64,000 bases of DNA from Antedon bifida (taxonomy: Eukaryota; Echinodermata; Crinoidea; Comatulida; Antedonidae): positions 8,160,501-8,224,500 of the forward strand of contig OY727103.1 in assembly GCA_963402885.1 (NCBI GenBank), written 5' to 3'. The translations under genes were made by a program, and so were the position numbers. Below, piece after piece: positions 1-64,000 of this stretch. Within the stretch, counting starts at the first letter, position 1. Each line of letters starts with the position of its first letter. The notes below the pieces were generated by a model, which did no database searches, was not told where the DNA came from, and was given only the letters and a program-made list of their open reading frames with translations.

Positions 1-244
1 TCATTAATACGCGATTTTGTGAAATCACACTATCAATCATATCTCCGTAACTCTTTATCACATATCAATAAAATTCACTATACGTAAACTTCAGGTGAAG
101 GATAAAAATATTAACAAATAAAAACTTACATTTTTCAAGGTCATGCACGTGAAATTGCGCGTTAAAAATTTAAAAAGCTCCAAATTAAGTTTTGATCAAT
201 TTAGAGCATGAGTTAGGCCATTTGCGTGTTTCAAAAAATTACTG

Positions 245-264
245 CGCAAAAATGCGTTTTTGCG
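245..264 (+). other. Conserved internal hairpin (reference copy)
   Basis: CGCAAAAA (245-252), loop TGCG, TTTTTGCG (257-264). It recurs at the same place in every unit that keeps this region. Variant B has TGCGCAAAAA, loop CACG, TTTTTGCGCA (for example 6164-6187). D-type units keep GCGCAAAA and TTTTGCGC around other loops. Confidence 0.7.
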
Positions 265-470
265 TGCGCAATTCTTAAAATGCGTAAAAAATATGAATTT
301 TTTTTACAAATCGTATTCTACTCACCATCCTTAGTACATTCACCAAATTTGAGTCTGTTCCGACTTAAAATAACGCTATACGAGCAGGTTAAAAATGACA
401 AAATGCGCACATTAATTGTACAAAAGTGCTAAAAATGGTAAAAAATAAGGCCTTTTTAAAATTAATATAA

Positions 471-1157
471 CTCTTCAGAATGCACGATGACCCCCAATTT
501 TTTTAACTTATTCTGGAAGCCAATGAGTTGTAGATATAAATGTATATACACATTAGACGTACAAAATGGTATGACGTCATCATTTGGCCACATTAATTTT
601 TAAAATAGGGTTTTTTCCCATTTTGTAATGGACCACCATATTCAACAGAGCGCAACTCGCTTATCTGTGATCGATTTTCTTTAAATTTTTAATATATTCT
701 ACCTCAACCAATTATGTTACTTATGAGTTGCCAATATTTTCATTTGGATGATGTCATCACGTCTTAAAATTTAAATAACGGTGGTTACGTAATTTCACCT
801 ACAAGGTATACTTGAATACCTTACAGCTCTTCTGAATTAAAGTTGACCTTGATGTTTATAACTTATTATGAGAGCTGGTGAAATGTAGATATGAATTATT
901 ATAGAAATTAAGCCTATCGGATGTTGTGACGTTATCATATGGCCAGTTGAAGTTAAAAAGTAGTTTTTTCATCTCTTTCGTCAAAGTTATACAATTTTTA
1001 AAGAGCGCGCACCGCCCTTCTACGTGCCAAATTTTCTTCCAATTGTTATATTTTATTGCTCAATTCATTATCTTTCGATATTGTAATCCACAAGTTTATT
1101 TTGATAATGTCATCAGTGCCGAAAAATTAGAACATGATGTGTGTCCGTAATTTCACC
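471..1157 (+). repeat. Two diverged modules of about 356 bp inside each unit
   Basis: Module A starts at CTCTTCAGAAT (471) and module B at CTCTTCTGAAT (827). They share in order GTAGATAT, TGACGT(C/T)ATCAT.TGGCCA, AGAGCGC, a stretch ending ATGTCATCA, and GTAATTTCACC (789-799 and 1147-1157). The spacing of the landmarks is 356-358 bp. Family-2 elements show the same pair near 14130 and 14477. Confidence 0.75.
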
Positions 1158-1165
1158 AATGCTAC

Positions 1166-1195
1166 ACTGTATATAGATATACAGTATATACTGTA
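1166..1195 (+). other. TA-rich palindrome cluster (reference copy)
   Basis: ACTGTATA, loop TAGA, TATACAGT (1166-1185) overlaps the perfect 16-bp palindrome TACAGTATATACTGTA (1180-1195). It recurs about 190 bases before each 3' end, with small losses in U10, U13, M6 and M13. Confidence 0.75.
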
Positions 1196-1329
1196 CATAA
1201 TGTATATGGCATATAATAGGCACAGCACTATAGTATAACCGTATAATAGGATGGCATACATCAACATTTTCTGATTGTATTTTAAAATACGTGCATGTTT
1301 AAAAAATATTAATGTCAATAAAATAATAA

Positions 1330-1342
1330 AAATGATCACCTA
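1330..1342 (+). repeat. 3' subterminal inverted copy of the 5' end (reference copy)
   Basis: AAATGATCACCTA is the exact reverse complement of TAGGTGATCATTT that starts the units carrying a 5' hairpin. It directly abuts the terminal hairpin. This matches the asymmetric or subterminal inverted repeats described for Helentron/Helitron2 elements. Confidence 0.85.
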
Positions 1343-1373
1343 TAATTCGTCAAAGTGACGAATTAAATTCTAG
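1343..1373 (+). other. Helitron-type 3' terminus: hairpin plus CTAG (reference copy)
   Basis: The stem TAATTCGTCA (1343-1352) and TGACGAATTA (1356-1365) pair perfectly around loop AAG, then AATT and CTAG (1370-1373). The same structure ends every complete family-1 unit. A hairpin a few bases before a terminal CTRR is the known 3' signature of Helitrons, where it is thought to terminate rolling-circle transfer. Confidence 0.85.
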
Positions 1374-1383
1374 TTATTGTTAT

Positions 1384-1415
1384 TAGGTGATCATTTAGAA
1401 TAAAATGATCACCTA
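1384..1415 (+). other. 5' terminal hairpin (reference copy)
   Basis: TAGGTGATCATTT, loop AGAATA, AAATGATCACCTA: a perfect 13-bp stem. Further + strand copies start at 5725, 7302, 10440, 16649, 19788, 19855, 21420, 24561, 24616, 27700, 27758, 30875, 30933, 37092 and 37149. On the - array they lie at 46368, 46432, 51194, 52774, 54359, 59061, 59135 and 63810, each 32 bp. Confidence 0.85.
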
Positions 1416-1459
1416 TTGTTATTGTACAAAATCTTTATTATTGTTATTATTATTATTCT
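1416..1459 (+). repeat. T-rich triplet leader (ATT/CTT microsatellite)
   Basis: TTGTTATTGTACAAAATC is followed by ATT repeats leading to TTTCTGTACAC. Length and triplet mix differ from unit to unit: ATT only, ATT then CTT, 20 T in U6, or a decayed T-rich run in M7, M10 and M11. A microsatellite near the 5' end is typical of HINE elements. Confidence 0.75.
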
Positions 1460-2965
1460 TTCTGTACACTTTTGTTTAGCAATTATCTCAAAAAGTTGAA
1501 TAACAATGATCACAAAAATTTCACAATGTCTTTCAAATACTTTAACTTAGCCATAATAAGCTTTTCAGCGTGATCACTCAACCGTGACGTCATTAATACG
1601 CGATTTTGTGAAATCACACTATCAATCATATCTCCATAACTCTTTATCACATATCAATAAAATTCACTATACGTAAACTTCAGGTGAAGGATAAAAATAT
1701 TAACAAATAAAAACTTACATTTTTCAAGGTCATGCACGTGAAATTGCGCGTTAAAAATTTAAAAAGCTCCAAATTAAGTTTTGATCAATTTAGAGCATGA
1801 GTTAGGCCATTTGCGTGTTTCAAAAAATTACTGCGCAAAAATGCGTTTTTGCGTGCGCAATTCTTAAAGTGCGTAAAAAATATGATTTTTTTTTACAAAT
1901 CGTATTCTACTCACCATCCTTAGTACATTCACCAAATTTGAGTCTGTTCCGACTTAAAATAACGCTATACGAGCAGGTTAAAAATGACAAAATGCGCACA
2001 TTAATTGTAGAAAAGTGCTAAAAATAGTAAAAAATAAGGCCTTTTTAAAATTAATATAACTCTTCAGAATGCACGATGACCCCCAATTTTTTTAACTTAT
2101 TCTGGAAGCCAATGAGTTGTAGATATAAATGTATATACACATTAGACGTACAAAATGGTATGACGTCATCATTTGGCCACATGAATTTTTAAAATAGGGT
2201 TTTTTCCCCTTTTGTAATGGACCACCATATTCAACAGAGCGCAACTCGCTTATCTGTGATCGATTTTCTTTAAATTTTTAATATATTCTACCTCAACCAA
2301 TTATGTTACTCATGAGTTGCCAATATTTTCATTTTGATGACGTCATCATGTCTTAAAATTTGATTAACTGTGGTTACATAATTTCACCTACAACGTATAT
2401 TTGGATACCTTACAGCTCTTCTGAATTAAAGTTGACCTTGATGTTTATAACTTATTATGAGAGCTGGTTAAATGTAGATATGAATTAATATAAAAATTAG
2501 GCCTATCGGATCTTGTGACGTTATCATATGGCCAGTTTAAATTAAAAAGCAATTTTTTCATCTCTTTCGTCAAAGTTATACAAATTTTAAAGAGCGCGCA
2601 CCGCGCTTCTACGTGCCAAATTTTCTTCCAATTGTTATATTTCATTGCTCAATTCTTTATCTTTCGATATTGTTATCCACAAGTTTATTTTGATAATGTC
2701 ATCAGTGCCAAAAAATTAGAACATGATGTGTGTTCGTAGTTTCACTAATGCTACACTGTATATAGATATACAGTATATACTGTACATAATGTATATATAT
2801 GGCATATAATAGGCACAACTCAGTACTATAGCGTATAATAGGATGGCATACATCAACATTTTCCGATTGTATGTTAACATACGTGCATGTTTAAAAAATA
2901 TTAATGTCAATAAAATGATAAAAATGATCACCTATAATTCGTCAAAGTGACGAATTAAATTCTAG

Positions 2966-4472
2966 TTATTATTATTCTTCTTTCTGTACACTTTTGTTTA
3001 GCAATTATCTCAAAAAGTTGAATAACAATGATCACAAAAATTTCACAATGTCTTTCAAATACTTTAACTTAGCCATAATAAGCTTTTCAGCGTGATCACT
3101 CAACCGTGACGTCATTAATACGCGATTTTGTGAAATCACACTATCAATCATATATCCATAACTCTTTATCACATATCAATAAAATTCACTATACGTAAAC
3201 TTCAGGTGAAGGATAAAAATATTAACAAATAAAAACTTACATTTTTCAAGGTCATGCACGTGAAATTGCGCGTTAAAAATTTAAAAAGCTCCAAATTAAG
3301 TTTTGATCAATTTAGAGCATGAGTTAGGCCATTTGCGTGTTTCAAAAAATTACTGCACAAAAATGCGTTTTTGCGTGCGCAATTCTTAAAATGCGTAAAA
3401 AATATGATTTTTTTTTACAAATCGTATTCTACTCACTGTCCTTAGTACATTCACCAAATTTGAGTCTGTTCCGACTTAAAATAACGCTATACGAGCAGGT
3501 TAAAAATGACAAAATGCGCACATTAATTGTACAAAAGTGCTAAAAATGGTAAAAAATAAGGCCTTTTTAAAATTAATATAACTCTTCAGAATGCACGATG
3601 ACCCCCAATTTGTTCAACTTATTCTGGAAGCCAATGAGTTGTAGATATAAATGTATATACACATTAGACGTACAAAATGGTATGACGTCATCATTTGGCC
3701 ACATTAATTTTTAAAATAGGGTTTTTTCCCATTTTGTAATGGACCACCATATTCAACAGAGCGCAACTCGCTTATCTGTGATCGATTTTCTTTAAATTTT
3801 TAATATATTCTACCTCAACCAATTATGTTACTTATGAGTTGCCAATATTTTCATTTGGATGATGTCATCACGTCTTAAAATTTAAATAACGGTGGTTACG
3901 TAATTTCACCTACAAGGTATACTTGAATACCTTACAGCTCTTCTGAATTAAAGTTGACCTTGATGTTTATAACTTATTATGAGAGCTGGTGAAATGTAGA
4001 TATGAATTATTATAGAAATTAAGCCTATCGGATGTTGTGACGTTATCATATGGCCAGTTGAAGTTAAAAAGTAGTTTTTTCATCTCTTTCGTCAAAGTTA
4101 TACAATTTTTAAAGAGCGCGCACCGCCCTTCTACGTGCCAAATTTTCTTCCAATTGTTATATTTTATTGCTCAATTCATTATCTTTCGATATTGTAATCC
4201 ACAAGTTTATTTTGATAATGTCATCAGTGCCGAAAAATTAGAACATGATGTGTGTCCGTAATTTCACCAATGCTACACTGTATATAGATATACAGTATAT
4301 ACTGTACATAATGTATATGGCATATAATAGGCACAGCACTATAGTATAACCGTATAATAGGATGGCATACATCAACATTTTCCGATCGTATTTTAAAATA
4401 CGTGCATGTTTAAAAAATATTAATGTCAATAAAATAATAAAAATGATCACCTATAATTCGTCAAAGTGACGA
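2966..4472 (+). mobile_element. Unit U3, family 1 variant A, extreme 3' end deleted
   Basis: The leader is a short ATT/CTT run without a 5' hairpin. The body is variant A. At the 3' end the hairpin is cut right after GTGACGAA, and ATCTCAAGG of a B-type unit follows. The final TTAAATTCTAG and the start of U4 are therefore missing through one deletion. Confidence 0.75.
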
Positions 4473-5723
4473 AATCTCAAGGTCATGCACGTGAAATCGC
4501 GCGTAAAGATTTTTAAAAGCTCAAAATTAAGTTTTGATCAATTTAGAGCATGAATTAGGCCATTTGCGTGTTTCAAAAAATTACTGCGCAAAAACACGTT
4601 TTTGCGCACGCGATTCGTAAAAAGCGTAAAAAATAAAATTTGATGTATAAATCACATTCTACTCACAATTCTTAGTACATTCACCGATCTTGAGTCCATT
4701 CCGACTTAAAATAACGATATACGAGCACGTTAAAAAAGACAAAATGCGCACATTAATTTCACAAAAGTTCTGAAAATGGTGAAAAATATGTCTTTTTTAA
4801 AATGAAAATAACTCTTCAGAATGCACGATGACCCCTAAGTTTTTTAACTTATTCGGGAAGCCATTGAGTTGTAGATATAAATGTATATACACATTAGACG
4901 TACAAAATGGTATTACGTCATCAAATGGCCACTTGAATTTAAAAATTAGGATTTTTTCCGTTTTGTGTAGGTTATCACATTCAATAGAGCGCATCTCCGC
5001 TATTTGATCTCGATTTTCGCACAAATTTCAGTGTGTGCTTACTTAATTATTTATCTTTCTCATAAGTTGTCAGTGTTTTCATTTTGATGACGTCATCATG
5101 CGTAAAAACTTGAATAACGTAGGTCGTGTAATTTCACCTTCGCCGTAAATTTGAATATCTTACAGCTCTTCAGAATTGAAGGTTACCTTGATGATTATAA
5201 TTTATTATGAAAACTGATGAAATGTAGATATTAATTCATATAAAAACCAAGTCTATCGGATGTTGTGACGTTAACATATGGCCAGATGAAGTTAAAAAGT
5301 AGTTTTTTCATCTTTTCCATCAAAGTTATACAAATTTCAAAGAGCGTGCACAGCGCTTCTACGTGCCAGATTCTCTTCCAATTCTTATATTTATTTGCTC
5401 AATTCATTATCTTTCGAAATTGTCATCTTCGAGTTTATTTTGATAATTCCATTATACCAAAAAATTAGAACATGATGTGGGTCCCATAATTTTACCTATG
5501 CTACACTGTATATAGATATACAGTATATACTGTACATATTGTATATGACACATAATAGGTACAACTCAGCGCTATAAGTGCATATGCATCATGTCATAGG
5601 ATGGCGTACATCAACTTTTTACGATGGTATGTTAACGTACGTGCATGTTTAAAAAATGTTAATTTCATTAAAATGATAAAAATGATCACCTATAATTCGT
5701 CAAAGTGACGAATTAAATTCTAG
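4473..5723 (+). mobile_element. Unit U4, family 1 variant B, 5'-truncated
   Basis: Starts inside the unit at CTCAAGGTCATGCACGTG and lacks the leader and about the first 240 bases of body. Variant B is marked by CCCTAAGTTTTTTAAC and AATTAGGATTTTTTCCG in module A. The 3' end is intact, with CTAG at 5720-5723. Confidence 0.75.
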
Positions 5724-7300
5724 TTAGGTGATCATTTAGAATAAAATGATCACCTATTGTTATTGTACAAAATATTATTATTATTCTTCTTTCTGTACAC
5801 TTTTTGTTTAACAATTATCTCAAAAAGTTGAATAACAATGATCACAAAAATTTCACAATGTCTTTCAAATACTTTAACTTAGCCATAATAAGCTTTTCAG
5901 CGTGATCACTCAACCGTGACGTCACGTATACGCGATTTTGTGAAATCACATTATCAATCATATGTCCATAATTGATTATGACATATTTATGAAATTCACT
6001 ACACGTAAATTTCAGGTCAAGGTAAAAAATATTAGCAAATAAAAACTCGCGCGTCTCAAGGTCATGCACGTGAAATCGCGCGTAAAGATTTTTAAAAGCT
6101 CAAAATTAAGTTTTGATCAATTTAGAGCATGAATTAGGCCATTTGCGTGTTTCAAAAAATTACTGCGCAAAAACACGTTTTTGCGCACGCGATTCGTAAA
6201 AAGCGTAAAAAATAAAATTTGATGTATAAATCACATTCTACTCACAATTCTTAGTACATTCACCGATCTTGAGTCCATTCCGACTTAAAATAACGATATA
6301 CGAGCACGTTAAAAAAGACAAAATGCGCACATTAATTTCACAAAAGTTCTGAAAATGGTGAAAAATATGTCTTTTTTAAAATGAAAATAACTCTTCAGAA
6401 TGCACGATGACCCCTAAGTTTTTTAACTTATTCGGGAAGCCATTGAGTTGTAGATATAAATGTATATACACATTAGACGTACAAAATGGTATTACGTCAT
6501 CAAATGGCCACTTGAATTTAAAAATTAGGATTTCTTTCCGTTTTGTGTAGGTTATCACATTCAATAGAGCGCATCTCCGCTATTTGAGCTCGATTTTCGC
6601 ACAAATTTCAGTGTGTGCTTGCTTAATTATTTATCTTTCTCATAAGTTGTCAGTGTTTTCATTTTAATGACGTCATCACGCGTAAAAACTTGAATAACGT
6701 AGGTCGTGTAATTTCACCTTTGTCGTAAATTTGAATATCTTACAGCTCTTCAGAATTGAAGGTTACCTTGATGATTATAATTTATTATGAAAGCTGATGA
6801 AATGTAGATATGAATTCATATAAAAACCAAGCCTATCGGATGTTGTGACGTTAACATATGGCCAGATGAAGTTAAAAAGTAGTTTTTTCATCTTTTTCGT
6901 AAATTTTATACAAATTTCAAAGAGCGTGCACAGCGCTTCTACGTGCCAGATTCTCTTCCAATTCTTATATTTATTTGCTCAATTCATTATCTTTCGAAAT
7001 TGTCATCTTCGAGTTTATTTTGATAATTCCATCATATCAAAAAATTAGAACATGATGTGTGTCCCGTAATTTCACCTATGCTACACTGTATATAGATATA
7101 CAGTATATACTGTACATATTGTATATGGCATGTAATAGGCACAACTCAGCACTATAAGCGTATGCATCATGTCATAGGATGGCGTACATCAACTTTTACG
7201 ATCGTATGTTAACGTACATGCATGTTTAAAAAATGTTAATTTCATTAAAATGATAAAAATGATCACCTATAATTCGTCAAAGTGACGAATTAAATTCTAG
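5724..7300 (+). mobile_element. Unit U5, family 1 variant B, complete
   Basis: The 5' hairpin lies at 5725-5756, followed by a short leader (AAAATATTATTATTATTC) and TTTCTGTACACTTTTTG. The body is B and nearly identical to U19 and to M4 on the other strand; all three share GGATTTCTTTCCG and TTTTAATGACGTC. CTAG is at 7297-7300. Confidence 0.8.
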
Positions 7301-8883
7301 TTAGGTGATCATTTAGAATAAAATGATCACCTATTGTTATTGTATGAAATCTTTATTTTTTTTTTTTTTTTTTTTATTCTTTCTGTACACTTTTTGTGTA
7401 ACAAATATCTCAAAAAGTTAAATGTCAATGATTACCAAAATTTCACAATGTCTTTCAAATACTGTAACTTAGTCATAATAAGCTTTTCAGCGTGATCACT
7501 CAACCATGACGTCATTTATACGCCATTTTGTGAAATCACATTATGAATCATATCTCCATAATTCATTATCACATATTAATGAAATTTACTACACGTAAAC
7601 TTCAGGTAAAGGTAAAAATATTAGCAAATAAAAACTTGCGCGTTTCAAGGTCATTCGCGTGAAATCGCGCGTTAAAAATTTAAAAAGCTCAAAATTACGT
7701 TTTGATCAGTTTAGAGCATAAATTAGGCCATTTGCGTGTTTTAAAAAATTACTGCGCAAAAACGTGTTTTTGCGCGTGCGTACATAGAAAGCTTAAAAAA
7801 TACCAATTTTTTGTACAAATTGCATCCTAGTCATCTTACTTAGTACATTCACTAAATTTGAGTCCATTCCGACTTAAAATAACGCTATACGAGCACGTTA
7901 AAAATGACAAAATGCGCACATTAATTGTACAAAAGTGCTAAAAATGGTAAAAAATAAGGCCTTTTTAAAATGAATATAACTTTTCAGAATGGAAGATGAC
8001 CCCCATTTTTTTAAACTTATTATGGAAGTTAATGAGTTGTAGATATAAATGTATATACCCATTAGACATACAAAATGGTATGACGTCATCATTTGGCCAC
8101 ATGAATTTTTAAAATAGGGTTTTTTCCCATTTTGTCATAGACCACCATATTCAACAGAGCGTAACTCGCTTATCTGTGCTCGATTTTCTTTTTTATTTTA
8201 AATATATTCTACCTCAACCAATTATGTTACTCATGAGTTGCCAATATTTTCATTTCGATGACGTCATCACGTCTTAAAATTTGAATAACGGTGGTTACAT
8301 AATTTCACCTACAACGTATAGTTGAATTCCTTACAGCTCTTCTGAATTAAAGTTGACCTTGATGTTTATAACTTATTATGAGAGCTGGTGAAATGTAGAT
8401 ATGAATGCATATACAAATTAAGCCTATCGAATGTTATGAAGTTATCATATGGCCAGTTGAAGCAAAAAAGTATTTTTTTCATCTCTTTCGTCAAAGTTAT
8501 ACAAATTTCAAAGGGCGCTCACCGCGCTTCTACGTGCCAAATTTTCTTCCAATTGTTATATTTTATTGCTCAATTCATTATCTTTCGATATTGGTATCCA
8601 CAAGTTTATTTTCATAATGTCATCAGTACCAAAAAGTTAGATCATGATGTGTGTCCGTAATTTCACCAATGCTACACTGTATATAGATGTACAGTATATA
8701 CTGTACATAATGTATATGGCATATAAATAGGCAAAACTCAGCACTATAAGCGTATAATAGGATGGCATACATCAACATTTTCCGATTGTATGTTAACATA
8801 CGTGCATGTTTATTAATATTAATGTCAATAAAATTATAAAAATGATCACCTATAATTCGTCAAAGTGACGAATTAAATTCTAG
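7301..8883 (+). mobile_element. Unit U6, family 1 mosaic C/A, poly-T leader
   Basis: The 5' hairpin lies at 7302-7333. The leader has become a run of 20 T (7356-7375) instead of triplets. The first part is C-like (TGCGCGTGCGTACATAGAAAG) and the rest is closer to A. Ends at CTAG 8880-8883, directly followed by an E-type leader. Confidence 0.75.
7356..7375 (+). repeat. Poly-T run replacing the triplet leader of U6
   Basis: Twenty consecutive T between CTTTA and ATTCTTTCTG. Other units have ATT/CTT triplets here. Confidence 0.9.
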
Positions 8884-10438
8884 TGAGAAATTGTTTTTAT
8901 ATATAAAAAAAATGTTTCATCGCAATTTCTTTCTGTACAGATTTTGTGTAACAAATATCTCAAAAAGTTTAATGTCAATGATTACTAAAATTTCAGAATG
9001 TCTTTCAAATACTTTAACTTAGTCCTAATAAGCTTTTCAGCGTGATCACTCATCCGTGACGTCATGTATACGCCATTTTGTGAAATCACATTATCAATCA
9101 TATCTCCATAATTCATTATCACATAATAATGAAATTCACTACACGTAAACTTCAGGTCAAGGGTAAAAATATTAGCAAATAAAAACGCACGCGCACTTAG
9201 GCTCATGCGCGTGAAATCGCGCGTTAAAAATTTAAAATGCTCAAAATTATGTTTTGATCAATTTAGAGCATGAATTAGGCCATTTGCATGTTTTAAAAAA
9301 TTACTGCGCAAAAACACGTTTTTGCGCGTGCGTACATAGAAAGCGTAAAAAATAACAATTTTTTGTACAAATTGCATTCTACTCATCTTCCATAGTACAT
9401 TCACCAAATTTGAGAACATTTCGACTTAAAATAGTGCTATACGAGCACGTTAAAAATGACAAAATGCGCACATTAATTGTACAAAAGTGCTGAAAATGGG
9501 GAAAAATAAGGCCTTTTTAAAATGAATATAACTCTTCAGAATGGAAGGTGACCCCCAATTTTTTTAACTTATTATGGAAGCCAATGAGTTGTAGATATAA
9601 ATGTATATACACATTAGACGTACAAAATGGTATGAAGTAGTCATTTGGCCACATGAATTTTTAAAATAGGGTTTTTTCCCCTTTTGTCATAGACCACCAT
9701 ATTAAACAGAGCGCAACTCGCTTATCTGTGATCGATTTTCTTGTAATTTTTTAAATATTCTACCTCAACCAATTATGTTACTCATCAGTTGCCAATATTT
9801 TCATTTTGATGACGTCATCACGTCTTAAAACTTGAACAACTGTGGTTACATAATTTCACCTACAACGTATATTTGAATACCTTACAGCTCTTCTGAATTA
9901 AAGTTGACCTTGACAATTATAACTTATTATGAGAGCTGGTAAAATGTTGATATGAATTCATATAAAAATGCAGCCTATCGAATCTTGTGACGTTATCATA
10001 TGGCCAGTTGAAGTTAAAAAGCAATTTTTTCATCTCTTTCGTCAAAGTTATACAAATTTTAAAGACCGCGTACCGCGCTTCTACGTGCTAAATTTTCTTC
10101 CAATTGTTATATTTTAATACTCAATTTATTATCTTTCGATATTGTTATCCACAAGTTTATTTTGATAATGTCATCAGTGCCAAAAAATTAGAACATGATG
10201 TGTGTCCGTAATTTCATTAATGCTACACTGTATATAGACATACAGTATATACTGTACATAATGTATATGGCATATAATAGGCACAACTCAGCACTAGCCT
10301 ATAGCGTATTATAGGATGGCATACATCAACATTTTCCGATTGTATGTTAACGTACGTGCATGTTTAAAAAATATTAATGTCAATAAAATGATAAAAATGA
10401 TCACCTATAATTCGTCAAAGTGACGAATTAAATTCTAG
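8884..10438 (+). mobile_element. Unit U7, family 1 variant C, E-type leader
   Basis: Begins TGAGAAATTG directly after the previous CTAG, and CGCAATTTC closes an alternative 5' hairpin (about 8885-8929). There is no ATT microsatellite. The body is variant C (GCACGCGCACTTAGG, TGCGCGTGCGTACATAG). The 3' end has the usual family-1 inverted repeat and CTAG, so its 5' end type does not match its 3' inverted repeat. Confidence 0.75.
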
Positions 10439-12021
10439 TTAGGTGATCATTTAGAATAAAATGATCACCTATTGTTATTGTACAAAATCTTTATTATTGT
10501 TATTATTATTATTCTTTCTGTACACTTTTGTTTAGCAATTATCTCAAAAAGTTGAATAACAATGATCACAAAAATTTCACAATGTCTTTCAAATACTTTA
10601 ACTTAGCCATAATAAGCTTTTCAGCGTGATCACTCAACCGTGACGTCATTAATACGCGATTTTGTGAAATCACACTATCAATCATATCTCCATAACTCTT
10701 TATCACATATCAATAAAATTCACTATACGTAAACTTCAGGTGAAGGATAAAAATATTAACAAATAAAAACTTACATTTTTCAAGGTCATGCACGTGAAAT
10801 TGCGCGTTAAAAATTTAAAAAGCTCCAAATTAAGTTTTGATCAATTTAGAGCATGAGTTAGGCCATTTGCGTGTTTCAAAAAATTACTGCGCAAAAATGC
10901 GTTTTTGCGTGCGCAATTCTTAAAGTGCGTAAAAAATATGAATTTTTTTTACAAATCGTATTCTACTCACCATCCTTAGTACATTCACCAAATTTGAGTC
11001 TGTTCCGACTTAAAATAACGCTATACGAGCAGGTTAAAAATGACAAAATGCGCACATTAATTGTAGAAAAGTGCTAAAAATAGTAAAAAATAAGGCCTTT
11101 TTAAAATTAATATAACTCTTCAGAATGCACGATGACCCCCAATTTTTTTAACTTATTCTGGAAGCCAATGAGTTGTAGATATAAATGTATATACACATTA
11201 GACGTACAAAATGGTATGACGTCATCATTTGGCCACATGAATTTTTAAAATAGGGTTTTTTCCCCTTTTGTAATGGACCACCATATTCAACAGAGCGCAA
11301 CTCGCTTATCTGTGATCGATTTTCTTTAAATTTTTAATATATTCTACCTCAACCAATTATGTTACTCATGAGTTGCCAATATTTTCATTTTGATGACGTC
11401 ATCATGTCTTAAAATTTGATTAACTGTGGTTACATAATTTCACCTACAACGTATATTTGGATACCTTACAGCTCTTCTGAATTAAAGTTGACCTTGATGT
11501 TTATAACTTATTATGAGAGCTGGTTAAATGTAGATATGAATTAATATAAAAATTAGGCCTATCGGATCTTGTGACGTTATCATATGGCCAGTTTAAATTA
11601 AAAAGCAATTTTTTCATCTCTTTCGTCAAAGTTATACAAATTTTAAAGAGCGCGCACCGCGCTTCTACGTGCCAAATTTTCTTCCAATTGTTATATTTCA
11701 TTGCTCAATTCTTTATCTTTCGATATTGTTATCCACAAGTTTATTTTGATAATGTCATCAGTGCCAAAAAATTAGAACATGATGTGTGTTCGTAGTTTCA
11801 CTAATGCTACACTGTATATAGATATACAGTATATACTGTACATAATGTATATATATGGCATATAATAGGCACAACTCAGTACTATAGCGTATAATAGGAT
11901 GGCATACATCAACATTTTCCGATTGTATGTTAACATACGTGCATGTTTAAAAAATATTAATGTCAATAAAATGATAAAAATGATCACCTATAATTCGTCA
12001 AAGTGACGAATTAAATTCTAG
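10439..12021 (+). mobile_element. Unit U8, family 1 variant A, complete
   Basis: The 5' hairpin lies at 10440-10471, then TTGTTATTGTACAAAATC and an ATT leader that matches the one in U2. The body is nearly identical to U2. CTAG is at 12018-12021. Confidence 0.8.
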
Positions 12022-15000
12022 TTATTATTCTTCTTCTTTCTGTACACTTTTGTTTAACAATTATCTCAAAAAGTTGAATAACAATGATCACAAAAATTTC
12101 ACAATGTCTTTCAAATACTTTAACTTAGCCATAATAAGCTTTTCAGCGTGATCACTCAACCGTGACGTCATTAATACGCGATTTTGTGAAATCACACTAT
12201 CAATCATATCTCCATAACTCTTTATCACATATCAATAAAATTCACTATACGTAAACTTCAGGTGAAGGATAAAAATATTAACAAATAAAAACTTACATTT
12301 TTCAAGGTCATGCACGTGAAATTGCGCGTTAAAAATTTAAAAAGCTCCAAATTAAGTTTTGATCAATTTAGAGCATGAGTTAGGCCATTTGCGTGTTTCA
12401 AAAAATTACTGCGCAAAAATGCGTTTTTGCGTGCGCAATTCTTAAAATGCGTAAAAAATATGAATTTTTTTTACAAATCGTATTCTACTCACCATCCTTA
12501 GTATATTCACCAAATTTGAGTCTGTTCCGACTTAAAATAACGCTATACGAGCAGGTTAAAAATGACAAAATGCGCACATTAATTGTACAAAAGTGCTAAA
12601 AATAGTAAAAAATAAGGCCTTTTTAAAATTAATATAACTCTTCAGAATGCACGATGACCCCAATTTTTTTTAACTTATTCTGGAAGCCAATGAGTTGTAG
12701 ATATAAATGTATATACACATTAGACGTACAAAATGGTATGACGTCATCATTTGGCCACATGAATTTTTAAAATAGGGTTTTTTCCCCTTTTGTAATGGAC
12801 CACCATATTCAACAGAGCGCAACTCGCTTATCTGTGATCGATTTTCTTTAAATTTTTAATATATTCTACCTCAACCAATTATGTTACTTATGAGTTGCCA
12901 ATATTTTCATTTGGATGATGTCATCACGTCTTAAAATTTAAATAACGGTGGTTACGTAATTTCACCTACAAGGTATACTTGAATACCTTACAGCTCTTCT
13001 GAATTAAAGTTGACCTTGATGTTTATAACTTATTATGAGAGCTGGTGAAATGTAGATATGAATTATTATAGAAATTAAGCCTATCGGATGTTGTGACGTT
13101 ATCATATGGCCAGTTGAAGTTAAAAAGTAGTTTTTTCATCTCTTTCGTCGAAGTTATACAATTTTTAAAGAGCGCGCACCGCCCTTCTACGTGCCAAATT
13201 TTCTTCCAATTGTTATATTTTATTGCTCAATTCATTATCTTTCGATATTGTAATCCACAAGTTTATTTTGATAATGTCATCAGTGCCGAAAAATTAGAAC
13301 ATGATGTGTGTCCGTAATTTCACCAATGCTACACTGTATATAGATATGCAGTATATACTGTACATAATGTATATGGCATATAATAGGCACAGCACTATAG
13401 TATAACCGTATAATAGGATGGCATACATCAACATTTTCTGATTAGTTATCCGCTTAGTAGCGGATAACTCCTTGTTATTGTAGTGGATCATTATTTTTTT
13501 TCTGTATTATTCTTATTTCTTTCCCGTTTTTTTGTGGCTCACGTATCTCTAAAATGTGTAAACATAATATTTCATAACTTTGACAACATGTGGGCATTTA
13601 CGTGAAGTTGTGCACCTCCTATTTTGAATGACGTCAGAGTTGCGCAACGTGACTTACGCGCGATTTTATGATTTTTAGTGATTGATCATAGCTTAAAAAC
13701 CAAGCATAATTTTTTTTTTTACCCTTTATGAAAATTTAAGTCATATCAAGGGCAAACTTTTAGTTAACTAAAAATGGCGTGTTTTACAAGAAGTTACGCG
13801 CGCACGCGCATTTAAAATTTTAAAATGCGCAAAATTACTTTCTAATCAACTTTTTACGCCATTCATGACATTTTGCGCATGTCAAAATTTCCCGCGCGCG
13901 CGAATAATTTTACGCGTGCAGTGCGCACGCAGCATGAAAATCATGTTTTTTTCTATTAAATTGTGATTTTCCAGCCTTTCCTAGTCATTTTTAAAAAGAT
14001 TGACATCATTTCAAATTAAAATGACGTCATACGTACACGTTGATTTAGACCATTTGCATGCGTTTTAGTTGCAAAAGTTACAAAATATTGTCAAAATTAT
14101 GCCTATTTTGAATCTATTATAGCTCCTCAGGATCAACCGTTACCCCCGAGTTTTTTAACTTAATATGTAAGCAGATATGTTGTAGATATGAATTCATGCA
14201 GAATTTTTTCCTTACGGATGTTGTGACGTCATCGTATGGCCACACAAATGTAAAAAATAGGATTTTTGTCTCTTTCGTTATTGCTCATCACATTCAATGG
14301 AGCGCATCACGCTTATCCGTCTTCCATTTTCTCCGAGATTTTAATATTATCTAGGTCAATCAACTATCTTTCGCATGAGTTAAAAATATTTTAATTTTTA
14401 TAATGTCATCATGCCTAAAAATTTAAATTACGTGGGTCATTAATTTTATCTTTACAGTAAATTTTAATCTGTTATAGCTCGTAAGAATAAAATGTGATAA
14501 TCACGATTAAAACGTTTTCTGGAAGCTATTGGATTGTAGATACGAATTCATGTGAACATTTTGCCAATCAGATGTAGTGACGTCTTCATATGGCCAGTTG
14601 AATAAAAAAAGTCGTATTTTCATATTTTGCATCATAGTTCATCACATTTAAAAGAGCGCGCATTTAAATTTTACGTATCCAAATTTCTTCTACACGCTAA
14701 TATGTTGTTGCTGAGATAATATCCTTCCGAAATTGTTATCTTAGTGTTTCATTTTGATACCGTCGCCATGTTAAAAAATGGAATAAATGGCGGGTCCCGT
14801 AATTTCACCTATTCTACACTGTATGTAATATGTATACAGATTATACTGTTTATACTGTATATACTATATGACACAAAATTGACAGAATTCAGCACTAACA
14901 ACATATCATATTCTTCAGATCAGGTCATAATGCCATAATCTTTTTCTTTGTGCAAAATTCTAACGTGGCGTTTGTCGTGCGGATAACTAACTCGTCAAAG

Positions 15001-15118
15001 TGACGAGTTACATGTCTAGTTGTATTTTAAAATACGTGCATGTTTAAAAAATATTAATGTCAATAAAATAATAAAAATGATCACCTATAATTCGTCAAAG
15101 TGACGAATTAAATTCTAG
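12022..15118 (+). mobile_element. Unit U9, family 1 variant A, split by F2-1
   Basis: The host unit is 12022-13441 plus 15020-15118, about 1519 bp once the insert is removed. The leader is short and lacks a 5' hairpin. The break falls between CTGA and TTGTATTTTAAAAT, which are contiguous in U1 (near 1270). CTAG is at 15115-15118. Confidence 0.8.
13442..15019 (+). mobile_element. F2-1, family-2 Helitron-like element inserted in U9
   Basis: Diverged relative of family 1, 1578 bp. The 5' end is TTAGTTATCCGC (13442-13453), loop TTAGTA, then GCGGATAACT (13460-13469). The 3' end carries GCGGATAACTAA (14979-14990), the hairpin AACTCGTCA / TGACGAGTT (14989-15009, loop AAG) and CTAG (15016-15019). 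The two internal modules are recognisable near 14130 and 14477. Outside the 3' hairpin core and scattered motifs it differs widely from family 1, so it is a separate lineage. No open frame looks coding. The exact ends are ambiguous by the TT shared with the target. Confidence 0.8.
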
Positions 15119-16647
15119 TGAGAAATTGTTTTTGTATATAAAAAAAATTTTCTTCACAATTTCTTTCTGTACAGATTTTGTTTAACAAATATCTCAAAAA
15201 GTTGAATAGCAATGATAACAACAATTTCACAATGTCTTTGAAATACTCTAACTTAGTCCTAATAAGCTTTTGAGCGTGATCACTCATCCGTGACGTCATT
15301 TATACGCCATTTTGTGAATTCGCATTATCAATCATATCTCCACAATTCATTATCACATGTTAATGAAATTCACTACACGTGAACTTTAGGCCAAGGGTAA
15401 AAATATTAGCAAATAAAAACGCACGCGCACGTAGGGTCATGCGCGTGAAATCGCGCGTTACAAATTTAAAAAGGTCAAAATTAAGTTTTGATCAATTTAG
15501 AGCATGAATTAGGCCATTTGCGTGTTTCAAAAAATTACTGCGCAAAAATACGTTTTTGCGCACGCAATCCTTAAAAAGCGTAAAAAATAAAATTTGATGT
15601 GTACATCACATTCTACACACAATCCTTAGTACATTCTCCGATTTTGAGTCCAGTCCGACCTAAAATAACGGTATACGAGCATGTTAAACATGACAAAATG
15701 CGCACATTAATTGTACAAAAGTGCTAAAAATGGTAAAAATTACGGCCTTTTTAAAATGAATATAACTCTTCAGAATGCACGATGACCCCTAAGTTTTTTA
15801 ACTTATTCGGGAAGCCATTGAGTTTTAGATATAAATGTATATACACATTAGACGTACAAAATGGTATTACGTCATCAAATGGCCACTTGAATTTAAAAAT
15901 TAGGATTTTTTTTCCGTTTTGTGTAGGTTATCACATTCAATAAAGCGCATCTCCGCTATTTGAGCTCGATTTTCGCACATATTTCAGTGTGTGCTTGCTT
16001 AATTATTTATCTTTCTCATAAGTTGTCAGTGTTTTCAATTTGATGACGTAATCACGCGTAAAAACTTGAATAACGTAGGTCGTGTAATTTCAGCTTCGCC
16101 GTAAATTTGAATATGTTACAGCTCTTCAGAATTGAAGGTTACCTTGATGATTATAATTTATTATGAAAGCTGATGAAATGTAGATATGAATTCATATAAA
16201 AACCAAGCCTATCGGATGTTGTGACGTTAACATATGGCCAGATAAAGTTAAAAAGTAGTTTTTTCATCTTTTTCGTCAAAGTTATACAAATTTCAAAGAG
16301 CGCGCACAGCGCTTCTACGTGCCAGATTCTCTTCCAATTCTTATATTTATTTGCTCAATTGATTATCTTTCGAAATTGTCATCTTTGAGTTTATTTTGAT
16401 AATTCCATCATACCAAAAAATTAGAACATGATGTGTGTCCCGTAATTTCACCTATGCTACACTGTACATATTGTATATGGCATAAAATAGGCACAACTCA
16501 AAGCGTATGCATCATGTAATAGGATGGCGTACATCAACTTTTTACGATCGTATTTTAACGTACATGCATGTTTAAAAAAGTGTTAATTTCATTAAAATGA
16601 TAAAAATGATCACCTATAATTCGTCAAAGTGACGAATTAAATTCTAG
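15119..16647 (+). mobile_element. Unit U10, family 1 mosaic C then B
   Basis: E-type leader (TGAGAAATTGTTTTTG) directly after CTAG. The first part is C-like (CATTTATACGCC, GCACGCGCACGTAGGG). From about the internal hairpin onward it becomes B-like (TTTTTGCGCACGCAATCC, CCCTAAGTTTTTTAAC). The TA palindrome cluster near 16460 is shortened. CTAG is at 16644-16647. Confidence 0.75.
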
Positions 16648-18226
16648 TTAGGTGATCATTTAGAATAAAATGATCACCTATTGTTATTGTATGAAATCTT
16701 TATTGTTATTATTATTCTTCTTCTTCTTTCTGTACACTTTTGTTTAGCAATTATCTTAAAAAGTTGAATAACAATGATCACAAAAATTTCACAATGTCTT
16801 TCAAATACTTTAACTTAGCCATAATAAGCTTTTCAGCGTGATCACTCAACCGTGACGTCATTAATACGCGATTTTGTGAAATCACACTATCAATCATATC
16901 TCCATAACTCTTTATCACATATCAATAAAATTCACTATACGTAAACTTCAGGTGAAGGATAAAAATATTAACAAATAAAAACTTACATTTTTCAAGGTCA
17001 TGCACGTGAAATTGCGCGTTAAAAATTAAAAAAGCTCCAAATTAAGTTTTGATCAATTTAGAGCATGAGTTAGGCCATTTGCGTGTTTCAAAAAATTACT
17101 GCGCAAAAATGCGTTTTTGCGTGCGCAATTCTTAAAATGCGTAAAAAATATGAATTTTTTTTACAAATCGTATTCTACTCACCATCCTTAGTATATTCAC
17201 CAAATTTGAGTCTGTTCCGACTTAAAATAACGCTATACGAGCAGGTTAAAAATGACAAAATGCGCACATTAATTGTACAAAAGTGCTAAAAATAGTAAAA
17301 AATAAGGCCTTTTTAAAATTAATATAACTCTTCAGAATGCACGATGACCCCCAATTTTTTTAACTTATTCTGGAAGCCAATGAGTTGTAGATATAAATGT
17401 ATATACACATTAGACGTACAAAATGGTATGACGTCATCATTTGGCCACATGAATTTTTAAAATAGGGTTTTTTCCCCTTTTGTAATGGACCACCATATTC
17501 AACAGAGCGCAACTCGCTTATCTGTGATCGATTTTCTTTAAATTTTTAATATATTCTACCTCAACCAATTATGTTACTTATGAGTTGCCAATATTTTCAT
17601 TTGGATGATGTCATCACGTCTTAAAATTTAAATAACGGTGGTTACGTAATTTCACCTACAAGGTATACTTGAATAACTTACGGCTCTTCTGAATTAAAGT
17701 TGACCTTGATGTTTATAACTTATTATGAGAGCTGGTGAAATGTAGATATGAATTATTATAAAAATTAAGCCTATCGGATGTTGTGACGTTATCATATGGC
17801 CAGTTGAAGTTAAAAAGTAGTTTTTTCATCTCTTTCGTCAAAGTTATACAATTTTTAAAGAGCGCGCACCGCCCTTCTACGTGCCAAATTTTCTTCCAAT
17901 TGTTATATTTTATTGCTCAATTCATTATCTTTCGATATTGTTATCCACAAGTTTATTTTGATGTCATCAGTGCCGAAAAATTAGAACATGATGTGTGTCC
18001 GTAATTTCACCAATGCTAACTGTATATAGATATACAGTATATACTGTACATAATGTATATGGCATATAATAGGCACAGCACTATAGTATAACCGTATAAT
18101 AGGATGGCATACATCAACATTTTCTGATTGTATTTTAACATACGTGCATGTTTAAAAAATATTAATGTAAATAAAATTATAAAAATGATCACCTATAATT
18201 CGTCAAAGTGACGAATTAAATTCTAG
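16648..18226 (+). mobile_element. Unit U11, family 1 variant A
   Basis: The 5' hairpin lies at 16649-16680. It shares private changes with U20: a 3-base deletion in TTTTGATGTCATCAG, a 2-base loss in AATGCTAACTG, GTATATTCACC and CTTACGGCTC. CTAG is at 18223-18226. Confidence 0.8.
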
Positions 18227-19780
18227 TGTGAAATTGTTTTTATATATAACAACATTTTTTCTTCACAATTTCTTTCTGTACAGATTTTGTTTAACAAATA
18301 TCTCAAAAAGTTGAATAGCAATGATAACAAAAATTTCACAATGTCTTTGAAATACTCTAACTTAGTCCTAATAAGCTTTTGAGCGTGATCACTCATCCGT
18401 GACGTCATTTATACGCCATTTTGTGAAATCGCATTATCAATCATATCTCCATAATTCATTATCACATATTAATGAAATTCACTACACGTAAACTTTAGGC
18501 CAAGGGTAAAAATATTAGCAAATAAAAACGCACGCGCTCGTAGGATCATGCGCGTGAAATCGCGCGTTAAAAATTAAAAAAGCTCAAAATTACGTTTTGA
18601 TCAATTTAGAGCATGAATTAGGCCATTTGCGTGTTTTAAAAAATTACTGCGCAAAAACACGTTTTTGCGCGTGCGTACATAGAAAGCGTAACAAATACAA
18701 TTTTTTTGTACAAACTGCATTCTACTCATCTTCCTTGGTACATCCACTAAATTTGAGTCCATTTCGACTTAAAATAGTGCTATACGAGCACGTTAAAAAT
18801 GACAAAATGCGCACATTAATTGTACAAAAGTGCTAAAATTGGTAAAAAATAAGGCATTTTTAAAATGAAAATAATTCTTCAGAATGCACGGTGACCCCCC
18901 CTTTTGTTAACTTATTATGGAAGGCAATGAGTTGTAGATATAAATGTATATACACATTAGACGTACAAAATGGTATGACGTCATCATTTGGCCACATGAA
19001 TTTTTAAAATAGGAGATTTTCCCCTTTTGTCATAGACCACCAAATTCAACAGAGCGCAACTCGCTTATCTGTGATCGATTTTCTTTTAATTTTTAATATA
19101 TTCTACCTCAACCAATTATGTTACTCATGAGTAGCCAATATTTTCATTTTGATGACGTCATCACGTCTTAAAATTTGATTAACTGTGGTTACATAATTTC
19201 ACCTACAACGTATATTTGGATACCTTACAGCTCTTCTGAATTAAAGTTGACCTTGATGTTTATAACTTATTATGAGAGCTGGTTAAATGTAGATATGAAT
19301 TAATATAAAAATTAGGCCTATCGGATCTTGTGACGTTATCATATGGCCAGTTGAAATTAAAAAGCAATTTTTTCATCTCTTTCGTCAAAGTTATACAAAT
19401 TTTAAAGAGCGCGCACCGCGCTTCTACGTGCCAAATTTTCTTCCAATTGTTATATTTCATTGCTCAATTCTTTATCTTTCGATATTGTTATCCACAAGTT
19501 TATTTTGATAATGTCATCAGTGCCAAAAAATTAGAACATGATGTGTGTTCGTAGTTTCACTAATGCTACACTGTATATAGATATACAGTATATACTGTAC
19601 ATAATGTATATATATGGCATATAATAGGCACAACTCAGTACTATAGCGTATAATAGGATGGCATACATCAACATTTTCCGATTGTATGTTAACATACGTG
19701 CATGTTTAAAAAATATTAATGTCAATAAAATGATAAAAATGATCACCTATAATTCGTCAAAGTGACGAATTAAATTCTAG
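18227..19780 (+). mobile_element. Unit U12, family 1 variant C, E-type leader
   Basis: Begins TGTGAAATTG, an E-type leader. Length is 1554 bp, the same as U26, which it matches closely (ACGCACGCGCTCGTAGGATC). CTAG is at 19777-19780. Confidence 0.8.
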
Positions 19781-21418
19781 TTGTTATTAGGTGATCATTT
19801 AGAATAAAATGATCACCTATTGTTATTGTATGAAATCTTTATTGTTATTATTATTAGGTGATCATTTAGAATAAAATGATCACCTATTGTTATTGTATGA
19901 AATCTTTATTGTTATTATTATTCTTCTTCTTTCTGTACACTTTTGTTTAGCAATTATTTCAAAAAGTTGAATAACAATGATCACAAAAATTTTACAATGT
20001 CTTTCAAATACTTTAACTTAGCCATAATAAGCTTTTCAGCGTGATCACTCAACCGTGACGTCATTAATAAGCGATTTTGTGAAATCACACTATCAATCAT
20101 ATCTCCATAACTCTTTATCACATATCAATAAAATTCACTATACGTAAACTTCAGGTGAAGGATAAAAATATTAACAAATAAAAACTTACATTTTTCAAGG
20201 TCATGCACGTGAAATTGCGCGTTAAAAATTTAAAAAGCTCCAAATTAAGTTTTGATCAATTTAGAGCATGAGTTAGGCCATTTGCGTGTTTCAAAAAATT
20301 ACTGCTCAAAAATGCGTTTTTGCGTGCGCAATTCTTAAAATGCGTAAAAATATGAATTTTTTTTACAAATCGTATTCTACTCACCATCCTTAGTACATTC
20401 ACCAAATTTGAGTCTGTTCCGACTTAAAATAACGCTATACGAGCAGGTTAAAAATGACAAAATGCGCACATTAATTGTACAAAAGTGCTAAAAATGGTAA
20501 AAAATAAGGCCTTTTAAAAATTAATATAACTCTTCAGAATGCACGATGACCCCCAATTTTTTTAACTTATTCTGGAAGCCAATGAGTTGTAGATATAAAT
20601 GTATATACACATTAGACGTACAAAATGGTATGACGTCATCATTTGGCCACATTAATTTTTAAAATAGGGTTTTTTCCCCTTTTGTAATGAACCACCATAT
20701 TCAACAGAGCGCAACTCGCTTATCTGTGATCGATTTTCTTTAAATTTTTAATATATTCTACCTCAACCAATTATGTTACTTATGAGTTGCCAATATTTTC
20801 ATTTGGATGATGTCATCACGTCTTAAAATTTAAATAACGGTGGTTACGTAATTTCACCTACAAGGTATACTTGAATACCTTACAGCTCTTCTGAATTAAA
20901 GTTGACCTTGATGTTTATAACTTATTATGAGAGCTGGTGAAATGTAGATGAATTATTATAGAAATTAAGATGTTATGACGTTATCATATGGCCAGTTGAA
21001 GTTAAAAAGTAGTATTTTCATCTCTTTCGTCAAAGTTATACAATTTTTAAAGAGCGCGCACCGCCCTTCTACGTGCCAAATTTTCTTCCAATTGTTATAT
21101 TTTATTGCTCAATTCATTATCTTTCGATATTGTTATCCACAAGTTTATTTTGATAATGTCATCAGTGCCGAAAAATTAGAACATGATGTGTGTCCGTAAT
21201 TTCACCAATGCTACACTGTATATATACAGTAAATACTGTACATAATGTATATGGCATATAATAGGCACAGCACTATAGTATAACCGTATAATAGGATGGC
21301 ATACATCAACATTTTCTGATTGTATTTTAAAATATGTGCATGTTTAAAAAATATTAATGTCAATAAAATTATAAAAATGATCACCTATAATTCGTCAAAG
21401 TGACGAATTAAATTCTAG
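19781..21418 (+). mobile_element. Unit U13, family 1 variant A, double 5' hairpin
   Basis: A leader remnant TTGTTA is followed by two complete 5' hairpins (19788-19819 and 19855-19886), each with its own TTGTTATTGTATGAAATC leader. The body has small private losses, such as CCTATCGG missing near 20967. CTAG is at 21415-21418. Confidence 0.8.
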
Positions 21419-23001
21419 TTAGGTGATCATTTAGAATAAAATGATCACCTATTGTTATTGTATGAAATCTTTATTGTTATTATTATTCTTCTTCTTCTTT
21501 CTGTACACTTTTGTTTAGCAATTATCTTAAAAAGTTGAATAACAATGATCACAAAAATTTCACAATGTCTTTCAAATACTTTAACTTAGCCATAATAAGC
21601 TTTTCAGCGTGATCACTCAACCGTGACGTCATTAATACGCGATTTTGTGAAATCACACTATCAATCATATCTCCATAACTCTTTATCACATATCAATACA
21701 ATTCACTATTCGTAAACTTCAGGTGAAGGATAAAAATATTAACAAATAAAAACTTACATTTTTCAAGGTCATGCACGTGAAATTGCGCGTTAAAAATTTA
21801 AAAAGCTCCAAATTAAGTTTTGATCAATTTAGAGCATGAGTTAGGCCATTTGCGTGTTTCAAAAAATTACTGCGCAAAAATGCGTTTTTGAGTGCGCAAT
21901 TCTTAAAATGCGTAAAAAATATGAATTTTTTTTACAAATCGTATTCTACTCACCATCCTTAGTACATTCACCAAATTTGAGTCTGTTCCGACTTAAAATA
22001 ACGCTATACGAGCAGGTTAAAAATGACAAAATGCGCACATTAATTGTACAAAAGTGCTAAAAATAGTAAAAAATAAGGCCTTTTTAAAATTAATATAACT
22101 CTTCAGAATGCACGATGACCCCCAATTTTTTTAACTTATTCTGGAAGCCAATGAGTTGTAGATATAAATGTATATACACATTAGACGTACAAAATGGTAT
22201 GACGTCATCATTTGGCCACATGAATTTTTAAAATAGGGTTTTTTCCCCTTTTGTAATGGACCACCATATTCAACAGAGCGCAACTCGCTTATCTGTGATC
22301 GATTTTCTTTAAATTTTTAATATATTCTACCTCAACCAATTATGTTACTTATGAGTTGCCAATATTTTCATTTGGATGATGTCATCACGTCTTAAAATTT
22401 AAATAACGGTGGTTACGTAATTTCACCTACAAGGTATACTTGAATAACTTACGGCTCTTCTGAATTAAAGTTGACCTTGATGTTTATAACTTATTATGAG
22501 AGCTGGTGAAATGTAGATATGAATTATTATAAAAATTAAGCCTATCGGATGTTGTGACGTTATCATATGGCCAGTTGAAGTTAAAAAGTAGTTTTTTCAT
22601 CTCTTTCGTCAAAGTTATACAATTTTTAAAGAGCGCGCACCGCCCTTCTACGTGCCAAATTTTCTTCCAATTGTTATATTTTATTGCTCAATTCATTATC
22701 TTTCGATATTGTTATCCACAAGTTTATTTTGATAATGTCATCAGTGCCGAAAAATTAGAACATGATGTGTGTCCGTAATTTCACCAATGCTACACTGTAT
22801 ATAGATATACAGTATATACTGTACATAATGTATATGGCATATAATAGGCACAGCACTATAGTATAACCGTATAATAGGATGGCATACATCAACATTTTCC
22901 GATCGTATGTTAACATACGTGCATGTTTAAAAAATATTAATGTCAATAAAATTATAAAAATGATCACCTATAATTCGTCAAAGTGACGAATTAAATTCTA
23001 G
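21419..23001 (+). mobile_element. Unit U14, family 1 variant A, complete
   Basis: Single 5' hairpin (21420-21451), then an ATT/CTT leader and a variant A body. Ends at CTAG 22998-23001, directly before an E-type leader. Confidence 0.8.
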
Positions 23002-24559
23002 TGAGAAATTGTTTTTGTAAAACAAAAAATGTTTCTTCGCAATTTCTTTCTGTACAGATTTTGTGTAACAAATATCTCAAAAAGTTTAATGTCAATGATT
23101 ACCAAAATTTCTGAATGTCTTTCAAATACTTTAACTTAGTCCTAATAAGCTTTTCAGCGTGATCACTCATCCGTGACGTAATTTAGACGCCATTTTGTGA
23201 AATCACATTATCAATCATATCTCCATAATTCATTATCACATATTAATGAAATTCACTACACGTAAACTTTAGGTCAAGGGTAAAAATATTAACAAATAAA
23301 AACACGCGCACACGTAGGGTCATGCGCGTGAAATCGCGCGTTAAAAATTTAAAAAGCTCAAAATTAAGTTTTGATTAATTTAGAGCATGAATTAGGCCAT
23401 TTGCGTGTTTCAAAAAATTACTGCGCAAAAAAATATTTTGCGCGCGCGATACTTACAAAGCGTAAAAAATGCAATTTTTTTATACAAATCGCATTCTACT
23501 CACCAGCCTTAGTACATTCACCAAATTTGAGTCAGTTCCAACTTAAAATAACACTATACGAGCAGGTTAAAAATGACAAAATGCGCAAATTAATTGCATC
23601 AAAGTGCTGAAAATGGTGAAAAATAAGGCCTTTTTAAAATGAATATAAATCTTCAGAATGGCAGGTGACCCCTAATTTTTTTAACTTATTCGGGAAGCCA
23701 TTGGGTTGTAGATACATATTCATGTACACATTAGACGTACAAAATGGTATGATGTCATCAAATGGCCACTTGAATTTAAAAATTAGTAATTTTTATCTTT
23801 TTGTGTGGGTTATCACATTCAATAGAGCGCATCTCCGTTATTTGAGCCCGATTTTCGCAAACATTTTAGAATGTGCTTGCTGAATTGATTATCTTTCTCA
23901 TGGGTTGTAAACATTTTTATTTTGATGACGTCATCACGCGTAAAAACTTGAATAACCTAGGTCGTGTAATTTTAGCTACACCGTACATTTGAATATCTAA
24001 TAGCTCTTCAGAATTAAAGGTGACCTTGAAGATTATAACTTATTATGAAAGCTGTTGAAATGTAGATATGAATTCATATAAAAATTAAGCCTATCGGATG
24101 TTTTGATGTTATCATATGGCCAGTTGAAGTTAAAACGTAGTTTTTAGATTTCTTTAGTCGAAGTTATACAAATTTCAATGAGCGCGCATTGCGCTTCTAC
24201 GTATCAAATTCTCTTCCAATCCTTATATTTATTTGCTCAATTCATTATCTTTCGAAATTGTCATCTTCGAGTTTATTTTGATAATTCCATCATACCAACA
24301 AATTTGAACATGATGTGGGTCCCATAATTTTACCTATGCTACACTGTATATAGATATACAGTATACTGTATATATTGTATATGACACATAATAGGTACAA
24401 CTCAGCACTATAAGTGTATATGCATCATGTCATAGGATGGCGTACATCAGCTTTTTACGATCGTATGTTAACGTACGTGCATGTTTAAAAAATGTTAATT
24501 TCATTAAAATGATAAAAATGATCACCTATAATTCGTCAAAGTGACGAATTAAATTCTAG
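23002..24559 (+). mobile_element. Unit U15, family 1 variant D/B mosaic, E-type leader
   Basis: E-type leader TGAGAAATTGTTTTTG. The first part is variant D, with AAAAAAATATTTTGCGCGCG at the internal hairpin; similar sequence occurs in M5 and M11. Later modules are B-like. CTAG is at 24556-24559. Confidence 0.75.
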
Positions 24560-26185
24560 TTAGGTGATCATTTAGAATAAAATGATCACCTATTGTTATT
24601 GTACAAAATCTTTATTAGGTGATCATTTAGAATAAAATGATCACCTATTGTTATTGTACAAAATATTATTATTATTCTTCTTTCTGTACACTTTTTGTTT
24701 AACAATTATCTCAAAAAGTTGAATAACAATGATCACAAAAATTTCACAATGTCTTTCAAATACTTTAACTTAGCCATAATAAGCTTTTCAGCGTGATCAC
24801 TCAACCGTGACGTCATTAATACGCGATTTTGTGAAATCACACTATCAATCATATCTCCATAACTCTTTATCACATATCAATAAAATTCACTATACGTAAA
24901 CTTCAGGTGAAGGATAAAAATATTAACAAATAAAAACTTACATTTTTCAAGGTCATGCACGTGAAATTGCGCGTTAAAAATTTAAAAAGCTCCAAATTAA
25001 GTTTTGATCAATTTAGAGCATGAGTTAGGCCATTTGCGTGTTTCAAAAAATTACTGCGCAAAAATGCGTTTTTGCGTGCGCAATTCTTAAAATGCGTAAA
25101 AAATATGAATTTTTTTTACAAATCGTATTCTACTCACCATCCTTAGTACATTCACCAAATTTGAGTCTGTTCCGACTTAAAATAACGCTATACGAGCAGG
25201 TTAAAAATGACAAAATGCGCACATTAATTGTACAAAAGTGCTAAAAATGGTAAAAAATAAGGCCTTTTTAAAATTAATATAACTCTTCAGAATGCACGAT
25301 GACCCCCAATTTTTTTAACTTATTCTGGAAGCCAATGAGTTGTAGATATAAATGTATATACACATTAGACGTACAAAATGGTATGACGTCATCATTTGGC
25401 CACATTAATTTTTAAAATAGGGTTTTTTCCCATTTTGTAATGGACCACCATATTCAACAGAGCGCAACTCGCTTATCTGTGATCGATTTTCTTTAAATTT
25501 TTAATATATTCTACCTCAACCAATTATGTTACTTATGAGTTGCCAATATTTTCATTTGGATGATGTCATCACGTCTTAAAATTTAAATAACGGTGGTTAC
25601 GTAATTTCACCTACAAGGTATACTTGAATACCTTACAGCTCTTCTGAATTAAAGTTGACCTTGATGTTTATAACTTATTATGAGAGCTGGTGAAATGTAG
25701 ATATGAATTATTATAGAAATTAAGCCTATCGGATGTTGTGACGTTATCATATGGCCAGTTGAAATTAAAAAGTAGTTTTTTCATCTCTTTCGTCAAAGTT
25801 ATACAATTTTTAAAGAGCGCGCACCGCCCTTCTACGTGCCAAATTTTCTTCCAATTGTTATATTTTATTGCTCAATTCATTATCTTTCGATATTGTAATC
25901 CACAAGTTTATTTTGATAATGTCATCAGTGCCGAAAAATTAGAACATGATGTGTGTCCGTAATTTCACCAATGCTACACTGTATATAGATATACAGTATA
26001 TACTGTACATAATGTATATGGCATATAATAGGCACAGCACTATAGTATAACCGTATAATAGGATGGCATACATCAACATTTTCTGATTGTATTTTAAAAT
26101 ACGTGCATGTTTAAAAAATATTAATGTCAATAAAATAATAAAAATGATCACCTATAATTCGTCAAAGTGACGAATTAAATTCTAG
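24560..26185 (+). mobile_element. Unit U16, family 1 variant A, double 5' hairpin
   Basis: Two 5' hairpins (24561-24592 and 24616-24647) precede one body. The first leader stops at CAAAATCTTTA. CTAG at 26182-26185 is followed by a unit that has no hairpin. Confidence 0.8.
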
Positions 26186-27698
26186 TTCTTCTTCTTTCTG
26201 TACACTTTTGTTTAGCAATTATCTCAAAAAGTTGAATAACAATGATCACAAAAATTTCACAATGTCTTTCAAATACTTTAACTTAGCCATAATAAGCTTT
26301 TCAGCGTGATCACTCAACCGTGACGTCACGTATACGCGATTTTGTGAAATCACATTATCAATCATATGTCCATAATTGATTATGACATATTTATGAAATT
26401 CACTACACGTAAATTTCAGGTCAAGGTAAAAAATATTAGCAAATAAAAACTCGCGCGTCTCAAGGTCATGCACGTGAAATCGCGCGTAAAGATTTTTAAA
26501 AGCTCAAAATTAAGTTTTGATCAATTTAGAGCATGAGTTAGGCCATTTGCGTGTTTCAAAAAATTACTGCGCAAAAATGCGTTTTTGCGTGCGCAATTCT
26601 TAAAATGCGTAAAAAATATGAATTTTTTTTACAAATCGTATTCTACTCACCATCCTTAGTACATTCACCAAATTTGAGTCTGTTCCGACTTAAAATAACG
26701 CTATACGAGCAGGTTAAAAATGACAAAATGCGCACATTAATTGTACAAAAGTGCTAAAAATAGTAAAAAATAAGGCCTTTTTAAAATTAATATAACTCTT
26801 CAGAATGCACGATGACCCCCAATTTTTTTAACTTATTCTGGAAGCCAATGAGTTGTAGATATAAATGTATATACACATTAGACGTACAAAATGGTATGAC
26901 GTCATCATTTGGCCACATGAATTTTTAAAATAGGGTTTTTTCCCCTTTTGTAATGGACCACCATATTCAACAGAGCGCAACTCGCTTATCTGTGATCGAT
27001 TTTCTTTAAATTTTTAATATATTCTACCTCAACCAATTATGTTACTTATGAGTTGCCAATATTTTCATTTGGATGATGTCATCACGTCTTAAAATTTAAA
27101 TAACGGTGGTTACGTAATTTCACCTACAGGGTATACTTGAATACCTTACAGCTCTTCTGAATTAAAGTTGACCTTGATGTTTATAACTTATTATGAGAGC
27201 TGGTGAAATGTAGATATGAATTATTATAAAAATTAAGCCTATCGGATGTTGTGACGTTATCATATGGCCAGTTGAAGTTAAAAAGTAGTTTTTTCATCTC
27301 TTTCGTCAAAGTTATACAATTTTTAAAGAGCGCGCACCGCCCTTCTATGTGCCAAATTTTCTTCCAATTGTTATATTTTATTGCTCAATTCATTATCTTT
27401 CGATATTGTTATCCACAAGTTTATTTTGATAATGTCATCAGTGCCAAAAAATTAGAACATGATGTGTGTCCGTAATTTCACCAATGCTACACTGTATATA
27501 GATATACAGTATATACTGTACATAATGTATATGGCATATAATAGGCACAGCACTATAGTATAACCGTATAATAGGATGGCATACATCAACATTTTCCGAT
27601 TGTATTTTAACATACGTGCATGTTTAAAAAATATTAATGTCAATAAAATGATAAAAATGATCACCTATAATTCGTCAAAGTGACGAATTAAATTCTAG
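26186..27698 (+). mobile_element. Unit U17, family 1 mosaic B then A, no 5' hairpin
   Basis: The leader is only TTCTTC before TTTCTGTACAC. Up to about 26512 the body is B (GTCACGTATACGCG, ACTCGCGCGTCTCAAGG). From GAGCATGAGTTAGG (about 26533) onward it is A. The switch lies in a stretch that is identical in both variants. CTAG is at 27695-27698. Confidence 0.8.
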
Positions 27699-29339
27699 TT
27701 AGGTGATCATTTAGAATAAAATGATCACCTATTGTTATTGTACAAAATCTTTATTATTAGGTGATCATTTAGAATAAAATGATCACCTATTGTTATTGTA
27801 TGAAATCTTTATTGTTATTATTATTCTTCTTTCTGTACACTTTTGTTTAGCAATTATCTCAAAAAGTTGAATAACAATGATCACAAAAATTTCACAATGT
27901 CTTTCAAATACTTTAACTTAGCCATAATAAGCTTTTCAGCGTGATCACTCAACCGTGGCGTCACGTATACGCGATTTTGTGAAATCACATTATCAATCAT
28001 ATGTCCATAATTGATTATGACATATTTATGAAATTCACTACACGTAAATTTCAGGTCAAGGTAAAAAATATTAGCAAATAAAAACTCGCGCGTCTCAAGG
28101 TCATGCACGTGAAATCGCGCGTAAAGATTTTTAAAAGCTCAAAATTAAGTTTTGATCAATTTAGAGCATGAATTAGGCCATTTGCGTGTTTCAAAAAATT
28201 ACTGCGCAAAAACACGTTTTTGCGCACGCGATTCGTAAAAAGCGTAAAAAATAAAATTTGATGTATAAATCACATTTTACTCACAATTCTTAGTACATTC
28301 ACCAAATTTGAGTTCATTTCCACTTAAAATAATGCTCTACAAGCACGTTAAAAATGACAAAATGCACACATTAATTGTACAAAAGTGCTAAAAATGGTAA
28401 AAATAAGGCCTTTTTAAAATGAAAATAACTCTTCAGAATGCACGATGACCCCTAAGTTTTTTAACTTATTCTGGAAGCCAATGAGTTGTAGATATAAATG
28501 TATATACACATTAGACGTACAAAATGGTATTACGTCATCAAATGGCCACTTGAATTTAAAAATTAGGATTTTTTTCCGTTTTGTGTAGGTTATCACATTC
28601 AATAAAGCACATCTCCGCTTTTTGAGCTCGATTTTCGCACAAATGTCAGTGTGTGCTTGCTTAATTATTTATCTTTCTCATAAGTTGTCAGTGTTTTCAT
28701 TTTGATGACGTCATCACGCGTAAAAACTTGAATAACGTAGGTCGTGTAATTTCACCTTTGTCGTAAATTTGAATATCTTACAGCTCTTCAGAATTGAAGG
28801 TTACCTTGATGATTATAATTTATTATGAAAGCTGATGAAATGTAGATATGAATTCATATAAAAACCAAGCCTATCGGATGTTGTGACGTTAACATATGGC
28901 CAGATGAAGTTAAAAAGTAGTTTTTTCATCTTTTTCGTAAATTTTATACAAATTTCAAAGAGCGTGCACAGCGCTTCTACGTGCCAGATTCTCTTCCAAT
29001 TCTTATATTTATTTGCTCAATTCATTATCTTTCGAAATTGTCATCTTCGAGTTTATTTTGATAATTCCATCATACCAAAAAATTAGAACATGGTGTGTGT
29101 CCCGTAATTTCACCTATGCTACACTGTATATAGATATACAGTATATACTGTACATATTGTATATGGCATGTAATAGGCACAACTCAGCACTATAAGCGTA
29201 TGCATCATGTCATAGGATGGCGTACATCAACTTTTTACGATCGTATGTTAACGTACATGCATGTTTAAAAAATGTTAATTTCATTAAAATGATAAAAATG
29301 ATCACCTATAATTCGTCAAAGTGACGAATTAAATTCTAG
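27699..29339 (+). mobile_element. Unit U18, family 1 variant B, double 5' hairpin
   Basis: Hairpins at 27700-27731 and 27758-27789. The first leader stops at CAAAATCTTTATTA. The body is B with some A/C-like bases near 28300. CTAG is at 29336-29339. Confidence 0.8.
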
Positions 29340-30873
29340 TTGTTATTATTATTATTCTTCTTCTTTCTGTACACTTTTGTTTAGCAATTATCTCAAAAAG
29401 TTGAATAACAATGATCACAAAAATTTCACAATGTCTTTCAAATACTTTAACTTAGCCATAATAAGCTTTTCAGCGTGATCACTCAACCGTGACGTCACGT
29501 ATACGCGATTTTGTGAAATCACATTATCAATCATATGTCCATAATTGATTATGACATATTTATGAAATTCACTACACGTAAATTTCAGGTCAAGGTAAAA
29601 AATATTAGCAAATAAAAACTCGCGCGTCTCAAGGTCATGCACGTGAAATCGCGCGTAAAGATTTTTAAAAGCTCAAAATTAAGTTTTGATCAATTTAGAG
29701 CATGAATTAGGCCATTTGCGTGTTTCAAAAAATTACTGCGCAAAAACACGTTTTTGCGCACGCGATTCGTAAAAAGCGTAACAAATAAAATTTGATGTAT
29801 AAATCACATTCTACTCACAATTCTTAGTACATTCACCGATCTTGAGTCCATTCCGACTTAAAATAACGATATACGAGCACGTTAAAAAAGACAAAATGCG
29901 CACATTAATTTCACAAAAGTTCTGAAAATGGTGAAAAATATGTCTTTTTTAAAATGAAAATAACTCTTCAGAATGCACGATGACCCCTAAGTTTTTTAAC
30001 TTATTCGGGAAGCCATTGAGTTGTAGATATAAATGTATATACACATTAGACGTACAAAATGGTATTACGTCATCAAATGGCCACTTGAATTTAAAAATTA
30101 GGATTTCTTTCCGTTTTGTGTAGGTTATCACATTCAATAGAGCGCATCTCCGCTATTTGAGCTCGATTTTCGCACAAATTTCAGTGTGTGCTTGCTTAAT
30201 TATTTATCTTTCTCATAAGTTGTCAGTGTTTTCATTTTAATGACGTCATCACGCGTAAAAACTTGAATAACGTAGGTCGTGTAATTTCACCTTTGTCGTA
30301 AATTTGAATATCTTACAGCTCTTCAGAATTGAAGGTTACCTTGATGATTATAATTTATTATGAAAGCTGATGAAATGTAGATATGAATTCATATAAAAAC
30401 CAAGCCTATCGGATGTTGTGACGTTAACATATGGCCAGATGAAGTTAAAAAGTAGTTTTTTCATCTTTTTCGTAAATTTTATACAAATTTCAAAGAGCGT
30501 GCACAGCGCTTCTACGTGCCAGATTCTCTTCCAATTCTTATATTTATTTGCTCAATTCATTATCTTTCGAAATTGTCATCTTCGAGTTTATTTTGATAAT
30601 TCCATCATATCAAAAAATTAGAACATGATGTGTGTCCCGTAATTTCACCTATGCTACACTGTATATAGATATACAGTATATACTGTACATATTGTATATG
30701 GCATGTAATAGGCACAACTCAGCACTATAAGCGTATGCATCATGTCATAGGATGGCGTACATCAACTTTTACGATCGTATGTTAACGTACATGCATGTTT
30801 AAAAAATGTTAATTTCATTAAAATGATAAAAATGATCACCTATAATTCGTCAAAGTGACGAATTAAATTCTAG
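29340..30873 (+). mobile_element. Unit U19, family 1 variant B, no 5' hairpin
   Basis: The leader starts TTGTTATTATTATTATTC with no hairpin. It looks like the second half of a leader whose first half lies in front of U18. The body is nearly identical to U5 and M4. CTAG is at 30870-30873. Confidence 0.8.
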
Positions 30874-32510
30874 TTAGGTGATCATTTAGAATAAAATGAT
30901 CACCTATTGTTATTGTACAAAATCTTTATTATTAGGTGATCATTTAGAATAAAATGATCACCTATTGTTATTGTATGAAATCTTTATTGTTATTATTATT
31001 CTTCTTCTTCTTTCTGTACACTTTTGTTTAGCAATTATCTTAAAAAGTTGAATAACAATGATCACAAAAATTTCACAATGTCTTTCAAATACTTTAACTT
31101 AGCCATAATAAGCTTTTCAGCGTGATCACTCAACCGTGACGTCATTAATACGCGATTTTGTGAAATCACACTATCAATCATATCTCCATAACTCTTTATC
31201 ACATATCAATAAAATTCACTATACGTAAACTTCAGGTGAAGGATAAAAATATTAACAAATAAAAACTTACATTTTTCAAGGTCATGCACGTGAAATTGCG
31301 CGTTAAAAATTAAAAAAGCTCCAAATTAAGTTTTGATCAATTTAGAGCATGAGTTAGGCCATTTGCGTGTTTCAAAAAATTACTGCGCAAAAATGCGTTT
31401 TTGCGTGCGCAATTCTTAAAATGCGTAAAAAATATGAATTTTTTTTACAAATCGTATTCTACTCACCATCCTTAGTATATTCACCAAATTTGAGTCTGTT
31501 CCGACTTAAAATAACGCTATACGAGCAGGTTAAAAATGACAAAATGCGCACATTAATTGTACAAAAGTGCTAAAAATAGTAAAAAATAAGGCCTTTTTAA
31601 AATTAATATAACTCTTCAGAATGCACGATGACCCCCAATTTTTTTAACTTATTCTGGAAGCCAATGAGTTGTAGATATAAATGTATATACACATTAGACG
31701 TACAAAATGGTATGACGTCATCATTTGGCCACATGAATTTTTAAAATAGGGTTTTTTCCCCTTTTGTAATGGACCACCATATTCAACAGAGCGCAACTCG
31801 CTTATCTGTGATCGATTTTCTTTAAATTTTTAATATATTCTACCTCAACCAATTATGTTACTTATGAGTTGCCAATATTTTCATTTGGATGATGTCATCA
31901 CGTCTTAAAATTTAAATAACGGTGGTTACGTAATTTCACCTACAAGGTATACTTGAATAACTTACGGCTCTTCTGAATTAAAGTTGACCTTGATGTTTAT
32001 AACTTATTATGAGAGCTGGTGAAATGTAGATATGAATTATTATAAAAATTAAGCCTATCGGATGTTGTGACGTTATCATATGGCCAGTTGAAGTTAAAAA
32101 GTAGTTTTTTCATCTCTTTCGTCAAAGTTATACAATTTTTAAAGAGCGCGCACCGCCCTTCTACGTGCCAAATTTTCTTCCAATTGTTATATTTTATTGC
32201 TCAATTCATTATCTTTCGATATTGTTATCCACAAGTTTATTTTGATGTCATCAGTGCCGAAAAATTAGAACATGATGTGTGTCCGTAATTTCACCAATGC
32301 TAACTGTATATAGATATACAGTATATACTGTACATAATGTATATGGCATATAATAGGCACAGCACTATAGTATAACCGTATAATAGGATGGCATACATCA
32401 ACATTTTCTGATTGTATTTTAACATACGTGCATGTTTAAAAAATATTAATGTAAATAAAATTATAAAAATGATCACCTATAATTCGTCAAAGTGACGAAT
32501 TAAATTCTAG
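30874..32510 (+). mobile_element. Unit U20, family 1 variant A, double 5' hairpin
   Basis: Hairpins at 30875-30906 and 30933-30964. The first leader again stops at CTTTATTA. The body shares private indels with U11. CTAG is at 32507-32510. Confidence 0.8.
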
Positions 32511-34037
32511 TTGTTATTATTATTATTCTTCTTCTTTCTGTACACTTTTGTTTAGCAATTATCTCAAAAAGTTGAATAACAATGATCACAAAAATTTCAC
32601 AATGTCCTTCAAATACTTTAACTTAGCCATAATAAGCTTTTCAGCGTGATCACTCAACCGTGACGTCATTAATACGCGATTTTGTGAAATCACACTATCA
32701 ATCATATCTCCATAACTCTTTATCACATATCAATAAAATTCACTATACGTAAACTTCAGGTGAAGGATAAAAATATTAACAAATAAAAACTTACATTTTT
32801 CAAGGTCATGCACGTGAAATTGCGCGTTAAAAATTTAAAAAGCTCCAAATTAAGTTTTGATCAATTTAGAGCATGAGTTAGGCCATTTGCGTGTTTCAAA
32901 AAATTACTGCGCAAAAATGCGTTTTTGCGTGCGCAATTCTTAAAATGCGTAAAAAATATGAATTTTTTTTACAAATCGTATTCTACTCACCATCCTTAGT
33001 ACATTCACCAAATTTGAGTCTGTTCCGACTTAAAATAACGCTATACGAGCAGGTTAAAAATGACAAAATGCGCACATTAATTGTACAAAAGTGCTAAAAA
33101 TAGTAAAAAATAAGGCCTTTTTAAAATTAATATAACTCTTCAGAATGCACGATGACCCCCAATTTTTTTAACTTATTCTGGAAGCCAATGAGTTGTAGAT
33201 ATAAATGTATATACACATTAGACGTACAAAATGGTATGACGTCATCATTTGGCCACATGAATTTTTAAAATAGGGTTTTTTCCCCTTTTGTAATGGACCA
33301 CCATATTCAACAGAGCGCAACTCGCTTATCTGTGATCGATTTTCTCTAAATTTTTAATATATTCTACCTCAACCAATTATGTTACTTATGAGTTGCCAAT
33401 ATTTTTATTTGGATGATGTCATCACGTCTTAAAATTTAAATAACGATGGTTACGTAATTTCACCTACAAGGTATACTTGAATACCTTACAGCTCTTCTGA
33501 ATTAAAGTTGACCTTGATGTTTATAACTTATTATGAGAGCTGGTGAAATGTAGATATGAATTATTATAAAAATTAAGCCTATCGGATGTTGTGACGTTAT
33601 CATATGGCCAGTTAAAGTTAAAAAGTAGTTTTTTCATCTCTTTCGTCAAAGTTATACAATTTTTAAAGAGCGCACACCGCCCTTCTACGTGCCAAATTTT
33701 CTTCCAATTGTTATATTTTATTGCTCAATTCATTATCTTTCGATATTGTTATCCACAAGTTTATTTTGATAATGTCATCAGTGCCAAAAAATTAGAACAT
33801 GATGTGTGTCCGTAATTTCACCAATGCTACACTGTATATAGATATACAGTATATACTGTACATAATGTATATGGCATATAATAGGCACAGCACTATAGTA
33901 TAACCGTATAATAGGATGGCATACATCAACATTTTCTGATTGTATTTTAACATACGTGCATGTTAAAAAAATATTAATGTCAATAAAATTATAAAATGAT
34001 CACCTATAATTCGTCAAAGTGACGAATTAAATTCTAG
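32511..34037 (+). mobile_element. Unit U21, family 1 variant A, no 5' hairpin
   Basis: The leader TTGTTATTATTATTATTC matches the leader of U19. The 3' end has CATGTTAAAAAAATATT and one A fewer before TGATCACC, shared only with U22. CTAG is at 34034-34037. Confidence 0.8.
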
Positions 34038-35565
34038 TTATTATTATTCTTCTTCTTCTTTCTGTACACTTTTGTTTAGCAATTATCTCAAAAAGTTGAA
34101 TAACAATGATCACAAAAATTTCACAATGTCTTTCAAATACTTTAACTTAGCCATAATAAGCTTTTCAGCGTGATCACTCAACCGTGACGTCATTAATACG
34201 CGATTTTGTGAAATCACACTATCAATCATATCTCCATAACTCTTTATCACATATCAATAAAATTCACTATACGTAAACTTCAGGTGAAGGATAAAAATAT
34301 TAACAAATAAAAACTTACATTTTTCAAGGTCATGCACGTGAAATTGCGCGTTAAAAATTTAAAAAGCTCCAAATTAAGTTTTGATCAATTTAGAGCATGA
34401 GTTAGGCCATTTGCGTGTTTCAAAAAATTACTGCGCAAAAATGCGTTTTTGCGTGCGCAATTCTTAAAATGCGTAAAAAATATGAATTTTTTTTACAAAT
34501 CGTATTCTACTCACCATCCTTAGTACATTCACCAAATTTGAGTCTGTTCCGACTTAAAATAACGCTATACGAGCAGGTTAAAAATGACAAAATGCGCACA
34601 TTAATTGTACAAAAGTGCTAAAAATGGTAAAAAATAAGGCCTTTTTAAAATTAATATAACTCTTCAGAATGCACGATGACCCCCAATTTTTTTAACTTAT
34701 TCTGGAAGCCAATGAGTTGTAGATATAAATGTATATACACATTAGACGTACAAAATGGTATGACGTCATCATTTGGCCACATTAATTTTTAAAATAGGGT
34801 TTTTTCCCATTTTGTAATGGACCACCATATTCAACAGAGCGCAACTCGCTTATCTGTGATCGATTTTCTTTAAATTTTTAATATATTCTACCTCAACCAA
34901 TTATGTTACTTATGAGTTGCCAATATTTTCATTTGGATGATGTCATCACGTCTTAAAATTTAAATAACGGTGGTTACGTAATTTCACCTACAAGGTATAC
35001 TTGAATACCTTACAGCTCTTCTGAATTAAAGTTGACCTTGATGTTTATAACTTATTATGAGAGCTGGTGAAATGTAGATATGAATTATTATAGAAATTAA
35101 GCCTATCGGATGTTGTGACGTTATCATATGGCCAGTTGAAGTTAAAAAGTAGTTTTTTCATCTCTTTCGTCAAAGTTATACAATTTTTAAAGAGCGCGCA
35201 CCGCCCTTCTACGTGCCAAATTTTCTTCCAATTGTTATATTTTATTGCTCAATTCATTATCTTTCGATAATTATTGTAATCCACAAGTTTATTTTGATAA
35301 TGTCATCAGTGCCGAAAAATTAGAACATGATGTGTGTCCGTAATTTCACCAATGCTACACTGTATATAGATATACAGTATATACTGTACATAATGTATAT
35401 GGCATATAATAGGCACAGCACTATAGTATAACCGTATAATAGGATGGCATACATCAACATTTTCTGATTGTATTTTAACATACGTGCATGTTAAAAAAAT
35501 ATTAATGTCAATAAAATTATAAAATGATCACCTATAATTCGTCAAAGTGACGAATTAAATTCTAG
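34038..35565 (+). mobile_element. Unit U22, family 1 variant A, no 5' hairpin
   Basis: Its leader is identical to that of U23 and its 3' end is identical to that of U21. This suggests one-unit duplication by unequal exchange. It carries a small insertion in TCGATAATTATTGTAATCC near 35270. CTAG is at 35562-35565. Confidence 0.8.
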
Positions 35566-37090
35566 TTATTATTATTCTTCTTCTTCTTTCTGTACACTTT
35601 TGTTTAGCAATTATCTCAAAAAGTTGAATAACAATGATCACAAAAATTTCACAATGTCTTTCAAATACTTTAACTTAGCCATAATAAGCTTTTCAGCGTG
35701 ATCACTCAACCGTGACGTCATTAATACGCGATTTTGTGAAATCACACTATCAATCATATCTCCATAACTCTTTATCACATATCAATAAAATTCACTATAC
35801 GTAAACTTCAGGTGAAGGATAAAAATATTAACAAATAAAAACTTACATTTTTCAAGGTCATGCACGTGAAATTGCGCGTTAAAAATTTAAAAAGCTCCAA
35901 ATTAAGTTTTGATCAATTTAGAGCATGAGTTAGGCCATTTGCGTGTTTCAAAAAATTACTGCGCAAAAATGCGTTTTTGCGTGCGCAATTCTTAAAATGC
36001 GTAAAAAATATGAATTTTTTTTACAAATCGTATTCTACTCACCATCCTTAGTACATTCACCAAATTTGAGTCTGTTCCGACTTAAAATAACGCTATACGA
36101 GCAGGTTAAAAATGACAAAATGCGCACATTAATTGTACAAAAGTGCTAAAAATGGTAAAAAATAAGGCCTTTTTAAAATTAATATAACTCTTCAGAATGC
36201 ACGATGACCCCCAATTTTTTTAACTTATTCTGGAAGCCAATGAGTTGTAGATATAAATGTATATACACATTAGACGTACAAAATGGTATGACGTCATCAT
36301 TTGGCCACATTAATTTTTAAAATAGGGTTTTTTCCCATTTTGTAATGGACCACCATATTCAACAGAGCGCAACTCGCTTATCTGTGATCGATTTTCTTTA
36401 AATTTTTAATATATTCTACCTCAACCAATTATGTTACTTATGAGTTGCCAATATTTTCATTTGGATGATGTCATCACGTCTTAAAATTTAAATAACGGTG
36501 GTTACGTAATTTCACCTACAAGGTATACTTGAATACCTTACAGCTCTTCTGAATTAAAGTTGACCTTGATGTTTATAACTTATTATGAGAGCTGGTGAAA
36601 TGTAGATATGAATTATTATAGAAATTAAGCCTATCGGATGTTGTGACGTTATCATATGGCCAGTTGAAGTTAAAAAGTAGTTTTTTCATCTCTTTCGTCA
36701 AAGTTATACAATTTTTAAAGAGCGCGCACCGCCCTTCTACGTGCCAAATTTTCTTCCAATTGTTATATTTTATTGCTCAATTCATTATCTTTCGATATTG
36801 TAATCCACAAGTTTATTTTGATAATGTCATCAGTGCCGAAAAATTAGAACATGATGTGTGTCCGTAATTTCACCAATGCTACACTGTATATAGATATACA
36901 GTATATACTGTACATAATGTATATGGCATATAATAGGCACAGCACTATAGTATAACCGTATAATAGGATGGCATACATCAACATTTTCTGATTGTATTTT
37001 AAAATACGTGCATGTTTAAAAAATATTAATGTCAATAAAATAATAAAAATGATCACCTATAATTCGTCAAAGTGACGAATTAAATTCTAG
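35566..37090 (+). mobile_element. Unit U23, family 1 variant A, no 5' hairpin
   Basis: ATT/CTT leader without a hairpin, then a clean variant A body very close to U1 and U16. CTAG is at 37087-37090. Confidence 0.8.
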
Positions 37091-38730
37091 TTAGGTGATC
37101 ATTTAGAATAAAATGATCACCTATTGTTATTGTACAAAATATTATTATTAGGTGATCATTTAGAATAAAATGATCACCTATTGTTATTGTATGAAATCTT
37201 TATTGTTATTATTATTCTTCTTCTTCTTTCTGTACACTTTTGTTTAGCAATTATCTCAAAAAGTTGAATAACAATGATCACAAAAATTTCACAATGTCTT
37301 TCAAATACTTTAACTTAGCCATAATAAGCTTTTCAGCGTGATCACTCAACCGTGACGTCATTAATACGCGATTTTGTGAAATCACACTATCAATCATATC
37401 TCCATAACTCTTTATCACATATCAATAAAATTCACTATACGTAAACTTCAGGTGAAGGATAAAAATATTAACAAATAAAAACTTACATTTTTCAAGGTCA
37501 TGCACGTGAAATTGCGCGTTAAAAATTTAAAAAGCTCCAAATTAAGTTTTGATCAATTTAGAGCATGAGTTAGGCCATTTGCGTGTTTCAAAAAATTACT
37601 GCGCAAAAATGCGTTTTTGCGTGCGCAATTCTTAAAATGCGTAAAAAATATGAATTTTTTTTACAAATCGTATTCTACTCACCATCCTTAGTACATTCAC
37701 CAAATTTGAGTCTGTTCCGACTTAAAATAACGCTATACGAGCAGGTTAAAAATGACAAAATGCGCACATTAATTGTACAAAAGTGCTAAAAATGGTAAAA
37801 AATAAGGCCTTTTTAAAATTAATATAACTCTTCAGAATGCACGATGACCCCCAATTTTTTTAACTTATTCTGGAAGCCAATGAGTTGTAGATATAAATGT
37901 ATATACACATTAGACGTACAAAATGGTATGACGTCATCATTTGGCCACATTAATTTTTAAAATAGGGTTTTTTCCCCTTTTGTAATGGACCACCATATTC
38001 AACAGAGCGCAACTCGCTTATCTGTGATCGATTTTCTTTAAATTTTTAATATATTCTACCTCAACCAATTATGTTACTTATGAGTTGCCAATATTTTCAT
38101 TTGGATGATGTCATCACGTCTTAAAATTTAAATAACGGTGGTTACGTAATTTCACCTACAGGGTATACTTGAATACCTTACAGCTCTTCTGAATTAAAGT
38201 TGACCTTGATGTTTATAACTTATTATGAGAGCTGGTGAAATGTAGATATGAATTATTATAGAAATTAAGCCTATCGGATGTTGTGACGTTATCATATGGC
38301 CAGTTGAAGTTAAAAAGTAGTTTTTTCATCTCTTTCGTCAAAGTTATACAATTTTTAAAGAGCGCGCACCGTCCTTCTACGTGCCAAATTTTCTTCCAAT
38401 TGTTATATTTTATTGCTCAATTCATTATCTTTCGATATTGTTATCCACAAGTTTATTTTGATAATGTCATCAGTGCCGAAAAATTAGAACATGATGTGTG
38501 TCCGTAATTTCACCAATGCTACACTGTATATAGATATACAGTATATACTGTACATAATGTATATGGCATATAATAGGCACAGCACTATAGTATAACCGTA
38601 TAATAGGATGGCATACATCAACATTTTCCGATTGTATTTTAACATACGTGCATGTTTAAAAAATATTAATGTCAATAAAATAATAAAAATGATCACCTAT
38701 AATTCGTCAAAGTGACGAATTAAATTCTAG
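37091..38730 (+). mobile_element. Unit U24, family 1 variant A, double 5' hairpin
   Basis: Hairpins at 37092-37123 and 37149-37180. The first leader is of the U5 type and stops at AAAATATTATTA. CTAG at 38727-38730 is followed by a hairpin-less unit. Confidence 0.8.
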
Positions 38731-40245
38731 TTATTCTTCTTTCTGTACACTTTTTGTTTAACAATTATCTCAAAAAGTTGAATAACAATGATCACAAAAA
38801 TTTCACAATGTCTTTCAAATACTTTAACTTAGCCATAATAAGCTTTTCAGCGTGATCACTCATCCGTGACGTCACGTATACGCCATTTTGTGAAATCACA
38901 TTATCAATCATATGTCCATAATTCATTATCACATATTTATGAAATCCACTACACGTAAATTTCAGGTTAAGGTAAAAAATATTAACAAATAAAAACTTGC
39001 GCATCTCAAGGTCATGCACGTGAAATCGCGCGCAAAGATTTTAAAAAGCTTAAAATTAAGTTTTGATCAATTTAGAGCATGAATTAGGCCATTTGCGTGT
39101 TTCAAAAAATTACTGCGCAAAAACACGTTTTTGCGTACGCGATTCTTAGAAGGCGTAAAAAATGAAATTTGATGTATAAATCACATTCTACTCACAATTC
39201 TTAGTACATTCACCGATCTTGAGTCCATTCCGACTTAAAATAACGGTATACGAGCACGTTAAAAAAGACAAAATGCGCACATTAATTTCACAAAAGTTCT
39301 GAAAATGGTGAAAAATATGTCTTTTTTAAAATTAATATAACTCTTCAGAATGCACGATGACCCCTAAGTTTTTTAACTTATTCGGGAAGCCATTGAGTTG
39401 TAGATATAAATTTATATACACATTAGACGTACAAAATGGTATTACATCATCAAATGGCCACATGAATTTTTAAAATAGGGTTTTTTCCCCTTTTGTAATG
39501 GACCACCATATTCAACAGAGCGCAACTCGCTTATCTGTGATCGATTTTCTTTAAATTTTTAATATATTCTACCTCAACCAATTATGTTACTTATGAGTTG
39601 CCAATATTTTCATTTGGATGATGTCATCACGTCTTAAAATTTAAATAACGGTGGTTACGTAATTTCACCTACAAGGTATACTTGAATACCTTACAGCTCT
39701 TCTGAATTAAAGTTGACCTTGATGTTTATAATTTATTATGAGAGCTGGTGAAATGTAGATATGAATTATTATAAAAATTAAGCCTATCGGATGTTGTGAC
39801 GTTATCATATGGCCAGTTGAAGTTAAAAAGTATTTTTTTCATCTCTTTCGTCAAAGTTATACAATTTTTAAAGAGCGCGCACCGCCCTTCTACGTGCCAA
39901 ATTTTCTTCCAATTGTTATATTTTATTGCTCAATTCATTATCTTTCGATATTGTTATCCACAAGTTTATTTTGATAATGTCATCAGTGCCGAAAAATTAG
40001 AACATGATGTGTGTCCGTAATTTCACCAATGCTACACTGTATATAGATATACAGTATATACTGTACATAATGTATATGGCATATAATAAGCACACAGCAC
40101 TATAGTATAACCGTATAATAGGATGGCATACATCAACATTTTCTGATTGTATTTTAACATACGTGCATGTTTAAAAAATATTAATGTCAATAAAATTATG
40201 AAAATGATCACCTATAATTCGTCAAAGTGACGAATTAAATTCTAG
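38731..40245 (+). mobile_element. Unit U25, family 1 mosaic B and A, no 5' hairpin
   Basis: Leader TTATTCTTC followed by TTTCTGTACACTTTTTG, the U5 type. The body is B-like at first, with a short A-like word AAAATTAATATAAC near 39330. It then switches to A at about 39460, where GGCCACATGAATTTTTAAAA replaces the B sequence. CTAG is at 40242-40245. Confidence 0.8.
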
Positions 40246-41799
40246 TGTGAAATTGTTTTTATATATAAAAAAAATTTTTCTTCACAATTTCTTTCTGTAC
40301 AGAATTTGTTTAACAAATATCTCAAAAAGTTAAATAGCAATGATAAAAAAAATTTCACAATGTCTTTGAAATACTCTAACTTAGTCCTAATAAGCTTTTG
40401 AGCGTGATCACTCATCCGTGACGTCATTTATACGCCATTTTGTGAAATCGCATTATCAATCATATCTCCATAATTCATTATCACATATTAATGAAATTCA
40501 CTACACGTAAACTTTAGGCCAAGGGTAAAAATATTTGCAAATAAAAACGCACGCGCTCGTAGGATCATGCGCATGAAATCGCGCGTTAAAAATTAAAAAA
40601 GCTCAAAATTACGTTTTGATCAATTTAGAGCATGAATTAGGCCATTTGCGTGTTTTAAAAAATTACTGCGCAAAAACACGTTTTTGCGCGTGCGTACATA
40701 GAAAGCGTAACAAATACAATTTTTTTGTACAAACTGCATTCTACTCATCTTCCTTGGTACATCCACCAAATTTGAGTCCATTTCGACTTAAAATAGTGCT
40801 ATACGAGCACGTTAAAAATGACAAAATGCGCACATTAATTGTACAAAAGTGCTAAAAATGGTAAAAAATAAGGCATTTTTAAAATGAAAATAATTCTTCA
40901 GAATGCACGGTGACCCCCAATTTTGTTAACTTATTATGGAAGCCAATGAGTTGTAGATATAAATGTATATACACATTAGACGTACAAAATGGTATGACGT
41001 CATCATTTGGCCACATGAATTTTTAAAATAGGAGATTTTCCCCTTTTGTCATAGACCACCATATTCAACAGAGCGCAACTCAATTATCTGTGATCGAGTT
41101 TCTTTTAATTTTTAATATATTCTACCTCAACCAATTATGTTACTCATGAGTTGCCAATATTTTCATTTTGATGACGTCATCACGTCTTAAAATTTGATTA
41201 ACTGTGGTTACATAATTTCACCTACAACGTATATTTGGATACCTTACAGCTCTTCTGAATTAAAGTTGACCTTGATGTTTATAACTTATTATGAGAGCTG
41301 GTTAAATGTAGATATGAATTAATATAAAAATTAGGCCTATCGGATCTTGTGACGTTATCATATGGCCAGTTGAAATTAAAAAGCAATTTTTTCATCTCTT
41401 TCGTCAAAGTTATACAAATTTTAAAGAGCGCGCACCGCGCTTCTACGTGCCAAATTTTCTTCCAATTGTTATATTTCATTGCTCAATTCTTTATCTTTCG
41501 ATATTGTTATCCACAAGTTTATTTTGATAATGTCATCAGTGCCAAAAAATTAGAACATGATGTGTGTCCGTAGTTTCACTAATGCTACACTGTATATAGA
41601 TATACAGTATATACTGTACATAATGTATATATATGGCATATAATAGGCACAACTCAGTACTATAGCGTATAATAGGATGGCATACATCAACATTTTCCGA
41701 TTGTATGTTAACATACGTGCATGTTTAAAAAATATTAATGTCAATAAAATGATAAAAATGATCACCTATAATTCGTCAAAGTGACGAATTAAATTCTAG
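40246..41799 (+). mobile_element. Unit U26, family 1 variant C, last plus-strand unit
   Basis: E-type leader TGTGAAATTG. It is 1554 bp and close to U12 throughout. Its CTAG (41796-41799) abuts the interior of M1, which lies on the opposite strand. Confidence 0.8.
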
Positions 41800-42381
41800 T
41801 TTTTTACTATTTTTAGCACTTTTGTACAATTAATGTGCGCATTTTGTCATTTTTAACCTGCTCGTATAGCGTTATTTTAAGTCGGAACAGACTCAAATTT
41901 GGTGAATGTACTAAGGATGGTGAGTAGAATACGATTTTATGCATTTTAAGAATTGCGCACGCAAAAACGCATTTTTGCGCAGTAATTTTTTGAAACACGC
42001 AAATGGCCTAACTCATGCTCTAAATTGATCAAAACTTAATTTGGAGCTTTTTAAATTTTTAACGCGCAATTTCACGTGCATGACCTTGAAAAATGTAAGT
42101 TTTTATTTGTTAATATTTTTATCCTTCACCTGAAATTTACGTATAGTGAATTTTATTGATATGTGATAAAGAGTTATGGAGATATGATTGATAGTGTGAT
42201 TTCACAAAATCGCGTATTAATGACGTCACGGTTGAGTGATCACGCTGAAAAGCTTATTATGGCTAAGTTAAAGTATTTGAAAGACATTGTGAAATTTTTG
42301 TGATCATTGTTATTCAACTTTTTGAGATAATTGTTAAACAAAAGTGTACAGAAAGAAGAAGAATAATAATAATAATAACAA
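41800..42381 (-). mobile_element. M1, family 1 variant A, only the 5' third present
   Basis: On the - strand it runs from a hairpin-less ATT/CTT leader (about 42345-42381) to TAAAAATAGTAAAAAA, where it stops against the CTAG of U26. About 20 bases are missing near 41935 relative to other A copies. The rest of the unit is not in the window. Confidence 0.8.
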
Positions 42382-43884
42382 CTAGAATTTAATTCGTCAC
42401 TTTGACGAATTATAGGTGATCATTTTTATCATTTTATTGACATTAATATTTTTTAAACATGCACGTATGTTAAAATACAATCAGAAAATGTTGATGTATG
42501 CCATCCTATTATACGGTTATACTATAGTGCTGTGCCTATTATATGCCATATACATTATGTACAGTATATACTGTATATCTATATACAGTGTAGCATTGGT
42601 GACATTACGGACACACATCATGTTCTAATTTTTCGGCACTGATGACATTATCAAAATAAACTTGTGGATAACAATATCGAAAGATAATGAATTGAGCAAT
42701 AAAATATAACAATTGGAAGAAAATTTGGCACGTAGAAGGGCGGTGCACGCTCTTTAAAAATTGTATAACTTTGACGAAAGAGATGAAAAAACTACTTTTT
42801 AACTTCAACTGGCCATATGATAACGTCACAACATCCGATAGGCTTAATTTTTATAATAATTCATATCTACATTTCACCAGCTCTCATAATAAGTTATAAA
42901 CATCAAGGTCAACTTTAATTCAGAAGAGCTGTAAGGTATTCAAGTATACCTTGTAGGTGAAATTACGTAACCACCGTTATTTAAATTTTAAGACGTGATG
43001 ACATCATCCAAATGAAAATATTGGCAACTCATAAGTAACATAATTGGTTGAGGTAGAATATATTAAAAATTTAAAGAAAATCGATCACAGATAAGCGAGT
43101 TGCGCTCTGTTGAATATGGTGGTCCATTACAAAAGGGGAAAAAACCCTATTTTAAAAATTCATGTGGCCAAATGATGACGTCATATCATTTTGTACGTCT
43201 AATGTGTATATACATTTATATCTACAACTCATTGGCTTCTAGAATAAGTTAAAAAAATTGGGGGTCATCGTGCATTCTGAAGAGTTATATTAATTTTAAA
43301 AAGGCCTTATTTTTTACTATTTTTAGCACTTTTGTACAATTAATGTGCGCATTTTGTCATTTTTAACCTGCTCGTATAGCGTTATTTTAAGTCGGAACAG
43401 ACTCAAATTTGGTGAATGTACTAAGGATGGTGAGTAGAATACGATTTGTAAAAAAAATTCATATTTTTTACGCATTTTAAGAATTGCGCACGCAAAAACG
43501 CATTTTTGCGCAGTAATTTTTTGAAACACGCAAATGGCCTAACTCATGCTCTAAATTGATCAAAACTTAATTTGGAGCTTTTTAAATTTTTAACGCGCAA
43601 TTTCACGTGCATGACCTTGAAAAATGTAAGTTTTTATTTGTTAATATTTTTACCCTTCACCTGAAGTTTACGTATAGTGAATTTTATTGATATGTGATAA
43701 AGAGTTATGGAGATATGATTGATAGTGTGATTTCACAAAATCGCGTATTAATGACGTCACGGTTGAGTGATCACGCTGAAAAGCTTATTATGGCTAAGTT
43801 AAAGTATTTGAAAGACATTGTGAAATTTTTGTGATCATTGTTATTCAACTTTTTGAGATAATTGCTAAACAAAAGTGTACAGAA
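42382..43884 (-). mobile_element. M2, family 1 variant A, leader lost
   Basis: CTAG is at 42382-42385, and the body is complete up to TTCTGTACAC. There the upstream side changes abruptly to interior sequence of M3, with no triplet leader and no CTAG between. Module B contains GGTGCACGC in place of GGTGCGCGC. Confidence 0.8.
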
Positions 43885-44808
43885 CCACCGTTATTTAAAT
43901 TTTAAGACGTGATGACATCATCCAAATGAAAATATTGGCAACTCATAAGTAACATAATTGGTTGAGGTAGAATATATTAAAAATTTAAAGAAAATCGATC
44001 ACAGATAAGCGTGTTGCGCTCTGTTGAATATGGTGGTCCATTACAAAAGGGGAAAAAACCCTATTTTAAAAATTCATGTGGCCAAATGATGACGTCATAC
44101 CATTTTGTACGTCTAATGTGTATATACATTTATATCTACAACTCATTGGCTTCCAGAATAAGTTAAAAAAATTGGGGGTCATCGTGCATTCTGAAGAGTT
44201 ATATTAATTTTAAAAAGGCCTTATTTTTTACTATTTTTAGCACTTTTGTACAATTAATGTGCGCATTTTGTCATTTTTAACCTGCTCGTATAGCGTTATT
44301 TTAAGTCGGAACAGACTCAAATTTGGTGAATGTACTAAGGATGGTGAGTAGAATACGATTTGTAAAAAAAATTCATATTTTTTACGCATTTTAAGAATTG
44401 CGCACGCAAAAACGCATTTTTGCGCAGTAATTTTTTGAAACACGCAAATGGCCTAACTCATGCTCTAAATTGATCAAAACTTAATTTGGAGCTTTTTAAA
44501 TTTTTAACGCGCAATTTCACGTGCATGACCTTGAAAAATGTAAGTTTTTATTTGTTAATATTTTTACCCTTCACCTGAAGTTTACGTATAGTGAATTTTA
44601 TTGATATGTGATAAAGAGTTATGGAGATATGATTGATAGTGTGATTTCACAAAATCGCGTATTAATGACGTCACGGTTGAGTGATCACGCTGAAAAGCTT
44701 ATTATGGCTAAGTTAAAGTATTTGAAAGACATTGTGAAATTTTTGTGATCATTGTTATTCAACTTTTTGAGATAATTGCTAAACAAAAGTGTACAGAAAG
44801 AAGAATAA
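43885..44808 (-). mobile_element. M3, family 1 variant A, 3' part deleted
   Basis: Only the leader and the first part of the body, up to AATAACGGTGG of module A, are present (924 bp). Module B, the TA palindromes, the 3' inverted repeat and CTAG are absent. The leader (TTATTCTTC) has no hairpin. Confidence 0.8.
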
Positions 44809-46464
44809 CTAGAATTTAATTCGTCACTTTGACGAATTATAGGTGATCATTTTTATCATTTTAATGAAATTAACATTTTTTAAACATGCATGTACGTTAA
44901 CATACGATCGTAAAAGTTGATGTACGCCATCCTATGACATGATGCATACGCTTATAGTGCTGAGTTGTGCCTATTACATGCCATATACAATATGTACAGT
45001 ATATACTGTATATCTATATACAGTGTAGCATAGGTGAAATTACGGGACACACATCATGTTCTAATTTTTTGATATGATGGAATTATCAAAATAAACTCGA
45101 AGATGACAATTTCGAAAGATAATGAATTGAGCAAATAAATATAAGAATTGGAAGAGAATCTGGCACGTAGAAGCGCTGTGCACGCTCTTTGAAATTTGTA
45201 TAAAATTTACGAAAAAGATGAAAAAACTACTTTTTAACTTCATCTGGCCATATGTTAACGTCACAACATCCGATAGGCTTGGTTTTTATATGAATTCATA
45301 TCTACATTTCATCAGCTTTCATAATAAATTATAATCATCAAGGTAACCTTCAATTCTGAAGAGCTGTAAGATATTCAAATTTACGACAAAGGTGAAATTA
45401 CACGACCTACGTTATTCAAGTTTTTACGCGTGATGACGTCATTAAAATGAAAACACTGACAACTTATGAGAAAGATAAATAATTAAGCAAGCACACACTG
45501 AAATTTGTGCGAAAATCGAGCTCAAATAGCGGAGATGCGCTCTATTGAATGTGATAACCTACACAAAACGGAAAGAAATCCTAATTTTTAAATTCAAGTG
45601 GCCATTTGATGACGTAATACCATTTTGTACGTCTAATGTGTATATACATTTATATCTACAACTCAATGGCTTCCCGAATAAGTTAAAAAACTTAGGGGTC
45701 ATCGTGCATTCTGAAGAGTTATTTTCATTTTAAAAAAGACATATTTTTCACCATTTTCAGAACTTTTGTGAAATTAATGTGCGCATTTTGTCTTTTTTAA
45801 CGTGCTCGTATATCGTTATTTTAAGTCGGAATGGACTCAAGATCGGTGAATGTACTAAGAATTGTGAGTAGAATGTGATTTATACATCAAATTTTATTTG
45901 TTACGCTTTTTACGAATCGCGTGCGCAAAAACGTGTTTTTGCGCAGTAATTTTTTGAAACACGCAAATGGCCTAATTCATGCTCTAAATTGATCAAAACT
46001 TAATTTTGAGCTTTTAAAAATCTTTACGCGCGATTTCACGTGCATGACCTTGAGACGCGCGAGTTTTTATTTGCTAATATTTTTTACCTTGACCTGAAAT
46101 TTACGTGTAGTAAATTTCATAAATATGTCATAATCAATTATGGACATATGATTGATAATGTGATTTCACAAAATCGCGTATACGTGACGTCACGGTTGAG
46201 TGATCACGCTGAAAAGCTTATTATGGCTAAGTTAAAGTATTTGAAAGACATTGTGAAATTTTTGTGATCATTGTTATTCAACTTTTTGAGATAATTGCTA
46301 AACAAAAGTGTACAGAAAGAAGAAGAATAATAATAATAACAATAATAAAGATTTTGTACAATAACAATAGGTGATCATTTTATTCTAAATGATCACCTAA
46401 TAATAACAATAAAGATTTCATACAATAACAATAGGTGATCATTTTATTCTAAATGATCACCTAA
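44809..46464 (-). mobile_element. M4, family 1 variant B, double 5' hairpin
   Basis: CTAG is at 44809-44812. The body is nearly identical to U5 and U19. Two 5' hairpins lie at 46368-46399 and 46432-46463. The outer leader stops at ATTGTTATTA on the - strand. Confidence 0.8.
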
Positions 46465-48023
46465 CTAGAATTTAATTCGTCACTTTGACGAATTATAGGT
46501 GATCATTTTTATAATTTTATTGACATTAATATTTTTTAAACATGCACGTATGTTAACATACGATCGGAAAATGTTGATGTATGCCATCCCATTAGACGCT
46601 TATAGTGCTGAGTTGTGCCTATTATGTGCCTATTATGCCATATACATTATGTACAGTATATACTGTATATCTATATACAGTGTAGCATTGGTGAAATTAC
46701 GGACATACATCATGATCTAATTTTTTGGCACTGATGACAATATCAAAATAAACTTGTGGATAACGATATCGAAAGATAATGAATTGAGCAATGAAATATA
46801 TCAATCGGAAGAAAATTTGGCACGTAGAAGCGCGATGCGCGCTCTTTAAAATTTGTACAACTTTGACGAAAGAGACCAAAAAACTACTTTTTAATTTCAA
46901 CTGGCCATATGATAACGTCACAACATTTGATAGGCATAATTTTAATATGAATTCATATCTACATTTCACCAGCTCTCATAATAAGTTATAAACATCAAGG
47001 TCAACTTTAATTCAGAAGAGCTGTAAGGTATTCAAATATACGTTGTAGGTGAAATTACGTAACCATCGTTATTCAAATTTTAAGACGTGAAGACGTCATC
47101 AAAATGAAAATATGGGCAACTCATGAGTAACATAATTGGTTGAAGTAGAATATATTAAAAATTAAAAGAAAATCGATCACAAATAAGCGAGTTGCACTCT
47201 GTTGAATATGGTGGTCTATGACAAAAGAGGTAAAAACCCTATTTTTAAAATTCATGTGGCCAAATGATGACGTTGTACCATTTTGTACATCTAATGTGTA
47301 TATACACTTATATCTACAACTCATTGGCTTCCATAATAAGTTAAAAAAATTGGGGGTCACCTTCCATTCTGAAGAGTTATATTCATTTTAAAAAGGCCTT
47401 ATTTTTTACCATTTTTAGCACTTTGATGCAATTAGTTTGCGCATTTTGTCATTTTTAACCTGCTCGTATAGCGTTATTTTAAGTTGGAACTGACTCAAAT
47501 TTGGTGAATGTACTAAGGCTGGTGAGTAGAATGCGATTTGTATAAAAAAATTGCATTTTTACGCTTTGTAAGTATCGCGCGCGCAAATTATTTTTTTTGC
47601 GCAGTAATTTTTTTAAACACGCAAATGGCCTAATTCATGCTCTTAATTGATCAAAACTTAATTTTGAGCTTTTTAAATTTTTAACGCGCGATTTCACGCG
47701 CATGACCCTACGTGTGCGCGCGTTTTTATTTGTTAATATTTTTACCCTTGACCTAAAGCTTACGTGTAGTGAATTTCATTAATATGTGATAATGAATTAT
47801 GGAGGTATGATTGATAATGTGATTTCACAAAATGGCGTCTAAATGACGTCACGGATGAGTGATCACGCTGAAAAGCTTATTAGGACTAAGTTAAAGTATT
47901 TGAAAGACATTCAGAAATGTTGGTAATCATTGACATTAAACTTTTTGAGATATTTGTTACACAAAATCTGTACAGAAAGAAATTGCGAAGAAACATTTTT
48001 TGTTTTACAAAAACAATTTCTCA
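46465..48023 (-). mobile_element. M5, family 1 variant D/A mosaic, E-type leader
   Basis: CTAG is at 46465-46468. The 5' part is D-like (CATTTAGACGCC, GCGCGCACACGTAGGG). The leader on the - strand is TGAGAAATTGTTTTTG (about 47976-48023), with no ATT triplets. Confidence 0.75.
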
Positions 48024-49629
48024 CTAGAATTTAATTCGTCACTTTGACGAATTATAGGTGATCATTTTTATAATTTTAATGAAATTAACATTTTTTTAAA
48101 CATGCACGTACGTTTTATCATTTTAATGAAATTAACATTTTTTTAAACATGCACGTACGTTAACATACGATCGTAAAAAGTTGATGTACGCCATCCTATG
48201 ACATGATGCATATACGCTTATAGTGCTGAGTTGTACCTATTATGTGTCATATACAATATGTACAGTATATACTGTAATCTATATACATTGTAACATAGGT
48301 GAAATTACGGGACCCAAATCATGTTCTAATTTTTTGGTATGATGGAATTATCAAAATAAACTCTAAGATGACAATTTCGAAAGATAATGAATCGAGCAAA
48401 TAAATATAAGGATTGGAAGAGAATTTGACACGTAGAAGCGCAATGCGTGCTTTTTGAAATTTGTATAATTTTGATGCAAAAGATGAAAAAAATACTTTTT
48501 AACTTCAACTGGCCATATGATAACGTCACAACATCCGATAGACTTGGTTTTTATATGAATTCATATCTACATTTCAACAGCTTTCATAATAATTTATAAT
48601 CATCAAGGTAACCTTCAATTCTGAAGAGTTGCGAGATATTCAAATATACGCTGAAGTTGAAATTAATCGCACCATGTTATTCAAATTTTTACGCATGATA
48701 ACGTCATCATAATAAAAAGGTGGCAACTCATGATAAAGATAATTAATTTAACAAGTACATACTAAAATTTTAGCGAAAATCGGGCTAAAATAACGGAGAT
48801 ACGCACTATTGAATGCGATAACCTACACAAAAAGATAAAAATTCCTAATTTTTAAATTCAAGTGGCCATTTGATGACGTCATACCATTTTGTACGTCTAA
48901 TGTGTATATACATTTGTATCTACAACTTATTGGCTTCCATAATAAGTTAAAAAAATTGGGGGTCACCTGCCATTCTGAAGAGTTATATTATTTTTAAAAA
49001 GGCCTTAATTTTTACCATTTTTAGCACTTTTGTACAATTAATGTGCGCATTTTGTCATTTTTAACGTGCTCGTATAGCACTATTTTAAATTGAAATGGAC
49101 TCACATTTGGTGAATCTACCAAGGAAGATGAGTAGAATGCAATTTGTACAAAAAAAAATTTATTTTTTACGCTTTCTAAGTACGCACGTGCAAAAACGTG
49201 TTTTTGCGCAGTAATTTTTTAAAACACGCAAATGGCCTAATTCATGCTCTAAATTGATCAAAACGTAATTTTGACCTTTTTAAATTTTTAATGCGCGATT
49301 TCACGCGCATGACCCTACGTGCGCGTGCGTTTTTATTTGCTAATAATTTTACCCTTGACCTGAAGTTTACGTGTAGTGAATTTCATTAATATCTGATAAT
49401 TAATTATGGAGATATGATTGATAATGTGATTTCACAAAATGGCGTATAAATGACGTCACGGATGAGTGATCACGCTGAAAAGCTTATTAGGACTTAGTTA
49501 AAGTATTTGAAAGAAATTCTGAAATTTTGGTAATCATTGACATTAAACTTTTTGAGATAGTTGTTACACAAAATCTGTACAGAAAGAAATTGCGAAGAAA
49601 CATTTTTTTTGTACAAAAACAATTTCTCA
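48024..49629 (-). mobile_element. M6, family 1 variant C/B mosaic, E-type leader
   Basis: CTAG is at 48024-48027. A 47-bp tandem duplication lies just inside the 3' end (about 48074-48167). The TA palindrome region near 48270 has lost symmetry. The leader is E-type (about 49584-49629). Confidence 0.75.
48074..48167. repeat. 47-bp direct tandem duplication in M6
   Basis: TTTTAATGAAATTAAC begins at 48074 and again at 48121. Both copies run through AACATGCACGTACGTT. Other units have this stretch once. Confidence 0.85.
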
Positions 49630-51226
49630 CTAGAATTTAATTCGTCACTTTGACAAATTATAGGTGATCATTTTTATCATTTTAATGAAATTAACATTTT
49701 TTAAACATGCATGTACGTTAACATATGATCGTAAAAAGTTGATGTACGCCATCCTACGACATGATGCATATGCTTATAGTGCTGAGTTGTACCTATTATG
49801 TGTCATAGAATATATACTCTATACAGTACAGTGTACAGTATATCTATATACAGTGTAACATAGGTGAAATTACGGGAACCACACAATGTTCAAATTTTTT
49901 GATATGATGGAATTATCAAAATAAACTTGAAGTTGACAATTTCGAAAGATAATGAATTGAGCAAATAAATATAAGAATTGGAAGAGAATTTGGCACGTAG
50001 AAGCGCTATGCGCGCTCTTTGAAATTTGTATAACTTTGACTAAAGAAATTTAAAAACTACTTTTTAACTTCAACTGGCCATATTATAACTTCGCAACATC
50101 CGATAGGCTTATTTTTTATATGAATTTATATCTACATTTCATAATAATTTATAATTTTCAAGGTCACATTTAATTCTGAAGAGCTGTAAGATATTCAAAT
50201 GTATGGTGTAGGTGAAATTACACGACCTAGGTTATTCAAGGTTTTACGCGTGATGACGTCATTAAAATGAAAACGCTGACCACTCATGGAAAGATAAATA
50301 ATTAAGCAAGCACATACTGAAATTTGTGCAAAATTCGAGCACAAATAACAGAGATACGCTCTGTTGAATGTGATAATCTAAACAAAAAGATAAAAAATCC
50401 TAATTTTTAAATTCAAGTGGCCATTTGATGACGTCACAACATTTTGCACATCAAATGTGTACATGAATTCATATCTACAACTCAATAGCTTCCTGAATAA
50501 GTTAAAAAAATTGGGGGTCATCTTGCATTCTGAAGAGTTATTTTCATTTTAAAAAGGCCTTATTTTTCACCATTTTCAGAACTTTTGTGAAATTAATGTG
50601 CGCATTTTGTCATTTTTAACATGCTCGTATAGCGTCATTTTAAGTCTGAATGGACTCAAAATGGGTAAATGTACTAAGGATTGTGAGTAGAATATGATTT
50701 ATTCATCAAATTTTACTTTTTACGCTTTCTAAGATTCGCGTGCGCAAAAACGCATTTTTGCGCAGTAATTTTTTGAAACACGCAAATGGCCTAATTCATG
50801 CTCTAAATTGATCAAAACTTAATTTTGAGCTTTTTAAAATTTTAACGCGCGATTTCACGCGCATGACCTTGAAACGCACGAGTTTTTATTTGCTAATATT
50901 TTTACCTTTACCTGAAATTTACGTGTAGTGAATTTCATTAATATGTGATAATGAATTATGGAGATATGATTGATAATGTGATTTCACAAAATGGCGTATA
51001 AATGACGTCACGGATGAGTGATCACGCTGGAAAGCTTATTATGTCTAAGTTAAAGTATTTGAAAGACATTGTGTAATTTTTGTGATCATTGCAATTCAAC
51101 TTTTTGAGATAATTGTTACACAAAAAGTGTACAGAAAGAATAAAAAAAAAAATAATAAAAAAAAAAATAAATAAAGATTTCATACAATAACAATAGGTGA
51201 TCATTTTATTCTAAATGATCACCTAA
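49630..51226 (-). mobile_element. M7, family 1, diverged B-like copy
   Basis: CTAG is at 49630-49633. The 3' hairpin stem has a mismatch (TTTGACAAATTATAGG). The 5' hairpin lies at 51194-51225 with a T-rich leader in which ATT triplets have decayed (about 51138-51180). Part of module B near 50130 is missing. Confidence 0.75.
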
Positions 51227-52806
51227 CTAGAATTTAATTCGTCACTTTGACGAATTATAGGTGATCATTTTCATCATTTTAATGAAATTAACATTTTTTT
51301 AACATGCACGTACGTTAACATACCATCGTAAAAAGTTGATGTACGCCATCCTATGACATGATGCATATACACTTATAGCGCTGAGTTGTACCTATTATGT
51401 GTCATATACAATATGTACAGTATATACTGTATATCTATATACAGTGTAGCATAGGTGAAATTACGGGACCCACATCGTGTTCTAATTTTTTGGTATGATG
51501 GAATTATCAAAATAAACTCGAAGATGACAATTTCAAAAGATAATGAATTGAGCAAATAAATATAAGGATTGGAAGAGAATTTGACACGTAGAAGCGCAAT
51601 GCGCGCTCTTTGAAATTTGATTAACTACGACTAACGAAATTTAAAAACTACTTTTTAACTTCAACTGGCCATATGATAACATCACAACATCCGATAGGCT
51701 TAAGTTTTATATGAATTCATATCTACATTTTATCAGCTTTCATAATAAGTTTTATTCTTCAAGGTCACCTTTAATTCTGAAGAGCTATAAGACATTCAAA
51801 TGTATGGTGTAGCTGAAATTACACGACCTAGGTTATTCAAGTTTTTACGCGTGATGACGTCATCAAAATAAAAATGTTGACAATTCATGAGAAAGATAAT
51901 TAATTGAGCAAGCACATACTAAAATTTCTGCGAAAATCGGGCTCAAATAACGGAGATGCGCTCTATTGAATGTGATCTTCCACACAAAAAGATAAAATTA
52001 CAAATTTTTAAATTGAAGTGGCCATTTGATGACGTCATACCATTTTGTATGTCTAATGTGTATATACATTTATATCTACAACTTATTGGCTTCCATCTTA
52101 AGTTAAAAAAATTGGGGGTCATCTTCCATTCTGAAGAGTTATATTCATTTTAAAAAGGCCCTAATTTTTACCATTTTTAGCACTTTTGTACAATTAATGT
52201 GCGCATTTTGTCATTTTTAACGTGCTCGTATACCGTTATTTTAAGTCGGACTGGACTCAAAATCGGAGAATGTACTAAAGATTGTGAGTAGAATGTGATG
52301 TATACATCCAATTTTATTTTTTACGCTTTTTAAGAATCGCGTGCGCAAAAACGTGTTTTTGCGCAGTAATTTTTTGAAACCCGCAAATGGCCTAATTCAT
52401 GCTCTAAATTGATCAAAATTTAATTTTAAGCTTTTTAAAATTTTAACGCGCGATTTCACGCACATGACCTTGAAACACGCAAGTTTTTATTTGCTAATAT
52501 TTTTTACCTTGACCTGAAGTTTACGTGTAGTGAATTTCATAAATATGTGATAATGAATTATGGACATATGATTGATAATGTGATTTCACAAAATGGCGTA
52601 TACGTGACGTCACGGATGAGTGATCACGCTGAAAAGCTTATTATGGCTAAGTTAAAGTATTTGAAAGACATTGTGAAATTTTTGTAATCATTGTTATTCA
52701 ACTTTTTGAGATAATTGTTACACAAAAAGTGTACAGAAAGAAGAAGAATAATAAAGATTTAACACAATAACAATAGGTGATCATTTTATTCTAAATGATC
52801 ACCTAA
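51227..52806 (-). mobile_element. M8, family 1 variant B-like, complete
   Basis: CTAG is at 51227-51230 and the 5' hairpin at 52774-52805. It is very similar to M9 in its 3' half, sharing the TACCATCGTAAAAAG word and the same module B. The pair probably arose by duplication. Confidence 0.8.
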
Positions 52807-54391
52807 CTAGAATTTAATTCGTCACTTTGACGAATTATAGGTGATCATTTTTATCATTTTAATGAAATTAACATTTTTTAAACATGCACGTACGTTAACA
52901 TACCATCGTAAAAAGTTGACGTACGCCATCCTATGACATGATGCATATACACTTATAGCGCTGAGTTGTACCTATTATGTGTCATATACAATATGTACAG
53001 TATATACTGTATATCTATATACAGTGTAGCATAGGTGAAATTATGGGACCCACATCGTGTTCTAATTTTTTGGTATGATGGAATTATCAAAATAAACTCG
53101 AAGATGACAATTTCGAAAGATAATGAATTGAGCAAATAAATATAAGGATTGGAAAAGAATTTGACACGTAGAAGCGCAATGCGCGCTCTTTGAAATTTGA
53201 TTAACTACGACTAACAAAATTTAAAAACTACTTTTTAACTTCAACTGGCCATATGATAACATCAAAACATCCGATAGGCTTAATTTTTATATGAATTCAT
53301 ATCTACATTTCATCAGCTTTCATAATAAGTTATAATCTTCAAGGTTACCTTTAATTCTGAAGAGCTGTAAGATATTCAAATGTATGGTGTAGCTGAAATT
53401 ACACGACCTAGTTTATTCAAGTTTTTACGCGTGATAACGTCATCAAAATAAAAATGTTGACAACTCATAAGAAAGATAATTAATTGAGCAAGCACATACT
53501 AAATTTTGTGCGAAAATCGGGCTCAAATAACGGAGATGTGCTCTATTGAATGTGATAACCCACACAAAAAGATAAAAATTACTAATTTTTAAATTCAAGT
53601 GGCCATTTGATGACGTCATATCATTTTGTACGTCTAATATGTATATATATTTATATCTACAACTTATTGGCTTCCATAATAAGTTTAAAAAATTGGGGGT
53701 CACCTGCCATTCTGAAGAGTTATATTCTTTTTAAAAAGGCCTTAATTTTTACCATTTTTAGCACTTCTGTACAATTAATGTGCACATTTTGTCATTTTTA
53801 ACGTGCTCGTATAGCGTTATTTGAAGTCGGAATGGACTCAAAGTCGGAGAATGTACTAAGGATTGTGAGTAGAATGTGATGTATACATCAAATTTTATTT
53901 TTTACCCTTTTTTGAAATCGCGTGCGCAAAAATGTGTTTTTGCGCAGTAATTTTTTGAAACACGCAAATGGCCTATTTCATGCTCTAAATTGATCAAAAC
54001 TTAATTTTGAGCTTTTTAAAATTTGAACGCGCGATTTCAAGCGCATGACCTTGAAACGCGCAAGTTTTTATTTGCTTATATTTTTTACCTTGACCTGAAG
54101 TTTACGTGTAGTGAATTTCATTAATATGTGATAATGAATTATGGAGATATGATTGATAATGTGATTTCACAAAATGGCGTATACGTGACGTCACGGATGA
54201 GTGATCACGCTGAAAAGCTTATTATGGCTAAGTTAAAGTACTTAAAATACAATGTGAAATTTTGGTAATCATTGACATTAAACTTTTTGAGATATTTGTT
54301 ACACAAATTTGTACAGAGAGAAATAAATAATAGGAATAAAGATTTCATACAATAACAATAGGTGATCATTTTATTCTAAATGATCACCTAA
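52807..54391 (-). mobile_element. M9, family 1 variant B-like, complete
   Basis: CTAG is at 52807-52810 and the 5' hairpin at 54359-54390. The leader is irregular (about 54321-54345 read AAATAAATAATAGGAATAAA on the + strand). Confidence 0.8.
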
Positions 54392-55907
54392 CTAGAATTT
54401 AATTCGTCACTTTGACGAATTATAGGTGATCATTTTTATCATTTTACTGAAATTAATTTTTTTTAAACATGCACGTACGTTAACATACGATCGGAAAATG
54501 TTGATGTATGCCATCCTATTATATGCTTATAGTGCTGAGTTGTGCCTATATGCCATATACAATATGTACAGTATATACTGTATATCTATATACAGTGTAG
54601 CATAGGTGAAATTACGGGACACACATTTCTAATTTTTTGGCATGATGACGTTATTAAACTAAACTTTAAGATGACAATTTCGAAAGATAATTAATTGAGC
54701 AAAAAAATATAAGATTTGGAAAAAAAATTGGCAGGTAGAAGTTCTGTGCGCGCTCTTTGAATTGTGTATAACTTTGACGAAAAATATGAAAAAACTACTT
54801 TTTCACTTCAACTGGCCATATGTTAACGTCACAACATCCGATAGGCTTAATTTTTATATGAATTAATATCTACATTTCATCAGCTTTCATAATAAATTAT
54901 AATCATCAAGGTAACCTTCAATTCTGAAGAGCTGTAAGATATTCAAATTTACTGCGAAGGTGAAATTACACGGCCTACGTTATTCAAGTTTTTACGCATG
55001 ATGACGTCATTAAAATGAAGATAGTCTCAACTCATGATAAAGATAATTAATTAAGCAAGCACATACTGAAAGTTGTGCGAAATTCGAGCACACATAACCA
55101 AGATGCGCTCTGTTGAATGTGATAATCTACACAAAAAGATAACAAATCCTAATTTTTAAATTCAAGTGGCCATTTGATGACGTCAAAACATTTTGTACGT
55201 AAAATGTGTACATGAATTCATATCTACAACTCAATGGCTTCCAGAATAAGTTAAAAAAATCGGGGGTCATCTTGCATTCTGAAGAATTATTTTCATTTTA
55301 AAAAAGACCTATTTTTCACCATTTTCAGAACTTTTGTAAAATTAATGTGCGCATTTTGTCATTTTTAACGTGCTCGTATAGCGTTATTTTAAGTCGGAAC
55401 TGACTCAAATTTGGTGAATGTACTAAGGATGGTGAGTAGAATGAGATTTGTAAAAAAAATTCATATTTTTTACGCTTTTTAAGTATGGCGCGCGCAAAAA
55501 CGCATTTTTGCGCAGTAATTTTTTGAAACACGCAAATGGCCTAATTCATGCTCTAAATTGATCAAAACTTAATTTTGAGCGTTTTAAATTTTTAACGCGC
55601 GATATCACGCGCATGAACCTACGTGCGCGTGCGTTTTTATTTGCTAATATTTTTACCCTTGATCTGAAGTTTACGTGTAGTGAATTTCATTAATATGTGA
55701 TAATGAATTATGGAGATATGATTGATAATGTGATTTCGCAAAATGGCGTATAAATGTCGTCACGGATGAGTGATCACGCTGAAAAGCTTATTAGGATTAA
55801 GTTATATTATTTGAAAGATATTCTGAAATTTTTGTCATCATTGACATTAAACTTTTTGAGATAATTGTTACACAAAATAGTGTACAGAAACAATAAAAAG
55901 AAAAAAA
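54392..55907 (-). mobile_element. M10, family 1 variant D/B, no 5' hairpin
   Basis: CTAG is at 54392-54395. The leader is T-rich (TTTTTTTCTTTTTATTG on the - strand) and has no hairpin. It is nearly identical to its neighbour M11 over most of its length. Confidence 0.8.
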
Positions 55908-57413
55908 CTAGAATTTAATTCGTCACTTTGACGAATTATAGGTGATCATTTTACCGAAATTAATTTTTTTTAAACATGCACGTACGTTAACATACGATCG
56001 GAAAATGTTGATGTATGCCATCCTATTATATACGCTTATAGTGCTGAGTTGTGCCTATATGCCATATGTACAGTATATACTGTATATCTATATACAGTGT
56101 AGCATAGGTGAAATTACGGGACACACATGTTCTAATTTTTTGGCATGATGACGTTATCAAACTAAACTTTAAGATGACAATTTCGAAAGATAATTAATTG
56201 AGCAAAAAAATATAAGATTTGGAAAAAAATTTGGCACGTAGAAGCGCTGTGCGCGCTCTTTGAAATGTGTATAACTTTGACGAAAAATATGAAAAAACTA
56301 CTTTTTCACTTCAACTGGCCAGATGTTAACGTCACAACATCCGATAGGCTTAATTTTTATATGAATTAATATCTACATTTCATCAGCTTTCATAATAAAT
56401 TATAATCATCAAGGTAACCTTCAATTCTGAAGAGCTGTAAGATATTCAAATTTACTGCGAAGGTGAAATTACACGGCCTACGTTATTCAAGTTTTTACGC
56501 GTGATGACGTCAATAAAATGAAAATAGTGTCAACTCATGATAAAGATAATTAATTAAGCAAGCACATACTGAAATTTGTGCGAAATTCGAGCACACATAA
56601 CCAAGATGCGCTCTGTTGAATGTGATAATCTACACAAAAAGATAACAAATCCTAATATTTAAATTCAAGTGGCCATTTGATGACGTCAAAACATTTTGTA
56701 CGTCAAATGTGTACATGAATTCATATCTACAACTCAATGGCTTCCAGAATAAGTTAAAAAAATCGGGGGTCATCTTGCATTCTGAAGAATTATTTTCATT
56801 TTAAAAAAGACCTATTTTTCACAATTTTCAGAACTTTTGTAAAATTAATGTGCGCATTTTGTCATTTTTAACGTGCTCGTATAGCGTTATTTTAAGTCGG
56901 AACTGACTCAAATTTGGTGAATGTACTAAGGATGGTGAGTAGAATGAGATTTGTAAAAAAAATTCATATTTTTTACGCTTTTTAAGTATCGCGCGCGCAA
57001 AATTTTTTTTTGCGCAGTAATTTTTGGAAACACGCAAATGGCCTAATTCATGCTCTAAATTGATCAAAACCTAATTTTGCGCGTTTTAAATTTTTAGCGC
57101 ACGATTTCACATGCATGACCTTGAAACGCGCAACTTTTTATTTGCTAATATTTTTACCCTTGATCTGAAGTTTACGTGTAGTGAATTTCATTAATATGTG
57201 ATAATGAATTATGGAGATATGATTGATAATGTGATTTCGCAAAATGGCGTATAAATGTCGTCACGGATGAGTGATCACGCTGGAAAGCTTATTAGGATTA
57301 AGTTATATTATTTGAAAGATATTCTGAAATTTTTGTAATCATTGACATTAAACTTTTTGAGATAATTGTTACACAAAATAGTGTACAGAAACAATAAAAA
57401 GAAAAAAAATAAA
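55908..57413 (-). mobile_element. M11, family 1 variant D/B, leader interrupted by F2-2
   Basis: CTAG is at 55908-55911. The leader after TTTCTGTACAC is T-rich and stops at the CTAG of F2-2 (57414-57417). The matching first half of the leader, with a hairpin, lies beyond F2-2 at 59028-59092. Confidence 0.8.
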
Positions 57414-59027
57414 CTAGACATGTAACTCGTCACTTTGACGAGTTTGGTTTTCCGCCGCGCAAGTGGTGCAACATGAACGTGTAACGACGTACCTTTTAAC
57501 ATTAAGGGATAGGTTGAGGACAAAAGGAAGTGTTCACGTTGGCATTATGACCTGAACTGAAGAATATGATATGTTGTTATTGCTAAATTCTATTATTTCG
57601 ATTCATATATAGTATACACAGTATAATCTGTATCCATATCACACAGTGTAGAATAGGTGAAATTACGGGACCCGCTATTTATTGCAAATTTTAAGATGTT
57701 GACGGTTTTAAAATGAAATGCAAAGGTAGCAATTTCGGAAGGAAATTATCTCAGCAACAACATATTAACGTCTAGAAGAAATTTGAATACGTGAAATATT
57801 GATGCGCGCTCTTTTAAATGTAATGAATTATGACGCAAAAGATGAAAATACGACTTTTTTCATTTAACTGGCCATATGATGACGTCACAACATCCGATTG
57901 GCAAAATGTTCACATGATTTCGTATCTACAATCCAATAGCTTCCATAAAACGTTTTAATCGTGATTATCAAATTTTATTCTTACGAGCTATAACAGATTA
58001 AAATTTACTGTAAAGATGAAATTAATGCCACACGTAATTTAAATTTTTAGGAATGATGACGTCATAAAAATTAAAATATTTCTAATTCATGCGAAAGACA
58101 GTTGATTGACATAGACAATATCAAAATTTGGGTGAAAATGGAAAACGGATAAGTGGAGATGCGCTCTATTAAATGTGATGAGCTATGACGAAAGATACAA
58201 AAATCCTAAATTTTATATTAGCGTGGCCATACGATGACGTCACAATATCCGGTTAGCCATATTAATACATGATCCGATATCTACAACTCATTAACTTCCA
58301 GAAAATGTCATCCACAAAAAGTTGACCGTCTAGTTTAGAAATTACGATTGTTTAAAAAAATGCATATTTTAAACGAATTTTTTAACCTTTTCATAAAAAA
58401 CGCGCGCAAATTGTTCAATTCGACGTGCTCGTATGACGTATCTTTAAGTCGAAATTGTTTAAAATTTGGTAAAATTACTAGAAAAGGCTGGAAAAACATA
58501 AATCACGCGAAAAAAATACGTTTTCAATGCTACGTGCGCACCGCACACGTAAAAATGTGCGCACGCGTGGGAATTTTTGACATGCTTAAAACGACATGAA
58601 ACGCGTAGAAAATTGATTATAAATTAATTTTGCGCATTTTGAAATTTTAAATGCGCGTGCGCGCGTAACTTTGTGTAAAACACGCAATTTTTTTTCCACA
58701 GAAAGTTAGCGCATGATATAAATTAAACTTTTGCAAAGTTTCAAGTTGAAATGTTATTTGGTTGTCGAGCTATGTTAAATACGAGAAAATCGTTAAATCG
58801 CGCGTACGTCACGTTGCGCAATTGTAAGCATCATGAAAAGCTTCGCTTGACGACGTTACATAAATGTCAAAATGTCAACATAGTTAAAAAAATGTTATGT
58901 TTGCAAGTTTTAGAGAAAAGCGTTACACAAAAATCATACAGAAAGAAAGAAGATGACAAAAAAGATGATGATGATGATTTCGTACAATCACAAGAGGTTT
59001 TCCTGCAACTTCGTTGCGGAAAACCAA
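57414..59027 (-). mobile_element. F2-2, family-2 element with GGTTTTCC ends
   Basis: On the - strand the 5' end is TTGGTTTTCCGC (59016-59027), forming a hairpin over 58996-59025. The 3' end carries the matching GCGGAAAACCAA (57444-57455), the hairpin AACTCGTCA / TGACGAGTT (57424-57444) and CTAG (57414-57417). The body is clearly related to F2-1 and F2-3 but the terminal repeats differ. Open frames of 83 and 95 codons on the + strand have low-complexity tails and no recognisable domain. I do not call them genes. Confidence 0.8.
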
Positions 59028-59167
59028 AAAAAAAATAATAAAGATTTTATACAATAACAATAGGTGATCATTTTATTCTAAATGATCACCTAAAAAAGAA
59101 AAAAAATAATAATAAAGATTTTATACAATAACAATAGGTGATCATTTTATTCTAAATGATCACCTAA
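59028..59167 (-). repeat. Two stacked 5' hairpin-leaders upstream of F2-2
   Basis: Two copies of hairpin plus TTGTTATTGTATAAAATC plus T-rich leader, with hairpins at 59061-59092 and 59135-59166. No body lies between them. Read on the - strand they precede F2-2, M11 and M10, and both M11 and M10 lack hairpins. These are probably the displaced leaders of those two units. Confidence 0.75.
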
Positions 59168-60681
59168 CTAGAATTTAATTCGTCACTTTGACGAATTATA
59201 GGTGATCATTTTTATAATTTTATTGACATTAATATTTTTTAAACATGCACGTATGTTAAAATACAATCAGAAAATGTTGATGTATGCCATCCTATTATAC
59301 GGTTATACTATAGTGCTGTGCCTATTATATGCCATATACATTATGTACAGTATATACTGTATATCTATATACAGTGTAGCATTGGTGAAATTACGGACAC
59401 ACATCATGTTCTAATTTTTCGGCACTGATGACATTATCAAAATAAACTTGTGGATAACAATATCGAAAGATAATGAATTGAGCAATAAAATATAACAATT
59501 GGAAGAAAATTTGGCACGTAGAAGGGCGGTGCGCGCTCTTTAAAAATTGTATAACTTTGACGAAAGAGATGAAAAAACTACTTTTTAACTTCAACTGGCC
59601 ATATGATAACGTCACAACATCCGATAGGCTTAATTTTTATAATAATTCATATCTACATTTCACCAGCTCTCATAATAAGTTATAAACATCAAGGTCAACT
59701 TTAATTCAGAAGAGCTGTAAGGTATTCAAGTATACCTTGTAGGTGAAATTACGTAACCACCGTTATTTAAATTTTAAGACGTGATGACATCATCCAAATG
59801 AAAATATTGGCAACTCATAAGTAACATAATTGGTTGAGGTAGAATATATTAAAAATTTAAAGAAAATCGATCACAGATAAGCGAGTTGCACTCTGTTGAA
59901 TACGGTGGTCCATTACAAAAGGGGAAAAAACCCTATTTTAAAAATTCATGTGGCCAAATGATGACGTCATACCATTTTGTACGTCTAATGTGTATATACA
60001 TTTATATCTACAACTCATTGGCTTCCAGAATAAGTTAAAAAAATTGGGGGTCATCGTGCATTCTGAAGAGTTATATTAATTTTAAAAAGGCCTTATTTTT
60101 TACTATTTTTAGCACTTTTGTACAATTAATGTGCACATTTTTTCATTTTTAACCTGCTCGTATAGCGTTATTTTAAGTCGGAACAGACTCAAATTTGGTG
60201 AATGTACTAAGGATGGTGAGTAGAATACGATTTGTAAAAAAAATTCATATTTTTTACGCATTTTAAGAATTGCGCACGTAAAAACGCATTTTTGCGCAGT
60301 AATTTTTTGAAACACGCAAATGGCCTAACTCATGCTCTAAATTGATCAAAACTTAATTTGGAGCTTTTTAAATTTTTAACGCGCAATTTCACGTGCATGA
60401 CCTTGAAAAATGTAAGTTTTTATTTGTTAATATTTTTATCATTCACCTGAAGTTTACGTATAATGAATTTTATTGATATGTGATAAAGAGTTATGGAGAT
60501 ATGATTGATAGTGTGATTTCACAAAATCGCGTATTAATGACGTCACGGTTGAGTGATCACGCTGAAAAGCTTATTATGGCTAAGTTAAAGTATTTGAAAG
60601 ACATTGTGAAATTTTTGTGATCATTGTTATTCAACTTTTTGAGATAATTGTTAAACAAAAAGTGTACAGAAAGAAGAAGAA
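59168..60681 (-). mobile_element. M12, family 1 variant A, no 5' hairpin
   Basis: CTAG is at 59168-59171. Complete variant A body with a minimal TTCTTCTTC leader next to the CTAG of M13. It carries private changes such as TTTTTCATTTTTAACC near 60140. Confidence 0.8.
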
Positions 60682-62192
60682 CTAGAATTTAATTCGTCAC
60701 TTTGACGAATTATAGGTGATCATTTTTATAATTTTATTGACATTAATATTTTTTAAACATGCACGTATTTTAAAATACAATCAGAAAATGTTGATGTATG
60801 CCATCCTATTATACGGTTATACTATAGTGCTGTGCCTATTATATATATACATTATGTACAGTATTTACTGTATATCCATATACAGTGTAGCATTGGTGAA
60901 ATTACGGACACACATCATGTTCTAATTTTTCGGCACTGATGACATTATCAAAATAAACTTGTGGATAACAATATCGAAAGATAATGAATTGAGCAATAAA
61001 ATATAACAATTGGAAGAAAATTTGGCACGTAGAAGGGCGGTGCGCGCTCTTTAAAAATTGTATAACTTTGACGAAAGAGATGAAAAAACTACTTTTTAAC
61101 TTCAACTGGCCATATGATAACGTCACAACATCCGATAGGCTTAATTTCTATAATAATTCATCTACATTTCACCAGCTCTCATAATAAGTTATAAACATCA
61201 AGGTCAACTTTAATTCAGAAGAGCTGTAAGGTATTCAAGTATACCTTGTAGGTGAAATTACGTAACCACCGTTATTTAAATTTTAAGACGTGATGACATC
61301 ATCCAAATGAAAATATTGGCAACTCATAAGTAACATAATTAGTTGAGGTAGAATATATTAAAAATTTAAAGAAAATCGATCACAGATAAGCGAGTTGTGC
61401 TCTGTTGAATATGGTGGTCCATTACAAAAGGGGAAAAAACCCTATTTTAAAAATTAATGTGGCCAAATGATGACGTCATACCATTTTGTACGTCTAATGT
61501 GTATATACATTTATATCTACAACTCATTGGCTTCCAGAATAAGTTAAAAAAATTGGGGGTCATCGTGCATTCTGAAGAGTTATATTAATTTTTAAAAGGC
61601 CTTATTTTTTACCATTTTTAGAACTTTTGTACAATTAATGTGCGCATTTTGTCATTTTTAACCTGCTCGTATAGCGTTATTTTAAGTCGGAACAGACTCA
61701 AATTTGGTGAATGTACTAAGGATGGTGAGTAGAATACGATTTGTAAAAAAAAATCATATTTTTTACGCATTTTAGGAATTGCGCACGCAAAAACGCATTT
61801 TTGCGCAGTAATTTTTTGAAACACGCAAATGGCCTAACTCATGCTCTAAATTGATCAAAACTTAATTTGGAGCTTTTTAAATTTTTAACGCGCAATTTCA
61901 CGTGCATGACCTTGAAAAATGTAAGTTTTTATTTGTTAATATTTTTATCCTTCACCTGAAGTTTACGTATAGTGAATTTTATTGATATGTGATAAAGAGT
62001 TATGGAGATATGATTGATAGTGTGATTTCACAAAATCGCGTATTAATGACGTCACGGTTGAGTAATCACGCTGAAAAGCTTATTATGGCTAAGTTAAAGT
62101 ATTTGAAAGACATTGTGAAATTTTTGTGATCATTGTTATTCAACTTTTTGAGATAATTGCTAAACAAAAGTGTACAGAAAGAAGAAGAATAA
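60682..62192 (-). mobile_element. M13, family 1 variant A, leader interrupted by F2-3
   Basis: CTAG is at 60682-60685. The TA palindromes contain a point change (GTATTTACTG near 60862). The leader TTATTCTTCTTC ends at the CTAG of F2-3. Its other half, with a hairpin, lies beyond F2-3. Confidence 0.8.
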
Positions 62193-63778
62193 CTAGACAT
62201 GAAACTCGTCACTTTGACGAGTTAGTTATCCGCACGACAAACGCCACATGCACGCCATACGTTGGAATATTGCACACGGAAAAAGATTATGGCATTATGA
62301 CCTGAACTAAAGACTATGATAGGTTGTTATTGCTGAATTCTATTATTTTGATTCATATTATAGTATACACAGTGTAATCTGTATACATATCACATACAGT
62401 GTAGAATAGGGGAAATTACGGGACCCGCTATTTATTGCAATTTTTAACATGTTGATGGTTTTAAAATGAAACGCGAAGGTAGCAATTTTGGAAGGAAATT
62501 ATCTCAGCAACAACATATTAACGTGTAGAAGAAATTTGAATAGGTGAAATATTAATGCGCGCTCTTTTAAATGTAATGAACTATGACGTAAAATATGAAA
62601 ATACGACTTTTTTTATTTAACTGGCCATATGATGACGTCACCACATCCGATTGGCAAAATTTTTACATGATTTTGTATCTACAATCCAATAGCTTCAAGA
62701 AAACGTTTTAATCGTGATTATCACATTTTATTCTTACGAGCTATAACAGATTGAAATTTACTGTAAAGATGAAAATAATGCCACACGTAATTTAAATGTT
62801 TAGGCATGATGACGTCATAAAAATTAAAATATTTTTAACTCATGCTAAAGATAGTTCATTGACCTAGACAATATCAAAATCGGGGTGAAAATGGAAAACG
62901 GATAAGTGGAGATGCGCTCTATTAAATGTGAGGAGTTATGACGAAAGATACAAAAATCCTAAATTTCATATTCGCGTGGCCATACAATGACGTCACAATG
63001 TCCAATTAGCCAAATTAATGCATGATCTGATATCTACAACTCATCAACTTCCAGAATGTTTAATAAAAATAATTTTTACCGTTTAGTTTAAAAACTACGA
63101 TTGTTTAAAAAAAGGCTTAATTTTGACGAATTTTTGAAGTTTTTTATCAAAAAAGCGCGCAAATTATCATATTCTACGTGCTCGTATGACGTAATTTAAA
63201 GTCGAAATTGTTTAAAAGTTGGTAAAATTACTAGAAAAGGCTGGAAAAACATAAATCACTCGAAAAAATGACGTTTTTAACGCTACGTGTGCACCATGCG
63301 CGTAAAAATTTGCGCACGTGTGGGAATTTTTGACATGCTCAAAATGACATGAAACGCGTAGAAAGTTGATTAGAAATTGATTTTTCGCATTGTAAAATTT
63401 TAAACGCGTGTGCGCGCGTAACTTCGTGTAAAACATGCCATTTTTAGTGCAAAAAAAGTTAGCGCACGATATAAATTAGACTTTTGCTAAGTTTCAATTT
63501 AAATTGTTATATGGTTTTCGATCTATGTTAAATACGCGAAATTCATAAAAACGCGCGTAAGTCATGTTGCGCAACTCTGACGTCATTCAAAAATAAAAAA
63601 GGCACAACTTCAAGTGAATGCCCACATGTTGACAAAGTTATAAAATGTTAACTTTACACGTTTTAGAGATATGCTCTGCACAAAAATGACAGAAAGAAAG
63701 AAGAATAATACAGAAAAAAAATAAGATGATGAAACAGGACAGTTACAAGGAGTTATCCGCCATAGTGCGGATAACTAA
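62193..63778 (-). mobile_element. F2-3, family-2 element in the leader of M13
   Basis: On the - strand the 5' end is TTAGTTATCCGC (63767-63778) with a perfect hairpin partner GCGGATAACT. The 3' end has GCGGATAACTAA (62222-62233), the hairpin (62203-62223) and CTAG (62193-62196). Length is 1586 bp and the end type is the same as F2-1. A 74-codon open frame (63212-63436) shows no recognisable features and is not called a gene. Confidence 0.8.
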
Positions 63779-63854
63779 TAATAACAATAAAGATTTCATA
63801 CAATAACAATAGGTGATCATTTTATTCTAAATGATCACCTAATAATAATAATAA
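63779..63854 (-). repeat. First half of M13 leader with 5' hairpin
   Basis: Hairpin at 63810-63841 with TTGTTATTGTATGAAATC and ATT triplets on the - strand. It is preceded by a further ATT run next to the CTAG of M14. F2-3 separates it from the rest of the leader of M13. Confidence 0.75.
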
Positions 63855-64000
63855 CTAGAATTTAATTCGTCACTTTGACGAATTATAGGTGATCATTTTT
63901 ATCATTTTATTGACATTAATATTTTTTAAACATGCACGTATGTTAACATACAATCGGAAAATGTTGATGTATGCCATCCTATTATACGCTATAGTACTGA
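63855..64000 (-). mobile_element. M14, family 1, 3' end only (cut by window)
   Basis: CTAG (63855-63858), the terminal hairpin and the 3' inverted repeat, followed by the start of the region before the TA palindromes. The rest lies outside the window. Confidence 0.8.

Follow-up and report, generated by a model that had tools for sequence, protein, structure and literature searches.

How do copies of a short transposon come to lie one behind the other over tens of kilobases of a crinoid genome, some preceded by two terminal hairpins and others, directly behind them, by none? Missed termination, circles and consecutive insertion have been proposed as routes to tandem Helitron arrays. The window considered here comprises 64,000 nucleotides of Antedon bifida (contig 16, 8160501-8224500, of an assembly of 315.6 Mb in 27 contigs), and the original prediction held that inner units had inserted into the leaders of outer units, leaving one hairpin upstream and the remainder of the leader downstream. 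Our analysis indicates that non-autonomous, Helitron-like units running from TTAGG to CTAG very probably nest in the leaders of their siblings and in this way build arrays of one orientation; in our reading, nesting is the main process and not the sole one, as composites, losses and duplications take part too.

Anatomy of the unit and its arrays

Units of about 1.5 kb make up most of the window, on the plus strand up to 41.8 kb and on the minus strand beyond. The two arrays belong to the same family and stand tail-to-tail (1-41799 on the plus strand, 41800-64000 on the minus strand), with a truncated minus-strand unit (41800-42363) at their junction. No open reading frame of at least 110 amino acids is listed within the 64-kb window; the units are non-autonomous and encode no RepHel protein. 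Mapping of the palindromes, body starts and 3' ends along the plus and minus strands shows how a unit is built: a leader opens with a 33-bp palindrome (HP), continues as a tract of TTA/TTG and TTC triplets and leads into the body start (TTTCTGTACA), and the unit closes with a hairpin and CTAG (TAATTCGTCAAAGTGACGAATTAAATTCTAG). As single-stranded DNA, both ends fold strongly (Table 1). The exact HP is found 1369 times genome-wide, its reversed control not once. Copies in unique DNA on other contigs, either single (L016, L024) or the first of a cluster, have HP as their first sequence, with 5' flanks such as CATATAA and AAATTTA, and end in CTAG followed by T. Because these copies begin with HP, it represents the element's own 5' terminus. 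The element, TTAGG...CTAG, is of the Helitron-like rolling-circle type. An HP segment, AGGTGATCATTT, reappears inverted as AAATGATCACCT 32 nt from the 3' end, as read in the sequence.

The same arrays contain a second 5' type, type G, beginning with TGAGAAATTG or TGTGAAATTG. Its start (TGAGAAATTG..CAATTTC, for example window 8884-8930) forms a weaker hairpin (z -2.5) and is attached to similar bodies with identical 3' ends, and all 27 counted type G starts lie directly behind a CTAG of the same family; six 'other' G starts, judged by eye to be an internal body motif on the opposite strand, were not counted.

Table 1. Units, leader pieces and termini discussed in the text (positions within the window)
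Feature	Positions	Strand	Basis or remark
Unit 3' end, a hairpin (10-bp stem) and then an 8-nt tail closing with CTAG	24529..24559	+	DNA fold -8.0 kcal/mol, z -5.8
5' terminal palindrome (HP), first 33 bp of the element	24560..24592	+	DNA fold -11.2 kcal/mol, z -7.7
U13 left half, type C leader	19787..19853	+	leader mapping, bracket reading
U13 inner unit, next unit with own HP	19854..21418	+	leader mapping
Leader piece in front of U16 (a left half or one component of a composite leader)	24560..24614	+	join with U17 not a known leader
U16 inner unit, own type B leader, 1571 bp	24615..26185	+	leader mapping
U17, leader truncated to TTCTTCTTC	26186..27698	+	by eye completes left half of U13 (type C), not that of U16
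Left half, type A leader	27699..27756	+	exact join with 29340 onward
U18 inner unit, 1583 bp	27757..29339	+	join test
U19 outer unit, leader right half and body	29340..30873	+	join test
Left half, type A leader	30874..30931	+	exact join with 32511 onward
U20 inner unit, 1579 bp	30932..32510	+	join test
U21 outer unit	32511..34037	+	join test
Left half, type B leader	37091..37147	+	exact join with 38731 onward; 5 exact such halves in the genome
U24 inner unit, 1583 bp	37148..38730	+	join test
U25 outer unit, its body beginning with CTTTTTGTTTAAC, which is associated with type B leaders	38731..40245	+	join, linkage
Left half, type C leader	46401..46464	-	exact join with 44808 downward
Inner unit, type A leader	44809..46400	-	join test
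Outer unit, leader right half, body cut short at 3' side	43883..44808	-	join test
Left half, type C leader split by other-family element	63779..63842	-	join test
Inserted related-family element, 1586 bp, starts TTAGTTATCCGC, ends GACGAGTTTCATGTCTAG	62193..63778	-	join test
Outer unit, right half of other-family-split leader and body	60682..62192	-	join gives intact type C leader

Split leaders and their two halves

Two hairpins had been reported before the single body of U16, U18, U20 and U24, each followed by a unit with a hairpin-less leader, and this arrangement is present at all four positions, as is the exception of U13, where the next unit directly has its own HP (Table 1). The same succession, claimed for the minus strand as well, is found there in the pair at 46.4 kb; for the pair named 'M4/M3' the assignment is uncertain, the candidates being 59167/59093, with an other-family element before the right half, and the clean cross-family split at 63842 to 62193. 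Beyond the window, we read the 40 kb to its right (L034-L037) and other gathered loci, leaving out contained loci (L001, L002, L004, L005, L007, L008) and four Rep loci (L030-L033). A truncated or split leader comes next after units with at least two HPs in 16/24 cases (11 hairpin-less, 5 with a fragment and a new HP) and after single-HP units in 8/31 (7 and 1, respectively; Fisher p = 0.003), where the share of double leaders itself is biased upward, since a double-leader query found most of the loci. Truncated units (15/29) and G-type units (8/18) are intermediate, and the contrast of double-HP units with all others pooled (31/78) is weaker (p = 0.03).

The check proposed with the original prediction is to remove each inner unit, from TTAGG to CTAG, and to ask whether a known leader reappears. 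In each of 16 pairs, we attached the second-last HP piece to the beginning of the leader in the following unit and matched the product against intact sibling leaders elsewhere, which served as empty sites (16 unsplit leader types from 65 units, the number of TTC triplets being ignored). Within the window, the deletion restores a known leader exactly in four of five pairs (U18/19, U20/21, U24/25 and the minus-strand pair at 46.4 kb). At U16/U17, the pattern of two hairpins and none stands, while the joined leader matches no known one. Over all loci read, 12/16 joins are identical to a known intact leader (U16/U17 and three others fail), whereas shuffled right halves give 4.9 exact joins on average, a number of chance fits owed to the leader being a simple repeat, and none of 20,000 shuffles reaches 12. 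Under a stricter variant, which admits only leader types seen at least twice, 10/16 joins are exact (shuffle mean 3.7, with a fraction of 0.00015 reaching 10). Once TTAGG..CTAG is taken out, the leader has no surplus base and hence no target duplication; a one-base-shifted alternative (T^T, TAGG..CTAGT) is indistinguishable from A^T with TTAGG..CTAG.

Eight of the 24 double-HP units have no split leader behind them. Such units would be accounted for if, in addition to nesting and not as a substitute for it, multi-hairpin composites transposed in a single piece that starts at the outermost 5' end and stops at the first 3' end, without leaving a downstream partner; this we consider possible, if somewhat short of probable. 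It would explain U13 and U16: read by eye, the truncated leader of U17 completes the left half of U13 and not that of U16, so that the double leader of U16 would be a composite moved as one piece. Two loci on two contigs (L010, L011) moreover have the same double leader behind the same other-family end, and composite transposition has been proposed for Fusarium in one section of the published account (PMC5148889, section 16). However, the 91% likeness of L010 and L011 extends over 4.2 kb and takes in the flank, so that the two loci may go back to the duplication of a single stretch; L010 possesses, by eye, a near-fitting right half behind an other-family unit, and complementary halves are left unexplained. 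Joint movement would be an occasional event. A pair of neighbouring units on the minus strand of L029 (contig 9, 7287 to 5427) has an identical triple-hairpin leader, most simply a tandem duplication of a composite unit.

Nesting further implies that pieces close in the reverse order of their opening, and the loci were parsed as brackets on a last-in-first-out basis, an HP piece opening, a fragment continuing and a fragment with body closing a leader. There are 41 multi-piece leaders, 20 of which have no left half in the stretch read; the remaining 21 closures comprise 14 exact ones, 2 that agree up to triplet number and 5 failures. When fragments were shuffled within their kind, exact closures averaged 2.9 with a maximum of 11 in 5,000 shuffles, and the 16 closures that are exact or agree up to triplet number compare with a null mean of 8.8 (4/5,000 reach 16). 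Runs with more than two leaders, taken alone, contribute 13 exact closures. To the right of the window (ARR, minus strand), two leaders opened at 99864 are closed in reverse order at 96544 and 95031, and on the plus strand of L023 a single leader is split into three pieces.

The halves are also linked by the bodies to which they belong. A body start with five T (CTTTTTGTTTAAC, as opposed to CTTTTGTTTAGC) accompanies 4/8 intact type B leaders and 3/42 intact leaders of types A, C and D; in all three pairs with a type B left half (contigs 16, 9 and 7), the outer body has CTTTTTGTTTAAC and the inner unit CTTTTGTTTAGC, and among non-B pairs the outer body has CTTTTTGTTTAAC in 1/8. Body starts were used for linking leader types instead of whole bodies; typing by whole-body similarity was rejected, leave-one-out voting being right in 58/74 cases (A 16/21, B 1/8, C 17/17, D 1/4, G 23/24), a failure that recombination of bodies may explain. 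In 8/9 pairs, with one tie, the best match of the inner unit lies at another locus and not in the outer unit enclosing it. The expectation that inner units are younger than outer ones was borne out in 7/9 pairs, with one tie and one against, which is not significant (p = 0.08; 2/11 pairs lacking a full body were dropped). Units with intact leaders have closer relatives than truncated ones (medians 1.000 vs 0.996, one-sided p = 0.001).

Rolling-circle read-through or circle amplification would yield concatemers, in which multi-hairpin leaders represent several 5' ends sharing one 3' end. Plant Helitron arrays that combine several 5' ends with one 3' end have indeed been reported (PMC12628747, in excerpt), and the triple leader shared by the two adjoining units of L029 would suit such an origin. 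Yet concatemers do not predict that leader halves are complementary, nor, in 8/9 pairs, are the inner units closest to their neighbours, and exact joins in which inner and outer units belong to different subfamilies refute them as the main cause; we regard this origin as very unlikely. Even less credible is a shuffling of hairpins between units by unequal exchange or replication slippage in (TTA)n leaders, as, despite triplet-rich leaders, variable TTC numbers and the resemblance of the L029 repeat to a tandem duplication, exchange between leaders preserves one hairpin per body and gives no paired double and hairpin-less units with complementary halves, and an other-family element (62193-63778) splits a leader that rejoins exactly. 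It had been argued from the outset that neither process predicts split leaders, and the complementary halves set both aside as the main cause. Insertion into a sibling leader is supported by complementary joins and by body variants that link the two halves.

Exact halves can also be sought genome-wide. Type B has 5 left and 10 right halves, type A has 34 left halves (by a pattern that catches type D too) and 16 right halves. Within 5 kb and on the same strand, a left half lies on the correct side of 15/26 right halves (4/10 of B, 11/16 of A) and on the wrong side of four (1 of B, 3 of A). In 12 of these 15, the nearest left half is one (1585-1596 bp) or two (3134-3229 bp) unit lengths away, the other three distances being 600, 3892 and 4774 bp. 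Seen from the left halves, 4/5 (B) and 15/34 (A or D) have a partner; an exact partner within 5 kb is missing for 11/26 right and 20/39 left halves, and duplication may have turned a single event into several of the pairs.

Landing sites and probable growth of the arrays

Among 112 HP starts, 40 are preceded by an HP-bearing leader piece, 14 by a leader piece behind CTAG, 37 directly by a same-family CTAG, 2 by an other-family CTAG and 19 by other DNA (two of the latter inside a unit body, L017 and, in opposite orientation, L027). Leader remnants thus receive 54/112 starts, and 52 of these 54 follow directly after TTA, which suggests that the copies carry their landing sites with them. AT sites number 186 in one representative body and 8 in the tail of a type A leader, TTATT sites 5 and 7, respectively. 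The flanks are mostly TTA or TAA before the element and T after it, with the ambiguity of a one-base shift, and seamless, exact junctions of the CTAG|TTAGG type number 279.

Integration takes place between A and T (or its one-base-shift equivalent) without target duplication, mostly at TTA^TT, and the tract (TTA/TTG)n(TTC)n behind each terminal palindrome offers several such sites. An element landing there in the same orientation would leave the palindrome and a partial leader upstream, seen as a double hairpin, and the leader remainder with its body, devoid of a hairpin, downstream. Landing at the left edge (A^TTAGG) would produce the seamless CTAG|TTAGG junction, and repeated landings would give nested arrays of one orientation that grow at the 5' end of the units. 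A triplet tract serving as directional landing tract would explain the uniform orientation of the arrays. We lean, by a narrow measure, towards a more general view, in which each insertion supplies both an oriented tract for further landings, namely a (TTA)n leader containing several TTA^TT sites, and a fresh 5' edge, so that copies attract copies of the same orientation and arrays grow 5'-ward by nesting, with the order of insertion kept as matched brackets, across related families too. The 1586-bp element inserted into a minus-strand leader has a palindrome (GTTATCCGC..GCGGATAAC) and a 3' end (CGAGTTTCATGTCTAG) that both differ from those of the window units. In a related family (L039, minus strand), three leader hairpins (GGTTATCCGC..) with poly-T tracts between them stand in a row, whereas the leader of the unit directly downstream is hairpin-less, both read by eye.

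As to the enzyme, the genome contains 39 Helitron_like_N matches. One Rep copy (contig 8, 19812900-19823500) has a reported open frame of 3152 aa; it was read in three pieces, L038, L033 and L040, which form one frame by coordinates, with a gap of 1.5 kb between L033 and L040. Its OTU, Helitron_like_N and endonuclease/exonuclease/phosphatase domains form the Helentron layout. The same frame includes Herpes_teg_N-like and DUF6570 domains and repeats such as KLAEKYRSN. As a partner of the window units this copy was rejected, its 3' end of hairpin and CTAG (AAGCCCGGAGGGCTT..CTAG) differing from theirs. Helraiser has circles and AT targets (PMC4778049, in part), and by analogy insertion from a circle would be plausible here. 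The transposase and the chemistry we infer.

Relation to known elements and significance

Canonical Helitrons (Helitron1) begin with 5' TC, end with CTRR behind a hairpin and insert between A and T without target duplication. The window units share the CTAG (CTRR) end, the hairpin before an 8-nt tail and, in the 12/16 exact joins, the mode of insertion; the 5' TC is absent, copies in unique DNA starting with TTAGG. In their termini (5' TT, 3' CTAG) and in their A^T target without duplication, the units agree with proto-Helentron-Pi of Phytophthora, as described in excerpts of PMC4067079; this element, however, is about 14 kb long and codes for Rep/helicase, whereas our units measure about 1.5 kb, have no long open reading frame and start with a palindrome. 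The same excerpts characterise HINE/DINE-1 elements as non-autonomous, with palindromic subterminal inverted repeats near both ends, a 3' palindrome and, in some, a microsatellite. The window units are likewise non-autonomous, and their 5' palindrome with an inverted arm copy near the 3' end recalls these elements. The HINE/DINE-1 repeats of 12-15 bp are placed 38-60 bp from the 3' end, the arm copy of the window units 32 nt from it. HINE/DINE-1 elements have at least two T flanking each end at T-rich sites; the window units have TTA^TT as target and CTAG as 3' end, and the one-base shift leaves the count of their flanking T ambiguous.

For Fusarium FoHeli (Helitron2), PMC5148889 describes asymmetric terminal inverted repeats, several 5' termini with one 3' terminus and, in some groups, a hairpin at either end, and proposes self-insertion into 5' ends. 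Our units share these features, and self-insertion is proposed for both; the Fusarium account offers some cases and a model, whereas many pairs with both halves, several levels of nesting and a triplet-repeat landing leader are found here. Adjacent maize Helitrons (PMC2267711, in excerpt) concern a single pair, compared with the hundreds of seamless junctions, plus nested ones, reported above. Among the papers listed, no title or beginning of an abstract mentions a bracket-readable array or a leader landing tract, which argues weakly for their absence from the literature. Tandem Helitrons and self-insertion are already published, and what is new here is scale and legibility. With many split leaders preserved in both pieces, a single assembly reveals some of the sequence in which the units inserted, and it becomes possible to test whether a dispersed transposon can turn into a satellite-like array through self-targeting by its triplet-repeat leader.
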